NCBI GenBank assembly: GCA_021740905.1
Contig: JAIOYV010000019.1
Coordinates: 1-64,000 of the forward strand
Length of the DNA stretch: 64,000 bases
Direction: 5' to 3'
Source of the DNA: Bacteroidales bacterium
GTDB taxonomy: Bacteria > Bacteroidota > Bacteroidia > Bacteroidales > M50B96
Part shown: piece after piece, positions 1 through 64,000 of the stretch
Position numbering within the stretch: the stretch's first letter is position 1
Layout of the letters: each line of letters begins with the position of its first letter
Notes under the pieces: model-generated
What the model was told of the DNA's origin: nothing
Seen by the model: only the letters and a program-made list of their open reading frames with translations
Database searches by the model: none
Translations under genes and position numbers: made by a program

Positions 1-34
1 GCTCATGTCGAGTTCCTTCTAATCAATATTATAA

Positions 35-138
35 CTACATTTTTTACAAGACCTAAAGGTAATAAATTCGGTGGTACTGTCCTCCCTGATTTATCAGGCT
101 TTTTTTACAACGACGGAAAGGTCTTGTAAAAAATGTAG
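35..138. repeat. Nested inverted-repeat (foldback) element
   Basis: Bases 35-54 and 119-138 are a perfect 20-bp inverted repeat (first arm CTACATTTTTTACAAGACCT) enclosing 64 bases. Inside lies a second small palindrome, CCTGAT/ATCAGG at about 85-98, followed by a run of seven T, which resembles an intrinsic terminator on the plus strand. The structure may end a gene lying before the window, or be a small foldback/MITE-like element. Nothing else in 1-282 looks coding. Confidence 0.6.
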
Positions 139-282
139 AATCTTTCACTTGTGATTTATATCATTTCGCGATAAAACCGCCAAAAGGTGAAAAAACTGGT
201 AAAGAATGTGGTAAACCTTTCAATCAATAAAGGTAGTCCCGGTAAATATTTACTTCCCTAAAACTAAGATTTTTATTAAAAA

Positions 283-348
283 TGTGTGAATGATGTAAAT
301 AATTTATAAAGTAATACAACGAATCACATTAATAAATAGCCAACCTTG
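283..348 (+). promoter_or_regulatory. Shared two-part box and promoter, upstream of hybrid kinase
   Basis: First half TGTGTGAATGATGTAA (283-298) matches the window consensus exactly. The second half at the expected +29 offset (312-322, TAATACAACGA) is weak, and a -7-like CAACCTTG follows at 341-348. The kinase ATG is 20 bases downstream. If the kinase's own AraC domain reads this box, the gene is autoregulated; that is inference. Confidence 0.6.
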
Positions 349-367
349 TGCCGATCTTAGGAAAAAT

Positions 368-3300
368 ATGAAATTATACATAAAGTACATGGTGAGCAAC
401 CGCTGTAAGATAGTGGTAAAAGAGGAGTTGAAAAAACTTCACTTGCATTTTATCGTTGTCGATTTAGGTGAAGTGGAAATCATGGAAGACATCTCGGAGG
501 AACAGCGGAAGGAACTGAAAATGGATCTACATGCCTCAGGGCTTGAATTAATTGATGACGCCAGGGCTGTTTTGATCGACAGAATAAAAACTGCAATCAT
601 TGAATTGGTCCACCATACAGATGAACTGATCAAAATAAACTTCTCCGATTTTTTAAGCCATAAGCTTAATTACGATTATACCTATCTGGCCAATTTATTC
701 TCAGAAGTACAGGGAACCACCATCGAACAATTCATCATTCTTCATAAAGTTGAGCGGATAAAAGAATTGATCATTTATGATGAGTTGAATATTTCGGAAA
801 TCTCATGGAAGATGAATTACAGCAGTGTTTCCCATTTATCCCATCAATTTAAAAAAGTGACGGGGCTGTCACCTTCCCACTTTAAACAGCTGAAGGATAA
901 ACGACGGATACCCATTGAAGAAATTGGGAACCAGAAAGATGTCCAACCAAATACAAAAGGAATAAATCAAAATAAATCAACTTCTGCAGAGCCTTTTCCT
1001 TTAGATGACCAGGAAACATTAAAACCGGAAAATTCCAATTATGCCCGGAGTTTGATTGAAGCCAGTTTAGATCCATTCGTTACCATCAATTTCCAGGGAA
1101 AGATTACTGACGTAAACAAGGCCATGGTACAAGTGACTGGGATACCTCGTGAAAAGCTTATAAATACTGATTTCTCGAAATATTTCACTGAGCCACAAAA
1201 AGCACAGGCAAGCTATCTTCGGGTATTTGAAAAAGGTTTTGTAGCTGATTGTCCGCTCACCATAAAGCATAAAAACGGAAATTTGACCGATGTATCCTAT
1301 AATGCATCGGTTTATAAAGATGAGAAAGGGAATGTACTCGGCGTTTTTGCGGCAGCCCGCGATGTGACCGATAAAATATTGACATTAGAATTAAGAAAAA
1401 CCAATAAAGAACTTGCTTTTCAACTCGAAGAAAAAGAAAAGCGGGCAGCTGAATTTGTAATTGCTGACAGAGAACTTGCATTTCAGACACGAGAGAAAGA
1501 AAAACGGGAAATTGCAAATATTGAACTTGAGGCAATCAGCAATTCTTTAAAGTTAGCTGGCCAATATTCACTTAGTTTGATTGAAGCCAGTCTTGATCCT
1601 TTAGTTACCATAAGTACCGAAGGTAAGATTACCGACATGAATGAGGCCACTGTAAATATTACCGGTTTTACCCGGGAAAAATTAACAGGGACCAATTTTT
1701 TGGATTATTTTACCGAACCACAAAAAGCACGCGAAGTGTATCTGGAAGTATTCGCCAAAGGATCAGTGGCTGATTCACCGCTAACGATTCGTCATAAAGA
1801 TGGCAAATTGACGGATGTACTATTCAACGGATCGGTTTATAAAGACGACAGGGGAAATGTACAGGGAGTGGTGATTGTTGCCCGCGATGTTACGGATCAA
1901 AAAAGAATTGCAACAGAACTCACCGAGGCAATCATATTTGCTGAGATGGCAACCCTGATTGCTGAAGAAGCTAAAAGTAAAGCCGAAAAAGCCACGCTGT
2001 TTGCGGAAGATGCCATGAAAGCAAAACAACAATTTTTGTCGAATATGAGCCACGAGATCCGTACGCCCATGAATGCGATTATCGGATTTACGAAAGTGAT
2101 ATTAAAAACCGATTTGTCGGCCAAACAAAAGGAATATTTGAAGGCTATAAAATTGAGCGGCGATGCGCTGATTGTCTTGATCAACGACATCCTCGACCTG
2201 GCAAAAGTGGATGCCGGAAAAATGACCTTTGAGCAAATCCCCTTTAAAATGGATTTGTCCCTGTCGGCCATGCTTCATCTATTCGAAACAAAAATTCAGG
2301 AAAAAAATTTAAAACTGATAAAAGAGTACGACCCTAAGATTCCGGAAATCCTGGTTGGCGACCCGGTGCGTTTGCACCAGATAATTTTAAACCTGGTGAG
2401 CAATGCCGTAAAGTTTACATCGAAAGGAAAAATCACAGTGAGTGTCCAATTGCTGGATGAAGATGAGGAAAGTGTACGCATTGAATTTGCGGTAAAGGAC
2501 ACCGGGATTGGGATAGTCGAAGCTAAAATAGAAAGTATTTTCGATAATTTTCAACAGGCATCCAGCAATACGTCCCGGTTATATGGGGGCACCGGGCTGG
2601 GCCTTGCCATTGTGAAACAATTGGTAGAACGCCAGGGGGGAACCATTCGGGTTACAAGCAAAGTGAACGAAGGCTCAACGATTAGCTTTATATTAAATTT
2701 CCGGAAAGTAAGCGACGAAACTGTTTTAGAAATTGAGCCGGTTGAATTTGATACAGAAAATGCCGACCTAAAAGTATTGGTTGTCGAAGATATTGTACTC
2801 AATCAGTTGTTGATGAGAACCCTACTGGATGATTTTGGCTTTGAATGTGATATTGCCGACAATGGAAAAATAGCCATCGAGAAGATGCAATCCAACTTAT
2901 ACGATATTGTTTTAATGGATTTGCAAATGCCCGAAATGAATGGATTTGAAGCCACCGAATATATTCGAAACATAATGCATTCTACCATTCCCATTATTGC
3001 CTTAACAGCCGATGTCACTACTGTCGATTTGGCGAAATGCAAGGAGATTGGGATGAATGATTACATCGCCAAACCCATCGATGAAAAATTATTGTACAGT
3101 AAAATGGTAGGATTAGTGAAGAAAACTTCCATTAATTCAGAACCTGAAAAGGAAGTAATTGAGGATAGTCTAAAGAATAAATGTACAAATTTGGACTATT
3201 TAAATCGCCGGACTAAATCCAATCCCGTCCTGATGATGGAAATGATTTCACTCTTTTTGACACAAACCCCGGCTTTGGTTTCTACGATGAAACAAGGCTT

Positions 3301-3565
3301 AAAGGATAAAGATTGGCAACAGTTGTACTCAGCCGTCCATAAATTGATACCTTCATTTTCAATCATGGGTATTGGTGGCGAATTCGAAAGTATGGCCCTC
3401 AAAGTCCAGGATTTTGCCCGTATCGAGAACCAACCCGGGCAAGCAAATATGCAGGAAAATTTAGATGAATTACCAGCCTTTATCGAACAGCTCGAAAACA
3501 TGTGTCTGCAGGCTTGTGAAGAATTAGAATTAGAGTTTAATGCTATTAAAAATACCACCCCATGA
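368..3565 (+). CDS. Hybrid histidine kinase with N-terminal HMA-like and AraC DNA-binding domains
   Basis: This 1,065-residue protein joins a transcription factor to a phosphorelay. Residues 1-60 resemble the small heavy-metal-associated-like domain of many Bacteroidota AraC regulators, but the usual CxxC is SNRC (Ser10, Cys13). Residues about 100-180 form an AraC-type double helix-turn-helix (ISEISWKMNYSSVSHLSHQF). Two PAS domains follow (about 225-338 and 402-515) joined by a charged coiled coil, then HisKA with phospho-acceptor His562 (SHEIRTP), HATPase with N, G1 and G2 boxes (NLVSNAVKF, DTGIGI, GGTGLGL), a receiver with Asp851 and a C-terminal Hpt-like domain (AVHKL). No membrane segment is seen, so it is probably a cytoplasmic sensor. 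The stop codon overlaps the next gene by 4 bp. The combination could let phosphorylation control DNA binding directly; that is inference. Confidence 0.93.
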   Translation: MKLYIKYMVSNRCKIVVKEELKKLHLHFIVVDLGEVEIMEDISEEQRKELKMDLHASGLELIDDARAVLIDRIKTAIIELVHHTDELIKINFSDFLSHKLNYDYTYLANLFSEVQGTTIEQFIILHKVERIKELIIYDELNISEISWKMNYSSVSHLSHQFKKVTGLSPSHFKQLKDKRRIPIEEIGNQKDVQPNTKGINQNKSTSAEPFPLDDQETLKPENSNYARSLIEASLDPFVTINFQGKITDVNKAMVQVTGIPREKLINTDFSKYFTEPQKAQASYLRVFEKGFVADCPLTIKHKNGNLTDVSYNASVYKDEKGNVLGVFAAARDVTDKILTLELRKTNKELAFQLEEKEKRAAEFVIADRELAFQTREKEKREIANIELEAISNSLKLAGQYSLSLIEASLDPLVTISTEGKITDMNEATVNITGFTREKLTGTNFLDYFTEPQKAREVYLEVFAKGSVADSPLTIRHKDGKLTDVLFNGSVYKDDRGNVQGVVIVARDVTDQKRIATELTEAIIFAEMATLIAEEAKSKAEKATLFAEDAMKAKQQFLSNMSHEIRTPMNAIIGFTKVILKTDLSAKQKEYLKAIKLSGDALIVLINDILDLAKVDAGKMTFEQIPFKMDLSLSAMLHLFETKIQEKNLKLIKEYDPKIPEILVGDPVRLHQIILNLVSNAVKFTSKGKITVSVQLLDEDEESVRIEFAVKDTGIGIVEAKIESIFDNFQQASSNTSRLYGGTGLGLAIVKQLVERQGGTIRVTSKVNEGSTISFILNFRKVSDETVLEIEPVEFDTENADLKVLVVEDIVLNQLLMRTLLDDFGFECDIADNGKIAIEKMQSNLYDIVLMDLQMPEMNGFEATEYIRNIMHSTIPIIALTADVTTVDLAKCKEIGMNDYIAKPIDEKLLYSKMVGLVKKTSINSEPEKEVIEDSLKNKCTNLDYLNRRTKSNPVLMMEMISLFLTQTPALVSTMKQGLKDKDWQQLYSAVHKLIPSFSIMGIGGEFESMALKVQDFARIENQPGQANMQENLDELPAFIEQLENMCLQACEELELEFNAIKNTTP

Positions 3566-3996
3566 ACAACAATAATAAAATCATAATATACCTTGTCGAT
3601 GACGATGCTTTGTTTTTAAAATCATTGGAAATTGATTTTCTCCGCGAAACCAAATTTACCATCGAAACTTTTGCCACAGGCGAAATGTGCTTAGCCAATC
3701 TATCAAAAAAACCTGATGTAATCATTTTGGATTATTACCTCGACAGCATTGATAAAAAGGCGATGAACGGAATAGAAACATTGGATAAAATTATAGCTAA
3801 GGATCCGGATATCTCAGTGGTAATGCTGTCCGCACAGGATAAAATTGATGTCGCAATACAGTGCATGCACCACCAGGCTTTTGATTATGTGGTAAAAAGT
3901 GAAACCGCCTTTTTGCGTTTAAAGGAGATCATTTCCAAAATTTTAAAGTACAAAAAAATGGAAAAAGAGCTGAACTGGTATATGGATCGAATGTAA
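3562..3996 (+). CDS. Single-domain response regulator
   Basis: A 144-residue stand-alone receiver. It has the acidic pocket near the start (YLVDDDALF), the phospho-acceptor Asp in VIILDYYLD, a conserved Ser in VVMLSAQDK and the Lys in VVKSE, all standard CheY-like residues. No output domain is present; the last 25 residues are a basic/charged helix. The start codon overlaps the kinase stop by 4 bp, so the two are co-translated and the Hpt domain of the kinase is its most likely phosphate donor. Confidence 0.9.
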   Translation: MNNNNKIIIYLVDDDALFLKSLEIDFLRETKFTIETFATGEMCLANLSKKPDVIILDYYLDSIDKKAMNGIETLDKIIAKDPDISVVMLSAQDKIDVAIQCMHHQAFDYVVKSETAFLRLKEIISKILKYKKMEKELNWYMDRM

Positions 3997-4310
3997 ATAC
4001 CGTGAGTGTTTGACAATTTCCAGGCAATTACAAAGTTCTGACCTATTGAGGCTGTATTAGACCACGAAGTTTTACTAAGTGCTTCTAAGTGTTCTAAGTG
4101 CCTCAGTGGTTTGTTTTTTTACCACTAAGACACTGAGGTCACTGAGTTTCACTAAGGCTTACTAAGGTTTCTAAGGGCCGTAGGGGTTTATTTTAGTTTT
4201 TAAGCTTTTTCGGAGTTGACTCATCACCCCATCACTCCATCACTCCATTACTCCATTACTCCATTACTCCATCGCTTCATCGCTCCATCTCTCCATCTCC
4301 CCATCCAACA
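3997..4310. repeat. Non-coding spacer with CACTGAGG-type inverted repeats and an octamer tract
   Basis: No gene is seen. About 4060-4185 is built from variants of CTAAGTG and CACTGAGG in both orientations (for example GTGCCTCAGTGG versus CCACTAAGACACTGAGG), which could fold. Bases 4222-4306 are an imperfect 8-bp tandem array of CATCACTC and CATTACTC variants, of a length typical of slippage-prone sequence. Function unknown. Confidence 0.6.
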
Positions 4311-4376
4311 CCTGTGAATCATATAACAAATAGCTAAAATTGTGTAAAGATTTTCATTTTAAAGTGTGGACTTTTG
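4311..4376 (+). promoter_or_regulatory. Shared two-part box and promoter, small membrane protein genes
   Basis: First half is a diverged CCTGTGAATCATATAA (4311-4326); second half TTGTGTAAAGA begins exactly 29 bases after it (4340-4350); -7-like GACTTTTG at 4369-4376. The geometry matches the other boxes although the first half is weak. It precedes the membrane protein gene at 4421. Confidence 0.6.
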
Positions 4377-4420
4377 AACGGAAAAAATATTTAGAAATCA
4401 AGGAACTTAAAAAAACTAAA

Positions 4421-4642
4421 ATGAACTTAAAAACAATAGGAATCATACTCGCATCAATTGGGATAATCATGATAATCTACACGGGCTTTAATTTTGTAAC
4501 AAAAGAAAAAGTGGTGGACTTAGGCCCAATTGAAATCAATTCAGAAACGAATCATCCTATTCAGTGGTCACCTTATGTTGGTGTGGCATTGCTTATAGGA
4601 GGCGTTGTCGTTTTTGCATTCGGTAAGAAATCGAGCAAATAG
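4421..4642 (+). CDS. Small two-helix membrane protein
   Basis: A 73-residue protein starting at the ATG of MNLKTIGII; a longer reading from 4340 would begin inside the promoter box and is less likely. Two hydrophobic helices (about residues 5-24 and 45-64) flank a polar loop with several acidic residues, and the end is basic (GKKSSK). It resembles small DUF3185-like or general stress membrane proteins of Bacteroidota, but I do not recognise a named family. It is followed 53 bp later by another small membrane protein, so the pair is probably one operon under the box at 4311. Confidence 0.7.
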   Translation: MNLKTIGIILASIGIIMIIYTGFNFVTKEKVVDLGPIEINSETNHPIQWSPYVGVALLIGGVVVFAFGKKSSK

Positions 4643-4695
4643 TACCTATTAGAAAACTCCAGAAACAATTTCCAATAAGAAAAAAAACGAAAACT

Positions 4696-4887
4696 ATGAA
4701 TCTGAAAAGAATTTTTGGGGCAGCACTCACTGTCCTCGGAATTGGGTCACTTATTTATGCAGCAGTATTATATGTCAATGCTTCAGGAGGTGAGAATTAT
4801 AAAGGGCTTGTTATTTATGGCATGCTCGGTCTTTTATTCTTTATTGCTGGCATTAGCCTGGTTCGCATGACCAAAGACGAAGCATAG
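4696..4887 (+). CDS. Small two-helix membrane protein
   Basis: A 63-residue protein with two predicted membrane helices (about residues 6-26 and 38-56) separated by a short polar loop containing GGENY, and a charged C-terminus (MTKDEA). It starts MNLKRIFG, much like its upstream neighbour (MNLKTIGI), and is probably co-transcribed with it. No catalytic motif is visible; function unknown. Confidence 0.7.
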   Translation: MNLKRIFGAALTVLGIGSLIYAAVLYVNASGGENYKGLVIYGMLGLLFFIAGISLVRMTKDEA

Positions 4888-5112
4888 GTTTTCCTCTCGC
4901 TATCGCGAGTGTATGAAAAATAATGTTTTTTCAAGATAAACCAGTTAATGATTTATGAAATCAGCGTAAATCCGCGTTGCTTGCATCCGCGTTATCCGCG
5001 TTCCAATCCTAAATTAAACGACATTGAATTGTGATTTTTTGATAATCTGAATTTGCGATTGTTTCTATGAAAAATGCAAATCTTATAAGTTCATAATTTG
5101 ACACACCCACAA
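4888..5112. repeat. Non-coding spacer with short GTAAATCCGCGT-type repeats
   Basis: Bases about 4957-5006 contain repeated variants of ATCCGCGTT (GTAAATCCGCGTT, GCATCCGCGTT, ATCCGCGTT). Just after the upstream gene, CTCTCGCTATCGCGAG is a short palindrome at about 4894-4909. No gene is seen before the next promoter box. Confidence 0.5.
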
Positions 5113-5179
5113 TATGTGAATGATGCAACTCATAGCCGGAATTGTGTAATACTTTTTGAAGAATGTCCCCTCACATTTG
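5113..5179 (+). promoter_or_regulatory. Shared two-part box and promoter, CsbD-like gene 1
   Basis: TATGTGAATGATGCAA at 5113-5128, TTGTGTAATAC at 5142-5152 (29-base register kept), CACATTTG at 5172-5179 after a 19-base gap. The first downstream gene is the CsbD-like gene at 5215. Confidence 0.75.
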
Positions 5180-5214
5180 CAGATCGAAATTACAGATGCT
5201 ATACCACATAAAAG

Positions 5215-5400
5215 ATGAACACCACAGAAGCAAAAGAAAACTGGAAAGAGAAAAAGAGAAAACTCAAACTAAAATTTGCAGCTTTAACCGACAACGATCT
5301 GTTGTTTCAAGAAGGCAGAAATGAGGAGATGTTGGCAAAACTTCAAATCCTCCTTGGCAAAACAAAAGAAGAGCTACATAAAATATTAGCATCACTTTAA
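5215..5400 (+). CDS. CsbD-like stress protein, copy 1
   Basis: A 61-residue, highly charged, probably helical protein. The layout NWKEKKRKLKLKF, then LTDNDLLFQEGRNEEML, then LQ..LGKTKEELHKIL matches the CsbD-like family (general stress proteins; biochemical role poorly known). Two paralogues lie at 9653 and 15541 with the same core, and each has its own copy of the shared promoter box. It appears to be transcribed alone: the next gene has its own box. Confidence 0.85.
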   Translation: MNTTEAKENWKEKKRKLKLKFAALTDNDLLFQEGRNEEMLAKLQILLGKTKEELHKILASL

Positions 5401-5604
5401 ATAGTGGCTACAAGCAAAACACCAAAATTGGATTCCCAATTATCAACGTGCATCTTCATGAACGAAGTGAGTAAATAAATTCCAAATAATAAATTCCAAA
5501 ACAATTAAACTGTTTGATTAATTGATATTTGAGTCTTGATATTTAGTTGGGTTTTGTTTTTTGAGATTTGATATTTTGTGCTGTGGTTTTGTGCTAACAT
5601 AATA
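5401..5604. other. Spacer without a recognisable gene
   Basis: AT-rich sequence with several TTTGATATTTGAG-like direct repeats near 5510-5580. No open frame, RNA gene or convincing terminator is seen; the promoter box of the next gene begins at 5605. Confidence 0.4.
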
Positions 5605-5671
5605 TGTGTGAATCGTAATACTTATTCTTATAATTATGTAACACATTCATTTTAAAAGGTACCGACCTTTG
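5605..5671 (+). promoter_or_regulatory. Shared two-part box and promoter, ice-binding protein gene
   Basis: TGTGTGAAT is conserved but the rest of the first half is altered (5605-5620). The second half TTATGTAACAC (5634-5644) is again exactly 29 bases from the first, and GACCTTTG at 5664-5671 follows after 19 bases. Start codon of the ice-binding protein at 5713. Confidence 0.7.
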
Positions 5672-5712
5672 TCGCATTGTGAAAACTCATTCACATAATA
5701 ATACCAGGAAAA

Positions 5713-8700
5713 ATGAGAAAACAATTTCTTAATTTAATATCAGTAGTTACCCTACTCTTATTCTCAACTCCAAATTTTGCGCAAGCTCCTCCCTTAGGGA
5801 CTGCTGCGGATTTCGTGCTCTTTACATCAGTGGGAGCAATGACCAATATTGGTACCTACCAGTATCTTACCCATCTTACAGGTAATGTGGGAACAAACAG
5901 TGGTTCCAGCACCAATTTTGGAAACGTAAACGGCGTTATGCACGATGGCGATGGTGCAAGCAACACATGCGCAGGCGATTTACTACTTGCCTATAATTTT
6001 CTTGCTGCGGCAATACCGGATTCAACCCTTACAAATCCTGTGCTTGGAAACGATTCCACCATTAAGGCAGGGACATACCTCATGCCAGGTGCTGTATCAC
6101 TTAACTTAGGCCTTACCTTGAATGCAGAAGGCGATCCCAATGCGGTATTTATTTTTAAGATGCCTGCAGCACCTCCTGTGTTTGCTTTTAGCACAAGTGT
6201 TGATGCAAAAGTTCATTTAATTAATGGGGCAAAAGCATGCAATGTGTTTTGGTTTGTTACCGGAGCTGTAAATATGGCAGCCGGAACAACCATGAGAGGA
6301 ACCATTATTTCGGGTGGCGCCATTTCGATGAGTGCCGGTGATACGCTCGAAGGAAGAGCGCTTACTATCAACGGGGCTGTTATTGTTAACAACGGAGATA
6401 TTGGATTGGTGGCTTATACGCCTATTGGATGTGGAAGCCCTGTCCTTAACGGACCAGCCGCCCCAACCTTTGTCGAATCGGCAGATTATGCCGTGTTTTC
6501 TTCCATCGGGTCTGTCTCCGACGATGGTACCTCACACATTACTGGAAGTGTAGGCTGTAATAGTTCTGCACCTACCGGTTACAATCCTTTATTTGTATCA
6601 GGTAGTATTGATGGTATGAATCCCGCTACGGCAGGAGCTGCAGCCGATTTACTACTTGTCTATAATTCGTTGAATACAACCACACCTGATATTGAGTTAT
6701 TGTTCCCTCCTCAATTTGGACACAACCTGGTTCTTACGCCTCATACGTATGTAATGAATTCAGCCGTAACTTTAACCGATACACTTTACCTCGATGCTTT
6801 GGGTAATGCTAATGCTGTTTTTATTATTAAAACGTATGGTGCCTTCGAAGCACTCCCGTTTTCAAATGTAATTTTGGCTAACGGAACGCAGGCTAAAAAT
6901 GTATTTTGGATGGTCAACGGTGCAGTAAGCATTGGCAACTATGCAATTTTCAACGGGACGATTGTAGCCAACAACGGTGCTATTGACATACTCACAGGTG
7001 CTACGTTTAATGGTAGGGCACTGACAACCAATGGCGCTGTTTCAACCACTGCCATGACTACTGTCCTTCCTACTCTTATTCCCACATCTCCAGACATTAC
7101 CACAGAACCAATTAATCAAATTGCATGTGATGGTGGCTCTGTAAGCTTTTCTGTGGTTGCCACAGGAGATGGTCTTACTTACCAATGGAGAAAGGGAACA
7201 ACAGCTTTAACTAATGGTGGGAATATTTCAGGTGCAACCACTTCAACATTAACCATAAATCCAGTAAGCACCACCGATGCTGCAACAAACTATAATGTTG
7301 TTGTGTCAGAATCAATTGCGCCGGGCGCTACTTCAACTAATGTTTCTTTAACAGTCAACACAGTGCCAAACATTACGACCGAACCTACCAATCAAATTGT
7401 AAGTGCCGGGAGTTCAGCAAGTTTTTCGGTTGTTGCCACAGGCTCAGGCCTTACTTATCAATGGAGAAAAGGAACAGTCGATTTGGTTGATGCAGGAAAT
7501 ATATCAGGGTCAACTACCGATATGCTTGCCGTAAATCCTGTAAGTATCGCCGATGTTGCATCAGACTATAATGTGGTTATCGGTGGGGATTGCTCACCCA
7601 ATGACAATTCAGTGAATGTTTCTCTATCTATCAGCGGTACTCCTACTTCTCCAGCTATTACCACAGAACCAATTAATCAAATTGCATGTGATGGTGGCTC
7701 TGTAAGCTTTTCTGTGGTTGCCACAGGAGATGGTCTTACATACCAATGGAGAAAAGGATCGACAGATCTGACTGACGGAGTAAATACATCCGGTTCAACT
7801 ACCGATATGCTAACCCTGAATTCTGTAAGCATCGCTGATGCTGCAATAGACTATAATGTGGTTGTTTCTGGAACATATTTACCAGTTGCTACTTCAATGA
7901 ATGCTTCTTTAACAGTTAATACTGTCGAATTAGACCTTAGTTTCGTTCCGGTTGATCCATCGCTTAGCGCTTATACAACATTAGTCACTGGTGGAACTTC
8001 ACCGTATCAATATCTATGGTCCAATGGTTCAACTACAGTTCCAGACCTTCTCACAGGAGTATATTCAGTTACTATTACTGATGCAAATGGCTGTGCTGCT
8101 ACATATCTGGATATAACCAGGCAGGATATTAACCTTCCTTTGGGTTGGAGTTTGTTTTCGACCTATATGGTTCCATTACATTTGGACATTGAGGATGTCC
8201 TTTCAGAAGTAGTACAAGATGTTGTTATTGTTAAAAAAGCCAATGGTAATGTATATTGGCCGACATTTTCGTTCAACGATATTGGCAACATGGAAATTGG
8301 CAGCGGGTATCAGATAAAAATGGCAAGCTCCAAAGTCCTTTCTGTTTTTGGAACTGCTGTAGTACCTGAATTGACCCCGATAAACATGCCTGTAGACTAT
8401 AGTTTAATTGCGTATCTAAGACAATCTCCTGCCTCAGTTGAAGTAATGATGAGTGATATTGTGGCCAGCATACTAATTTTGAAAAATGGAAGCGGACAGG
8501 TCTATTGGCCATATTTTAATATAAATCAGATTGGCAACATGATACCAGGTGAGGGTTATAAGATCAAACTGACATCGCCAGAAGTCCTTATTTATCCAGC
8601 CAATACCACTAATTTGAAATTAGAGTCGGTTGAGAATGTCAATCCAGTTTACTTTGGGAAAGCCAAAAATACTGGTACTAACATGACCCTTGGAATCCCT

Positions 8701-9270
8701 CTCTCGTCATGGAACAATACTCCAACCATAAACGATGAGATTGGTATTTTTACTGAGGATGGAATTCTTGTCGGAAGTACAAGTTTCCAAGGGAAAGATA
8801 TTGCCATTGCGGTCTGGGGAAATGATGTCATTGATCAGGAAAAAGATGGCTTGCTCAATCTTGAGAAATATTCGATCGTTTTATGGGACCATCTCAGTGG
8901 CGTTGAAATGCCGATTGAAGTCACCACCTGGATCGAAGGCGATGAGTTCTTCAGCAACAACAAAATTAGTATTATCGATAAGCTGGTTGTGGCTCCTGAG
9001 AAAGAAATTGAACATCCAGTTTTGTTCAGAATTTATCCAAATCCTATTGATGAATTTTCGAACGTCGAATTTTCACTTTCTTACGACTCGCCTGTAAATT
9101 TTAAAATCTATAATTCCATTGGTGTGCAGATTAAGGATTTAATGAATACCGATTACACAAAAGGAAATCATCAGTACGTGATAGATATGACAGGTTTTGC
9201 ACCCGGGGTCTATTATTTTCAATTGATCACCCGTTTGACCCAACTCACGAAAAAGATGGTTGTATTATAA
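5713..9270 (+). CDS. Secreted ice-binding-like protein: two DUF3494 domains, Ig-like repeats, T9SS tail
   Basis: An 1,185-residue exported protein with a signal peptide ending near NFAQ (residue 24). Residues about 30-240 and 257-445 are two copies of the DUF3494 ice-binding fold (motifs GTYLMPGAV, DPNAVFIFK, NVFWFVTGAV, GTIISGG, GRALT). Three near-identical Ig-like repeats follow from about 460, 551 and 647 (ITTEPINQI, LTYQWRKGT), then a SprB-like repeat (about 740-805), a tandem YWP/GYK module shared with the giant phosphohydrolase at 37181 (about 810-1095), and a T9SS tail (FRIYPNPI to KMVVL). DUF3494 proteins bind ice or keep cells near it; adhesion is an alternative. A strong terminator follows at 9383. 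Confidence 0.93.
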   Translation: MRKQFLNLISVVTLLLFSTPNFAQAPPLGTAADFVLFTSVGAMTNIGTYQYLTHLTGNVGTNSGSSTNFGNVNGVMHDGDGASNTCAGDLLLAYNFLAAAIPDSTLTNPVLGNDSTIKAGTYLMPGAVSLNLGLTLNAEGDPNAVFIFKMPAAPPVFAFSTSVDAKVHLINGAKACNVFWFVTGAVNMAAGTTMRGTIISGGAISMSAGDTLEGRALTINGAVIVNNGDIGLVAYTPIGCGSPVLNGPAAPTFVESADYAVFSSIGSVSDDGTSHITGSVGCNSSAPTGYNPLFVSGSIDGMNPATAGAAADLLLVYNSLNTTTPDIELLFPPQFGHNLVLTPHTYVMNSAVTLTDTLYLDALGNANAVFIIKTYGAFEALPFSNVILANGTQAKNVFWMVNGAVSIGNYAIFNGTIVANNGAIDILTGATFNGRALTTNGAVSTTAMTTVLPTLIPTSPDITTEPINQIACDGGSVSFSVVATGDGLTYQWRKGTTALTNGGNISGATTSTLTINPVSTTDAATNYNVVVSESIAPGATSTNVSLTVNTVPNITTEPTNQIVSAGSSASFSVVATGSGLTYQWRKGTVDLVDAGNISGSTTDMLAVNPVSIADVASDYNVVIGGDCSPNDNSVNVSLSISGTPTSPAITTEPINQIACDGGSVSFSVVATGDGLTYQWRKGSTDLTDGVNTSGSTTDMLTLNSVSIADAAIDYNVVVSGTYLPVATSMNASLTVNTVELDLSFVPVDPSLSAYTTLVTGGTSPYQYLWSNGSTTVPDLLTGVYSVTITDANGCAATYLDITRQDINLPLGWSLFSTYMVPLHLDIEDVLSEVVQDVVIVKKANGNVYWPTFSFNDIGNMEIGSGYQIKMASSKVLSVFGTAVVPELTPINMPVDYSLIAYLRQSPASVEVMMSDIVASILILKNGSGQVYWPYFNINQIGNMIPGEGYKIKLTSPEVLIYPANTTNLKLESVENVNPVYFGKAKNTGTNMTLGIPLSSWNNTPTINDEIGIFTEDGILVGSTSFQGKDIAIAVWGNDVIDQEKDGLLNLEKYSIVLWDHLSGVEMPIEVTTWIEGDEFFSNNKISIIDKLVVAPEKEIEHPVLFRIYPNPIDEFSNVEFSLSYDSPVNFKIYNSIGVQIKDLMNTDYTKGNHQYVIDMTGFAPGVYYFQLITRLTQLTKKMVVL

Positions 9271-9382
9271 TAATTGAGCCACTCAATAAGGTGTATGCAT
9301 AAGGAAAAAGGAAAGTATAGAATGCTTTAAACCTTCAATGGAATTCGTTTCCACAACTACTCCAAGTGGAATAGATCACAAT

Positions 9383-9416
9383 AAAAGCTGCCTGAAAACT
9401 TTATCAGGCAGCTTTT
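9383..9416 (+). terminator. Intrinsic terminator of the ice-binding protein gene
   Basis: Perfect 13-bp stem (AAAAGCTGCCTGA and its complement) with an 8-base loop, ending in TTTT. It lies 112 bases after the stop codon. The rest of 9271-9530 shows no gene. Confidence 0.85.
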
Positions 9417-9530
9417 ATTATTTGTCATGCACAAGCTAAACAGCTTGGTGGTGAAAATTCACTCCAGGGATTTATGGTTGCCAATCCGTTTTTAATATGC
9501 TCAAAATAAGGAGGCGTAACCAGCTTAATA

Positions 9531-9597
9531 TGTGTGAATGATGTAACTCTTTCCCTGAATTGTGTAACGATTTACAGCAATAAGCGCAGTAATTTAG
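9531..9597 (+). promoter_or_regulatory. Shared two-part box and promoter, CsbD-like gene 2
   Basis: Perfect TGTGTGAATGATGTAA (9531-9546); TTGTGTAACGA (9560-9570) in the standard 29-base register; -7-like TAATTTAG at 9590-9597 after 19 bases. It drives the CsbD-like gene at 9653 and possibly the barrel protein gene after it. Confidence 0.8.
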
Positions 9598-9652
9598 TAT
9601 CGTGAAAATAAGTTCGCAAACGTGCCGCCGGTAGCGGGAAATAACCAGGAAA

Positions 9653-9838
9653 ATGAACACAACTCAAATAGAAAGAAACTGGATTGAGATGCAAACCAAA
9701 CTCAAACTAAAATTTACAACATTAACCGACGACGACCTAAAGCTTATAGAAGGCAAGAAGGGGGAAATGATTGGAAGACTTCAAATAAAACTTGGCAAAA
9801 CTAAAGAGGAAATGTATAATATTATTGCAGTGCTTTAA
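9653..9838 (+). CDS. CsbD-like stress protein, copy 2
   Basis: A 61-residue paralogue of the protein at 5215: it keeps MNTT..E.NW, the LKLKF block, LTDDDL, EGK and the LGKTKEEMYNII end. Small, charged and helical, with no signal peptide, as expected for CsbD-like proteins. It has its own promoter box and is followed after 85 bp by an outer-membrane protein gene that has no box of its own, so the two may form an operon. Confidence 0.85.
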   Translation: MNTTQIERNWIEMQTKLKLKFTTLTDDDLKLIEGKKGEMIGRLQIKLGKTKEEMYNIIAVL

Positions 9839-9923
9839 ATATTTGATTCTTATATCATAAAACAGAGGACCCTGCGGCAAAAATACAACAAATAAAATTT
9901 TATTATTACTAAATTATTAAAAC

Positions 9924-10586
9924 ATGAAAACAACAATTCTAATTCTATCGATGATTACCCTTCTTTCGATGTATGCTATTGCACAGGACACCTATGTCAT
10001 GGCGGAAAACAAGACAGATTTTCGGAACGATATTCAGCTTGGCGTTAAAATGGGTATCAATATCTCCAATGTGTATGATACAAAAGGAGAGCAATTTAAG
10101 GCAAACCCAAAAGTGGGATTGGCAACGGGCCTCTTTTTATCCATCCCGATTGGGACGTTTATCGGCCTTCAACCGGAAATACTTTTTTCTCAAAAGGGTT
10201 TCAAGGCCACAGGCAGCTTGTTTGATGCCCCTTATGACCTTACTCTAACCAAAAATTATATTGATATTCCACTGTTGGTTTCCATCAAACCAATTGACAA
10301 TTTCACCATACTGGCAGGACCTCAATACTCCTATCTTTTAAGTCAAAAATATAAATTTGAAAATGCTTCAACCACCATTTTACAAGAGGAAGAATTCATG
10401 AACGAAAGCTACCGTAAAAACACGATTTGCTTTACCGGAGGTTTCGATATTAACGTGGATCACCTTGTAGTAGGTGGCAGGATAGGCTGGGACCTTTTTA
10501 ACAACAATGGGGATGGTACATCAACGACCCCGCGCTACAGAGACGTATGGTATCAGATAACACTTGGATACCGGATGTACAAATAG
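9924..10586 (+). CDS. Outer-membrane beta-barrel protein (PorT-like family)
   Basis: A 220-residue exported protein with a signal peptide ending near AIAQ. The mature part opens with LGVKMGINISNVYD and goes on with alternating polar and hydrophobic strands (GLFLSIPIGTFIGLQPEILFSQKGF, YIDIPLLVSIKP, TILAGPQYSYLLSQKY), ending in ITLGYRMYK with an aromatic C-terminal strand. This is the pattern of the Bacteroidota 'outer membrane beta-barrel' (PF13568-like) family of about 200 residues. Substrate unknown. It sits behind CsbD-like gene 2. Confidence 0.85.
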   Translation: MKTTILILSMITLLSMYAIAQDTYVMAENKTDFRNDIQLGVKMGINISNVYDTKGEQFKANPKVGLATGLFLSIPIGTFIGLQPEILFSQKGFKATGSLFDAPYDLTLTKNYIDIPLLVSIKPIDNFTILAGPQYSYLLSQKYKFENASTTILQEEEFMNESYRKNTICFTGGFDINVDHLVVGGRIGWDLFNNNGDGTSTTPRYRDVWYQITLGYRMYK

Positions 10587-10703
10587 GTAGAATAGTACAA
10601 TTTTGGGTGAAACCTTGCAGTAAGAGGCTCAATAGTTTTATACATTGATTTCAAGATGACTATTATTAATCATTAAATATTCTAATACTTTAAATTACAT
10701 ATC

Positions 10704-10859
10704 ATGGGAAATCTACTTTACGTCATTGCTGTCCTTCTTCTTATTGGATGGGCAATCGGATTTGTCGGCTACAACGCCGGCGGTATCATACACATTCTTT
10801 TGGTTATTGCAGTAATTGCAGTAATACTGAGAATAATACAGGGAAGAAGAATCCTGTAA
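10704..10859 (+). CDS. Lmo0937-like small membrane protein
   Basis: A 51-residue protein starting MGNLLYVIAV. Two hydrophobic stretches (about residues 3-24 and 28-45) surround GYNAGGIIH, and the end is basic (RIIQGRRIL). Length and the pattern LLYVIAVLLLIGWAIGF match the lmo0937 family of tiny membrane proteins, which in Bacteroidota commonly sit with YtxH and CsbD genes. The next gene (YtxH-like) follows after 53 bp. Confidence 0.8.
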   Translation: MGNLLYVIAVLLLIGWAIGFVGYNAGGIIHILLVIAVIAVILRIIQGRRIL

Positions 10860-10912
10860 AAACGAATTACATCAAAAACGATATTAGTATAAACAATTTA
10901 AAAACATATATT

Positions 10913-11167
10913 ATGAGTAACGGAAAATTAGTATTAGGAGTTTTGGCAGGAGTTGCCGTAGGTGCATTAGCAGGGATTTTGTTTGCCCCCGACAAGGGCT
11001 CAAAAACCCGAAAAAAAATAGTTAAAAAGGGTGAAGACTTTACAGATGGGATGAAAGAGAAATTCGATGAGTTTATCGACAACCTGTCTGAAAAATTTGA
11101 AAAGGTGAAGGAAGATGTTACAGAATTTGCTGAAAAAGCAAAAGGAAAACCAGAAGCAGCCAAATAA
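10913..11167 (+). CDS. YtxH-domain stress protein
   Basis: An 84-residue protein starting MSNGKLVLG. One glycine/alanine-rich membrane helix (about residues 5-24) ends in the family signature LFAPDKGSKTRKKI, followed by a long amphipathic, charged coiled coil (FTDGMKEKFDEFIDNLSEKFE). This is the YtxH layout; family members are induced by general stress in Bacillus, with no known activity. A longer in-frame reading from 10748 would swallow the Lmo0937-like gene in another frame and is not supported. Confidence 0.88.
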   Translation: MSNGKLVLGVLAGVAVGALAGILFAPDKGSKTRKKIVKKGEDFTDGMKEKFDEFIDNLSEKFEKVKEDVTEFAEKAKGKPEAAK

Positions 11168-11232
11168 TTGATTATTAATTATTGATTAATGATTGGTGAT
11201 TAATGATTAGTGATTGGTGATTAATGATTGTT
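11168..11232. repeat. Short AT-rich tandem repeat
   Basis: Imperfect repeats of ATTAATGATTGGTG variants span about 11,168-11,230, directly after the YtxH stop codon. No coding frame; slippage-prone spacer. Confidence 0.6.
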
Positions 11233-11359
11233 GCAAATCCTGCACGAGATGGGAAATAAAACACTTATAAAAAGTGGATCTTGTAGTTCACCCAACATTG
11301 AGTCTGGCCCGAAAAGTAAAAATTGATTTTTTGGGACAGGCTCAATAATTGACATAAAA

Positions 11360-11560
11360 ATGAAGATAATCAGAAAAATTATAGTGATTATACTATGCGC
11401 CGGGCTTTTGTTTGGCTATACATCTTGTGCTGTATTTGTTGTAAAGGACAATGGGAAACATAAGGGATGGTACAAGAATTCGAACAACCCTCATCATCCC
11501 AAAAGTACAAACCCAGGACATTCAAAGGGACATTCAAAGGGAAAGCACAAAAAGAAATAA
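11360..11560 (+). CDS. Small basic lipoprotein
   Basis: A 66-residue protein with a hydrophobic leader and a lipobox-like end (LLFGYTSC, Cys about residue 23). The mature part is short and strongly basic: DNGKHKGWYKNSNNPHHP, then repeated GHSKGK and a lysine tail. This histidine/lysine-rich type recurs in Bacteroidota and is sometimes labelled 'quinol oxidase subunit 4'; nothing here supports that role. It may bind metals or polyanions, but that is a guess from composition. It sits in the small stress-gene block. Confidence 0.75.
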   Translation: MKIIRKIIVIILCAGLLFGYTSCAVFVVKDNGKHKGWYKNSNNPHHPKSTNPGHSKGHSKGKHKKK

Positions 11561-11609
11561 GGAAGATTTGTAAAATAGGAAATCCTTCACGAACGATAAT
11601 CTGTGAAAA

Positions 11610-11969
11610 ATGATCAAAACAGAAACTATGGAAGAACAGGAAAATTTAATTGAATCATTGCTTGAAAGGGCAACTGAATATGGAAAAATAAGTTTTGAAC
11701 TGGGGAAGCTAAAAGCCCTTGACAAAACATCAAAAATTGGTTCTTCCATCATCGCTCATTCCCTTGTGAGTACTTTTGTGGTCTCATTCCTCCTTTTTTT
11801 TAACCTGGGAATCGCTTTTTGGCTTGGCGAAATCCTTGGTCAAACCTTTATTGGTTTCGCAGTGGTAGCTGCTTTTTATGGTTTAATAGCGATTGTTATC
11901 CATCTGTTTTTTCATAAAAGGATTAAAAAGTATGTCGGCGATTATATTATCAAACAAGTACTTAAATAA
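11610..11969 (+). CDS. Holin-like (Phage_holin_3_6) membrane protein
   Basis: A 119-residue protein. An N-terminal amphipathic helix (LLERATEYGKISFELGKLKAL) precedes two hydrophobic helices (about residues 53-73 and 83-105) and a basic tail. This is the layout of the putative 'phage holin family' PF07332, which in Bacteroidota chromosomes sits with YtxH genes in stress loci and is not evidence of a prophage. A second Met seven codons in (11628) is an equally good start. The next gene follows after 6 bp. Confidence 0.82.
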   Translation: MIKTETMEEQENLIESLLERATEYGKISFELGKLKALDKTSKIGSSIIAHSLVSTFVVSFLLFFNLGIAFWLGEILGQTFIGFAVVAAFYGLIAIVIHLFFHKRIKKYVGDYIIKQVLK

Positions 11970-11975
11970 TATCCC

Positions 11976-12377
11976 ATGCAAAACATAACCACTGCCACCG
12001 AGCTTAAAAATGCCATTCAAACCTTAGAATCTGATTATGCTATTCAAGAGAAGCTTTTGAAAGCCCAATTTCACCTTACCTACGAGAGCATAAAGCCTAT
12101 CAACCTGATCAAGAGTACGATAAAGGATATTACATCGTCGCCCTACCTGATTGATAATATGATAGGCACAGCCATTGGTTTAAGCACCGGTTATGTTACC
12201 AAATTAATCGTTGTGGGTTCCAAAGGCAATGTGTTTAAAAAACTTCTCGGTTCTGTTTTGCAATTTGGTGTTACCAACCTTGTTGCTCAAAATGCTGATA
12301 CCATAAAATCCTACGGTCAGCTTATCTTTCAAAATATATTCAACAAAAAAGACATGAATCCAGGCAAAAGTGATTGA
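11976..12377 (+). CDS. Conserved hypothetical protein of the stress block
   Basis: A 133-residue protein I cannot assign. The N-terminal half is a charged amphipathic helix (LKNAIQTLESDYAIQEKLLKAQF); the middle has a weak hydrophobic stretch with glycines (DNMIGTAIGLSTGYVTKLIVVGS), then a second one ending in a basic tail. It might be peripherally membrane-bound. It lies between the holin-like gene (6 bp upstream) and the AI-2E-type permease, whose GTG start overlaps its end by 8 bp, so translation is probably coupled. Confidence 0.7.
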   Translation: MQNITTATELKNAIQTLESDYAIQEKLLKAQFHLTYESIKPINLIKSTIKDITSSPYLIDNMIGTAIGLSTGYVTKLIVVGSKGNVFKKLLGSVLQFGVTNLVAQNADTIKSYGQLIFQNIFNKKDMNPGKSD

Positions 12378-13500
12378 TGAAAAAATAGAATTTCCATTTT
12401 ACGCAAAAACGACGATTCTTTTGATTGGTCTTTTTGCACTTATAGCGATGTTGTACATCGCACAAGGAATATTGATCCCGATCTTATTCGCGATCATTTT
12501 TTCCACCTTGCTTCAACCCGTAGTGAGTTTCTTTGTCAGGTTAAAAATAAACAGGATTGTGTCTATTGTAATTACGTTATGCCTTGCCATTTTAGCCTTT
12601 GTCGGCCTGTTTTCAATATTGTTTTCCCAGGCCATCAGGTTTAGCGATTCATCGCCAGATTTGATTGAACGATTCACTGAGATATTTAATCAGGCCGCAT
12701 CATGGGCTTCTGGTTATTTTGATATTAGCCAACATTCAATGGATGCCTGGATTAATAAAACGAAGGAAGGTTTTCTAACCAGTGACAGCACTGAAATAGG
12801 CCATACCCTTGCTTCTGTTGGAAGTAAAGCGGTCGTACTGATTTTAGTGCCCGTGTACATTTTTATGATCCTTTTTTACCAACCGATCCTATTGGATTTT
12901 TTACGCACAGTGTTTGGCACAAGGCACAGGGACAAAGTGAGCCAAATAATCGCCAAGATAAAATCGTTGATACAAAGCTATCTGGTTGGACTTCTATTAC
13001 AGATTGCCATTGTAGCTACCATGTTTTCTGTTGGCCTTTTGATTTTGGGGATCGAATATGCAATCATACTTGGCATTATGGGTGCCTTCCTCAACCTGAT
13101 ACCCTATATTGGGGTACTGATAGCTGCATCGTTGCCCATGACAATTGCCATCGTATCTAAAACTTCGCCCTGGTTTGCCGTATTGGTTTTTGCCCTGTAT
13201 TTCTTCATCCACCTTATTGATAATAATTATATTGTTCCCAAGCTGGTCGCATCAAAAGTCAAAATAAATGCCCTCGTCACCATTATCGGGGTAGTTTCAT
13301 TTGGAGCTTTATGGGGCATTCCGGGCATGATTTTATGTATACCCCTTACCGGCATTGTTAAACTCATCTTCGACCATATAGAACCCTTAAAACCATGGGG
13401 GCTTTTATTGGGCGATACCATGCCTCCAATAATAAAAATAAAGTCAATGCTTCGGAGGAAAATACTTGACCCGAACGAGCCAGAGCTAAATAGAGCCTGA
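12370..13500 (+). CDS. AI-2E family transporter / permease
   Basis: A 376-residue polytopic protein of the AI-2E (PerM/YdiK) family. It begins with a GTG codon overlapping the preceding gene by 8 bp. Helices at the start (LIGLFALIAMLYIAQGILIPILFAIIFSTLLQPVV), a soluble middle, and the diagnostic C-terminal core GAFLNLIPYIGVLIAASLP and LVASKVKINALVTIIGVV. Members are proposed to export autoinducer-2 or act as ion antiporters; substrate here is unknown. It ends the block of small stress genes, and a new promoter box starts 10 bp after its stop. Confidence 0.9.
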   Translation: MIDEKIEFPFYAKTTILLIGLFALIAMLYIAQGILIPILFAIIFSTLLQPVVSFFVRLKINRIVSIVITLCLAILAFVGLFSILFSQAIRFSDSSPDLIERFTEIFNQAASWASGYFDISQHSMDAWINKTKEGFLTSDSTEIGHTLASVGSKAVVLILVPVYIFMILFYQPILLDFLRTVFGTRHRDKVSQIIAKIKSLIQSYLVGLLLQIAIVATMFSVGLLILGIEYAIILGIMGAFLNLIPYIGVLIAASLPMTIAIVSKTSPWFAVLVFALYFFIHLIDNNYIVPKLVASKVKINALVTIIGVVSFGALWGIPGMILCIPLTGIVKLIFDHIEPLKPWGLLLGDTMPPIIKIKSMLRRKILDPNEPELNRA

Positions 13501-13509
13501 TAGTTACAA

Positions 13510-13576
13510 TGTGTGAATGATGTAATTCTTTTCATAAGTTGTGTAACACGACTCCGGGTACATGCGATTAACTTTG
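13510..13576 (+). promoter_or_regulatory. Shared two-part box and promoter, universal stress protein gene
   Basis: Both halves are perfect: TGTGTGAATGATGTAA (13510-13525) and TTGTGTAACAC (13539-13549). TAACTTTG at 13569-13576 follows after 19 bases. This is the reference example of the box. Confidence 0.9.
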
Positions 13577-13612
13577 TTTCGTAAAAAATAAATTAATCTT
13601 AAAACAATTAAA

Positions 13613-14056
13613 ATGAAGAAAGTACTGATTACCCTCGATTACGACCCTACCTCACAGAGAGTTGCTGAAAGGGGTTTTAAAATGGCCAAAGCAATGCACG
13701 CTGAAATTATATTGCTGCACGTACTCTCAAACCCCGTGTTGTATTATCCCGAACACGCTCTGATGGTCCCACTACAAGTGCATAATATGGAGGAATTGAA
13801 AGCAGTAGCTCAACAATTTCTGGATAAAACAAAACTGGACTTTGGGGATAAAACCATTCGAACACTTATCGTAGAGGGAGATACGGCCGAACAAATATTG
13901 GAATCTGCAAAAAAAACAAAAGCAGATATTATTGTTATAGGCACCCATAGCCAGAAATGGTTGGAAAATATACTCATGGGCAGCGTTGCCGAAAAAGTGC
14001 TAAAAGACACGACTTTACCACTTTTCATCATCCCAACCAAAAAAACAGACGAATAG
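13613..14056 (+). CDS. Universal stress protein (UspA family)
   Basis: A 147-residue single-domain Usp. It has the Rossmann-like opening ILVTLDYD-type strand (VLITLDYDPTSQRVAERGF), the IILLHVLS strand, and the ATP-binding signature near the end (IIVIGTHSQKWLENILMGSVAEKVL, read as Gx2Gx9G-S with the first glycine position slightly altered). Usp proteins bind ATP and aid survival under starvation or oxidative stress. It is directly under a perfect copy of the shared box and is followed 9 bp later by a small gene, so the two form an operon. Confidence 0.9.
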   Translation: MKKVLITLDYDPTSQRVAERGFKMAKAMHAEIILLHVLSNPVLYYPEHALMVPLQVHNMEELKAVAQQFLDKTKLDFGDKTIRTLIVEGDTAEQILESAKKTKADIIVIGTHSQKWLENILMGSVAEKVLKDTTLPLFIIPTKKTDE

Positions 14057-14065
14057 AATAGATAT

Positions 14066-14449
14066 ATGAAAACAAAGAAACAAGTAGGCATCTGGATGGA
14101 TCATTCAGTAGCCCATGTAATCGAATTAAACGGTGACTCAACAAAAAATAGAACCATTGTTGCACAGGTTGGAGAACAAGACGAAGCGCTTAACTCGCGA
14201 GATGAAACCCTGATTCAAAACAAAGAGCAAAACGAACTCTCCGGTTTTTTCAATCGGCTCGGCGGTGTAATCATCAATTACGACGAGGTACTCCTGTTTG
14301 GGCCAACAAATGCCAAGACAGAATTTGTAAACACTTTAAAAAAGGACCACCATTTTGACAAATTGAAAATCGAAGTAAAAACGGCCGATAAAATGACCGA
14401 AAATCAACAACAGGCATTTGTGATGGAACATTTTAACACCACCAGTTAA
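14066..14449 (+). CDS. Conserved hypothetical protein, possible eRF1-like/host-attachment fold
   Basis: A 127-residue protein 9 bp after the usp gene. The opening VGIWMDHSVAHVIEL and the later LFGPTNAKTEFVNTLKKDHHF resemble the small bacterial eRF1-domain-like ('translational machinery protein' or host-attachment) group often linked to stress genes in Bacteroidota. I base this on the pattern of strand-1 plus the GPTNAK segment only; it is tentative. No signal peptide or membrane segment. Confidence 0.6.
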   Translation: MKTKKQVGIWMDHSVAHVIELNGDSTKNRTIVAQVGEQDEALNSRDETLIQNKEQNELSGFFNRLGGVIINYDEVLLFGPTNAKTEFVNTLKKDHHFDKLKIEVKTADKMTENQQQAFVMEHFNTTS

Positions 14450-14651
14450 TTGCCCAATAGAGTTATTGCAAATACCTTTTTTTGGAAATGCAACGGTCTG
14501 TAACCGGAGCTGGTTTTTTAGGGACGTAAAAACCCCTATGTGTAAATCGCTGAACACAAAATCACTTGAAGGGCTGATAGTTTTTTACATCATTTCATGT
14601 ATAAACCATATATTTACACAGTCATAAAAGGAAAACATTAAAGACAATTCC

Positions 14652-15203
14652 ATGAATAGCAAAGAACAGAGTTTGAAAGAGGATGGAGTGCTAAGATCGA
14701 AAGCCGAAGAACAATTGGCAGGGAAACCTATTAAATCAAGTCCTATAGGTGCAGAAACCGATTTAAAAAGGCTCGTTCACGAATTGCGGGTACACCAGAT
14801 TGAATTGGAAATGCAAAACGAAGAGTTGCGGATGGCAAACGAAAGAGCCGAAAAAGCACTTAAAAAATACGCCATGATGTACGATTTTGCACCCATGGGC
14901 TATTTTACACTTGATTCGGAAGGTGCGATCTGCGATTTGAATTATACCGGGGCCGAAATGCTTGGAGAGAAACGTTTTAGTTTAATAGGCAGCAATTTCA
15001 GGATATTTGTTTCAGAGGATTCATTACCAGTGTATAACAATTTTTTTAGTGGTATCTTTTCCAGCAATTTAAAAGAATCGTGCAATGTGGTTCTTGGCTA
15101 TGATAAAAAATTTCACTGCCCTGTTTATATGGAAGGTGTTGTAACGGGAGACAACCAGGAATGTCTTTTGTCTGTAATTGATCTATCAGTTATCAAAAAG
15201 TGA
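14652..15203 (+). CDS. Orphan PAS-domain protein
   Basis: A 183-residue protein with no kinase or output domain. Residues about 35-75 form a coiled coil with the signature LVHELRVHQIELEMQNEEL, which in Bacteroidota sensor kinases precedes a PAS domain. A PAS follows (about 76-180): MYDFAPMGYFTLDSEGAICDLN, then GAEMLGEKRFSLIGSNFRIF. It could be a co-sensor for a kinase in trans or a truncated kinase; the sequence after the stop does not continue as a kinase. Its upstream region has only a poor match to the shared box. Confidence 0.8.
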   Translation: MNSKEQSLKEDGVLRSKAEEQLAGKPIKSSPIGAETDLKRLVHELRVHQIELEMQNEELRMANERAEKALKKYAMMYDFAPMGYFTLDSEGAICDLNYTGAEMLGEKRFSLIGSNFRIFVSEDSLPVYNNFFSGIFSSNLKESCNVVLGYDKKFHCPVYMEGVVTGDNQECLLSVIDLSVIKK

Positions 15204-15453
15204 AATTTGATTTTAGGACAAGGATCAACGATTTTTGATTTATGATCTGGTGGCTCTCTCCGAAATACCATTGACAGTTTTTTGTTGGTGTTGATTTTTA
15301 TTACCTTGGTGAAATGCCGATTTCTTTAAATAGCCCCAACATTCCAACATTTATCCTCCGAAGCTTAAGCGTAGGGGGACTCCAACACCCCAAAAACATT
15401 CCTAAAATGGAAAACAATGCGAAGAGGGATTGGATTTTATCATGCACCCAATA
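15204..15453. other. Spacer without a recognisable gene
   Basis: Contains CTTAAGCGTAGGGGGACTCC and AT-rich flanks. No convincing gene, RNA or terminator is seen before the promoter box at 15454. Confidence 0.35.
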
Positions 15454-15520
15454 TGTGTGAATGATGTAATATTATTACAAAGTTGTGTAACACTTAAAGG
15501 ATTCGGCTCATTTACCTTTG
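15454..15520 (+). promoter_or_regulatory. Shared two-part box and promoter, CsbD-like gene 3 / mla operon
   Basis: Perfect TGTGTGAATGATGTAA (15454-15469) and TTGTGTAACAC (15483-15493), then a perfect TACCTTTG -7 box (15513-15520) after 19 bases. It precedes the CsbD-like gene and, 280 bp further, the mlaE gene. Confidence 0.9.
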
Positions 15521-15540
15521 TCCTGATATAATCTGTTTAA

Positions 15541-15744
15541 ATGCTAAATTCAAATACAGTGAAAAAGATTACTGAAAGTAAAGCATATTGGAATGAGCAA
15601 AAGGCAAAGCTCAATTGTCATTTTGCCATTTTTACGTACGAAGATCTGCTGTTTGATGAAAGAAAAAGAGATGCTATTTTCAGGAAACTTCAAATGGCTC
15701 TTGGCAAACCAAAGGAAGAATTGCTGAATATCAAATCTCAATAA
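15541..15744 (+). CDS. CsbD-like stress protein, copy 3
   Basis: A 67-residue paralogue of the proteins at 5215 and 9653, with the same order: a basic helix (YWNEQKAKLNCHF), an FTYEDLLFDE acidic turn and an LQMALGKPKEELLNI end. It is the most diverged of the three, with Cys in the helix and Pro in place of Thr in the KTKEE block. It lies only about 20 bases after its -7 box, and 77 bp upstream of mlaE, so it may be the leader gene of the lipid-transport operon. Confidence 0.8.
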   Translation: MLNSNTVKKITESKAYWNEQKAKLNCHFAIFTYEDLLFDERKRDAIFRKLQMALGKPKEELLNIKSQ

Positions 15745-15821
15745 TCACAAATCGAATTTGGAAAGTAGCCGGTTCGTAGGCTTTTTTGGAAGATGAGATG
15801 TAAAACCCTATCTGTTTTTTT

Positions 15822-16673
15822 ATGAGAAAAAAATTTCCTGTCAAGCAAGTAATCCCGAAGGTGCGTGATGCAACGGTGCTCTCGATGAGCAAACTCAGCG
15901 ACAAAACACTCGAAAAAACGGATATACTTAGCAGTTTTTTTAACGATGTTGCCGATGTTTCTCTTTTCCTGATGCGTCTCCTAAGAGAACTCTTTTCGCG
16001 GGATTTTGAATTTAAGGAATTCCTGCATCAGTGTTTTAAAATCGGATATAAAACCTTGCCCCTTATTTCTATCACGGGGGGGATAATGGGCCTGGTGCTG
16101 ACCATTCAATCACGCCCGGTATTGGTCGATTTTGGGGCCGTAACAATGCTTCCGGGAATGGTTGCTGTCTCCCTGATCAGGGAAATGGGCCCGGTTATCA
16201 CCGCATTGATTTGTGCCGGAAAAATCGGATCGGGCATGGGGGCCGAATTAGGTTCGATGAAAGTGACCGAACAAATCGATGCCATGGAAGTATCGTCCAC
16301 CAACCCCATGCGGTTTTTAGTTGTCACACGGGTGTTGGCCGCCACGCTAATGATTCCCTTGCTGATCCTGTATGCCGATGCGTTGGGCATATTAGGAAGC
16401 TGGGCAGGAGCCAATATCAAAGGCGATGTAACCTTCACCTTGTTTTTCTCCCAGGCTTTTGCCTCCATTGAATTCATCGATTTTTTGCCTGCTGTTGTTA
16501 AATCATTTTTTTTCGGCGCAGTCATTGGGATAGTTGGTTGCTACAAAGGGTATAATGCCGGGCGTGGAACCGAAAGTGTTGGTATTGCAGCAAATTCGGC
16601 TGTAGTGTTGGCTTCGCTTATGGTGATCATTGTAGATATGATTGCAGTTCAAATTACCGATATGTTACTATAA
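15822..16673 (+). CDS. mlaE: MlaE-family ABC transporter permease
   Basis: A 283-residue permease of the MlaE (DUF140/YrbE) family, slightly longer than the E. coli protein (about 260) because of an N-terminal extension of roughly 35 residues. Family motifs: LVLTIQS, REMGPVITALICAGKIGSGMGAELGSMKVTEQIDAME and a C-terminal GCYKGYNAGRGTESVGIAANSAVV. It forms the inner-membrane channel of a phospholipid transporter with the ATPase and MCE protein encoded next. The stop codon overlaps the ATPase start (TAATG). Confidence 0.92.
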   Translation: MRKKFPVKQVIPKVRDATVLSMSKLSDKTLEKTDILSSFFNDVADVSLFLMRLLRELFSRDFEFKEFLHQCFKIGYKTLPLISITGGIMGLVLTIQSRPVLVDFGAVTMLPGMVAVSLIREMGPVITALICAGKIGSGMGAELGSMKVTEQIDAMEVSSTNPMRFLVVTRVLAATLMIPLLILYADALGILGSWAGANIKGDVTFTLFFSQAFASIEFIDFLPAVVKSFFFGAVIGIVGCYKGYNAGRGTESVGIAANSAVVLASLMVIIVDMIAVQITDMLL

Positions 16674-17455
16674 TGAACACAGCCCAAATAGACACAACAC
16701 AGGATCCTTCGTCTAAAACAACTGGTTGCGAGCCGGTTATTGTGATCAATAACCTGAAGAAATCGTTTGGCCCCGAGCCGGTACTGAAAGATGTTACCTT
16801 GCAGCTTTTTAATGGCGAGAACCTGGTTATTTTAGGCAAATCGGGTTCAGGAAAGTCTGTGCTTATCAAATGTATCGTCCGGTTATTGACCCCCGACTAT
16901 GGAACGATCAATGTGCTGGGTGAAAATATGAGTGCATTGAACAGTAAGGCATTGGGCGAGGTAAGGCAGAAAATTGGTTTCCTTTTTCAAAGTGGTGCCT
17001 TGTACGATTCCATGACCGTGAAACAGAACCTTGAATTCCCCTTACGAAGAATAAGGAAGGGTCTTTCGGAAAACAAAATAGAGGAAAAAGTGATTCGGGC
17101 TTTAAAAAATGTCGGGTTGGCCGATGCCCTGAATAAAATGCCCTCGCAGCTTTCGGGCGGTATGCGAAAACGGATCAGTCTGGCCCGCACCATTGTGGTC
17201 GACCCATTGATCATGTTGTACGACGAACCCACCACCGGGCTTGACCCGGTTACTTCGGATGAAATTAGCTTGCTCATCAATGAGGTTCAGAAAATATATA
17301 AAACTTCTTCCATCATCATCACTCATGATATCGAATGTGCACGTGCCACAGCCGACAGGATCCTCATGCTGAAGGATGGAGAAGTGTACACAGAAGGTAC
17401 TATAGCTGATTTCGAAAAATCCAATGACCCATTGATAAAATCATTCTTTAAATAA
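16673..17455 (+). CDS. mlaF: MlaF-family ABC transporter ATP-binding protein
   Basis: A 260-residue ATPase. Walker A is GKSGSGKS, the Q-loop is in LFQSGALYD, the signature is LSGGMRKRISLAR (the RKR form typical of MlaF), Walker B is LIMLYDEPTTGLDP and the switch His is in IITHD. It energises lipid movement by the permease encoded immediately upstream, with which it shares one base, so the two are translationally coupled. Confidence 0.93.
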   Translation: MNTAQIDTTQDPSSKTTGCEPVIVINNLKKSFGPEPVLKDVTLQLFNGENLVILGKSGSGKSVLIKCIVRLLTPDYGTINVLGENMSALNSKALGEVRQKIGFLFQSGALYDSMTVKQNLEFPLRRIRKGLSENKIEEKVIRALKNVGLADALNKMPSQLSGGMRKRISLARTIVVDPLIMLYDEPTTGLDPVTSDEISLLINEVQKIYKTSSIIITHDIECARATADRILMLKDGEVYTEGTIADFEKSNDPLIKSFFK

Positions 17456-17472
17456 AATTAATACTTGAAATC

Positions 17473-18180
17473 ATGGATACGCACACACCGAAGTTTAAGG
17501 TACGATTGGGGATATTTGTGGCAGGCGGGCTGGCCATTTTTATATTTGCCATATTCATTATCGGGAAACAAAAGAACCTGTTTAACCCTGTGCTTAAACT
17601 GAATACTACTTTTTACAATGTGAGCGGGTTACAGGTGGGCAATAACATCCGTTTTTCCGGGATTAATGTAGGCACGGTCGACAACATACATATCTTAAAT
17701 GATTCAACAGTCATAGTCGAAATGTTGATCAGAAGGGAAGTACAGCAGTTTATTAAAACGGACTGTGTGGTTGCAATTGGTTCGGAGGGCCTTATTGGCG
17801 ACCGGCTGTTAATCATTACCCAGGGCGGCACCAATACACCTTTGGCAAAGGAAAACCAACGGCTTTTGTCGGTTGAGCCAGTTGAAACAGATGCGATTAT
17901 GGCCAGCCTACAGGTAACCGCAGACAATGCTGCAATTATTTCCGATCAGTTGGCCGAAATAATGGTTAAATTGAATAACGGGCAAGGAACTCTCGGGCGA
18001 TTGATCTCGGATTCGACTGTGGCGGATAATCTCGACGAAACCATCCTGAATCTTAAAAAAAGCAGCAAAGGACTAAATGAAAATATGAATGCGGCCAAGG
18101 AGAATTTCCTTTTAAGAGGATATTTCAGAAGGAAAGCTGAACAAGCCGAAGAAAAGAAAGAGGATGCTGGGGAAAAATAG
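17473..18180 (+). CDS. mlaD: MlaD-family MCE protein
   Basis: A 235-residue protein with one N-terminal anchor helix (about residues 15-32) and a single MCE domain. The domain opens LNTTFYNVSGLQVGNNIRFSGINVGTVDNI and includes VAIGSEGLIGDRLLIIT. A helical tail follows, ending in a charged segment (RRKAEQAEEKKEDAG). It is the substrate-binding ring component of the Mla complex and lies 17 bp after mlaF. No separate mlaB or mlaC gene is seen here; several Bacteroidota loci lack them. Confidence 0.92.
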   Translation: MDTHTPKFKVRLGIFVAGGLAIFIFAIFIIGKQKNLFNPVLKLNTTFYNVSGLQVGNNIRFSGINVGTVDNIHILNDSTVIVEMLIRREVQQFIKTDCVVAIGSEGLIGDRLLIITQGGTNTPLAKENQRLLSVEPVETDAIMASLQVTADNAAIISDQLAEIMVKLNNGQGTLGRLISDSTVADNLDETILNLKKSSKGLNENMNAAKENFLLRGYFRRKAEQAEEKKEDAGEK

Positions 18181-18185
18181 GAGTG

Positions 18186-20012
18186 ATGTGGTTCAAGATT
18201 ATTGTCATACTTCTGTTTTTGCATGGATCCTGTGAGTTTGCAACTGCACAGGAAGAGCCGGCAAAAAAAGACTCCACTCTTTTTTATAAGAATCTTGAAA
18301 CCTATTCCAAGCGTAGCGAATTGAAAAGTATAGCATACAGGATATTTTTAAAACCAGTCATAAAAAGGCAATCCAAAAGGAAGGTATATCGAAAATTGAT
18401 TCATAATTCGTACAAGGCGTTTGAAGGAAAAGTAATCAGGAAAATCTACATTAACCCAATGGATCCTTTTGGATATTCCGTGAATGATCCGATGGACACA
18501 TCGCGATACTTTTTAACTGTAATCGGGAATAAGTTGCATATACAATCCCAGACCATCACCATTCGAAACCTGTTATTGATCCGGCAAAATCAAGTGTTCG
18601 ATTCCTTGCTGGTGAGGGAATCGGAACGTTTGGTGCGTAGTCGGGATTATGTAAAGGATGTTTCATTTTTCATTATACCTGTTTCAGAAAATTCCGATTC
18701 CGTTGATATTTTTATCCGCGAATTGGATAGGTGGAGCATTCTTCCTGCCCAGGGGTTTTCGACTTCGAGCATGACTTTTGGTTTGATGGATAAAAATTTT
18801 TCGGGTTTAGGGCACGAATCACAAAATCGCTTTACATGGCATCCTTCAACCGGCGACTTAGCCTTCGACATTAAATACACGATTCCCAATTTCCGAAATA
18901 CTTATATTGGTACAACGCTACAATATAGGAAGGATGAATACGGAAATTATATCAGGAGTTTGGGATTTGACCGCCCTTTTTTTTCGCCCTTTGCCAAATG
19001 GGCCGCCGGGGTGAATTTTTCTCAGCAATTTCAACAGCATTTCAACCTATCAAACGACTCGTTGATCGAGCTGCAAACATCAAAATATAATACGCAAGAT
19101 TTTTGGGCAGGCAATGCCATGCAATTGTTCAAAGGGACTTCAGAATTGACCCGGACAACAAATTTTATTTCCACCTTGCGTTTTTTACGGATCCGCTATC
19201 TCGAAAAACCAATCGAAAAAACCGACCCGGGGCATTTATTTTTAAACGAAGATTTTTACCTCCTAAGTTTTGGGATATCATCACGAAGATATGTGCGCGA
19301 CAAATTTATTTTTAAATATGGTGTAACAGAAGATGTGCCTATTGGGAAAGTGTACAACCTGACAGCAGGCTACCAAATTAAAAACAATATTTCTCGTGTG
19401 TATTTAGCCGCTCGCATGTCATTGGGCCATTATTATCCTTGGGGGTACCTGACTTATAATGTCGAATACGGAACTTTTTTCAGGGCAGCAAGTATGCAAC
19501 AGGGAGCTTTCGGTGTAAATGTAAATTATATCACAGGTTTGATCGAAGTAGGGAATTGGAAATTCAGGCAATTTATTAAACAACAGCTTACGATTGGCAT
19601 AAACAGGTTCCCTACCGATAGTTTGACCCTCAACGACGGATATGGCCTGGATGGTTTCAACAGTCCTGATTTGTCGGGCAATAGCCGCCTGATATTGACC
19701 CTGCAAGCTCAATCGTACACCCCATGGAATATCATCGGATTCCGGTTTGGCCCCTATATTACCTATTCGCTTGGGATGCTTGGCGATGCCCCGACTGGTT
19801 TTAAAAACAGCAAAATGTATTCGCAATTTGGGCTTGGTGTTTTAGTCAAAAACGAGAACCTGGTTTTTAATGCTTTTCAGGTATCTATTGCATTTTACCC
19901 CATCATTCCTGGCCTGGGGCATAATTTGTTTAAACCAAACTCATATAAAACAACCGAATTTGGCTTTAGCGATTTTGAAATTGGAAAACCTGCAACTGTG
20001 GTATATCAATAA
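18186..20012 (+). CDS. POTRA/BamA-like outer-membrane protein of the mla operon
   Basis: A 608-residue exported protein; I take the ATG at 18186 rather than the GTG one codon earlier. After a signal peptide (ending near ATAQ) comes a soluble part with a POTRA-like unit: GKVIRKIYINPMDPFG, IRNLLLIRQNQVFDSLLVRESERLVRSRDYVKDVSFFII. From about residue 190 the rest is strand-rich (NFRNTYIGTTLQYRKDEYGNYIRSLGF, AGYQIKNNISRVYLAARMSLGHY), typical of a 16-stranded Omp85-type barrel. It follows mlaD after 5 bp and is likely the outer-membrane end of a lipid conduit; that role is inference. Confidence 0.82.
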   Translation: MWFKIIVILLFLHGSCEFATAQEEPAKKDSTLFYKNLETYSKRSELKSIAYRIFLKPVIKRQSKRKVYRKLIHNSYKAFEGKVIRKIYINPMDPFGYSVNDPMDTSRYFLTVIGNKLHIQSQTITIRNLLLIRQNQVFDSLLVRESERLVRSRDYVKDVSFFIIPVSENSDSVDIFIRELDRWSILPAQGFSTSSMTFGLMDKNFSGLGHESQNRFTWHPSTGDLAFDIKYTIPNFRNTYIGTTLQYRKDEYGNYIRSLGFDRPFFSPFAKWAAGVNFSQQFQQHFNLSNDSLIELQTSKYNTQDFWAGNAMQLFKGTSELTRTTNFISTLRFLRIRYLEKPIEKTDPGHLFLNEDFYLLSFGISSRRYVRDKFIFKYGVTEDVPIGKVYNLTAGYQIKNNISRVYLAARMSLGHYYPWGYLTYNVEYGTFFRAASMQQGAFGVNVNYITGLIEVGNWKFRQFIKQQLTIGINRFPTDSLTLNDGYGLDGFNSPDLSGNSRLILTLQAQSYTPWNIIGFRFGPYITYSLGMLGDAPTGFKNSKMYSQFGLGVLVKNENLVFNAFQVSIAFYPIIPGLGHNLFKPNSYKTTEFGFSDFEIGKPATVVYQ

Positions 20013-20109
20013 AGAAATCGGATTGTGAGTTTTGGAAAATAAGTCAATTCATTCAAATTCCTTCGCAAATGTATGGGTCATGTTCGTATTTCATGTAACA
20101 TATTTTAAA

Positions 20110-20176
20110 TGTGTGAATTATGTTACTTATATTAAAATTTGTGTAACACTTCTGGAGATAGCAGGATTTACTTTTG
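20110..20176 (+). promoter_or_regulatory. Shared two-part box and promoter, second ice-binding gene
   Basis: TGTGTGAATTATGTTA (20110-20125), perfect TTGTGTAACAC (20139-20149) and TACTTTTG (20169-20176) after 19 bases. Start codon at 20217. Confidence 0.85.
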
Positions 20177-20216
20177 TATTGAGATAATTCATTCAACATA
20201 AATAAAAAAAACGAAG

Positions 20217-22964
20217 ATGAAAACGAAAGGAAAAAGACTATGGATGACCACAATCACAAGTTTATTATTGATGGCCGTAGTTATAGGAGGATGCAAAAAG
20301 GATAATTATGTGGAAGTTGATGGTGTATGCCCGGTTGTCATATCTACAGACCCCATAAATGCTGCTTTAGGAGTACCTCTTGACCAGATTATTTCGGCAA
20401 CATTTAATGAAAAGATGAACCCTGCTACTATTAACCAGGGATCATTTACTTTAATTGGAACCACGAAAAATGTATTGCAGGGAATTTCAGGCAGCTTGAC
20501 GTACAATGAAGCGAATGCTACGATGAGCTTTGTGCCAGATACATTTCTTACTGCTAACACGACCTATTCCGGTAGGGTTGAATCATCTATTAAAGATTTA
20601 ATGGGCAATGCCTTACAAACTGATCATGTATGGACATTTACCACAGGTACAACCTTGTCACCCATGGTAATTTCAACTGACCCTGTAAATAATGCTACGG
20701 GTGTATTCCTTAATAAAGTGGTTTTCGCATCCTTCAACATACCAATGGATCCGTTGACAATTAACGATACAACTTTTACCTTAAAACAAGGAACAACCTT
20801 AATCGCAGGGGCAGTTTCATACTACGGTATGGCAGCCTCTTTTACAACTGCTTTGGAATTAACACCCAACACAATTTATACAGGTTCAATCACAACCGAT
20901 GTTAAGGATATTTCCGGCAATCCACTGGAAGTGACCTATGTCTGGACATTTACAACTGGAAATGTTGTGGCTCCAAAAGTGATTTCGACCGAACCTGCAT
21001 ACAATGAAACGGGAGTTGCTCTAAATAAAATTGTTACTGCCACTTTTAGCGTACCTATGGATCCCCTGACAATCAACGGGACAAACTTCAAAGTTAAACA
21101 AGGGACAATATCTGTTGCAGGAGCAATTAATTACGCAGGTACTACTGCTTTCTTTATTCCTTCCAGTGCTCTTACATCCAACACCATGTATACGTGTGCT
21201 ATTTCGACAGGAGCTAAGAACATAGCTGGAACGCCTCTTGTGAATGATTACTTATGGACATTCACAACAGGATCCATTTTGGCTCCCAGTGTGATTTCTA
21301 CTGATCCAGTAAACAATGAAACAAGTGTAGCCATAACTAAAATAGTTACCGCAACTTTTAACGAGCCAATGGATCCATTGTCCGTTACTCCGACAACCTT
21401 TCTATTAAAACAAGGGACAAATTTGGTTGAAGGATTTATTTCTTATACGAATTCTAATGCAACCTTTGTACCTACTTTTGCTCTTACTCCTAGTGCCATT
21501 TATACTTGCACTATTACTACCGGAGTTAAAAATGTTGCTGGTATTCCACTGGCAAATAACTATATATGGTCATTTACAACACAAAGTCTCTCTGATCCTC
21601 TGGTGATATATACCGATCCCTTAAACAATGCTCAGAATGTACCCCTTAATCAGGTAGTTACTGCAAGCTTTAATATGCCGATGGCTTTGTTGACTATTAA
21701 TTCCAGCACCTTTACCTTAAGTGATGGATCCTCATTAATAACCGGAATCGTATCGTACACAGGAACAACTGCATCATTCACACCCTCCGGTGATCTTGAC
21801 CCTGGTACTACTTATACTGGTACAATTACTACAGGTGCTGAGAGTACTACAAGTATGCCATTGGTTAATAATTATGAATGGACATTTACCACTATTTCAA
21901 ATGTGGCTCCCCTGGTGATTCTTACCGACCCGGCAAACAATGATACAGAAGTACCTCTCAATAAAACAGTAACTACAGACTTTGATATGGAAATGGATGC
22001 ATTAACTATTAGTTCTGCCACCTTTACCTTGTTTGATGGAGTTAATTTGGTAACAGGCACAGTCTCGTATACAGGTACTATGGCATCCTTTATTCCTACT
22101 GGTGGGCTTTTGTCAGGAATCACCTATACTGCAACAATAACAACCGGGGCAACGAACCTTGGAGGAATTCCTTTGGCAGTTGACTATGAGTGGAGCTTTT
22201 CCACCCAGACAATTGTAGTTCCACCAACAGTTGATCTTGGAAGTGCATCTATTTTTGGAGCTTTTGGAGGAAATGCCGGGATCACTAATCAGGGATTAAA
22301 TACCGTAATTAATGGAGCTATTTCGACCACCGCAGCCTCTACTTTAGTAACTGGTTTCCACGATGGACTAACCAGTGATGTGTACACTGAAACACCTCTC
22401 AATGTTGGGCTTGTTACGGATGGAATATTTACAGCCCCACCATTTCCTGGAACTGCTACCTCAGAAGCTATTGCAACCCAGGGCTTGATTGATGCCACCG
22501 CTGCTTACCTTAGTATTTCTCCCGCTTCAATGCCAGGAGGTATAGATCCAGGCAGTGGAGAATTAGGAGGATTAACTCTATATCCTGGTGTCTATAAATC
22601 TGCAAGTGGTACTTTTAATATTTCGAACGGGCCTCTTACATTAGATGCCCAGGGTGATCCGAACGCAACCTGGGTATTCCAAACTGCCGCTGGACTTACT
22701 GTGGGCATTGCCGGACCAACAGGTGCGCGTAGTGTTCTTCTGGTAAACGGAGGCTTGCCTAAGAATGTATTTTGGTATGTGGGCAGTTCAGCAACTATTA
22801 ACGGAGCCGGCGGAGGCGTTGTTGTGGGAACTATTATAGCTAACTCAGGAGTTACCTTCTCTACACCGGGAAATACTGTTCAAACCGTACTTAATGGTAG
22901 AGCGATTTCACTGATTGCTTCAGTTACCGTGGTAAACACAACCATTAATGTACCAGCCCCATAA
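20217..22964 (+). CDS. Lipoprotein with six Big_5 Ig-like repeats and a C-terminal DUF3494 ice-binding domain
   Basis: A 915-residue lipoprotein: signal peptide with lipobox VVIGGC, Cys26. Six repeats of about 104 residues (roughly 38 to 663) each carry DP.N....V.LN..V.A.F, MDPLTIN..TF and W.FTT, the Big_5 Ig-like domain that often builds stalks. Residues about 673-915 are a DUF3494 ice-binding domain (VDLGSASIFGAFGGNAGITNQG, GTFNISNGPLTLDAQGDPNATWVFQT, NVFWYVGSSATI, GRAIS). It probably displays the ice-binding head at the cell surface. The layout is N-terminal stalk, C-terminal head, the reverse of the protein at 5713. Confidence 0.92.
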   Translation: MKTKGKRLWMTTITSLLLMAVVIGGCKKDNYVEVDGVCPVVISTDPINAALGVPLDQIISATFNEKMNPATINQGSFTLIGTTKNVLQGISGSLTYNEANATMSFVPDTFLTANTTYSGRVESSIKDLMGNALQTDHVWTFTTGTTLSPMVISTDPVNNATGVFLNKVVFASFNIPMDPLTINDTTFTLKQGTTLIAGAVSYYGMAASFTTALELTPNTIYTGSITTDVKDISGNPLEVTYVWTFTTGNVVAPKVISTEPAYNETGVALNKIVTATFSVPMDPLTINGTNFKVKQGTISVAGAINYAGTTAFFIPSSALTSNTMYTCAISTGAKNIAGTPLVNDYLWTFTTGSILAPSVISTDPVNNETSVAITKIVTATFNEPMDPLSVTPTTFLLKQGTNLVEGFISYTNSNATFVPTFALTPSAIYTCTITTGVKNVAGIPLANNYIWSFTTQSLSDPLVIYTDPLNNAQNVPLNQVVTASFNMPMALLTINSSTFTLSDGSSLITGIVSYTGTTASFTPSGDLDPGTTYTGTITTGAESTTSMPLVNNYEWTFTTISNVAPLVILTDPANNDTEVPLNKTVTTDFDMEMDALTISSATFTLFDGVNLVTGTVSYTGTMASFIPTGGLLSGITYTATITTGATNLGGIPLAVDYEWSFSTQTIVVPPTVDLGSASIFGAFGGNAGITNQGLNTVINGAISTTAASTLVTGFHDGLTSDVYTETPLNVGLVTDGIFTAPPFPGTATSEAIATQGLIDATAAYLSISPASMPGGIDPGSGELGGLTLYPGVYKSASGTFNISNGPLTLDAQGDPNATWVFQTAAGLTVGIAGPTGARSVLLVNGGLPKNVFWYVGSSATINGAGGGVVVGTIIANSGVTFSTPGNTVQTVLNGRAISLIASVTVVNTTINVPAP

Positions 22965-23059
22965 TCAGGCAGAAGTTAAAGGTATTAAAGCCAACAACTT
23001 TATCCTGTTAAAAGGTGGATTTTTACACATAAAATAAATTGAAAATAAAAACTAAAAAT

Positions 23060-25126
23060 ATGAAATTGAAAAATATCTCAAAAAAGGGACTCCATATATT
23101 GTGGTCACCTTATAGCCTGGCTATTAAGAGCCTAATAATAGGTGCTTTATTTTTGATAGTTATTCAGGCTCCTGTAAAAGCACAGGATGCTCAATACACA
23201 AAACCTTCTTGGATGTTTGGTTTAGCGGGCGGTGCTAATTTTAATTTCTACCGGGGGGCCACACATCAGATAAGTGCTGACTTTGCTCCCCCGGCTACAT
23301 TTCATAACGGACAAGGAGTCGGTCTCTTTGTAGCACCGCTTTTAGAGTTTCATCGCCCTGATTCGAGATGGGGTTTCATGTTTCAGGCAGGATACGACAA
23401 CAGAAAAGGCGAATTCGATCAGGTTGTTACTCCTTGTAATTGCCCGGCTGATTTAGAAACTGACTTAAGCTATATAACAATAGAGCCAAGTTTGCGCCTG
23501 GCACCGTTTAAGTCTAATTTCTACATGTATGCTGGTCCTCGCCTGGCTTTCAATTTGGGAAAATCGTTTATCTACCAGTTAGGGATCAATCCGGCTTACC
23601 CCGAACAAGAGGCCACCCCTGATATAGAAGGCGATTTCAGCAATATGAACAAATCGCTTATCTCTTTACAAATCGGCGCTGGATATGATATTCCACTTTC
23701 TACGCTGAACAAGCACAGTCAATTTGTTCTCTCCCCATTTGTTTCATTTCAACCTTATTTTGGCCAGTCCCCCCGTTCAATCGAAACATGGAATAATTCG
23801 ACCCTGAGAGTAGGGGTGACTCTTAAAATTGGACGTGGCAGCAAAATTTCGAGATCTGAAATGGGAAAAGCAACTACCAAAAAAGATGAAGTTATTGTAT
23901 CTGCCGGACTCGTTAAGGCTGAACCTATTGGAACGTTTACAGTAAATTCTCCTATAAACGTTCCGGTCGAACGAAGGGTAAGGGAAATATTTCCGCTTCG
24001 AAACTATGTCTACTTCGATTTAGGATCCACCGAGATCCCCGAGCGTTATGTATTGCTCCGAAAAGATCAGGTGAAAGACTTTAAAGAAGATCAATTGGAA
24101 GTATTCAAACCTAAAAGATTGACTGGGCGTTCAGATCGACAAATGATTGTCTATTATAATATTCTTAATATTCTCGGTGATCGTATGGAGAAAAATCCTT
24201 CCACAACCATTACTTTAGTTGGATCGTCAGAAAAAGGACCAAAAGACGGTCTGGTAATGGCAGAATCAATCAAGGATTATCTTGTAAATGTTTTTGGAAT
24301 TGATCCCTCGAGGATCAGTACCAAAGGGAATGATAAACCGGAAAATCCATCTTTGCAGCCAGGTGGCACCAAAGAGCTTGACCTCCTTCGTGAAGGAGAC
24401 CGAAGAGTAACCATAGAGAGCAATTCGAAAGTCTTGCTGATGGAATTTCAAAGTGGTTCGGATGCACCATTGAAACCTGTGGAAATCAATACTGTGCAGG
24501 TAGCCCCGCTCGACAGTTATGTAACTTTCGATGTTGACGATGCAAGCTCTTATACATCAACATCACTGGAAATCAGAGACGAAAATGGCACAGTGCAAAA
24601 TTTCGGACCTTATACTGATGAAGTTATTCGCATTCCCGGAAAATCCATTCTTGGTACTCGGTCAGAAGGCGACTACAAAGTGACTCTGATTGGTCAGACC
24701 AAAACAGGCAAGACGGTTAAGAAGGAATCTTCCATTCATATAGTACTTTGGACCCCACCCCAGGACGAGCAAGGAATGAGATTCAGTATCATTTTTGAAT
24801 TTAATGAGTCGAAGACGATCGCAATTTACGAAAAGTATCTCACTGATATCGTGGCACCGAAGATTCCCAAAGGCGGAACGGTTATTATTCACGGACATAC
24901 CGATAACATCGGAGAGGAAGCCTACAATAAGACATTGTCATTAGACAGGGCCAGGGAGGTCAGGGAAATTATTGAAAAAGCCTTGTCGACAGAAAAAAGA
25001 AGAGATGTTAAATTTGAAGTTTACGGTTTCGGTGAAGCTCAATACCTATCCCCTTTTGAAAATAAATTTCCGGAGGAACGTTCTTATAACCGTACAGTTG
25101 TAATTGATATTATTCCTGGGAAGTAG
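23060..25126 (+). CDS. Outer-membrane protein with OmpA-like domains
   Basis: Start taken at the ATG of MKLKNISKKG; an in-frame TTG seven codons earlier is unlikely. The 688-residue product has a signal peptide ending near VKAQD, a barrel-like region (about 45-275, WMFGLAGGANFNFYRG), a first OmpA-like peptidoglycan-binding segment (about 340-460, ITLVGSSEKG, DPSRISTKGND) and a second, canonical C-terminal one (VIIHGHTDNIGEEAYNKTLSLDRAREV, GFGEAQ, NRTVVI). It lies 95 bp after the ice-binding lipoprotein gene, probably in the same operon. It should tether the outer membrane to the wall. Confidence 0.88.
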   Translation: MKLKNISKKGLHILWSPYSLAIKSLIIGALFLIVIQAPVKAQDAQYTKPSWMFGLAGGANFNFYRGATHQISADFAPPATFHNGQGVGLFVAPLLEFHRPDSRWGFMFQAGYDNRKGEFDQVVTPCNCPADLETDLSYITIEPSLRLAPFKSNFYMYAGPRLAFNLGKSFIYQLGINPAYPEQEATPDIEGDFSNMNKSLISLQIGAGYDIPLSTLNKHSQFVLSPFVSFQPYFGQSPRSIETWNNSTLRVGVTLKIGRGSKISRSEMGKATTKKDEVIVSAGLVKAEPIGTFTVNSPINVPVERRVREIFPLRNYVYFDLGSTEIPERYVLLRKDQVKDFKEDQLEVFKPKRLTGRSDRQMIVYYNILNILGDRMEKNPSTTITLVGSSEKGPKDGLVMAESIKDYLVNVFGIDPSRISTKGNDKPENPSLQPGGTKELDLLREGDRRVTIESNSKVLLMEFQSGSDAPLKPVEINTVQVAPLDSYVTFDVDDASSYTSTSLEIRDENGTVQNFGPYTDEVIRIPGKSILGTRSEGDYKVTLIGQTKTGKTVKKESSIHIVLWTPPQDEQGMRFSIIFEFNESKTIAIYEKYLTDIVAPKIPKGGTVIIHGHTDNIGEEAYNKTLSLDRAREVREIIEKALSTEKRRDVKFEVYGFGEAQYLSPFENKFPEERSYNRTVVIDIIPGK

Positions 25127-25154
25127 GTAGTCTAATCCTTCAAATTAACCCCGT

Positions 25155-25190
25155 AAAAAAAAAGAGGCTTTTCATGAAGCCTCTTTTTTT
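25155..25190 (+). terminator. Intrinsic terminator after the OmpA-like gene
   Basis: Stem AAGAGGCTT/AAGCCTCTT with loop TTCATG flanked by A-run and T-run, 28 bases after the stop codon at 25126. The spacer 25191-25466 contains no gene I can support. Confidence 0.85.
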
Positions 25191-25466
25191 ATACCACAAT
25201 TCATCAAACCCTCATGTTGAAAGAATAAATACACAAGCAATAACTGACAAGAGCTATCCAACGAAAGTGCAATCGTCTCCAAACATGGATTTGATTGTAA
25301 TTCATTCTATCGCTATTAGCCACCTTTGGAGGCACTACAATTTTAGAGGGAGTTTCATTGAAGGAGATTTACCCCGTGTTGAGTATAAAATCCTGCCCAA
25401 TACTCCAACACCCTATTATTCAAATTCTTAGCCTATTTAACTCTGGCTTATGCTTGTTTGTTTAAA

Positions 25467-25533
25467 TGTGTGAATGATGTAACTAATTGCCCAAGTTGTG
25501 TAACACTTCTTGATTTAAAGGTTGCCAACTTTG
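25467..25533 (+). promoter_or_regulatory. Shared two-part box and promoter, OmpA-like lipoprotein gene
   Basis: Perfect TGTGTGAATGATGTAA (25467-25482) and perfect TTGTGTAACAC (25496-25506), then CAACTTTG (25526-25533) after 19 bases. Start codon at 25560. Confidence 0.88.
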
Positions 25534-25559
25534 CATTAATATTCACTAAAAAAAATAAA

Positions 25560-26399
25560 ATGAAAAAGACACTCCATTTCTTTACCTTCTTATCCTTGAT
25601 CCTTGGTTTGTTGTTTATGTCATGCGGGCCAAGCAAAAAGCTTTTAGTTTCGGAGGGTAAAGTCAATGAGCTGCAAAAAGACAGTGCAAACCTACACGAT
25701 CAATTAATTGAGTGTGAAGGGCTATTGACAACTCGAAATAAAGAAAAAGCTTCTTTGCTGAATGAAAAAGCATCCTTGGAAAGTGAAACAGCATCCTTGC
25801 AGAATAAAAATGCAGCGGTTACGAATGATTTGAATGATCTTTCTGTTAAATCAAAAATGACCATTGCCGAACAGGAAGAAAGGTTAAATAACCTTCAGCA
25901 GATGATTCAATCGCAAAAAGATGTCATGTACAAGCTTAAGAATTCTATAGCCGATGCGCTGTTAAATTACCAAACTGATGAGCTTTCGGTTTATACCAAA
26001 GATGGGAATGTTTATGTTTCGCTCCAGGAGAAATTACTTTTCAAATCGGGCAGCGACGTGGTAAACCCTCAAGGTAAAAAAGCGCTTAAATCTCTTGCCC
26101 AGGTACTCAACAACACGAAAGACATCACCGTCATGGTTGAAGGCCATACCGATAATGTCCCAATCAAAACAAATTTGTTTAAAGATAACTGGGATCTCAG
26201 CACAGCCCGGGCTACTTCCATTTTGCGTGTTTTGACCACCGATAATGCTTTTGACCCAAAGCGTATTACTGCATCGGGTAGGGGCGAATTTCATCCCGTC
26301 AGCACAAATGAAACCGTTGAGGGCCGTTCCGGAAACCGCAGAACGGAAATTATCCTGTCTCCGAACTTAAGCGAGCTTTTTAATTTATTGGATCAGTAA
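25560..26399 (+). CDS. OmpA-family peptidoglycan-associated lipoprotein
   Basis: Start placed at MKKTLHFF because a longer frame from 25458 would overlap the promoter box. The 279-residue lipoprotein has lipobox LLFMSC (Cys22), a long coiled coil of about 35-125 with runs such as KEKASLLNEKASLESETASLQ, and a C-terminal OmpA-like domain (about 150-270) with VMVEGHTDNVPI, NWDLSTARATSILRVL, ASGRGE and NRRTEIILSP. It should anchor the outer membrane to peptidoglycan, with the coiled coil as spacer. Confidence 0.9.
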   Translation: MKKTLHFFTFLSLILGLLFMSCGPSKKLLVSEGKVNELQKDSANLHDQLIECEGLLTTRNKEKASLLNEKASLESETASLQNKNAAVTNDLNDLSVKSKMTIAEQEERLNNLQQMIQSQKDVMYKLKNSIADALLNYQTDELSVYTKDGNVYVSLQEKLLFKSGSDVVNPQGKKALKSLAQVLNNTKDITVMVEGHTDNVPIKTNLFKDNWDLSTARATSILRVLTTDNAFDPKRITASGRGEFHPVSTNETVEGRSGNRRTEIILSPNLSELFNLLDQ

Positions 26400-26486
26400 A
26401 ATTTTTAATGATTCAAAAGGATTTGGATTTATTAGAAACTCAGATTCTGAGAAAGAGTATTTTGTATTGAAAATATTTAATGATTA

Positions 26487-26515
26487 AAGCCCCGCCAAGA
26501 GCGGGGCTTCTAATT
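26487..26515. terminator. Bidirectional intrinsic terminator
   Basis: Perfect 9-bp GC-rich stem AAGCCCCGC/GCGGGGCTT with a 5-base loop, between the convergent OmpA-like lipoprotein gene and the cupin gene. A-run and T-run on the two sides are modest. Confidence 0.75.
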
Positions 26516-26561
26516 TACCTTCAATTTAACTGTATCTCGTTTTTTTAAAAAGACATTTATT

Positions 26562-26912
26562 CTAAATTGTGCCTTCCTCATACCCGCTTTTAATCACCGT
26601 CGAAATCATTTTAAAACGCTCGTTCGCATTGACAATACTTGAAGTATGGGCCGGGATAATTATACCCTGCCCCATGGTAAGGCTATTCTTTTTATCATCG
26701 ATGATGATTTCGGCCATCCCATCAATAATTTGGATAAAGGTGTCGAAGGGTGAAATCTTTTCAGCTAAGGCTTCACCTGTATCAATGGCTACGACACTTA
26801 CATTTCCGGTGGTTTTCCGGATGATCGTTTTGCTTACTACCGAATTGGGAACATACTCAATAATTTCAATGAGGATATGCGATTTTGATTTTTCAATTTC
26901 CTTTGAATACAT
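26562..26912 (-). CDS. Cupin-domain protein
   Basis: A 116-residue single cupin. The first half contains ISPFDTFIQIIDGMAEIIIDDKKNSLTMGQGIIIPAHTSSIV, matching the cupin-2 pattern (strand, turn with G.GxxI, PxxxxH), although the usual HxH pair is absent: only His94 or so remains in PAHTS. It may therefore bind a ligand rather than act as a metal-dependent enzyme, or function in stress sensing. It is transcribed from its own copy of the shared box. Confidence 0.85.
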   Translation of the reverse strand: MYSKEIEKSKSHILIEIIEYVPNSVVSKTIIRKTTGNVSVVAIDTGEALAEKISPFDTFIQIIDGMAEIIIDDKKNSLTMGQGIIIPAHTSSIVNANERFKMISTVIKSGYEEGTI

Positions 26913-26942
26913 GTAACTACTATTTGGGTGATTAATAAAAAG

Positions 26943-27009
26943 CTAAAGGAACAACACCGATATATCTTTGTGTTACATTTTTGGATTTAAAATTTACATC
27001 ATTCTCACA
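26943..27009 (-). promoter_or_regulatory. Shared two-part box and promoter, cupin gene
   Basis: Read on the minus strand: TGTGAGAATGATGTAA (27009-26994), AAATGTAACAC (26980-26970, the standard 29-base register), and a weak -7-like TTCCTTTA (26951-26944). Start codon at 26912. Confidence 0.65.
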
Positions 27010-27024
27010 TTGTAGTCTTGGGTT

Positions 27025-28506
27025 TTATTTTGTCAACCCGTATACTTTTCTGTAATGATATCCAAAAACGGTATAGGTAATCGCATCTACTATGGCACGC
27101 GGCCGGTTGAAAAGGGTCCATGATATTAGCTTCCAATATTCGCCTCTTCCTTTGTTCGCAATGCCTATAATAAAAGTGGTTTTAAAGAATGACTTAAGCA
27201 GCGACCATTTTATTTTAGTCCTTGGCTGATCTTGTCTGTTATAGTTTAACAACAATTGTCGAAGCCTTTTATAATAAGGCTTGGTCGAATAAATGTTGTG
27301 GATAATTTTTTTGTAGCCTTCCATCAGTTCATCCACATTCATTTTTGGGATGAAGTTCATAGTCAGATCGGTGTTGTTTCCGCTAGCATCTGTTGTCAGC
27401 CTGTTTTCTGCCTCCAATTGTCGGTACAAAGCTGTATTTTTTGGGGCATTCAGCAGACCCACCATAGCTGAAACAATTCCGCTTTTCTGAATAAAATCAA
27501 TTTGACGTTGGAAAATGGATGGGGTGTCGCTGTCGAAACCTACAATAAATCCGCCTGAAACCTGCAATCCGGCCTTTTGTATTTTTTTTACACTTTCCAG
27601 CAGGTCGCGGTTTTTGTTCTGCGTCTTATTACACTCGTGAAGCGATTGTTCATCAGGGGTTTCAATGCCAATGAATGTTGAATTGAACCCTGTTTCCACC
27701 ATCAAGGACATCAGTTCTCCGTCGTCGGCAAGATTGATGGAAGTTTCTGTATTAAAAGTAAATGGGAATTTGTGCTGTTGCATCCAGGTTTTCATATCCG
27801 GGAGCAGATCATTTTTCACCTTGTTTTTATTTCCTATGAAATTATCATCCACCACAAAAACCGACCCTCGCCAGTTGAGTTGATAAAGTGTTTCAAGTTC
27901 TTCGGTTATCTGGTGCGAACTTTTCATCCTTACCTTTTTCCCCAATAAAGAGGTAATTTCACAGAAGTCGCATGAAAAGGGGCATCCACGCGATACCTGC
28001 ACGTTCATAAAGGCATATTTGTCCCTTTCCAACAAGTGGTAATCGGGCACAGGAGTTTCAGATATATCAGCAAATTTATCAGTCTTGTAAATCCTTTGAG
28101 GATGACCGGCACTTAAATCTTTTAAAAATAGTGGCAGGGTAATCTCAGCTTCGTGCAAAATTAAATGATCGACTAGGGGGTAGTCGGAATATTCAGTGGT
28201 GAAGAGGGGACCACCTGCTACTATTATTTTGTTCTGTCTTTTACATTCAGTAATTACTTTGCTCACCGATTCTTTTTGAATCACCATGGCACTTATGAAA
28301 ACGTAATCGGCCCATTGGATATCGCTTGTTTTAAGCGTTGCAACATTCATGTCGACCAACCTTTTTTGCCAGCCTGCCGGGAGCATTGCCGAAACGGTAA
28401 TTAATCCGAGAGGTGGCACAGCCGCTTTTTTCGATATAAATCGTAAAGCGTGTTTAAAACTCCAAAAGGAGTCGGGGCATTGGGGGAATACTAATAATAT
28501 TTTCAT
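27025..28506 (-). CDS. B12-binding-domain radical SAM protein (DUF4070-type)
   Basis: A 493-residue protein. The N-terminal 140 residues form a B12-binding-like fold (ILLVFPQCPDSFWSF, PPLGLITVSAML, DMNV, GGPLFT) but without the DxHxxG cobalamin-ligand motif. The radical SAM core carries Cys175, Cys179 and Cys182 (SRGCPFSCDFCEI) for the 4Fe-4S cluster, followed by FVDDNFIGN-like and GIETPD motifs. The C-terminal part resembles DUF4070, found in enzymes such as HpnJ-like hopanoid and lipid modifiers. Substrate unknown; an envelope-lipid role fits the neighbourhood. Upstream lies a decayed duplicate of its own 5' half. Confidence 0.88.
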   Translation of the reverse strand: MKILLVFPQCPDSFWSFKHALRFISKKAAVPPLGLITVSAMLPAGWQKRLVDMNVATLKTSDIQWADYVFISAMVIQKESVSKVITECKRQNKIIVAGGPLFTTEYSDYPLVDHLILHEAEITLPLFLKDLSAGHPQRIYKTDKFADISETPVPDYHLLERDKYAFMNVQVSRGCPFSCDFCEITSLLGKKVRMKSSHQITEELETLYQLNWRGSVFVVDDNFIGNKNKVKNDLLPDMKTWMQQHKFPFTFNTETSINLADDGELMSLMVETGFNSTFIGIETPDEQSLHECNKTQNKNRDLLESVKKIQKAGLQVSGGFIVGFDSDTPSIFQRQIDFIQKSGIVSAMVGLLNAPKNTALYRQLEAENRLTTDASGNNTDLTMNFIPKMNVDELMEGYKKIIHNIYSTKPYYKRLRQLLLNYNRQDQPRTKIKWSLLKSFFKTTFIIGIANKGRGEYWKLISWTLFNRPRAIVDAITYTVFGYHYRKVYGLTK

Positions 28507-28586
28507 TATCGAGGATTAATCATTTACAACTTGGTTGATTTTCATCATAGATTTTCAGAAATACCCAGAATTTCGTTGTGCTGCAC

Positions 28587-28740
28587 CGGTGTTTAAAGGT
28601 TAAAAAAATAGTTGCAGGGTAACCTCCAATTCGTTTATAAAAAAATGTTCGACTACGGGGTAGTCAGGAAGCTTAGGAGAACAGGGGTAGGTCCGCAACT
28701 ATCTTTTTAAGTACTTTTACATTCAGTAATTTTTCTCTGT
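28587..28740 (-). pseudogene. Decayed duplicate of part of the radical SAM gene
   Basis: On the plus-strand text, 28587-28740 lines up with 28105-28262 inside the radical SAM gene: shared pieces include AATAGT.GCAGGGTAA, TCGACTA.GGGGTAGTC and TTTTACATTCAGTAATT, with scattered substitutions and small indels. It corresponds to about codons 82-134 and is no longer open. It looks like the remains of a tandem paralogue. The rest of 28507-28797 shows no gene. Confidence 0.7.
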
Positions 28741-28797
28741 AAAACTGTGTGTCAATGAACTCTAACTAAAACTTTATTCTATTAAAAAATCCTCAAA

Positions 28798-28864
28798 CAA
28801 AATTCGTGAAATCGTGTCAAATTTGTGTTACACTATTCTGATTATTATTTACATCATTCACACA
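28798..28864 (-). promoter_or_regulatory. Shared two-part box and promoter upstream of the radical SAM locus
   Basis: Minus strand: perfect TGTGTGAATGATGTAA (28864-28849), TAGTGTAACAC (28835-28825), then GAATTTTG (28805-28798) after 19 bases. The nearest intact start codon is about 290 bases away, across the decayed duplicate, which suggests the promoter once served the lost copy. Confidence 0.8.
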
Positions 28865-28865
28865 T

Positions 28866-29366
28866 TTACAATTTAAATGTGAGTCCAATTTTGCCACCTG
28901 AAAAGGCATTCCCACCGCCAAATTCGAGATTTATGCCTGCTCTATTCGAGAAGTAATATCTTCCCCCAATCTGGCCCCCTAAATCCAAACCCGAACTATG
29001 GTCGCCATGATAATCATCGGGTGATGACCATGTATAGAAACCTACATTTAGACCTGCATAAAAATCCCAATTTTGAGGTATTTTAAGCACACTGTTAAAA
29101 TGGTAATTCCCATTTCCAGAAAAGCCCATGATGGTATGATTGTACTTGTGGTTGTCCCAATTTTCACGGTATCCCCGATAGGAGAACTCGGCCCCAAGCG
29201 TGATATCCTTGTGGACACTATAATCGAACCCAATATAAAAGGGTATACCCCAATCGGAAAACCCGACCCCAAGATTAAGTTGTGCCTTCCCCAACGGTAA
29301 AGGACTTTGACTAAAAGATAACCCTGAGATAAAAAGGATCGCGACTGCTAAAACGATTGTCTTCAT
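28866..29366 (-). CDS. Small outer-membrane beta-barrel protein
   Basis: Start taken at MKTIVLAVAIL; 17 extra upstream residues would extend into the promoter region. The 166-residue product has a signal peptide (ending near SFSQ) and alternating strands with aromatic girdles (LNLGVGFSDWGIPFYIGFDYSV, ITLGAEFSYRGYRENWDN, DFYAGLNVGFYTWSS, GLDLGGQIGGRYYFSNRAGINLEF), ending in GLTFKL with a hydrophobic terminal residue. Likely an eight-stranded OmpX/OmpA-type barrel; the specific role is unknown. Confidence 0.85.
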   Translation of the reverse strand: MKTIVLAVAILFISGLSFSQSPLPLGKAQLNLGVGFSDWGIPFYIGFDYSVHKDITLGAEFSYRGYRENWDNHKYNHTIMGFSGNGNYHFNSVLKIPQNWDFYAGLNVGFYTWSSPDDYHGDHSSGLDLGGQIGGRYYFSNRAGINLEFGGGNAFSGGKIGLTFKL

Positions 29367-29403
29367 AATTATTAACTTAAGATATGTATTGAATTGTTCA
29401 ATA

Positions 29404-29470
29404 CAAATGTATGCCACACTATGTGAGGAATCCTTACATAACTTTGGGAAAGTGTTACATCATTCACACA
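29404..29470 (-). promoter_or_regulatory. Shared two-part box and promoter, barrel protein gene
   Basis: Minus strand: perfect TGTGTGAATGATGTAA (29470-29455), TTATGTAAGGA (29441-29431), perfect TACATTTG (29411-29404) after 19 bases. The first half overlaps the stop codon of the AraC regulator gene upstream. Confidence 0.85.
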
Positions 29471-30024
29471 TCATCGAGTGAATCACGTCTTTTGTTTTTG
29501 AGATTTTTAAAGTGGGTAGGGGTCAGTCCAGTAAATTTTTTGAATTGATTCGACAAGTGGGCCACACTGCTGTAGTGCAGTTTGTAGGCTATTTCGCTTA
29601 GGTTAAGCTCGTCGTAGACAATCAATTCTTTCACTTTTTCTATTTTATGAGCCAGGTAAAATTTTTCAATAGTAGTACCTTTCACTTCCGAGAAAAGATT
29701 GGCCAGGTAGGTGTAATCGTAGTTTAGGTTTTCGCTTAGGTAATCCGAAAGGTTCACCTTAATTTGATCTTCCGTATAGTGAACGAGTTCTATAATGGCA
29801 TTTTTTATTTTCTCTACCAGGATGCTTTTTTTGTCATCCATCAAGAGCAGGCCAGATTTTTTTAAAGCAATATCAAGTTCAGTTAATTGTTCCGGTAAGA
29901 TGGTATCAATAATTTCGGCCTCGCCAATCTTTACATTACAATAACGCAGGCCAAGCTTCTCCAGTTCAGCCTTTACGACCATCTGGCAGCGGATACAAAC
30001 CATATTTTTAATATACAACTTCAA
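29464..30024 (-). CDS. AraC-family regulator with N-terminal HMA-like CxxC domain
   Basis: A 186-residue protein. The N-terminal MKLYIKNMVC.RC carries an intact CxxC (Cys10, Cys13) in a small ferredoxin-like, HMA-like domain; the C-terminal 100 residues are the AraC double helix-turn-helix (LANLFSEVKGTTIEKFYLAHKIEKVKELI, LNLSEIAYKLHYSSVAHLSNQFKKFTGLTP). It is closely similar over its whole length to residues 1-180 of the hybrid kinase at 368. It is the most obvious candidate for binding the shared promoter boxes, perhaps in response to metal or redox state; both points are inference. Confidence 0.9.
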   Translation of the reverse strand: MKLYIKNMVCIRCQMVVKAELEKLGLRYCNVKIGEAEIIDTILPEQLTELDIALKKSGLLLMDDKKSILVEKIKNAIIELVHYTEDQIKVNLSDYLSENLNYDYTYLANLFSEVKGTTIEKFYLAHKIEKVKELIVYDELNLSEIAYKLHYSSVAHLSNQFKKFTGLTPTHFKNLKNKRRDSLDDV

Positions 30025-30275
30025 AGTTCACCCAACTTGATCCTAAAAAAAATGATAAACTGTAAATGTACAAATTATCATGGTGAAAGTCAATTTGCCA
30101 ATATATCGGGAATTCTGAATTTTGGATTATTCTCAGGATAGATCAAAAACAAGATGCAAGATGAATATTAATTTTCACCATTACATAGACTATTAAGGAA
30201 TAATCATACTTCCTACTCTGTGAAAAACGTATATTTGCCTTCACTGAAAATTGATTCAAAAATTGAAACCTCAAC

Positions 30276-31740
30276 ATGTTCGAGCAAACCTTTAAAAACA
30301 TCGACGACATACTCCACAAGGACGCGGTGCGGGAGCGAATTAGATTATGTGGAGCAAACCTCCTGGATACTATTCCTTAAATACCTTGCCGATTTAGAAA
30401 AAGACCGGGAAACGGCAGCCTTGTTGACAGGCAAATCCTACACAAAACTCCTGGACAATGAATACCAATGGGCTGTGTGGGCAACACCGAAATTGGACGA
30501 TGGCAGGATCGACCACAACGCCATGACCGGGGATGACCTGGTGGATTTTGTCAACGAAAAACTCTTCCCCTACCTTAAAAAATTCAAAACATCTGCCGAG
30601 TCTCCTGATACTATCGAATACAAAATCGGTGAGATTTTCAGCGAATTGAAAAACCGAATACAAAGTGGATACAATTTGCGCGAAGTAATAAACCTTATCG
30701 ACCAGCTTCGTTTCCGAACCCATGCCGAGAAGCACGAGATGAGCCATTTGTACGAATCCAAGATTCAGAACATGGGCAATGCAGGGCGAAATGGTGGGGA
30801 ATATTACACCCCACGCCCTTTGATCCGAACGATTGTAAAAGTAGTGAACCCGGAGATAGGAGAAACCATTTACGATGGTGCAGTGGGTAGTGCAGGTTTC
30901 TTGTGCGAAGCCTTTACCCATTTGACTTCGACAAGCTCAGCCAAAGGCAATGGGCTTTCGACCAAAGACACCGAAACACTTCAGAAAAAGACCTTTTTCG
31001 GGAAAGAGAAAAAATCATTGGCCTACATTATTGGTACCATGAATATGATTTTCCACGGCATAGAAGCCCCCAATATTATCCACACCAACACCCTTGCCGA
31101 GAACCTCAGCGATATACAGGAAAAAGACCGCTACAATGTAGTTTTGGCCAATCCACCCTTTGGCGGAAAAGAACGTGCCGAAGTACAACAAAACTTCCCG
31201 GTAAAAACGGGCGAAACGGCCAGTCTGTTTTTGCAGCACTTTATTAAAATACTAAAGGCAGGCGGTAGGGCAGGTGTAGTTATTAAAAACACTTTTTTAA
31301 GCAATACCGACAATGCCAGTGTTGCCATTCGTAAAGAATTGTTGAGCAACTGCAATTTACATACGGTTTTGGATTTACCGGGCGGTGTATTCTCCGGTGC
31401 AGGTGTAAAAACCGTAGTTCTGTTTTTTGAAAAAGGCTCGGCAACAAAAAAGACCTGGTTTTACCAATTAAACTTAGACCGCAACCTTGGAAAAGGAAAC
31501 CCCTTAAACGAAAGCGACCTTGCCGAATTTGTAGAACTTCAAAAATCCTTTGCTGAAAGCGAAAACTCCTGGTCATTAGAAATTAGTAAAATCGACCAAA
31601 CCACCTTCGACCTAAGTGCCAAAAACCCCAACACACCCGAAGAAGCCCCTTTACGAACTCCAAAAGTAATTTTGGAAGAAATGAAAGCCCTCGACAAAGA
31701 GAGCGAAATCATTTTAAACTCAATTTTGTCACTGATATGA
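30276..31740 (+). CDS. hsdM: Type I restriction-modification methyltransferase HsdM, frameshifted near its start
   Basis: The N6-adenine methyltransferase of a type I system. The expected N-terminus (MFEQTFKNIDDILHKDA) is encoded from the ATG at 30276, but the family continuation CGSELDYVEQTSWILFLKYL is in another frame from about 30328; a two-base loss or one-base gain near 30327 separates them. The remaining 470 residues look intact: HsdM helical domain, GRNGGEYYTPRPL, a motif I form IYDGAVGSAGFL and catalytic NPPFGG. A GTG in the second frame at 30220 could still give a product with a foreign N-terminus. Stop overlaps hsdS start by 4 bp. Confidence 0.85.
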
Positions 31741-32936
31741 AGCCAGGTTGGGAACAAAAAACATTAGGTGATGTCTTGGAAATTTTGCGAAATGGTGTCA
31801 ACTGTAAGCAAGACAAAAAAGGGATTGGAGATAAGATCTCAAGAATTGAAAGCATATCAAATGCTAATTTTGATATTGATAAAGTTGGATTTACAACATT
31901 ATCTAAATCAGATAAAGAGAAGTATCGCCTTGAAAGCGGGGACATTTTATTTAGCCATATAAATAGTCCAATACATGTCGGAAAAACAGCATTGTTTAAC
32001 TCAAATGAAGAAGTTTATCACGGGGTTAATTTATTATTAATGAGACCAAAGCCATTTTTGAATGGTAGTTATTTTGAACACTTTCTGAAATTTCTTTTTC
32101 AGAAAGGTTATTGGAAGGGGCTGTGTAAACAGTCAGTAAATCAGGCAAGTGTCAATCAACAAGATATTAATAAAGTAGAAATCAATTACCCTAAATCTCT
32201 CCCCGAACAAAAAACCATTGTCTCCATACTCGACCAAGCCTTTGCTGCCATTGCCAAAGCAAAAGCCAATGCCGAACAAAACCTGAATAATGCCAAAGCA
32301 CTTTTTGAGAGTTATTTGCAGGGGGTGTTTGAGAATGATAAATGGAAATATACAAAATTATCAAATCTCACTACGGGCATTACAGATGGAGACCATATGC
32401 CTCCTCCTAAGTCAGATACTGGCATTCCGTTTATCACTATTTCGAATATTAATAAGAATGATAACCAAATTGATTTTTCAAATACTTTCAAAGTTCCTGA
32501 TGAATATTACCTAAACATTAAAGACAATCGAAAACCTAAAAAAGGAGACGTGTTATATACGGTTACTGGTTCGTACGGTATTCCTGTTTTGATTGAGGAG
32601 AATAAGATGTTCTGTTTTCAGCGTCACATTGGTTTAATTCGTCCAAAAGATGAGTTAGAAAGCAAACTATTATATTATTGGATTTTGTCTCCACAAGCAA
32701 AAAAACAAGCAGATTCAACAGCGACGGGTACAGCTCAAAAGACTGTTTCATTAAAATCGTTGCGCAATTTCCAGTTTCCAATAATAACCATCGAAGAACA
32801 ATTAGTTATTATTAATGCTATAGATGACTTATCAATTAAAACCAAAAAACTCGAAACCATCTACCAAAAAAAAATCGATGATTTGGAAGAATTAAAAAAG
32901 AGTATCTTGCAAAAGGCGTTTAATGGAGAAATGTGA
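31737..32936 (+). CDS. hsdS: Type I restriction specificity subunit HsdS
   Basis: A 399-residue protein with two target-recognition domains, each followed by a conserved coiled coil. TRD1 spans about 1-150 and ends with LPEQKTIVSILDQAFAAIAKAKANAEQNL; TRD2 spans about 205-350 and ends with IEEQLVIINAIDDLSIKTKKLETIYQKKI..LEELKKSILQKAFNGEM. This is the usual arrangement that reads a bipartite site. The start overlaps the hsdM stop by 4 bp (ATGA). No inverted-repeat or second hsdS copy that would suggest shuffling is present in the window. Confidence 0.92.
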   Translation: MKPGWEQKTLGDVLEILRNGVNCKQDKKGIGDKISRIESISNANFDIDKVGFTTLSKSDKEKYRLESGDILFSHINSPIHVGKTALFNSNEEVYHGVNLLLMRPKPFLNGSYFEHFLKFLFQKGYWKGLCKQSVNQASVNQQDINKVEINYPKSLPEQKTIVSILDQAFAAIAKAKANAEQNLNNAKALFESYLQGVFENDKWKYTKLSNLTTGITDGDHMPPPKSDTGIPFITISNINKNDNQIDFSNTFKVPDEYYLNIKDNRKPKKGDVLYTVTGSYGIPVLIEENKMFCFQRHIGLIRPKDELESKLLYYWILSPQAKKQADSTATGTAQKTVSLKSLRNFQFPIITIEEQLVIINAIDDLSIKTKKLETIYQKKIDDLEELKKSILQKAFNGEM

Positions 32937-32946
32937 TCGTTTGGTA

Positions 32947-33062
32947 GAGGGCATCCCTATGTGGATGCCCTCGAAATAGAGCGGAATGATATGGGCGGAA
33001 TGGGCATTTGTATAGGGCAAATATTGGGCAACCACATAGGGATGCCCGTACGCAGATGCCCA
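32947..33062. repeat. REP-like hairpins upstream of the transposase
   Basis: Hairpin 1 (32947-32972): GAGGGCATCC, loop CTATGT, GGATGCCCTC, a perfect 10-bp stem. Hairpin 2 (33026-33047) has the same core in the opposite orientation with one mismatch (GGGCAACC...GGGATGCCC, loop ACATAG). Two opposed REP units resemble a REP doublet (BIME/REPIN) belonging to the adjacent transposase. Confidence 0.75.
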
Positions 33063-33078
33063 ATAAAAAATATAAATA

Positions 33079-33711
33079 ATGGCATATAATCCAAATATTC
33101 ATCATCGTCGGTCGATCCGGTTAAAGGGCTATGATTATTCGCGAGCCGGATTGTATTTTATTACCATTTGTACACAGCACATGGCGTGTTTGTATGGTAA
33201 AATAATTGACGATGAAATGATATTAAACGACGCAGGGAAAATGGTTGAGAAATGGTATCACGAATTGGAAAATAAATTTCCGGACATCGAATGTGATGAA
33301 TTTGTAGTGATGCCAAACCATTTTCATTGTATTATTGAAAAAAATACGAAATCCAACGTCCACGTAGGGGCAACCCTATGTGGTTGCCCCATTGATGAAC
33401 GCCCCATTGATGAACGCCCCATTGATGCACGCCCCATTGATGCACGCCCCATTGATGGTCCAACATACGGACCCGATAATAAAAAATACAATGCCACGAT
33501 TGGCGATACAATGGATTGGTTTAAAACAATGACAACCAATGAATATATCCGAGGTGTAAAAACATTGGGTTGGAAACGATTTGACAAAAAATTATGGCAT
33601 CGCAATTATTGGGAACATATTATTCGCGATCAAAAATCGTATGAGACGATTTCAGAATATATCAGGAACAATCCAAAAAATTGGAATAGGGATAAATTGA
33701 ACAAAGCATGA
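33079..33711 (+). CDS. REP-associated tyrosine transposase (RAYT, Y1 family)
   Basis: A 210-residue single-stranded-DNA transposase of the IS200/RAYT type. It has the RSIRLKGYDYSRAGLYFITICTQ start, the metal-binding HUH motif in MPNHFHCII and, after an insertion, the part with the catalytic tyrosine (TTNEYIRGV) and the family end WHRNYWEHIIRDQKSYETISEYIRNNP. Between these parts lies a stretch with five PID(E/A)R-like units encoded by a REP hairpin and 15-bp repeats. RAYTs act on REP sequences, which also occur just upstream. It sits between hsdS and hsdR, and its stop overlaps hsdR's start by 4 bp. Confidence 0.9.
   Translation: MAYNPNIHHRRSIRLKGYDYSRAGLYFITICTQHMACLYGKIIDDEMILNDAGKMVEKWYHELENKFPDIECDEFVVMPNHFHCIIEKNTKSNVHVGATLCGCPIDERPIDERPIDARPIDARPIDGPTYGPDNKKYNATIGDTMDWFKTMTTNEYIRGVKTLGWKRFDKKLWHRNYWEHIIRDQKSYETISEYIRNNPKNWNRDKLNKA
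33367..33462 (+). repeat. REP-like hairpin and 15-bp tandem repeats inside the transposase gene
   Basis: 33367-33390 is a third REP-like hairpin (GGGGCAACC, loop CTATGT, GGTTGCCCC) with the same loop as the upstream copy. It runs directly into about five 15-bp units of GCCCCATTGATGAAC/GCAC type to about 33,460. Units are multiples of three, so the frame stays open. Confidence 0.8.
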
Positions 33712-36146
33712 ACGAAGCGGAAACAAGAGCAGAACTTATCGACCCCAAGTTAAAGGCTTGTGGTTGGGGCGTAGAAGAAGGTTAGAAAATCCTTCGTGAA
33801 CGTGATGTTTGTAAGATTACTGAGGGCAGGATACAGGTTGGCGGTGGCCGAAAAAGACCGCTTATTGCTGATTATATCCTGGTTTACAAAAACATTAAAC
33901 TGGCTGTTGTTGAAGCAAAAAGCAATGAATTGGAAGTGGGCGAGGGAGTGGCACAGGCAAAACAATATGCCGCCAAACTCCATTTAGAAACCACCTACTC
34001 CACCAATGGAAAAGAGATTTATCAAATCTGTATGCTTACAGGTGCAGAAGGTTTGGTCACCGATTTTCTTTCACCACAAGAACTTTGGGATAAGACCTAT
34101 CCAACAACAGCCGGTTCAGCCCTGGCCACAATAGATACTGCCATAACCGAAATGTGGCGCGAGGCATTTGCCCACATCCCCTTTGAAGATAAAAGCGGTA
34201 CCTGGCAATTACGCTACTATCAGGAAATTGCGGTACGAAACACGCTGGAAGCCATTGCCCAGGGCAAAGACCGAATCTTGCTCACGCTTGCCACAGGAAC
34301 AGGTAAAACCGCAATTGCATTTCAAATAGCCTGGAAACTGTTTCAAACCCGATGGAATTTAAACCGCGACGGTAAGCGAAGGCCAAGAATACTGTTTTTA
34401 GCCGATCGCAATATTTTAGCCGATCAAGCCTATACTTCGTTTATGGCCTTCCCCGACGATGCTATGGTGCGCATAAAACCCAAGGAGATTAAGAAAAAAG
34501 GGAAAGTACCCACCAATGGCAGTATCTTCTTTACCATTTTTCAATCCTTTATGTCGGGCACAGATAAAGAGGGTAATTCTGAACCCTATTTTGGTGAGTA
34601 CCCAAAAGATTATTTTGATTTTATTATTGTAGACGAGTGTCACCGTGGTGGAGCAAATGACGAAAGTAACTGGCGGGATATTTTAGAATATTTCTCTCCG
34701 GCAGTTCAATTAGGTCTTACGGCTACACCCAAACGAAAAGACAATGTGGATACCTATAAATACTTTGGGAATCCAGTTTATATCTATTCCCTTAAAGAAG
34801 GCATAAACGATGGCTTTCTTACACCATTCAAGGTAAAACGCATCAAAACAACCTTGGACGATTACATCTATACCAGCGACGATTCCATTATAGTGGGTGA
34901 AATTGAAGAACGAAAACTATACCAGGAACCCGATTTTAATCGGATTATTGAAATAAAAGAACGAGAGGCAAAACGTGTTCGGATTTATATGGACGATGCC
35001 AATCAAAAAGAAAAGGCCATCATTTTTTGTGCTTCCCAAGACCATGCAGCCGCAGTGTGTGACCTGGTGAATCAATATAAAAAGAGCCATGACCCCAATT
35101 ATTGTATGCGAGTAACAGCAAACGATGGAGAAATAGGCGAGCAGTTTTTACGGGAGTTTCAGGACAATGAAAAAACCATACCCACGGTATTAACCACTTC
35201 CCAAAAACTTTCGACAGGTGTCGATGCCCGGAATATTCGCAATATTGTTTTAATGCGCCCGGTAAATCAGATCATCGAGTTTAAACAAATAGTGGGAAGA
35301 GGAACTCGTTTGTTCGATGGGAAGGAGTTCTTCACCATTTACGATTATGTGGATGCTTATCAACGATTCTCCGATCCCGAATGGGATGGTGAACCTGTGG
35401 AAGAAGAGCCTTGCGCTGTCTGCGGAGAAAACCCTTGTGTATGTATAGAAAGACCACCAAAACCCTGTCTTATTTGTGGCCATCGTCCATGTGTTTGCAT
35501 TAAAGAACCACCACCACCCTGTTATAAATGTGGTCAACAACCTTGTGTTTGCATAAAGAAGGTCAAAGTAAAACTGAGGGACGGGAAAGAACGGGAGATT
35601 CAACACATGATCGCCACTTCGTTTTGGAGTGCGGATGGCAAGCCTATTCCGGCAGAGGAGTTCTTACATAATTTATTTGGCGAGCTACCTAATTTTTTTA
35701 AAAGTGAAGAAGAATTGAGGACTTTATGGAGCAATCCAATGACCCGTAAAACATTACTTGAGAAGTTGGATGAAGCTGGTTTTGGCAAAGAGGAACTAAG
35801 CACATTACAGCACCTCATAAACGCTGAAAAAAGTGATTTGTACGATGTATTGGAATATGTTTTTAATAGCGACATTAAGCCTATATCAAGAGAAGAAAGG
35901 CTAAGCAGAGCCGAGGCCACCATATTTGCTTTGCTCAACGACAAGCAAAAGGAATTTATCGCCTTTGTACTGAGCAAATATGTAGAAACAGGAGTAGGCG
36001 AACTTGACCAGGATAAATTGCCCATATTACTGACAAACAAATATCAATCGCTCGAAGATGCAAAAGAAATATTAGGTGATGTGGCAAACATAAGCTCGCT
36101 GTTTATTGATTTTCAGAAACATTTGTACGAGGAGAAAGTGGCGTAA
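33708..36146 (+). pseudogene. hsdR: Type I restriction endonuclease HsdR with an internal amber codon
   Basis: The gene starts at 33708 with the usual MNEAETRAELIDPKLKACGWGV; codon 26 is TAG (33783-33785), after which the same frame continues normally (ILRE, QVGGGR, LIADYIL, LAVVEAKS). The nuclease PD..EAK motif lies after the stop but before the first usable start (TTG, 33930), so a re-initiated product would keep only the helicase: Walker A ATGTGKTA, DECH box VDECHRGG, GLTATPKR, GRGTRLFDG. Three tandem CxxCGxxPCVC units sit at about residues 568-618. A sequencing error cannot be excluded. TAG is a normal stop elsewhere here. Confidence 0.85.
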
Positions 36147-36270
36147 TGGGCGGTATTCAAATTTTACACATCCATTATTGAAAAACGTGTATTTGACCAT
36201 ATCATTATTGTTGATTATACTCGGAAAATAGCATTAGGCGGTTGTTCAATAGCCACTTTTAGCGAGCATT

Positions 36271-37077
36271 TTATATACTTTCCTCATTGTTGCCTGGATA
36301 ATCGAAGTAAAGTTGGTAATGTCCGTTAACTCTAATAAATCTAAATGACACATTTTCGAAATCCCATTTTCGACCATTCCACTCATCTTGGGCTAACTCT
36401 TCCTTTGATATTTGCCCCAGATTATTAGAGTCCATTCCTAAGGCCTGATATAATTTATGTGAGAGCTTCTCTATTTCAAAAAAGCAGGTTATTCCTTTAT
36501 TCGATGGAGGTATTTGACTTAACAATATCATCGTCACTAATCCTGCCTTATTAATTAATAAGGTCATTTTGTTAAAGAAATCAAAAATGAAGTATGGGAC
36601 ATGGTATGTCCTCATTAACCCATCCTTCATTTGCTTTTCCACGAAATTGTCGGTCTCAATATATCTAATTGGTACTATTAACTCATTATCAATATTTCGT
36701 TCTGAGAGGAACATTTTATAATATTCAATAAACTCATCCGGCTTGAACACCAATGTGTCAAGACCAATCTGTTGAAAAACTTTTTGAGTTTTTTCAAATG
36801 ATTTTTTGTCGTTTGTAATGTAAAAATTGCACGTTGATGCGAAAGCTGCATGAAAGGCATCTTCTGTTGTATTACGAAATGTCTCCTTTCTACCTTTTTT
36901 CGTATTTACCTTGTCCTCTTGATAGCCATGAATATCTAATTTGATGTATTCATTTGAAATTTTATCAAACCAAGCTGGTGCGTACTTGCCGTTCTCAGGC
37001 CAAAACGTTTTCGGGTCAATTTTAAACTTTTCGTACGTGTCAAGTATGATTTTAAAAGGGTCATTCGCACTAAACAT
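36271..37077 (-). CDS. 5'-truncated PIN-like protein
   Basis: The first internal Met (MFSANDPF) gives 268 residues; a longer reading would run into the terminator of the neighbouring gene. DAFHAAFASTCNFYITNDKKSFEKTQKVF with the following strand and PDEFIEYY looks like the second half of a PIN nuclease domain (second and third acidic sites, including the TNDK motif); the first strand with its conserved Asp is absent. A 140-residue C-terminal part is of unknown type. Probably a broken toxin-like or RNA-cutting gene at a recombination junction. Confidence 0.55.
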   Translation of the reverse strand: MFSANDPFKIILDTYEKFKIDPKTFWPENGKYAPAWFDKISNEYIKLDIHGYQEDKVNTKKGRKETFRNTTEDAFHAAFASTCNFYITNDKKSFEKTQKVFQQIGLDTLVFKPDEFIEYYKMFLSERNIDNELIVPIRYIETDNFVEKQMKDGLMRTYHVPYFIFDFFNKMTLLINKAGLVTMILLSQIPPSNKGITCFFEIEKLSHKLYQALGMDSNNLGQISKEELAQDEWNGRKWDFENVSFRFIRVNGHYQLYFDYPGNNEESI

Positions 37078-37119
37078 TTTGTCTCGATTAATTCCTAGTC
37101 CTGTTTGCGTAATTTTCCT

Positions 37120-37147
37120 AAAAAAAAGCCCCCCGTTTCCGGGGAGC
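37120..37147 (-). terminator. Intrinsic terminator of the giant phosphohydrolase gene
   Basis: Minus strand: GCTCCCCG, loop GAAA, CGGGGGGC (one mismatch), then eight T. It lies about 35 bases after the gene's stop codon at 37181. Confidence 0.85.
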
Positions 37148-37180
37148 CATTTCTGAGATATAAACAAAAGATATTCGGGG

Positions 37181-40100
37181 TTATTTCATGATTACAAGTT
37201 TTTGGGTCGATGTGGCTTGTGATGTGCGGACCTGGATTGAGTATGTTCCATTGGACAGGGCCACTACATTGATTTCCAATTCACTGTTTCCTTCATTCAG
37301 GTCTGTATATTGAATGGTCTGTACGAGTTTACTGGCCACATCAAAAATTTCGATGCTTACATCGCCATTGTTATTTAACGATACAGGAACAATCAGATTT
37401 TCATGGGCTGGGTTTGGATACACCGCAAAAGCACTTTCTTCTGTGGTACTTAACGATTTCACAATGGCAATCGAATTCTCAATAAAACTGTTGCTTCCTT
37501 CTTCGAATTCGATATCCTCCATCACTTTTTCGCTACCATCGGTTTTCGACCAAACCTTAATTACAAAGCTTTCGCCATCGGCCATATTTTGCAAATCGCT
37601 GCCGCCCCAAATGGTGAGTGCAGTATTCGATCCGGTAAATACAGATGAGCCAACCAGTTTTCCCCTTTCGCTGAAAATTCCGATTTCATCATCCAAGTTT
37701 GGCATTGAACTCCAGGCCGAACCAGGGATTAAAAGGGTCATGTCTTTCTCTGCACCGGTTTCACAAACGTAATTTTCGGTTTGAGGTACATTCTCCACCA
37801 AAGCCTTTGTTGACAAGGTATTCGGAGCATAGTACAAAGTTGCCGCGCTGTACATGTTCGTTTTATATCCCTGACCAGGGTACATGTTGATAATCTGATC
37901 GACACCATAAGCGGGCCAGTAGATCAAGCCCATTGGATTTTTAACCAAACGAATCGATGAGGAAACTGTACTCAACAGGTCAACTATAGGTGCTGGAGAT
38001 GTCCTTAAATAACCAAACAAACTCCAACCTGCATCCAATGATACAGGGGTAGTTTCAGGAATTACCATTTGACCAACAACTTCTAATAAATAGAGCGAAC
38101 TGGTTTTTACTTTGTAGCCTTCACCAATCGTTAAGTCGCCTAATAAATTCAGGTTATAAGCGGGCCAATACACATTTCCAATTTCATCTTTCAACATGAT
38201 GAGTGCATTGTTGGCAACCACATCAGCAAACACAACCTCTGCATTTGGATCAATAGGATCGATATAGGTAGAGATAATGCCCCAACCTTGTGGTAATAGC
38301 ACAAACTGCGAATCTTCAACCACATCAAGCGAAATAATCCCACTGATTCCGTTGTTTGCATAGAAACCGGTTTCGGTAAAATTCACATTGTCGTAAGTAG
38401 CCATGGTCTGATATTCTATGCCTGCCGAAGCATCATAGATACGCCATTTGAAATCTTCGCCGGTGGCAAAACCATCATTTCCGAGATCGGCTCCCCAGGC
38501 AGAAAGAGCAGTCGCATTTCCATCCCACTGTATGTAACCACCACATTCGGCATGCCCGTTAGCATAATAGAAAACTCCAAGATAATCACCCGCTTCGAGG
38601 GTCATTCCATTTACGACAGTGTTGACCGGTAAAAGGATTGTGTGATCGTCGGCAGAAGTAGTGTATGTCCAGGGAGCTGGTATTTCCAATGTTTTATAGG
38701 TAATCCTGCCTTCACCACCTTCTGGATAGTCTACAGCCGTGATCAAACCATTCAAGCCATTTACCACATAATTGAACAGGGCTTGCTGGTATGTTGCACC
38801 CAGGGTTACCATATTATTGTTGGCCAAAGGATATTGGTCGCCACCTTTCGCCGAGAAGTTTACGATGGCAATGTTCAGGTTTGGTGCGCCCGGTACAACC
38901 TGGCCTTCCCAAACAATTGGGGTTCCGTTATCCAGAGTTACTTTCCAGATACGTTCACCTTGCTGGAGAAGGTTACCACTCAAATCATAAGCAAGCGACT
39001 GTGCTGCAGTGTCATATTCAAATTTAAAACCACCCACCTGTGCAAAACGTCCATTTCCTATGTTTGCACCGTTGAACTGGGCCGACACACAATTTTCAAG
39101 GACTTCTTTGAATAATGTAGGTGTAACATCCTCAACCACTGTCACAAAATTGTCAAACGACAAAATATCCCAGGTATTCAGTTCGGTAAAGTTGCCGGCA
39201 GCAATAATGTTGTTGTTGCGGATTCCACCACCGTTTTGCAGCGACACGTTGGGCATGTTGGCACCAAAATTCGAGGCCAATTGTTGTGCCTGCCATAACA
39301 TAGCATCGGCAGCAAGGTTTCCTTCGTTGGTTTCGAACTCACGAACGTGAGCTTTTATCCCATCCAAATCAACTTCCGATGTAGCAATTACATTTAGCGC
39401 AAGGCCATTGATGTATGCCTGAACAGGCTCGACCACATTGGACTGAAGGCCAGCATTTGGAGTAACAGTATTGTCAACTAACACCATGCTGGAAGCCGGA
39501 TCAACATAAGTTATTTTTCCGTCTTCGTCGAAATTCAGCATCAAATTTCCTACATAGCGGTATTCGCCGGGGGTTGTAACCACATAAACCGTTTCGCCAT
39601 CGGCATCGGCAAATTCAAGTGGGTAAGTACCTGAAAATCCTTTCACTGAGTCGACCGGGACAAGAAGATCGCCGGGCGAACCCAGTACTTCATCACCACC
39701 TCCGGCAATCACAACGTCCACATCGTGAAGGTTTTGGATCAGCATGGTATCAGCCTGGAGGTCCTGCATGTGCGAAATCAGGATGATAATATTCACGGAG
39801 TCAACCGTTTTCAGATGATTCACCTCTGCTTGTACCACACTGTCGACATTGAATTCGATGATAGTGTTGCCGGGGCTTGAAATGTTGCCAAGCATGGGGG
39901 TGGTCAAACCAATGATGCCAATCTTGCGACCCTCTTTCACCACAATTTTCCGGTCGGTTATCTTGCCATTGGCAGCCAATGGGCTGAGTGCCGGTTCGTT
40001 CGCGAAATTGAGGTTTGCGCTCAGGTAGGTGCTTGGGTTCACCTGGATGTCGTTGATGAAATCGGCCAGAACTGCGGGGCCAAAATCAAAGTCGTGGTTG

Positions 40101-43100
40101 CCGAGGCAAAGTGCATCGTATTTCATTGAATCGATGGCAATTGCATCATAAATCAACCCATTTGGATTGTACAACCCGGCGTTAAATTGCGGACCGGCCA
40201 GGAAGTTATCGCCCGACGAAAGAGTAATGTATTCATAACCAGTTGTGTTGGCTTCGTCGCGAAGATTTTCCAAAACAGTTTTGAAACGTGCCACGCCACC
40301 GTAGTTTTCCATGCCCTGTCCGGCATTGATGAGCTTGCTTTCGCCATCGTTGTTATGAAGAATAGTAAGTGCAAAGCTGGCAGGTTGCGGAGGGTTGAAA
40401 TTCAGGTTGAAGCTATGGTTCCAATCGTCCGGTGCCGGATCGTTCCAAATAGCCATCATTGCATATCCTATCGATGCCATCGGCGAAGCGAGGATGTTAT
40501 TGATAATGGCTTGCGACATGGGCGAAGGGTCTCCTTCATTTCCATGATAATGAGCAAGGAAAGTTTCGGTAATGGCTGGCTCAATGGAAGAAGCGGTCAT
40601 TGGATCCAACGAATAGGGAGGCTGCGTAAGCATGTAGTTCACCAATAAAGGGAACCCGGCGCTGATGAAGTTGTGGGCATAGTCCTGAAAACTCAGGCCA
40701 CCGGTGTTATAATCGATGTTCTCGATCAAACCTGTTGATATGCTGATATCACCACTCAAGGTGTCGATTGCCACTGTGCGAAAAGGCGATGGCCAGGTCA
40801 GCAGCGAACCGGTTTCGATGTCATAAATTTCATTCCCGGCAGGGCTAATTGCCTGTACCATATCCTGAGCATGATAATGTCCTGTGAACATAGCCTTCAG
40901 GCCCATGTCGGCAAAATTGCCGGCCAAAGTATCCCATCCGGCGATCACATATTCGGGGAACATCACGCTTTGTCCCTGGGAATGTTCGGTGAGGTTGTGG
41001 TGCATCATCCCAACAATGTATTTACCGGAAGCTATGGCAGCCTGTATTTTGGAAGCTACCCACTGATAAGTATCCCAGGGCATTTCGCCGGCTGTTTCAG
41101 GATAATTAGTGGCGATGTTATTCTCATATTTACAAACATCAATTGAGATAATCTGGAAGCCTGGATAAGGTTCAACCAAATAGCTTAACGAATTAGGATC
41201 GGTATCGATGGCTTCATCAAATCCAAAATTGGCATAGATACTATCGAACTGGGCAGGTGAAACATGATCGACCGGAATTGCACTGGCTCCGTCGAAGGCC
41301 ATTGCATGTGGGTTGTTGATGTCGTGGTTTCCGGGAGCTACAAATACTTTGATGCCATTATCTTCCAATGTTTGAAGATAGGCGGCAAATCCTTCGTGGC
41401 TCGATTTTTCACCATCTTTGGTTAAATCACCGGGGACAAGAACCACATCCGGATTCATGGCCAGGATAGTATCAACCATCGCTTCGAGAATGGCTTCACT
41501 TTCTTTCAACATCTTGCGATCCATGGCGAGATAAGTTTGGAAAGCCGTTCCATCGTTGATCAACAAAGCTGGATCCATGTAATGTGGGTCGGAGAATACA
41601 ACAATATTCACTGTGGTGTCGGCAGGTGTTGGGTAAGTTTCGCCTATTACACTGAAAACGCTTACTGTTCCGCTAACTTCATTAGCCACCACTACAAGGC
41701 TGGTGTCGATAGGGCTGTTGTTATATGAAATAAAGATAATCCCTTCGGGGCCGAGGTCGCCACCCTCGTCGGCACCAAGGTCACGTGAATTTACATAATC
41801 GACAAAAACAGGAGAAGCTGGGTTGCTGATGTCGTAAGTCATAACACCACCAATGCGCTCCAATGCGATGAAAGCATACGGAATACCGTTGACTTCGTGG
41901 ATCGTTACGGTTTCAGGCTCGGGGCCTTTATCATCGCTTCGATTTTTATAATTGTTGTTCGAATTGCTTGCATTGAATAAGGCCGACCAAACAGGATGGC
42001 TGGCGATTATCAGTTCCATATCATCGCCGCTATCGTACACCTGAATCCCGGTAGAAGCATTGTAAATACTGAATGAGCGGCCACCGAACACATAAATTTC
42101 GTCGTTGTCGCCATCGTTATCAGTATCACCCATCGAGGTGGTGGTTTTCAAACGGCCAATCCCGTATTTACTTTGTAAGGTGTAAGCATTCGGGAAAGCT
42201 GCCGAATCGAGGATCAGTGAAGCCACATCGGTTTCTTCGGAATATCCTGAATAATCGCGTGAATCGCCTTCGTTGGCAGTTACATAATAGCCTTGTCCGG
42301 CCACTTCGTAATAAGCAAGTGCATCGGGCATGTACATACCTTTCACGGGCCAGTTGGCAAAGATTATTGTGTCGGTTTTGTCCGATCCGTCAAATTCATT
42401 TCCCGGCAGGTTATGGTCTTTGTAACCCATTGGCCAGATGTCGGTTATTTGAAGCGTACCCAGATCAACCACTGCAATGGCGTTGTTTTCCTGGAGGGTC
42501 ACGAAAGCTTTTGTCGAATTTTGGTTGTAGGTGATATATTCAGGCTCGAAATCCTGTGATACAGAAGCATTGGGACCAAATACCCGGACACCTGCATTTT
42601 TAAGGGCTGCAAGTTGAGCATCGAAAGCATTGAAATTTAGGGTGGTCACATTGCTTTGGGTTAAAGTAGAAAGGCCACCTGAGATATCAATAACAGAAAC
42701 AGTTCCTTCGGGATCGGTGAGGTAATCGTTGGATGGCTGACCTTCGTTGGCTGTAAGCAATTTGTTGCCATCGGGCGTAAAGCTCACGTGATCGGGCAAA
42801 TTTCCAACAGCGACCGAAGTCTGGAAAACACCATCGGTATTGAAAAAGGCCAAAAGGCCATTTGCAGAGGGGCCATTGTCAACTGTCACAGCCACAACCC
42901 CATTCAGGCAGGCTACACTGGTTATCCCGGCACCGTACACCGACATGTCGATGGTATCAATTGCTGAAATAGCATAAGGATTGGAGAAATCGAGGATCGC
43001 CAGTTCGGTGTCCACCGAGTTCACCACAAATAACCGCTGTGAAACTGCATCGTAAGCAAGGATTTCGGCTGAACCACCTTCCGTTACCTGGTAGCTTGAA

Positions 43101-44761
43101 ACATGGTTCAACGAGATAGCTTGTGTAGCCACAGGAGCTGTTTTGTCATCATCCAAAATATAGGCAATAAAACGGTTTTGTCCGCCTATGTTTGCATCGT
43201 TGCTGATCAATTCGAGGGTGAAGAATTTGGCTGCATCATTCGAGGTATTGTCCGAAATAGTAATGGCTAACTGGATAGTAGTATCCGAAACGTTTCCGGG
43301 AATTTGGAATGAAGAAGCGGCCATGCTGTAATCGGTATTTTCAATGGCAGTACTCTCAATGGTTTCAATATTGAAGGAAGTACTAAAAGGTCCATTGTTT
43401 GTCACATCAATAGCAATATAAACAGTTCCGTCATTTTCTTTAAAATTACCTGTCGATTCAGCAAATTCAACTTCCGTATTTACGGGCAACAAGGCAGGAA
43501 CAGTGGCAAAATAAATGGCATTATAATCGACAGAAGAATTTAAAGGAAGCATTTTGGAAATGAAACCACCGGCTCCATCGCCTAAAATTCCGAAGTCATC
43601 ATCGTTGCAAATTGCCAGGGTGGTATTGTCGATCACTACAACACCTTCCGGCTTGTCGTGGGGATAATTTGAGAGGTTAACCAAAACATCCAAAACAAGC
43701 TCTTTGGAAACAGGCACGATACCGTTGGCAGCAAGTGCCGAGTCGGTCATTTGTTCCAATGTTTTTGTGCCACCGTCGAACATCAAACCAAACGCACCAT
43801 TCATCGGGTCCGAAACATCGGTGGCACCGTTTAGGTTGATTTTGTAGAAGCGCTTATAGACAGCAGGACTGGTAGTATTGCCTGGAAACAAACCATCGCG
43901 TTCCAAAACGATGAAAGTAGAATCGGTGAGGGCAACAATTTCGCTGTTTGCCAAAGCATTTGCTTCCTGCATGTAAATAAATTGTTGGGTAGTGCCCGTG
44001 GCAATGTTAAAAGTAACTATACGGGTAAGTTTTTTATTCACAATAAGGCTGCCCGATGGATTATTCATGGTCGATTGCATCATGCCCACCAGAGTGGACC
44101 CGTCAGGGGTGATTGTTAAACCTTCCATACCCCGATTGGCACGGCGTTTGGCAAATACCAATGGCAAACTGCGGCCACCGGTTCCGTTTCCGAACGGGTT
44201 GATCCGTTCGATTTCATTTCCATTGGCATCGAAATGGATAATATGCGGGCCGTATTCATCCGAAATCCAAAAAGTACCATCGGCAAGGGCTACAAGCGAT
44301 TCGCAGTCAATACCAAAAGTATCGGTTCCAAGACTGTTCCCGTTCAGGTCTACACCAATTTCACCGGTAGAACCATAACCTGTAGGGTTTGGCAAACCTG
44401 TAATCAAAGTGCCATCGGGCCTTTTCAGGTTGATGACCGACTGCAAAACCAACGAATCATTCTGGATGGTAAATTTCCCAATTTGTGGATTGAAAGCCGG
44501 GATCGGAAAAACTTTTGTGCCTGAAACCGCTCCGTCCACATTGGGACCACGGTCGGTAAGCATATAAAAGCTTCCGGCTTCACCCGGCACTTTTGCAAAT
44601 GCCGAACCGTACCCACCATTTAATACAGGATCGCCATTCCCGTTTGTGAGAAGGGTATCGGGCGAATAATGTCTGTAAACGTTTTGAGCATGAAGCGCAA
44701 AGGCCATCACCGTAAAAAACAGTATGGCAAAAACAGTTTTGTTTCTGTACATTCTTTTCAT
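37181..44761 (-). CDS. Giant secreted phosphohydrolase fusion with T9SS tail
   Basis: A 2,526-residue exported protein (start at MKRMYRNK; signal peptide to about ALHAQ). Modules in order: phytase-like esterase domain (about 30-420, TDRGPNVDG, NRGMEGLTITPDG); Calx-beta-like domain (about 427-545); choice-of-anchor I propeller-like region (about 560-1045, YYVTANEGDSRDY); metallophosphoesterase (about 1050-1330, SDPHY, GDLTKDGE, GNHDINNP, TGHYHAQD); UshA-type 5'-nucleotidase (about 1460-1960, SSGDNFLAGP, LGNHDFDFG, QNGGGIRNN), with AGGGDEVLG where GHSH is usual; a wall-binding-like segment; the tandem YWP module; and a T9SS tail. It likely releases phosphate from phytate-like and nucleotide substrates outside the cell. 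Confidence 0.92.
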   Translation of the reverse strand: MKRMYRNKTVFAILFFTVMAFALHAQNVYRHYSPDTLLTNGNGDPVLNGGYGSAFAKVPGEAGSFYMLTDRGPNVDGAVSGTKVFPIPAFNPQIGKFTIQNDSLVLQSVINLKRPDGTLITGLPNPTGYGSTGEIGVDLNGNSLGTDTFGIDCESLVALADGTFWISDEYGPHIIHFDANGNEIERINPFGNGTGGRSLPLVFAKRRANRGMEGLTITPDGSTLVGMMQSTMNNPSGSLIVNKKLTRIVTFNIATGTTQQFIYMQEANALANSEIVALTDSTFIVLERDGLFPGNTTSPAVYKRFYKINLNGATDVSDPMNGAFGLMFDGGTKTLEQMTDSALAANGIVPVSKELVLDVLVNLSNYPHDKPEGVVVIDNTTLAICNDDDFGILGDGAGGFISKMLPLNSSVDYNAIYFATVPALLPVNTEVEFAESTGNFKENDGTVYIAIDVTNNGPFSTSFNIETIESTAIENTDYSMAASSFQIPGNVSDTTIQLAITISDNTSNDAAKFFTLELISNDANIGGQNRFIAYILDDDKTAPVATQAISLNHVSSYQVTEGGSAEILAYDAVSQRLFVVNSVDTELAILDFSNPYAISAIDTIDMSVYGAGITSVACLNGVVAVTVDNGPSANGLLAFFNTDGVFQTSVAVGNLPDHVSFTPDGNKLLTANEGQPSNDYLTDPEGTVSVIDISGGLSTLTQSNVTTLNFNAFDAQLAALKNAGVRVFGPNASVSQDFEPEYITYNQNSTKAFVTLQENNAIAVVDLGTLQITDIWPMGYKDHNLPGNEFDGSDKTDTIIFANWPVKGMYMPDALAYYEVAGQGYYVTANEGDSRDYSGYSEETDVASLILDSAAFPNAYTLQSKYGIGRLKTTTSMGDTDNDGDNDEIYVFGGRSFSIYNASTGIQVYDSGDDMELIIASHPVWSALFNASNSNNNYKNRSDDKGPEPETVTIHEVNGIPYAFIALERIGGVMTYDISNPASPVFVDYVNSRDLGADEGGDLGPEGIIFISYNNSPIDTSLVVVANEVSGTVSVFSVIGETYPTPADTTVNIVVFSDPHYMDPALLINDGTAFQTYLAMDRKMLKESEAILEAMVDTILAMNPDVVLVPGDLTKDGEKSSHEGFAAYLQTLEDNGIKVFVAPGNHDINNPHAMAFDGASAIPVDHVSPAQFDSIYANFGFDEAIDTDPNSLSYLVEPYPGFQIISIDVCKYENNIATNYPETAGEMPWDTYQWVASKIQAAIASGKYIVGMMHHNLTEHSQGQSVMFPEYVIAGWDTLAGNFADMGLKAMFTGHYHAQDMVQAISPAGNEIYDIETGSLLTWPSPFRTVAIDTLSGDISISTGLIENIDYNTGGLSFQDYAHNFISAGFPLLVNYMLTQPPYSLDPMTASSIEPAITETFLAHYHGNEGDPSPMSQAIINNILASPMASIGYAMMAIWNDPAPDDWNHSFNLNFNPPQPASFALTILHNNDGESKLINAGQGMENYGGVARFKTVLENLRDEANTTGYEYITLSSGDNFLAGPQFNAGLYNPNGLIYDAIAIDSMKYDALCLGNHDFDFGPAVLADFINDIQVNPSTYLSANLNFANEPALSPLAANGKITDRKIVVKEGRKIGIIGLTTPMLGNISSPGNTIIEFNVDSVVQAEVNHLKTVDSVNIIILISHMQDLQADTMLIQNLHDVDVVIAGGGDEVLGSPGDLLVPVDSVKGFSGTYPLEFADADGETVYVVTTPGEYRYVGNLMLNFDEDGKITYVDPASSMVLVDNTVTPNAGLQSNVVEPVQAYINGLALNVIATSEVDLDGIKAHVREFETNEGNLAADAMLWQAQQLASNFGANMPNVSLQNGGGIRNNNIIAAGNFTELNTWDILSFDNFVTVVEDVTPTLFKEVLENCVSAQFNGANIGNGRFAQVGGFKFEYDTAAQSLAYDLSGNLLQQGERIWKVTLDNGTPIVWEGQVVPGAPNLNIAIVNFSAKGGDQYPLANNNMVTLGATYQQALFNYVVNGLNGLITAVDYPEGGEGRITYKTLEIPAPWTYTTSADDHTILLPVNTVVNGMTLEAGDYLGVFYYANGHAECGGYIQWDGNATALSAWGADLGNDGFATGEDFKWRIYDASAGIEYQTMATYDNVNFTETGFYANNGISGIISLDVVEDSQFVLLPQGWGIISTYIDPIDPNAEVVFADVVANNALIMLKDEIGNVYWPAYNLNLLGDLTIGEGYKVKTSSLYLLEVVGQMVIPETTPVSLDAGWSLFGYLRTSPAPIVDLLSTVSSSIRLVKNPMGLIYWPAYGVDQIINMYPGQGYKTNMYSAATLYYAPNTLSTKALVENVPQTENYVCETGAEKDMTLLIPGSAWSSMPNLDDEIGIFSERGKLVGSSVFTGSNTALTIWGGSDLQNMADGESFVIKVWSKTDGSEKVMEDIEFEEGSNSFIENSIAIVKSLSTTEESAFAVYPNPAHENLIVPVSLNNNGDVSIEIFDVASKLVQTIQYTDLNEGNSELEINVVALSNGTYSIQVRTSQATSTQKLVIMK

Positions 44762-45119
44762 AGTTTTTAATGAGTTAAAATTTTGCCTCAAAACTATTTC
44801 TCCAGAAGCCGGAAGCTGTTACTTCAACTTTATCAATAGGTCAATTCTGCATAGAATTAATCTAAACAAAGTGTTAATGAAAAGGGTAACGCACTGGATA
44901 TTTGAGATGTATTTCTATGCAAATTGTGCCTGGCCCACCATCTACCGAAAAGGCCGGGAAAGACCTAATTTCTACACCCCAATACAGGAACATTAATCCA
45001 GCGTTAAGGATTGGTTAAAAATGAGGATTGATAAAGTAAGGGATGGTTTCCAGCAACAAACCTATTTCCTTATAGCAGAACATGTTACATCTATCCAAAA
45101 AGGCCATTCACAATTAAAC
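44762..45119. other. Spacer between two large minus-strand genes
   Basis: About 360 bases, AT-rich, with several short direct repeats and an ACACTTTG-like -7 on the minus strand near 44,870. No gene and no clear terminator is seen for the FG-GAP gene upstream. Confidence 0.35.
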
Positions 45120-48100
45120 CTAATTTGCCTTCAAAATGGGTACTGTTTTTATGGTATTTTCAAAACTCAACCTAAGAAGATATTCACCTGCCTGCAAATG
45201 ACTTACATCAATCCTATTATACTGACCGGATAATGCTTTACTAAGGATCATCCTGCCCGTTGCATCGAAAAGCTTCATCTCAAAGTTCCTGTTCTCTTTT
45301 AGTTGAATAATGAGCGAACTGCTTACCGGATTAGGATAGATGAAAATAGCCCCGGGGTTAAAGTCTTCAACCCTTTCATTTTCAATAATTACGACTTCAA
45401 TAGTATCGCTGTTGGAACATAGATATCCGTTTAGAACTTCAACAGAAAAAAGGTAGGTTCCCTCGCCTAAAACAGGCCCCTCCACCAGGAATGAAGCATC
45501 AATCGACCCATCCTGCCAAAAGTATGAAACAAAGGCTCCCGGATTTAGGGTTATAGAGTCATTGTCATATATGGTGGTATCATTCCCCAGATTGGGTATC
45601 GGTAAGGGATTAACAGTCAGGGAAAGTTCCAGCACACTGTCGCAACCCAGAACGGTTTGCAGGGTATCGAAATAAGTTCCTGACTGAGTGAGCAATGTGC
45701 CGTTGAAATCGAACATATCACCCTCACAAATTTCTTCGGAAAGAGAAGTTGAAAATATTGGGTTCACCATAAGAGAAAGCTCCAGCACACTGTCGCAACC
45801 CAGAATGGTTTGCAGGGTATCGAAATATGTCCCTGACTGAGTGAGCATCGCTCCGTTGAAATCAAAAATATCCCCTTCGCATATTTCTTCTGAAAGGGGT
45901 GTGGAAAATACCGGATTCACAGTAAGGACAAGCTCCAGCACACTGTCGCAACCCAGGATGGTTTGGAGGGTATCGAAATAAAATCCTGACTGAGTGAGCA
46001 TCGTTCCATTGAAATCGAACATATCACCCTCACAAACTTCATCTGAAAGGGGTGTGGAAAATATCGGGTCCACCGTCAGGGAAAGGGCTAGCACACTGTC
46101 GCAGCCGTGAATAGTTTGCAGGGTATCGAAATAAGTTCCTGACTGAGTGAGTATTGTTCCGTTGAAATCAAAAATATCACCCTCACAAATTTCTTCTGAA
46201 AGAGAAGTTGAAAATATCGGGTTCACAATCAGGGAAAGGGACAGTACACTGTCGCAACCCAGAATGGTTTGCAGGGTATCGAAATATGTCCCTGACTGAG
46301 TGAGCATCGTTCCATTGAAATCAAAAAAATCACCCTCACAAATTTCTTCTGAAAGTAATGTTGAAAATATCGGGTTCACTGTCAGGGAAAGTGCCAGCAC
46401 ACTGTCGCAGCCTTGAATGGTTTGCAGGGTATCGAAATATGTCCCTGACTGAGTAAGCATCGTTCCGTTGAAATCAAAAATTTCACCCTCGCAAATTTCT
46501 TCTGAAAGAGAAGTTGAAAATATCGGGTTCACAATCAGGGAAAGGGACAGTACACTGTCGCAACCAGTGATAGTTTGCAGGGTATCAAAATAAGTCCCTG
46601 TTTGCGTGAGCATCGTTCCATTGAAATCGAAAATATCGCCCTCGCAAATTTCTTCTGAAAGGGGTGTGGAAAATATCGGGTTCACCGTAAGGGAAAGGGC
46701 CAGCACACTGTCGCAGCCGTGAATAGTTTGCAGGGTATCGAAATAAGTTCCTGACTGAGTGAGCATTGAGCCGTTGAAATCGAAAACATCCCCTTCGCAA
46801 ATTTCTTCTGAAAGTAATGTTGAAAATACCGGGTTCACCGTCAGGGAAAGGGCCAGCACGCTGTCGCAACCCAGAATGGTTTGCAGGGTATCGAAATAAG
46901 TTCCTGACTGAGTGAGCATTGTGCCGTTGAAATCAAAAATATCTCCTTCACAGATTTCTTCTGAAAGAGAAGTTGAAAATATCGGGTTCACCGTCACGGA
47001 AAGGGCCAGCACACTGTCGCAGCCGTGAATGGTTTGGAGGGTATCGAAATAAGTTCCTGACTGAGTGAGTATTGAGCCGTTGAAATCAAAAATATCACCT
47101 TCACAAATTTCTTCGGAAAGAGAAGTTGAAAATACCGGGTTCACCGTCAGGGAAAGTGCCAGCACGCTGTCGCAACCCAGAATGGTTTGCAGCGTATCGA
47201 AATAAGTTCCTGACTGAGTGAGCATTGTGCCGTTGAAATCAAAAATATCGCCCTCGCAAATTTCTTCATTAAAAGAAATGGAATAAGTATTGGCCATGCT
47301 CACGTGCATTAAAACCGTACTGTCGCAACCCCACTGCGATTGCATGTTGAGGATATAATCTCCCGCCGAAGAAATTACCACAGTATCGACAACCAGGCTG
47401 TCACCCATGCACAATGTGGCGTAAACTTCTTCGGCCCAGGCAGGAAAAACAACTACCTCAATGCTGGCGGAAGTAGCCGAACAACTTGTGTCGGCAACCT
47501 GGACCCGGTACAAACCGCTTTCAATCACCACAAGAAAAGCCGAAGTGTCGTTTGGAAGTGGCACATTATCCTTAAACCACTGGTAAGTAATTGCTGTATC
47601 AGTAGTTACAGCTTCCAGTTGCACACTTCCACCTTCACAAAACCCGGTGCTTCCGTTGGCAATCGCATCAACCGACAATGGACAATTGATTTCCAGGTTC
47701 TTATACAAAGTTATTTTATCGGAATAATCATAGCCTGCCACCATATCGTAATCACCATCCTCTTCGTAATCAAACACCTCCATAGGTTTAATGATAGTCT
47801 GGTTTTGGTACCAGGTTTCGGTAATAAAGTTGCCCGAACCGTTGTTCCTGAAAATCCCCAATCCATAATATGAGCCATTTGTAAAGGCATCTTTCCCGGT
47901 AGAAAAAACAATATCCAGGTCGTTGTCCTGGTCGAAATCGAGGACTGATATTTTGTACAAGTCCTGGTACCATGCGATGGTGTGGCGGTCGAACTGCCAG
48001 TTCCCAAGGTTTTCATAAAAATATATGCTATCCAAACTGAAATCGACAGCAAGGATGTCATTGTCGTTATCGCCATCAAAATCTACGATTTCAAATTCTT

Positions 48101-49856
48101 CACAATTCAAATCCCCAAGTGGGACTATTCCAAATCCATTTCCATTGTTGGCTGCAATCCGCAACTTACTTGATATGTAATAATACGACGAAATGACCAC
48201 ATCCACCAAACTATCCCCGTTCATATCGGCTCCCTGCATACTTCGCCCTGCACGTACATCTTCATCAATCTCCAACAAGGTGAAGTTCTCATTTCCATCA
48301 TTTTTTAGCCATTGTGCCCCGGTATTTCCCGATTGACTACTCAACCAGTAACATATCACCGCAATATCTTTGTCGCCATCGCCATCAAAATCTTCGATCC
48401 ATAAATCGCGAGGGGCATTTATGTTGGTGGTAATGTGTGACATGGTGAAATTGCCAGCACCATCGTTTTGCCACCAGGTAACACGGTCGTCATCGTTCGA
48501 GGCAGCTACAATATCGTAGTCGCCATCATCGTCCAGGTCGTTGATACGCACTACGTAAGGTTCTTCGTAATTGCTCAGCAGGATGTGGGTTTCAAAGACA
48601 TCGTTTCCGAGGTTTTCCATCCAGGCAACCAAATCACCATCGTTCGAAACGGCTGCAATATCCTGATCGCCATCGCCATCCAAATCTTTCATGTCGAAGG
48701 CCCGTGGCGAATCGAACGAAAAAGCAAGCTGGTTTTGGGTAAAGGTTTCGCTGCCATTGTTGGTCCAAACCGAAAGCAGGTCGTAGCCCTTGTCGGTGTG
48801 GACAAAATCTTTATGGTTTTGATTGTCGAAGTTCCCGATGGCAAGATCAGAGATCATGCTTAAACCATCGTATATCAATGTACCACTACTAAATGAATAT
48901 GAGCTTGTTGAACCAATACCCTGGAAATAATACATTTGGTCGGCATTGTACGAACCGGCAATAATATCCATTTTGCCATCCTCGTTCACATCCTTCACAG
49001 CTACTCCGGTTGGGCCATCGAAGTTGTTCATTATAGTAATTTTCGAGGCGAAACCATAATTTCCATCATTCTTCAACCACGATAACATATCACCATTATA
49101 GTCGGGCACAACAATATCAAAGTAATTGTCGCCATTCACATCTTCAACGATAATTTCTGAAATGGTTGAAAATCCAGTCTTTAGGGTAATCATTGAAAAA
49201 TTATTATTTCCATCGTTTTGAAATGCCCTAACTTCAGAAATGGTAATACCGGTGTAAGCCCTGCCAAAAATGATGTCCCAGTCGTTGTCGCCATCCAGGT
49301 CGGCAATTTCAAAATGGTTGACAAAATTCCCGATGGTATCTATCGTGAAGCTTCCCATACCATTGTTATTCAGCCAGTACAATTCATCGGTTTCCCCAGA
49401 ACTTACCAGGATATCCGGGTCGTTGTCCTTGTCGATATCGAATGCCCTCACATTGGATGGGCCAAGGATGGTGTCATTTATCAGATGATAGGTAAAATTT
49501 TGATAGCCATCGTTTTCGAGCCAGGCTACCTGTTGATTGCCGTAAGTGAAAGTGGTAAAGAAAATATCAGGGTCGCCGTCGTTTTCCCAATCGAAGAGCG
49601 AAAACCTGAAGAATCCCTGAATGGAATCGACCAGCGAATGTTTCACAAACTGGGCATTGCCCTGGTTTTCGTACCAGTATAATTTTTCGTTCCCTGCCAC
49701 AAGTATATCGTCCAGGCTGTCGCCATTGAGATCAACGGTTTCAACCATATTCGGGCTTACCAAATTCGAGCTTATATTGATGGCCTCGAAGTTTTGTCCA
49801 AAACAGGTTGTAGTAATTGTTATCAGGCTGAAAAAAAATAGGTTCAGTCTTTTCAT
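45120..49856 (-). CDS. Secreted FG-GAP repeat protein with eleven 51-residue repeats and T9SS tail
   Basis: A 1,578-residue exported protein with a signal peptide to about CFGQ. Residues 25-720 are FG-GAP/VCBS propeller repeats (DLNGDSLDDILVAG, DVNEDGKMDIIAGS, DLDGDGDQDIAAVS), Ca-binding loops typical of surface adhesion proteins. An Ig-like unit (SVQLEAVTTDTAITYQWFKDN) and a diverged repeat lead into eleven near-identical 51-residue repeats (SEEICEGDIFDFNG, TYFDTLQTI.GCDSV), then a SprB-like unit and a T9SS tail (FIYPNPVSSSLII). Probably a long surface adhesin. The array differs mainly at third positions and a few residues. Confidence 0.9.
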   Translation of the reverse strand: MKRLNLFFFSLITITTTCFGQNFEAINISSNLVSPNMVETVDLNGDSLDDILVAGNEKLYWYENQGNAQFVKHSLVDSIQGFFRFSLFDWENDGDPDIFFTTFTYGNQQVAWLENDGYQNFTYHLINDTILGPSNVRAFDIDKDNDPDILVSSGETDELYWLNNNGMGSFTIDTIGNFVNHFEIADLDGDNDWDIIFGRAYTGITISEVRAFQNDGNNNFSMITLKTGFSTISEIIVEDVNGDNYFDIVVPDYNGDMLSWLKNDGNYGFASKITIMNNFDGPTGVAVKDVNEDGKMDIIAGSYNADQMYYFQGIGSTSSYSFSSGTLIYDGLSMISDLAIGNFDNQNHKDFVHTDKGYDLLSVWTNNGSETFTQNQLAFSFDSPRAFDMKDLDGDGDQDIAAVSNDGDLVAWMENLGNDVFETHILLSNYEEPYVVRINDLDDDGDYDIVAASNDDDRVTWWQNDGAGNFTMSHITTNINAPRDLWIEDFDGDGDKDIAVICYWLSSQSGNTGAQWLKNDGNENFTLLEIDEDVRAGRSMQGADMNGDSLVDVVISSYYYISSKLRIAANNGNGFGIVPLGDLNCEEFEIVDFDGDNDNDILAVDFSLDSIYFYENLGNWQFDRHTIAWYQDLYKISVLDFDQDNDLDIVFSTGKDAFTNGSYYGLGIFRNNGSGNFITETWYQNQTIIKPMEVFDYEEDGDYDMVAGYDYSDKITLYKNLEINCPLSVDAIANGSTGFCEGGSVQLEAVTTDTAITYQWFKDNVPLPNDTSAFLVVIESGLYRVQVADTSCSATSASIEVVVFPAWAEEVYATLCMGDSLVVDTVVISSAGDYILNMQSQWGCDSTVLMHVSMANTYSISFNEEICEGDIFDFNGTMLTQSGTYFDTLQTILGCDSVLALSLTVNPVFSTSLSEEICEGDIFDFNGSILTQSGTYFDTLQTIHGCDSVLALSVTVNPIFSTSLSEEICEGDIFDFNGTMLTQSGTYFDTLQTILGCDSVLALSLTVNPVFSTLLSEEICEGDVFDFNGSMLTQSGTYFDTLQTIHGCDSVLALSLTVNPIFSTPLSEEICEGDIFDFNGTMLTQTGTYFDTLQTITGCDSVLSLSLIVNPIFSTSLSEEICEGEIFDFNGTMLTQSGTYFDTLQTIQGCDSVLALSLTVNPIFSTLLSEEICEGDFFDFNGTMLTQSGTYFDTLQTILGCDSVLSLSLIVNPIFSTSLSEEICEGDIFDFNGTILTQSGTYFDTLQTIHGCDSVLALSLTVDPIFSTPLSDEVCEGDMFDFNGTMLTQSGFYFDTLQTILGCDSVLELVLTVNPVFSTPLSEEICEGDIFDFNGAMLTQSGTYFDTLQTILGCDSVLELSLMVNPIFSTSLSEEICEGDMFDFNGTLLTQSGTYFDTLQTVLGCDSVLELSLTVNPLPIPNLGNDTTIYDNDSITLNPGAFVSYFWQDGSIDASFLVEGPVLGEGTYLFSVEVLNGYLCSNSDTIEVVIIENERVEDFNPGAIFIYPNPVSSSLIIQLKENRNFEMKLFDATGRMILSKALSGQYNRIDVSHLQAGEYLLRLSFENTIKTVPILKAN
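45603..47285 (-). repeat. Eleven 153-bp coding tandem repeats
   Basis: The array is 1,683 bp, exactly 11 x 153, in frame with the FG-GAP protein gene. Each unit encodes two invariant Cys (EEICEG and GCDSV). Near-identity of units implies recent expansion or homogenisation. Confidence 0.92.
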
Positions 49857-50103
49857 AGTCTATAATTTATCGTTGTAAAGCTTTCCACTCAGCCGCAAAA
49901 ATATAAAAACAGGTCATTATTAAAAGGAAGTAATATCATGTTTTGAAGAGTTTAACAAAAGGGTAATACACTGTAAATACCATTGCCGAAGGACTGTAAT
50001 TTATTTGCAGTAATTTCGCACCCGGATAAAAAGACATAAGTGATTGTTCTATTACAGTATACATGCCTTTTTTTGGGTTGTGTTGCATTGTGGTTTATTT
50101 ATT
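49857..50103. other. Divergent promoter region
   Basis: On the minus strand TATTTTTG (49903-49896) is a fair -7 box for the FG-GAP gene. No gene is seen. The shared regulon box is absent here. Confidence 0.45.
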
Positions 50104-50111
50104 TACCTTTG
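50083..50111 (+). promoter_or_regulatory. Candidate promoter of the carboxylesterase gene
   Basis: TTG at 50083-50085 and a perfect TACCTTTG at 50104-50111, 18 bases apart, fit a Bacteroidota housekeeping promoter. The start codon at 50251 lies about 140 bases downstream, leaving a long leader. Confidence 0.5.
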
Positions 50112-50250
50112 TATTGAAGCCAAATAACTGAACCACAAAGCAATCCAAAGAAATTCTTGCAATACAATGGCTTATAGGGATTGTATGCAAATATCAGTAT
50201 CTATGTGAGTTAAGTAAAAGTGCGAAACTTGATGAAATAAAAGAAACACG

Positions 50251-52095
50251 ATGAAGAGTAGCTTTCTCATTATTTTTTTTGGCCTTTGCGTTGGATCGAT
50301 CCATGCTCAGACCATCCAAACCCAGTATGGTCCGGTAACAGGGCACAGTAATGGTGCTGTATATGAATTTCTGGGTATCCCTTTCGCATCTCCGCCTGTT
50401 GGAGATTTGCGATGGAAACCCACCGAACCACCCTCTCCCTGGACGGTTCCAATCCTTGCCGATAGTTTTCCGCCCAAGTGCCCACAAAAGAAATATGGCC
50501 TGGGCGATACCACTTTTACTATGGAAGGCCAGGAAGATTGTTTATACCTGAATGTGTGGACCCCCGATACATCTGCCGGTTTGCCGGTGATGGTTTTTAT
50601 CCATGGCGGTGGAAACCAGCAGGGTTCGGCCAGTGAAGTGGCTGCCGGCACGTATCTCTATCAAGGTAAAAATTTAGCCGGACGTGGAAATGTGGTGGTC
50701 GTTACCCTGCAATATCGGCTCGGTGCGTTGGGTTACCTGGTACACCCCGGGCTTGAAACCGAAAATGCACAGGGCATTTCAGGGAATTACGGGGTGATCG
50801 ATCAGCTTATGGCCCTGCAATGGATACAAAACAACATTGCCCATTTTGGCGGAAACCCATCGAATGTGACCATTTTTGGTGAAAGTGCCGGAGGGGTCAA
50901 TGTGGGGAATTTGCTCACAGCCCCGCCGGCTTCCGGTTTGTTCCACAAGGCGATTATCCAAAGCGCAGGCCCGGTCATCAACCACTACGACACAGCTAAA
51001 CTGGAAGGGATTGCCTTTGTGGATGAGTACATTTCAACGGGCACCGATTCGGCAAAAATAGCCTTCATGCGAACAGTCCACCCCGACAGCATCACCTCAA
51101 AAATGGAATCCCCCATCAATGGTGGGATTGTTCAGCAGACGTGGCAACCCGTGCTTGACAACTCCATCTTTTTCGATTTCCCCGAACAGGTTTTCCAAAC
51201 CGGGAATTTTAACCATGTACCCTTGATGATTGGCTCCAATGCCGACGAGATGCTGCCACAGGCGCCCCAAACCGTCTTTCCGTGGATGGTGACTATCCTT
51301 ATCAATTCATTGATCCCACCGGCTTTTCAGGCTACAGCCCATTCGCTTTATCCGTCGGGCACCACCAACGAGGAGGCCAAACAGAGTTATGCTGCCTTGT
51401 TTACCGATGCCCAGTTCACCACCCCCACCAGAAGGACTGCCCAATGCGTGAGCCTCAATCAGTCCGCTCCGGTTTGGAGGTACTTCTTGACCCATAGCTT
51501 GTACCCTGGAGTTCCAATAGTTGGCGATTGGGGTGCCTATCACGGAATCGATTTGTTTTTCGTTTTCAACACCTGGGAAAACTCGCCGTTTGCCAATGGC
51601 ACGTGGTTTACGGCCCAGGACGACAGTGTACAGGATGCCATGCTGCACTACTGGGCAAACTTTGCCTATACGGGCAATCCCAACGGAACCGGCCTGCCTG
51701 CCTGGGTCCAATACGATGCGGCCACCGATTGCTACCTCGAAATAAAGGCATCGCCCGATGGTGCCCAGTGCGGAGTCCGTACGGAAAAATGTGATTTCTG
51801 GGACGATGTAAGTGGCTATGTAATTTGCACAGGAACGGTTGCCATAGAAGGACCGTCAGCAGAAAGCAGCCACCTACTCCTTTATCCAAACCCGACAGGC
51901 AGCAAGCTCAATATTTTAGCAGGAACAGAAATCAGGGAATTTAAAATAACCATTCTTAATCTTTTAGGTAATAGTATTTTAGTTGCCGAAAACACATCCG
52001 AAATAGATATTGGCCAGCTGAAACCTGGGACTTATTTCCTAAGGATGGAAATGGATGGAAAAACCGAAACGCAAAAATTCATTAAGGTCGATTAG
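50251..52095 (+). CDS. Secreted type-B carboxylesterase with T9SS tail
   Basis: A 614-residue exported enzyme (signal peptide to about IHAQ). Alpha/beta hydrolase of the type-B carboxylesterase/lipase family: oxyanion segment FIHGGGNQQG, EDCLYLNVWTP, catalytic Ser212 in FGESAGG and His431 in GAYHGIDLFF, with the acid residue between them. The length of the catalytic part (about 510) is normal. The last 80 residues are a T9SS sorting tail (LLLYPNPTGSKLN to KFIKVD), so it is exported and probably surface-attached. Likely substrate: simple or acyl esters of sugars or xenobiotics; not determined. Confidence 0.93.
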   Translation: MKSSFLIIFFGLCVGSIHAQTIQTQYGPVTGHSNGAVYEFLGIPFASPPVGDLRWKPTEPPSPWTVPILADSFPPKCPQKKYGLGDTTFTMEGQEDCLYLNVWTPDTSAGLPVMVFIHGGGNQQGSASEVAAGTYLYQGKNLAGRGNVVVVTLQYRLGALGYLVHPGLETENAQGISGNYGVIDQLMALQWIQNNIAHFGGNPSNVTIFGESAGGVNVGNLLTAPPASGLFHKAIIQSAGPVINHYDTAKLEGIAFVDEYISTGTDSAKIAFMRTVHPDSITSKMESPINGGIVQQTWQPVLDNSIFFDFPEQVFQTGNFNHVPLMIGSNADEMLPQAPQTVFPWMVTILINSLIPPAFQATAHSLYPSGTTNEEAKQSYAALFTDAQFTTPTRRTAQCVSLNQSAPVWRYFLTHSLYPGVPIVGDWGAYHGIDLFFVFNTWENSPFANGTWFTAQDDSVQDAMLHYWANFAYTGNPNGTGLPAWVQYDAATDCYLEIKASPDGAQCGVRTEKCDFWDDVSGYVICTGTVAIEGPSAESSHLLLYPNPTGSKLNILAGTEIREFKITILNLLGNSILVAENTSEIDIGQLKPGTYFLRMEMDGKTETQKFIKVD

Positions 52096-52371
52096 TGTAT
52101 GTTTTTGCCAAACCGCCCACATCCAAATTTGCATCATTTATTGTTGGTGCCATTTTAGGGAAATTGGTTTAACGAATTACACATCAAACATGGTAAATAC
52201 CCACATATTAGTAGCCCCGTCCTTTAAATATCAGGCTATGGTGATAAACAAGTTGATTTTGGTATCAGCCCAATCCTGATTATGTGGAAAATGATCCCGT
52301 TTTCAGTACAGGATAGCGTAAAACATCTCCAAAATAATCCACTTTTCCAACTACCCAAAACATAAAACTAA

Positions 52372-52764
52372 ATGAACCAGGAAATACAAGCATACAACGA
52401 AAGATTAGAGCCGGCAGACCATGAAATTTGCCTTTTACTTGCTTCGACTATTGATTATGAACTTACTGAAGCCGCAAGTAAAATCTGGCACGGCCACCCG
52501 GTTTGGTTTTTAGATGGCAATCCGATTGTGGGATACAGCAAAGAAAAAAAAGGTGTACGCCTGATGTTCTGGAGCGGGGCCGATTTTGAAGAACCTGATT
52601 TGAACCATAGAGGAACCAAATTCAAAGATGCTTCAATTTTTTACAATTCTGTAGTAGAAATCGATGAAGACAAATTGCAGCGGTGGCTCGAAAAATCCAG
52701 GAGTATCCAGTGGGATTACAAGAACATCGTTAAACGAAAAGGACGGCTTGAACGGTTAAAATGA
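52372..52764 (+). CDS. DUF1801-family protein
   Basis: A 130-residue cytoplasmic protein of the DUF1801 (YdhG-like) type: LLASTIDYELTEAASKIWHGHPVWFLDGNPIVGYS followed by RLMFWSGADFEE and a helical end. Members have an unknown binding role; structures show an unusual ligand-binding fold. It is flanked by spacers of about 280 and 220 bp, with no evident operon. Confidence 0.85.
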   Translation: MNQEIQAYNERLEPADHEICLLLASTIDYELTEAASKIWHGHPVWFLDGNPIVGYSKEKKGVRLMFWSGADFEEPDLNHRGTKFKDASIFYNSVVEIDEDKLQRWLEKSRSIQWDYKNIVKRKGRLERLK

Positions 52765-52986
52765 AAGCCCTTTCGAAATAAAATAAAAACACCCGCCATA
52801 ATGCAATAATCATTTTTCCTGCATCTGCATTATTGCACCTTGAAGTTTTAAATACTACCGCCAGTGCCATATCTCTCGAAAACAACACCGGGTATTGTGA
52901 GAACATAAAATCCTATTGTAACTTTTCACAACACCAATCAGTCATAGCATCAATTTTTAAAAACCATTTTCATCTGAAGAAAAATA

Positions 52987-54918
52987 ATGGCTATGGCAAA
53001 TTCACAAAATCAAAATCCGGTTTATGAAGAATTGGAACAATCAGTTTTCTCAGCTTTGGAAACCTATTCCAATGTTCACCGGGGCATCGGGCATAATTCG
53101 ATGGTTACCACCCATTTGTACGAGCAAGCCAGGGAGATTGTCCTGGAATATCTGAGCCTGGACAAAAACAAGTATGTGGTGCTGTTTTGTTCGCCACGAA
53201 GGGCCGAATTGCTCTCACAGCAACTGAAACCAGGGTGCTTTAAAATCTTATCCAGTCAGGATATTGGTTTTTCTATCGGGGTAAGGGCCATAGCCGTGAA
53301 AAAAAATGCCCTGCCAACGGGCCATCCTCTTGAAACTGGCGGCGGGACTACAAAACTTGTTTCAAAAGATTGGGTACTGTGGGCAAAAGCCCCCGACCGG
53401 TTTGAAGCCGGAACACCTTCCATCATCAACATCATCGCCTTTGCCAAAACGCTGAAGCTGATCCAAAAATATGGGAAAGAGGCTTTTGCTGATTCAGGGT
53501 TTGAACCTAAAAGTGTAGAAGATATCCTTTACCACGACCAACTGGAAGGATACCAGGGAAAGGAGTTACTGGATGAACTCAGAAAAACCCTGATAGGGCG
53601 CCACAAAGAAGTGCCGACCTCTGAACATTCGAAATCTTTTATAAACCTGGATAACAGCGCAAGTACCCCTACGTTCCAACCTGTGTGGGACACCTTTCGA
53701 CTATGTTGGAGGGAGAAAGGGCCGGCCCAACAGGAACTAAGCAAAGAGGTAAAAGCTATCTGTGCCAAACAGTTAGGAGCACCTCTTTCGGCGTATGATT
53801 TCATTTTTACTTCCAATACAACAGAGGCCATTAACCTTGCTGCGAAAAACTTAAGTCTCGACCATGATGAAAAAACCGGGACCGTGGTGCTTAACACCCT
53901 CATGGAACATTCCTCAAACGACCTGCCCTGGCGAATGGTTCCAAATAGTTCACTCTTGCGCTTATCAGTGGATGCAGATGGTTTTATTAATCTGAACGAA
54001 TTGGAAACCGTCCTGAATGATCACAACCACAAAGGCCAAAATGGCAATAAAAGGATCAGGCTGGTGGCCATTAGCGGGGCTTCGAATGTACTGGGATCGT
54101 GCAATGATTTAAAAGAGATCAGCCGGATTGTTCACCGATATGGCGCTCATCTGCTGGTTGATGGCGCTCAACTGATTGCCCACCGAATGGTTGACATGGA
54201 AGCTTATGGCATTGATTATCTTTCCTTTTCGGCCCATAAAATCTATGCCCCCTTTGGTTGTGGAGTTCTGGTGGCAAGAAAAGGCTTACTGAAATTCACC
54301 CCTTCAGAATTGGAATTGATCCAAAATTCGGGAGAAGAAAACACAGCCGGGATTGCTGCCCTCGGAAAGGCATTCGTACTTCTGCAAAAAATTGGGATGA
54401 ATGTAATTGAGGAGGAGGAAAAACGATTGACCGAAAAAGTTTTACAAGGGATGGCCTGGATTCCGGGCATAATAATACATGGGATAAAAACAGCCGATCA
54501 TCCATCGTTCAATCAGAAGCTGGGTGTTATAGTATTTGATTTGAAAGGGATGATGGCCAACAAGGTTGCTGAAAAATTGGCTTTGAACCATGGAATTGGT
54601 GTGCGATATGGCTGTCATTGCGCACATATCATCCTAAAACATACCCTGAATGTAGGCCCGCGTCTGGAACGGTTTCAGAAAATACTAGTGACTATGTTTC
54701 CGAAAGTACAACTTCCCGGATTGACCAGGATAAGTCTGGGCATCGGAAATACCGATGAGGAGATAGATTGTCTGATTCGATCGTTGAATTTAATGGCCGG
54801 AAAAAACAATACCATCAATTCATCCAAAACGAATGGGAAACCTGTTCTTACAAAACAGGAAGTAAAAAGGCAGATGAATGAATTTGTGGCGAACTCCAGC
54901 CTGAAAGTTTATTCTTAA
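52987..54918 (+). CDS. Aminotransferase class V protein with an extra incomplete N-terminal domain
   Basis: A 643-residue PLP enzyme of the SufS/CsdA-like class V family. The C-terminal part (from about residue 215) is complete: INLDNSASTP, SNTTEAINLAAKNL, LMEHSSNDLPWR, VDGAQLIAH and Lys418 in SFSAHKIYAPFGCG, with GEENTAGIAALG and a Cys-containing active-site loop RYGCHCAH. The first about 200 residues repeat parts of the same fold (YSNVHRGIGHNSMVTTH, then FEAGTPSIINIIAFAKTL) but skip the segment with the PLP lysine. Whether it is a cysteine desulfurase or another lyase is not clear. Confidence 0.88.
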   Translation: MAMANSQNQNPVYEELEQSVFSALETYSNVHRGIGHNSMVTTHLYEQAREIVLEYLSLDKNKYVVLFCSPRRAELLSQQLKPGCFKILSSQDIGFSIGVRAIAVKKNALPTGHPLETGGGTTKLVSKDWVLWAKAPDRFEAGTPSIINIIAFAKTLKLIQKYGKEAFADSGFEPKSVEDILYHDQLEGYQGKELLDELRKTLIGRHKEVPTSEHSKSFINLDNSASTPTFQPVWDTFRLCWREKGPAQQELSKEVKAICAKQLGAPLSAYDFIFTSNTTEAINLAAKNLSLDHDEKTGTVVLNTLMEHSSNDLPWRMVPNSSLLRLSVDADGFINLNELETVLNDHNHKGQNGNKRIRLVAISGASNVLGSCNDLKEISRIVHRYGAHLLVDGAQLIAHRMVDMEAYGIDYLSFSAHKIYAPFGCGVLVARKGLLKFTPSELELIQNSGEENTAGIAALGKAFVLLQKIGMNVIEEEEKRLTEKVLQGMAWIPGIIIHGIKTADHPSFNQKLGVIVFDLKGMMANKVAEKLALNHGIGVRYGCHCAHIILKHTLNVGPRLERFQKILVTMFPKVQLPGLTRISLGIGNTDEEIDCLIRSLNLMAGKNNTINSSKTNGKPVLTKQEVKRQMNEFVANSSLKVYS

Positions 54919-54982
54919 CTATGTTTGAAAAATAACGGATATTGAGTTTGCCGACCTCTTAATTCGTAAAACATACATGTCA

Positions 54983-55864
54983 TCAGGTTGCCTTCAGGTT
55001 GGGTTCAATATACACTTTCCGGGAGTAAATACTATAATAAATGCCAAAAAATGAAACAAAGGCAATGACAAGGTAAAACATCAGCCCAATTGCAACAGAG
55101 GCATTTATATCGAGACCCATCCATTGTGCCCCATACAAAAATGCGATTTCGCGTGAGCCGATCCCACCAATCGTAAAGGGAAGCATGGAAACAATGGAAG
55201 AAATTAGAAAAATGAATAAATACCCGGTTTCCAGGTTATTGATACCGATCCCTTTTAGAATAGCCCAGGCTGTGGCTATTTGCAGCAACTGGACGATCAG
55301 GGATTGCAGGGTAACTTTTATAGATATCGCCTTGAAATAGGGGAAAATGAAATGGACAACCAGATAGTATAGCATAAGGCTGATGGGTATCAGCAACCCG
55401 ATGAAAGGCTTGTAATTATCTGTAAATGATAGAAAAAAAGACAAAACACATGCAAGGATAAAGAGCAGTAGCACACCATTGAGCCGATCGAAAAAGATAG
55501 CCCAGAATATCGTCCTTGTTTTCACATCGAATTTCCTGTTCAGCAGATACAGCTTATACCCGTCTCCGCCGATCCCACCCGGTAAAAACAAATTATAAAA
55601 CATGCCCAATAAATAAAGCCTCAAATTATTATCGTGGCCAATGGGTATGCCGATGGCCAGTAAATATGAGCGTAAACGTATGGCAGCTATAAATTTAGAA
55701 AAAGCAAAACAGGCAACGGCCAACACCAGGAAAAAAGGGTCTGATTGTTTAATAAGGTCAATTACGTCGCCATAATGTATTTTTGAAAACACAAAAATCA
55801 AAGCACTGACGGAAAGGATAATTTTAAGGGCCGTTTTTAAAGGTTTGCTGATCTTCAATTTCAT
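54983..55864 (-). CDS. Flippase-like / lysylphosphatidylglycerol synthase transmembrane protein
   Basis: A 293-residue polytopic protein of the UPF0104/LPG_synthase_TM group, with about eight helices and the family features PGGIGGDGYKLYLL and PFTIGGIGSREIAFLYGA. No C-terminal aminoacyl-transferase domain, so it is probably a lipid or lipid-linked sugar translocase rather than a lysylphosphatidylglycerol synthase. It lies 31 bp after the PHP-like gene and, with the other family member at 57193, brackets it. Confidence 0.85.
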   Translation of the reverse strand: MKLKISKPLKTALKIILSVSALIFVFSKIHYGDVIDLIKQSDPFFLVLAVACFAFSKFIAAIRLRSYLLAIGIPIGHDNNLRLYLLGMFYNLFLPGGIGGDGYKLYLLNRKFDVKTRTIFWAIFFDRLNGVLLLFILACVLSFFLSFTDNYKPFIGLLIPISLMLYYLVVHFIFPYFKAISIKVTLQSLIVQLLQIATAWAILKGIGINNLETGYLFIFLISSIVSMLPFTIGGIGSREIAFLYGAQWMGLDINASVAIGLMFYLVIAFVSFFGIYYSIYSRKVYIEPNLKAT

Positions 55865-55895
55865 GGCTTTAATAATGTGTAATTTATTTTGTGAA

Positions 55896-57116
55896 TTAAG
55901 CCGGTACCGGGAAACCTTCTTTTGGTTTTAAACCCAGTCGTATCCTGAATCTTAAGCTAAATAATACCATGAGTAGAAGCGAGATAAACAGGGAGTACCT
56001 GAAGATATTGGTTTTGCGCCAGTCAATCGTTGCCGAAGCCTGTTCAAGTGGGAGAACATTTCCATGCCTGAAAACCGGGTTCAGGTAAAAGGTCGCATGG
56101 TTGTCATAAACAACTTCTACCCTGATGTAGGTATCAGTGGGTTTAAGCACATAAGATGCCCTCTGTGTGCAGGAATCAATTTTCAACACTTCGCCACCCT
56201 GCCCGATAAACCGGAAACATTCGGCTTCTTTGTTGAAATCATAAAACACCGTATCGGCTTTCACAACTACGGACAACAGATGTGGCAACAGCTTTATCTT
56301 TTCGGCCTTTTCCGCGAAAATAGAATCATAGTTTTCGAGTTCAACGCCATAAGCAGCTCCAATTTTCAGGTTACGAAGGATTTGTTCTTTTCCAGGCGTA
56401 ACTGCATTGATCACAGTAAATTTTCTACCGGTTTGCGGTAGTTTGGAAACGTCATGGGCATCGTCGTTGGCCAGGATAAATGCCGGGTGCCCACTTGACA
56501 AGGCTGCATCCCAATGTCCCAGCGAATTTTTATAATTGTTCAATACCTCGATCAGGTCGTAGTTGGTAAGCTCCTCCATATCCTGTTCGCTGTAGGCATT
56601 CCACAACCCGGGGTGGGCGATGGCCACAAGTTCATTATTCATTTTTAACCTGTTTAACACATCCTGTTTATGATGTAGAGTATGAAATAGGGGGAAGTCG
56701 AGCCAGTCCACTTTCCTGGCACCAAGACACACCTGGTGGTTTTTAAAAATCCCGTAACCATGCTCGTAAACAGGAATATAGGCTTCGCTGTCCCGATTGT
56801 AGGTATTTATTTTCTGATAATCGGAAATGCTCACCAGGTCGAAACCCAGCTTTTCATAGCGGTCCATGATTAGTGAATCGGTGTTGTTCCAGCCATTTGT
56901 CACCCCGCCCCAGGCTTTGCTTTGCACCTGGAAATTGGCTTTTATCCATTGCTGCGAATTTACATCCTGATAAGGGTTGTAGATGTTGTTTCCTGCGAAA
57001 GGCCCTCTTGGGGGGAATTTGTAAAAAGGGCTGATAAATGAAATCCCAACAAGAGCAAAAAAAATGATGCTTAGAAGTTTAGCCCACAATATTGATATTT
57101 TGTACAGAATCCTCAT
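55896..57116 (-). CDS. Degenerate PHP-fold membrane protein
   Basis: A 406-residue protein with an N-terminal helix (about 9-30) and a C-terminal helix (about 375-395). The middle has a PHP-phosphoesterase order: KANFQVQSKAWGGVTNGWNN where DLHxHSxxSDG is expected, FDLVSISDYQ, IAHPGLWN, LIEVLNN and ANDDAHD. The first HxH pair is lost, while IAHPG and NDDAHD keep their histidine and acids. Catalysis is doubtful; it may bind a phosphorylated lipid. It sits between two flippase-like genes on the same strand. Confidence 0.72.
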   Translation of the reverse strand: MRILYKISILWAKLLSIIFFALVGISFISPFYKFPPRGPFAGNNIYNPYQDVNSQQWIKANFQVQSKAWGGVTNGWNNTDSLIMDRYEKLGFDLVSISDYQKINTYNRDSEAYIPVYEHGYGIFKNHQVCLGARKVDWLDFPLFHTLHHKQDVLNRLKMNNELVAIAHPGLWNAYSEQDMEELTNYDLIEVLNNYKNSLGHWDAALSSGHPAFILANDDAHDVSKLPQTGRKFTVINAVTPGKEQILRNLKIGAAYGVELENYDSIFAEKAEKIKLLPHLLSVVVKADTVFYDFNKEAECFRFIGQGGEVLKIDSCTQRASYVLKPTDTYIRVEVVYDNHATFYLNPVFRHGNVLPLEQASATIDWRKTNIFRYSLFISLLLMVLFSLRFRIRLGLKPKEGFPVPA

Positions 57117-57192
57117 AAACGCAAAGAAGTTTGAATCAAAGATAGGGGACTACATTAACCTGAATTTTTTGTTTGGGTTAAATTAAGATTAC

Positions 57193-58083
57193 TTATTTAT
57201 AGTTCTTGACAATCCTTAAATGTCCCGTGTACTTCATTTCAGGAATTCTTGATTTCCTGTTGATTAGAGCGGATGAGGCAAGAGTGTACACATAACCGGA
57301 TACGGTTACTGTTAGGCTAATCAAAAAATAGGTTAAGCTTATACTGACAGAAACCGATAGGTCGAGCACAAAATAAGTTGATCCCAACAAAAATAATAGT
57401 TCCCTGTACCCTATCCCGGAAATTCCAACCGGGAGAAGAGAAAGCATAAATGACACTGAGAATATAAAAAGGAAAGGGCCGGATTGCCAATAAGCCCGAA
57501 ATGCCAGGAGGATGAAAAATGCACTCAGGAACCGGAGGAAATAGATTATCAGCACATTTAGGATAGGCTTTACAAAAAGATGGAAAAGCGAATCGAAGTT
57601 CCTTTTTGATAAAAGTTGGATAATGAACAGTATCAGTATCAGGTTAAGAAAATGAAAGGAATAGCGATGAAAATCAGCTATGAAAAAAGAAATGATTGCA
57701 AGCGAAAATAGGACTACGATGGCATTTAACCATTTTTCCTTATTCAATACACTTTTTAGATGCGTACTTTTTGCATGCACTGGAAATAAGTGATCCTGGG
57801 TAAAGGCAGTGTAAGGTAAGAACAAATCGAAAAAAGATCGTTTTAAATTATAAGTTAAAAACACCTTTCTTTTGATGGTGATCTTATTGGAGCGCAAATA
57901 GCGAAACAAACCTGATAATGAATATGCTTCGGCCAGGATGTACACCAATAATGCACTGATTAAATAGATTGGTTCAACATCCCGTATCTCATTGGCCACC
58001 AATGATAAGTCCGTTTTATTAAGGACATAGTAAAAAGCCCCAAAAGAAAAAAGGAGCCGGGCAATTATCGTGAAATATCTCAT
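57193..58083 (-). CDS. Flippase-like / lysylphosphatidylglycerol synthase transmembrane protein
   Basis: A second, 296-residue UPF0104-type protein with a helix-rich pattern and the family segment LLPVGISGIGYRELLFLLGSTY near its C-terminus; the IGGDG motif of the other copy is weaker here (FDLFLPYTAFTQDHLFPV). It starts MRYFTIIARLLFSFGAFYYVL. It lies 77 bp before the PHP-like gene on the same strand. Divergently, the region 58084-58339 leads to the glycosyltransferase gene. Confidence 0.82.
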   Translation of the reverse strand: MRYFTIIARLLFSFGAFYYVLNKTDLSLVANEIRDVEPIYLISALLVYILAEAYSLSGLFRYLRSNKITIKRKVFLTYNLKRSFFDLFLPYTAFTQDHLFPVHAKSTHLKSVLNKEKWLNAIVVLFSLAIISFFIADFHRYSFHFLNLILILFIIQLLSKRNFDSLFHLFVKPILNVLIIYFLRFLSAFFILLAFRAYWQSGPFLFIFSVSFMLSLLPVGISGIGYRELLFLLGSTYFVLDLSVSVSISLTYFLISLTVTVSGYVYTLASSALINRKSRIPEMKYTGHLRIVKNYK

Positions 58084-58339
58084 TTATAAAAGATTTAAGG
58101 TGCAAAATAGTATGATTGGCCCTTCTTCTCTATTAGTGGAATATTAATAGATTATGAATAATTTTAGAGAGACAAACAAGGTTAAGTAACAGATATTATT
58201 TACTTTACAAGCAATGCTCAAATGCCCAGCCCTTAATAGTGAGCAAGTGCCACAAATCAAATTAAGTTTATCTTAAATATTTGGTATTCAGAAAGTCAAC
58301 TAAACTTATTTGGTGATATTTGCTCCAAATATAATTAGG

Positions 58340-59926
58340 ATGAAGAAAATTTTGGGAAAGGAGATTACTATATACGGTATTCTTGCCATTGCAACATTGC
58401 TTGTTTTTGGGTCGAACATCTGGGGTGTGGATATTTATATTTTGGATGAAGCCAAAAATGCCGAATGTGCCAGGGAGATGAGGGCCAACAACGATTTTAT
58501 TGTGCCTTACTTTAACGGGGAATTACGGACTGCAAAACCACCTTTGCATTATTATTTCATGGCTGTAGCCTATTCCCTTTTTGGTGTAAGTGCCTTTGCC
58601 GCCAGGTTTTTCTCAGTGATCATGGGCATAGCCACCATCCTGATAAGCTATTTCTACACCCATAAATACCTCGGCAAAGAAATCGCCTTTTGGACTGCCA
58701 TCATTTTATTGTCGTCCATAAATTTTGTGCTTGAGTTCCATCTTTCTGTGCCCGATCCATATTTGATCTTTTTCCTCAATCTTGGCCTGTTTGCCTTTTA
58801 CGACTTTTATCAATCTGCCAACCGTTGGTCGCTGTGGCTGATGTATGTCTCACTGGCATTGGCTACCCTTACAAAAGGGCCGGTTGCCCTGGTCCTGCCG
58901 GTTGCCATATTTTTCATTTTCCTGTTGGCCCAAAAAGATTTCAGGGTAGAAACTTTAAAGCGGTTTAAAATCCTGCGTGGGTCTTTATTGTTTTTTGCAA
59001 TAGCGCTCCCCTGGTATATTTTGGTTTCGGTAAAAACCGATTTCGAGTGGACAAGGGGCTTTTTTCTCACACACAACATCGACCGCTTTAGTGAACCAAT
59101 GGAAGGGCATGGTGGTCTTTTTCTTTTAACCCCCCTTTTCGTACTTATCGGGATGCTCCCTTTTTCGCTGTTTATTGTTCGGGGTATAAAGGTTTTTTGG
59201 AAGGAAAGAAAAAATTCGTTCCTGCTTTTCTCCTTTATTTCGGCATTGACAATTGTTGTTTTCTTTTCTATATCGAGCACAAAATTGCCCAACTATCCAA
59301 TGCCTTCCTATCCTGCATGGGCTATACTTATTGCCACCGGTATCCTTGCTTTGCAGCCCAAAAAGCTGACCCCGGTGCTTATCATAAACCTGCTCGTTGG
59401 CGTACTTTTGGTAATTGGGGCCTATTTTGGAATCAGGGCCGAAAAAGAAATCAGCCACCTGGGGCACCTTGCCTGGGGCCTGGGTATCTTTCCGCTTACA
59501 GGCGTGTTGCTTTTCTTCCTGCAAAAGAAATCGACTACGGTTGTACTATCAGGTTTGGCGCTATCATGGATAGTCTCCACCTCAGCAATTTTCTATTTTA
59601 TCTACCCAAAAATAAACGAGCAAAACCCTGTTGCCCAATCTTTAAAAGTAATTCCTTCTGATTCGGAGCTTGCGTATTATGGAGCTTTTAACCCGGCCTT
59701 TCCCTTCAACCTCGATAATACAATTGAGAAACTCGAAAGCCTGGAGGAAGTAAAATCATTTCTTGAACTCAACCCCAAGGGGTGGCTCCTTACGACCGAT
59801 AGATATAAGAAAGAGCTTGATTCACTTGACCAGATTGAAATCTCTGTGGAAAAGAAATTCCTTTTTGAAAACCCAACCAGTTTGGTTTACAGGTTAAGGG
59901 TGACAAATGAGCTGATAAAAGACTAA
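58340..59926 (+). CDS. ArnT-like glycosyltransferase (GT39/GT83)
   Basis: Start taken at MKKILGKEIT; ten extra residues upstream are unlikely. The 528-residue polytopic enzyme has the first-loop acidic motif ILDEAKNAECAREM and the segment ELRTAKPPLHYY, both diagnostic of the lipid-A and dolichol-phosphate-linked transferases (ArnT/PMT type), and about eleven helices, then a soluble end. It would transfer a sugar from a polyprenyl carrier to a lipid or protein on the periplasmic side. Its stop overlaps the convergent phytase gene by 4 bp. Confidence 0.88.
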   Translation: MKKILGKEITIYGILAIATLLVFGSNIWGVDIYILDEAKNAECAREMRANNDFIVPYFNGELRTAKPPLHYYFMAVAYSLFGVSAFAARFFSVIMGIATILISYFYTHKYLGKEIAFWTAIILLSSINFVLEFHLSVPDPYLIFFLNLGLFAFYDFYQSANRWSLWLMYVSLALATLTKGPVALVLPVAIFFIFLLAQKDFRVETLKRFKILRGSLLFFAIALPWYILVSVKTDFEWTRGFFLTHNIDRFSEPMEGHGGLFLLTPLFVLIGMLPFSLFIVRGIKVFWKERKNSFLLFSFISALTIVVFFSISSTKLPNYPMPSYPAWAILIATGILALQPKKLTPVLIINLLVGVLLVIGAYFGIRAEKEISHLGHLAWGLGIFPLTGVLLFFLQKKSTTVVLSGLALSWIVSTSAIFYFIYPKINEQNPVAQSLKVIPSDSELAYYGAFNPAFPFNLDNTIEKLESLEEVKSFLELNPKGWLLTTDRYKKELDSLDQIEISVEKKFLFENPTSLVYRLRVTNELIKD

Positions 59927-61044
59927 GGCTGATAATCATTATCAATCATCAATTTAGGGCAAAAACTTTTAGCTATCTTTTCCCAGGAAACCAATTTGAA
60001 ATTTTGGTTGACCTCCGTTGTGTCATCCAAATTATGTCCGTCCTGGGCTATGAAAAATCCATTGGGGAATTTGCTGCCCATATTTAGATTGACCACATCA
60101 ATCCCATCGGTTTCCTGCACCCCATCAATACATCCATCGGCAATGGAAAAGCTGCCGAGGTAGCGGTTGTGGCCGTCCCTTCTAAAAACAGCAAAACTAT
60201 TGTTCCCCTGCGATGATGCAATTAAATAACCCCTCCCTGCTTGTGCATAATAAATGGCGAGGCCTTCGAGATCATACGCAATCATGCTATTGCTTTTGTC
60301 GCTCATTTCGACTCTTCTTGGGGAAGAATCACCATCGGGACGTGCACTGTATTTCCAGATACATTCGTCTTCTTCGGCAATGTACAAGAAGCCAAGTTCA
60401 TCATCGGCAACCATCCCCTCGGGCTGGCTATTGAGGTTGAATGTACGCAAGCGTTCGGCTTTTATTTTTTCGTTTGGGGTTGCCAAAAGCTCCCATTGTT
60501 CCACCATTCCACCTTTTCCGTTCACAAACACATAAAGCCTGTGGGTTAGCTTATCCTGGAACATACATAGCCCGTATACCTCGTCGACCGATGATATGAT
60601 AGGTTCCTCAACTATATTTTCAAGACCACCATTTGGTTTTATCACCTTAAAAACCACTATTGTATTATCCGTTCGATTCGAAGCTGCAACAATATCTTCA
60701 AAAGAATTTCCTACCTCAAAATCATAGCGCAAATCCACATTATTGACCCTGCCAACCGGATAAAAATATAGCTCTTCGCCCTTCATATTATAGACATGAA
60801 GACCACCTGTTTTATTCGTACCAATTATCCGGCTTTTATCCGGATCTTCTTTGTTTATCCATATTGCAGGGTCATCGGCTGCATCATCGCCCAAACCTGA
60901 AACCACAGGTTGTGTTTCAATATTTGCTTCAACAAGGTTTATCTCAGTTAACGATTTTTCTTTCTTAACCGGACTATTCATACATGCCTGCAAGCCAATG
61001 GAAAGGATAAGAAGGTAAACTAAGTTGATTTTCATTCGGTTCAT
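59923..61044 (-). CDS. Beta-propeller 3-phytase lipoprotein
   Basis: Start taken at MNRMKINLVYLL; the upstream extension would overlap the receptor's end. A 373-residue lipoprotein (lipobox LSIGLQAC, Cys21). The mature part matches the beta-propeller phytase family: GDDAADDPAIWINKEDPDKSRIIGTNKTGGL, EGMVADDELGFLYIAEED, and ...FAVFRRDGHNRYLGSF with many Ca-binding acidic residues. It hydrolyses phytate in a Ca-dependent way. It follows the TonB-dependent receptor gene after 11 bp, an outer-membrane pair for binding and dephosphorylating phytate. Confidence 0.9.
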   Translation of the reverse strand: MNRMKINLVYLLILSIGLQACMNSPVKKEKSLTEINLVEANIETQPVVSGLGDDAADDPAIWINKEDPDKSRIIGTNKTGGLHVYNMKGEELYFYPVGRVNNVDLRYDFEVGNSFEDIVAASNRTDNTIVVFKVIKPNGGLENIVEEPIISSVDEVYGLCMFQDKLTHRLYVFVNGKGGMVEQWELLATPNEKIKAERLRTFNLNSQPEGMVADDELGFLYIAEEDECIWKYSARPDGDSSPRRVEMSDKSNSMIAYDLEGLAIYYAQAGRGYLIASSQGNNSFAVFRRDGHNRYLGSFSIADGCIDGVQETDGIDVVNLNMGSKFPNGFFIAQDGHNLDDTTEVNQNFKLVSWEKIAKSFCPKLMIDNDYQP

Positions 61045-61055
61045 ATTGTATTCTT

Positions 61056-63941
61056 TTAAAATTGAAATTTTATTCCTAAACGGGCACTCCAAGAGTAAAA
61101 CTCCTGCTTTAATATTCTGTTTGAATTTCCAAGATAGAATCGTAGTGGAGCATTGGTAATGTTTCGTATATCGGCAAAGGCTTTCAGGTTTTTATGAATT
61201 GAATAACTGGTTGTAAAATCGAGATGCCAGGCCTGGTCGTAATATTCATCCAGATCGGGATCGACTCCAATTTTATTCAGGAAGGCATCATGGTAATTAG
61301 CCGAAATTTTAATATAGATTTTCTTTGTGTCATAAAACAGGGCAAGGTTTGCCGAGTGTTTGGCCTGGCCTGGCAGCGTAATTACTTCCTCTTCCCCTGT
61401 GTTAAAATAGGTCAGGTAATCGGCGCCAAACTCAATTTGATGGATGTTATCGTTGGCCGGATAGCGTTTAAAAAGTGCGGCCTCAGAATAGGTGTATGTG
61501 TAGTTTAGGAATAGCCCAAAATTTTTCAGGAAAGATTCAAAGAAATTGAATTTGAACTGGCTCTGAAGTTCGGCACCATACACAAAAGCATTTTTTCCGT
61601 TAAGGGGGATATCGATCCGCAGCTTTTTTACCCCTGTTGTAGGGTCGCCTTCAAAAGCATTTATCCGGTAATAAAAGATAAAATCATCGATATGCTTGTA
61701 AAATACACCACCGGAAAGTATACCTCCACCTTGCAGGTATTTTTCGATAAGGAAATCGAGATTCATTGATTTGGGGTACAATAAGTCGGGGTTTCCATAC
61801 TGAATATCCCCATCTTTACGGTCTTCGTAACGGAAGGGGATTGCATCGTCAAAATTGGGCCTTGAAAAAGTATGGGTCCACGCTGCCCTGATATTGAAAT
61901 CTTCATTTGGGCTATATTTTAATTGTAATTGGGGCAAAAGAAAATGATGGCTCCTGGTATCAGGTATTGTATCGACCGTTATATATTTTCCGGTTATTGA
62001 ATCGAGTACAGGCATCCGTCCTTCGTTGTCGATATCGGTTTGTTCGTACCGAACACCACCCAACAGCATTAATTTCCCAATGTCATGCCGTAGCATAGCA
62101 TAAGCCGAATAGATGTTTTCCTGGGCTTTGTAATCGCTGTTGAAACTTTCTTTTCGGGTAGCATCCCTGTCGTAGATAAAATACTGGGGATAAAACTCAT
62201 AAAAATCGCGCATCCTATCTGGCGATGGCATCGATTCCAGCAAATATCCCTGGTCCAGAAAATTATCTTCCCTAAAGCCATCATCAACTGTTACGAGGGA
62301 CAACTCAGGTGCTGTGCCCGGATAAATTGCCGATGACGTATAAAATGCACCCAGAACCTGGGCATTGACATCCCTGACCTTTTCTTTCGACCTAAATTTT
62401 CCTCCCAATTTCAGATACCCATTTTGAGCATTTTCCAATTTATAATTAAACTGTAGGTTGAGTTTTGCTGTCAGGTTTTTATCTTCGACATTCGATTTGG
62501 AAAACATCAGGTCATTCATTTCATACTTGTCGTACATGTAAGCATTCTCCGCGTTGTCGGGATTGGAAAAGAAAGGCTTGGGATAATCGGGGTCGGTCAA
62601 ATCGAATTTAATGGCAATGGCCTGTCCCGGGTTATCAAAGGAGACCTCCATCCGGTCGGGTTCGTCTTCAATTGCTTGCGAATAGGCCAATTCGTAATCC
62701 AAATCAATAAAACCAATTTTGTGTTCGCCCCCAAAATTGATAGTCGAAAGATATTGGATTTTTTCCCTTTCTTTCAAGTCATGGTCGATGCCCCCATATA
62801 AATAATGCGTTTCAGAAAGTGCATCATCAAGGCTAAAAATTTTCCTTCTCCTAACCTCATAATCTGAAAACAGGTTGTACATGCCCCTCAGATAAATAAA
62901 TGATTCGGGGTTGAATGTATAATCAAGTGTGCTACTTATACCTGTCCTTTTCCTGGTTATTTCGTAGTGTCTTAGCTGGGCTTCTTTATACTGGATATGA
63001 TAATTTTCGACACTGTCGGACTGGCTTCCGAAAAAAGTCCCTTTGTCGTATTCAAATTCCATATTGTCCGACCCATAATGGTTGGTAAACTGGCTTGCGT
63101 TAAACACAAATCCAAAATTATTGTGCCTTTGTGCAAACGAGAATTGTGCCTGGTAGTTGTTGCTTTCCCTAATATTGTTGTAGCCTCCTGCCAGGCTTGC
63201 ATTAATTTCGGGGATTTCGCTGCTTGCTGTTTTAGTGGTAATGTTTACTGTACCCCCAATGGCATCACCATCCATATCAGGGGTCAACACCTTTGTGATC
63301 TCAATTTGGTCGATTTGGTCGGCTGAAATTATATCCATTCCCACATACCGTACATTTCCTTCGGGTGATGGGATTTGTTCGCCATTTACATTGAAATTGG
63401 TGTATTCGGGTGGAGTGCCCCGCAATTGCACATAGCGACCTTCGCCCTGGTCGCGTTGCAGTGTGATGCCCGGAATTCGTTGCATGGCTTCCCCGGCATT
63501 CAAATCGGGAAATTGTTCAATCTGTTCTGCCGAAACGATGTTCTTGATATTTTCGGCTTGTTTTTGTTGTAAGGATGCTTTGACCTGCCCCTCGGCTTTG
63601 CCTTTAATATCCACTTCGGCAATTTGTTGCGAATTAGGCTGTAACTTAATGACAATATGAATTCTATCCTTTTTGCCAAAATCGATGGAAAGAGTATCGG
63701 TTTTATAACCAATAAAACTTGCTTCAATTCGACAAGTTTTGCTCTTTAATCCCCTGATCAAAAAATTTCCACCTTCATCAGATGAAGTCCCTATTTCGCT
63801 ATTTAAGATATGGATTGAACATCCGGGCAGTTTTTCGCCTGATTCCCTGTCCAGGATTTCGCCTGTCAGTGTAAAGTTGGATTGTCCAAATAAATAAAAA
63901 GGAAAGGTGAACAGGATTAGAAAGAGCCAGTTTTTGTTCAT
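61056..63941 (-). CDS. TonB-dependent receptor paired with phytase
   Basis: A 961-residue outer-membrane receptor: signal peptide to about LFGQ, a carboxypeptidase-regulatory-like domain (about 22-95, GEILDRESGEKLPGCSIHI), a plug (about 110-240, EAMQRIPGITLQRDQGEGRYVQLRG, DGDAIGGTVNITTK) and a 22-stranded barrel, ending in ARLGIKFQF with a terminal Phe. It lacks the STN domain, so no anti-sigma signalling is expected. It probably takes up phytate-derived or other phosphorylated ligands with the phytase encoded just downstream. It is not a SusC type. Confidence 0.9.
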   Translation of the reverse strand: MNKNWLFLILFTFPFYLFGQSNFTLTGEILDRESGEKLPGCSIHILNSEIGTSSDEGGNFLIRGLKSKTCRIEASFIGYKTDTLSIDFGKKDRIHIVIKLQPNSQQIAEVDIKGKAEGQVKASLQQKQAENIKNIVSAEQIEQFPDLNAGEAMQRIPGITLQRDQGEGRYVQLRGTPPEYTNFNVNGEQIPSPEGNVRYVGMDIISADQIDQIEITKVLTPDMDGDAIGGTVNITTKTASSEIPEINASLAGGYNNIRESNNYQAQFSFAQRHNNFGFVFNASQFTNHYGSDNMEFEYDKGTFFGSQSDSVENYHIQYKEAQLRHYEITRKRTGISSTLDYTFNPESFIYLRGMYNLFSDYEVRRRKIFSLDDALSETHYLYGGIDHDLKEREKIQYLSTINFGGEHKIGFIDLDYELAYSQAIEDEPDRMEVSFDNPGQAIAIKFDLTDPDYPKPFFSNPDNAENAYMYDKYEMNDLMFSKSNVEDKNLTAKLNLQFNYKLENAQNGYLKLGGKFRSKEKVRDVNAQVLGAFYTSSAIYPGTAPELSLVTVDDGFREDNFLDQGYLLESMPSPDRMRDFYEFYPQYFIYDRDATRKESFNSDYKAQENIYSAYAMLRHDIGKLMLLGGVRYEQTDIDNEGRMPVLDSITGKYITVDTIPDTRSHHFLLPQLQLKYSPNEDFNIRAAWTHTFSRPNFDDAIPFRYEDRKDGDIQYGNPDLLYPKSMNLDFLIEKYLQGGGILSGGVFYKHIDDFIFYYRINAFEGDPTTGVKKLRIDIPLNGKNAFVYGAELQSQFKFNFFESFLKNFGLFLNYTYTYSEAALFKRYPANDNIHQIEFGADYLTYFNTGEEEVITLPGQAKHSANLALFYDTKKIYIKISANYHDAFLNKIGVDPDLDEYYDQAWHLDFTTSYSIHKNLKAFADIRNITNAPLRFYLGNSNRILKQEFYSWSARLGIKFQF

Positions 63942-63954
63942 AGAAATAGTTTAA

Positions 63955-63987
63955 AAAATCCTCCTCTCAGAATGAAAGGAGGATTTT
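63955..63987 (-). terminator. Hairpin with T-run just upstream of the TonB receptor start
   Basis: Minus strand: AAAATCCTCC, 13-base loop, GGAGGATTTT then TT, a perfect 10-bp stem. It ends only 14 bases before the receptor's ATG, so it is either the terminator of a gene beyond the window, with the receptor read by transcripts that pass it, or a leader hairpin. Confidence 0.65.
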
Positions 63988-64000
63988 ACTTTACCAAAAT

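Follow-up and report, generated by a model that had tools for sequence, protein, structure and literature searches.

The window analysed here, a stretch of 64,000 nucleotides from a Bacteroidales bacterium, carries close to its beginning a single open reading frame on the forward strand (368–3565, ATG start) in which a transcriptional regulator and a hybrid histidine kinase are joined to one protein of 1065 amino acids. What kind of protein is this, and which promoters might its DNA-binding part serve? A sequence-only reading had proposed the order AraC, two PAS domains, kinase, receiver and Hpt in a soluble protein. The Pfam profiles reproduce this order (HTH_18, PAS twice, HisKA, HATPase_c, Response_reg and Hpt), the last domain being a borderline match. 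The AraC-type DNA-binding domain HTH_18 (653–889; residues 96–174) is recognized with an E-value of 7.8e-15 and additionally by its predicted fold. PAS 1 (1046–1372) was delimited at its start by a Pfam stretch covering residues 227–269 and at its end by eye, and is followed, again on the forward strand, by PAS 2 (1598–1897; residues 411–510), HisKA (2021–2218; residues 552–617), HATPase_c (2357–2701; residues 664–778), the receiver (2774–3100; residues 803–911) and Hpt (3239–3499; residues 958–1044), which scores 23.6 bits against a Pfam cut-off of 24.6. The phosphorelay residues, as judged from the motif positions, are all present, namely the phospho-acceptor H562 of HisKA, D851 of the receiver and H991 of Hpt. 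No membrane segment was found in the fused protein, its highest hydropathy over 19 residues being 1.41 compared with 2.93 for a transporter encoded in the same window, which upholds the claim of a soluble kinase. The kinase stop codon is overlapped by the start of a second forward-strand gene (3562–3996) for a receiver-only protein of 144 amino acids, and such a gene lies next to 62 of the 75 related kinases with at least 500 nt of downstream sequence.

In relatives from the species-level, order and phylum samples, residues 1–187 of the fused protein correspond to a separate gene for about 190 amino acids. The species-level collection consisted of the best 80 of 589 relatives with the window protein as query, which favours regulators carrying an SxxC motif as the window protein does (S-type, see below); it includes Flavobacterium species with the split pair. 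From 128 regulator matches 117 were retained as near-complete, i.e. starting by residue 3 and reaching residue 173; these 117 rows include 111 different ones, the collections overlap, and some of the 77 regulators found directly before a related kinase represent one species twice. Of the remainder, two are fused, 35 have no adjacent kinase and three are located near a contig end. The kinase-adjacent rows left out as incomplete include L069, L072, L090 and L107, the last two being devoid of the SxxC region. The kinase frame begins at most 60 nt from the regulator stop in 68 of the 77 adjacent pairs. Among the relatives listed, the complete domain order was recovered only in L064, a metagenome-assembled genome (MAG) of the Prolixibacteraceae; the window and L064 thus provide the only fused forms among the genomes examined. 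Frames of more than 1000 amino acids do occur in relatives, where the AraC part alone was matched (E-values of 1e-8 to 1e-6). Among the matches listed for the order and phylum samples, only those of the window and G029 (locus L010) have frames that could accommodate a fusion. The latter is listed with an open frame of 1071 amino acids, yet in its DNA regulator and kinase share a frame but are separated by a TGA, and it was counted as split.

The frame in G029 leads to the question of whether the single frame of the window might itself be an artefact of sequencing or assembly, the contig having lost the stop that separates two genes. In a pair arranged like that of G029 a minor error could be enough to simulate a fusion, and only two fusions were found in all. 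Against this, the linker (929–1045, forward strand; residues 188–226), which replaces the regulator stop and kinase start of the relatives, runs over 39 codons with neither a stop nor an in-frame ATG, GTG or TTG, the first start codon being codon 229 just within PAS 1. The second MAG, L064, is fused through a different linker. Its codon 205 is an ATG in frame, placed at the point at which split kinases start, and judging by the sequence L064 could still produce the kinase alone from there. Moreover, the regulator halves of the two fusions are sisters in the regulator tree (support 92/77). In the kinase tree the two fusions stand apart with weak support, and a single origin for both kinase halves withstands the AU test (p-AU 0.85; the constrained tree scored above the quick free search, which had missed the constrained topology). 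We consider an artefact very improbable. One and two fusion events both stand, the regulator tree placing the fusions together and the kinase tree apart. The label “kinase-adjacent” requires seven changes on the regulator tree, which implies that adjacency to the kinase was gained or lost several times. On the strength of these comparisons, the window protein is to be regarded as a rare fusion of two neighbouring genes that other genomes keep apart, and it may be a sign that regulator and kinase also cooperate in the many genomes that encode them separately. A literature search conducted mostly outside subscription journals showed, among the papers listed, none on the regulator, the kinase pair or the promoter element described below.

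The region in front of the AraC domain had been read as an HMA-like domain whose CxxC motif, the metal-binding motif of HMA domains, had lost its first cysteine. An AlphaFold model of residues 1–187, calculated from an alignment of 46 proteins, reached a pLDDT of 89, and its residues 1–64 (368–559, forward strand) can be superimposed on the metallochaperones GolB, Atx1 and HAH1 with Z-scores of 7.3–8.2; ACT domains score equally. The Pfam HMA profile gave no match in the window protein and matched only one of the 46 alignment members (E 0.14), whereas the two-helix-turn-helix AraC domain was detected by Pfam in all 46. An HMA domain defined by profile was accordingly dropped, and the term “HMA-like fold” appears fair for the modelled residues 1–64, while “HMA domain” goes beyond the evidence. 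The second part of the model resembles AraC family members (Z-scores of 14.7 for AraT, 13.2 for AdpA and 13.1 for MarA), from which the window protein differs by the HMA-like nature of the companion domain and by the fusion of the whole to a kinase.

In place of CxxC the fused protein carries SNRC (residues 10–13), and the stand-alone paralogue encoded on the reverse strand of the window (29464–30024; 60% identical to residues 1–186) carries CIRC, just as had been noticed. The idea of a local cysteine loss in the window kinase has to be rejected, because SxxC is present in 77/77 near-complete kinase-adjacent regulators and in both fusions. Exceptions are confined to two of the incomplete kinase-adjacent rows, L069 with CTRS in a frame of 73 amino acids and L072 with APRC. 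The 35 regulators without adjacent kinase comprise 21 with CxxC, 12 with SxxC and two others, and the three close to contig ends are all CxxC. In the regulator tree, the 25 rows with CxxC (C-type) are located on one side of a branch with a support of 100/91. The serine thus marks a kinase-linked subfamily and is no loss in the window protein.

A box shared with other promoters of the window had been reported in the kinase promoter, and it is indeed found there (280–320, forward strand), with half-site 1, TGTGAATGATGTAA, at 285–298, a weak half-site 2 located 21 bp further on and a weak −7-like element. Before the regulators of relatives the element is conserved: TGTGAATNATGTAA occurs with at most one mismatch within 400 nt of 45 of the 77 adjacent regulators, mostly 80–100 nt before the start; seven more have it with two mismatches, and 25 have no box (up to two mismatches, 400 nt). 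Shuffled controls contained it in 0/385 cases at up to one mismatch and in 6/385 at two. Both fusions are preceded by the box, with zero and one mismatch at −83 and −87, respectively. The window as a whole harbours 16 sites with at most two mismatches compared with 3.76 expected, a number reached in none of 100 shuffles.

Alignment of 71 sites, 11 from the window and 60 from other genomes, revealed a second half-site 21 bp downstream of the first, with TGTAAC common to both, an A at +58 in 93% and a T at +61, +62 and +63 in 100, 100 and 89% of the sites; all these columns lay outside the search pattern. The latter positions resemble TAnnTTTG, the −7 element read by the primary sigma factor in Bacteroidota, the exact motif being present at +57 in only 19/71 sites. 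Both half-sites stand at a fixed distance from this −7-like element, and judged from the spacing the second one presumably lies where the −33 element is expected. AraC-type proteins bind direct repeats about 21 bp apart, and the box, a direct repeat with a 21-bp period, is a candidate operator for a predicted binder of this type. Trained on the 60 sites from other genomes, a matrix picked out 12 sites in the window, the first at 285 and the last at 29455. All of them have a gene behind them on their own strand, and the reversed window gave none; in nine of the 12 the −7 score exceeds the 99% level of randomly chosen positions. The box of the kinase itself is among the weaker ones, with a matrix score of 36.9 compared with a training median of 53 and a −7 score of −1.2. 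Beyond the window the matrix was applied to 30 of the 32 half-site matches of the same genome, and exceeded 20 in one of these loci (C140). From the conserved box in its own promoter, autoregulation by the AraC part appears likely, so that of the soluble, possibly autoregulating sensor suggested at the outset the solubility stands and the autoregulation gains ground.

The other 11 boxes of the window point to the genes that may be controlled together with the kinase. On the forward strand, boxes were located at 4313–4326 (half-site 1) before a 73-amino-acid protein without family (4421–4642), at 5115–5128 before a CsbD-like protein (5215–5400), at 5607–5620, found by the matrix only, before an Ice_binding protein (5713–9270), and at 9533–9546 before a second CsbD-like protein (9653–9838), which is followed by an outer-membrane protein and YtxH. 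Further forward boxes precede a universal stress protein (box 13512–13525; gene 13613–14056), a 67-amino-acid protein without family (box 15456–15469), whose later neighbours include an MlaD-family protein (17473–18180), a Big_5/Ice_binding protein (box 20112–20125; gene 20217–22964) and an OmpA-family protein (box 25469–25482; ATG at 25560 in an open reading frame listed as 25458–26399). On the reverse strand, the weakest box of all (26994–27007) is placed before a small protein (26562–26912), that at 28849–28862 upstream of a radical-SAM protein (27025–28506) with its ATG 356 nt away, and that at 29455–29468 before an outer-membrane-like protein (28866–29417), where it shares positions with the stop codon of the CIRC gene. 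The two CsbD-like proteins score 31 and 33 bits, below the Pfam cut-off of 40.

The shared box is thus real, but it is more than a local feature, as it belongs to a regulon present in many genomes of the order. The box with two half-sites was found in 74 of 393 genomes with 281 sites, compared with two for the reversed pattern (counted by eye). Of 60 boxes fetched from other genomes the first gene, chosen by a rule of thumb, was obtained for 57; 53 Pfam families were matched in these first genes, and the 25 listed include OmpA (6), Ice_binding (4), MlaE (4), CsbD (4), DUF6600 (3) and KaiC (2). There are besides single cases of a ferritin-like protein, a superoxide dismutase, an ATP synthase subunit, a thiamine-pyrophosphate enzyme and DUF5661. 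Stress and envelope genes abound in the boxed set without accounting for all of it, and many boxed genes in other genomes are not recognizable as stress genes. The reverse view is provided by CsbD genes collected without using the box: 22 of 24 such genes from 20 genomes carry it, on the gene's strand and mostly about 120 nt upstream, compared with 6/2000 random pieces. The matrix used here left out six training loci, four driving CsbD, L180 with a CsbD gene further on, and L198, whose omission was unnecessary. Restricted to the 16 of 24 CsbD matches above the Pfam cut-off, the count is 14/16. Conversely, of 20 genomes with four boxes or more 17 gave a CsbD match (14 above the cut-off), compared with 0/19 without a box, both groups being hand-picked by box count and one genome having been entered twice. 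These genome comparisons, like those below, ignore relatedness, which makes p-values too small.

Which protein reads the box? A box before a gene is no proof of binding by the gene's product, and the regulator genes might be mere members of a regulon governed by an unrelated activator or by an alternative sigma factor whose promoter the box would represent; the fixed distance from the −7-like element fits either version. The distribution of the box, however, follows the regulator family: it is found in 58/73 genomes with a best regulator match of E≤1e-60, in 16/320 of the others, and in 13/262 genomes without a match at E≤1e-40. One of these 13, G109, carries 11 boxes and is only an apparent exception, explained by a contig end at which a box precedes the first part of an S-type regulator. 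In addition, a 21-bp direct repeat reaching some 60 bp upstream of a −7-like element suits an AraC-type dimer better than a sigma factor element. An unrelated binder is for these reasons considered unlikely.

Within the family the choice is less clear-cut. The stand-alone CIRC regulator could be the main binder of the box, with the fused protein acting as a competitor or modulator sharing the site. The CIRC protein and its clade have recognition helices almost identical to those of the fusion, and the CIRC gene marks the end of the box cluster opposite to the kinase. Furthermore, among the 73 genomes with a close regulator, boxes were detected in 15/20 in which the C-type alone was seen and in 43/53 with the S-type (Fisher p 0.54), the regulator type being judged from the fetched loci, mostly the best match and some 1.5 kb of flanking sequence to either side. 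The box is hence about as frequent in C-type-only genomes and does not single out the kinase-linked protein, and its use as a marker of the kinase-linked subtype alone was rejected. On the other hand, the box is absent upstream of the C-type regulators themselves (0/22 within two mismatches), compared with the 45/77 given above for the kinase-adjacent S-type; among S-type regulators without adjacent kinase it was found, with at most one mismatch, in 3/11. The 43 boxed S-type genomes also speak against a dominant C-type, though a C-type regulator may be encoded elsewhere in these genomes. A leading role of the CIRC regulator is a serious possibility, to which we give distinctly less than even chances. 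The CIRC paralogue probably reads the same box as the fusion, and the simplest view would be that both paralogues read one box and that the S-type additionally controls its own promoter, driven by the kinase. The C-type is perhaps driven by another input such as a metal or thiol signal.

Taken overall, we favour with some confidence the explanation that the window protein is a regulator-kinase fusion whose box-binding AraC part, under phosphorelay control, activates the kinase operon together with a regulon of stress and envelope genes. The computation shows the single frame of the fusion, the conservation of the gene pair, the box with its geometry and the position of the box before regulator and CsbD genes. 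Which protein binds the box, that it activates and does not repress, and all steps of sensing and phosphorylation are inferred in the following scenario. The PAS domains would sense an internal signal, and the phosphorelay via H562, D851 and H991, together with the separate receiver protein, would set the activity of the AraC part. The AraC domains of a kinase dimer might then occupy the two half-sites, which are 21 bp or two helical turns apart, and from this place beside the −7-like element activate the operon of the kinase and the regulon with CsbD, universal stress protein, Ice_binding, OmpA and others. The presumed coincidence of the second half-site with the −33 position would correspond to an AraC-type activator overlapping the promoter. 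Coupling between sensor and DNA-binding part would proceed within one chain in the window protein and between two proteins elsewhere.

The obvious points of reference are the hybrid two-component systems (HTCS) of Bacteroides, which carry their AraC domain at the C-terminus. In the window protein HTH_18 (residues 96–174) instead precedes the receiver (residues 803–911). The HTCS study PMC11253607 describes transmembrane sensor kinases with histidine kinase, response-regulator parts and a DNA-binding domain in one chain, in which the dimeric kinase keeps two DNA-binding domains close together and the receiver restrains the DNA-binding domain until it is phosphorylated. The common set of domains might suggest that the window protein is a rearranged HTCS of the polysaccharide type. 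Such a derivation is hardly credible given that the membrane segment is absent, the AraC part resides at the opposite end and the N-terminal part has its homologues in a gene family of its own. The regulator-kinase fusion, preferred here, is soluble, has PAS domains in place of a periplasmic sensor, and its AraC part adjoins this PAS sensor, so that the coupling must differ from that in HTCS.

The composition of the regulon invites comparison with the general stress response of Bacillus subtilis. SigB is a sigma factor controlled by partner switching, whereas the window system looks like an AraC-type activator under a phosphorelay. As given in a published list (PMC7824861), the B. subtilis SigB regulon includes csbD, dps and ytxH, and related families occur under the box. 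Tentatively, and with chances just short of even, we propose that HMA-like AraC regulators together with the PAS hybrid kinase constitute a master switch of the general stress response in Bacteroidota and a functional counterpart of SigB. The S-type would have arisen from the C-type through loss of a metal or thiol site and acquisition of the kinase as its input, and both would then have been fused in the lineage of the window. The regulon is of greater interest than the fusion itself. The circuit would represent a little-studied kind of stress control in Bacteroidota, and the operator, its geometry and the marker family CsbD define a testable regulon for the general stress response of this phylum.

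Because a strong hydrophobic stretch is found in 5 of the 80 kinases related to the fused kinase (window 368-3565, plus strand), namely those of loci L039, L063, L066, L076 and L103, membrane-bound versions may exist. For the Hymenobacter and Rufibacter kinases of loci L085, L091, L092, L094, L096, L098 and L104, neither an adjacent regulator nor the receiver-only neighbour, the gene downstream of the kinase in the window (3562-3996, plus strand), is seen. At L010, the locus of genome G029, regulator and kinase lie in the same reading frame; the genome search gives an open frame of 1071 amino acids, whereas, contrary to this, the DNA carries a TGA at L010 2059-2061.

Two repeat-containing proteins are encoded elsewhere in the window. 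The 210-residue protein at 33079-33711, with PIDERPIDARP repeats, is perhaps a REP-associated transposase, and its flanking genes are presumably of the type I restriction-modification type. The 1578-residue protein at 45120-49856 contains, according to its translation, many near-identical repeats with EEICEGDIFDFNG.

The matrix detects 12 copies of the box, a putative control site of two half-sites, in a 29-kb stretch of the window (285-30024) that runs from the fused kinase to the stand-alone paralogue of its regulator part, the CIRC regulator (29464-30024, minus strand). The CIRC regulator's stop codon falls within the box in front of the next gene (29455-29468); judged by coordinates, the regulator's 3' end likewise touches or overlaps a box in genomes G211, G349, G173, G127 and G224. 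Among the 30 half-site hits of the same genome to which the matrix was applied, a single one beyond the window exceeded a score of 20. The stretch at 285-30024 resembles a stress-gene island.
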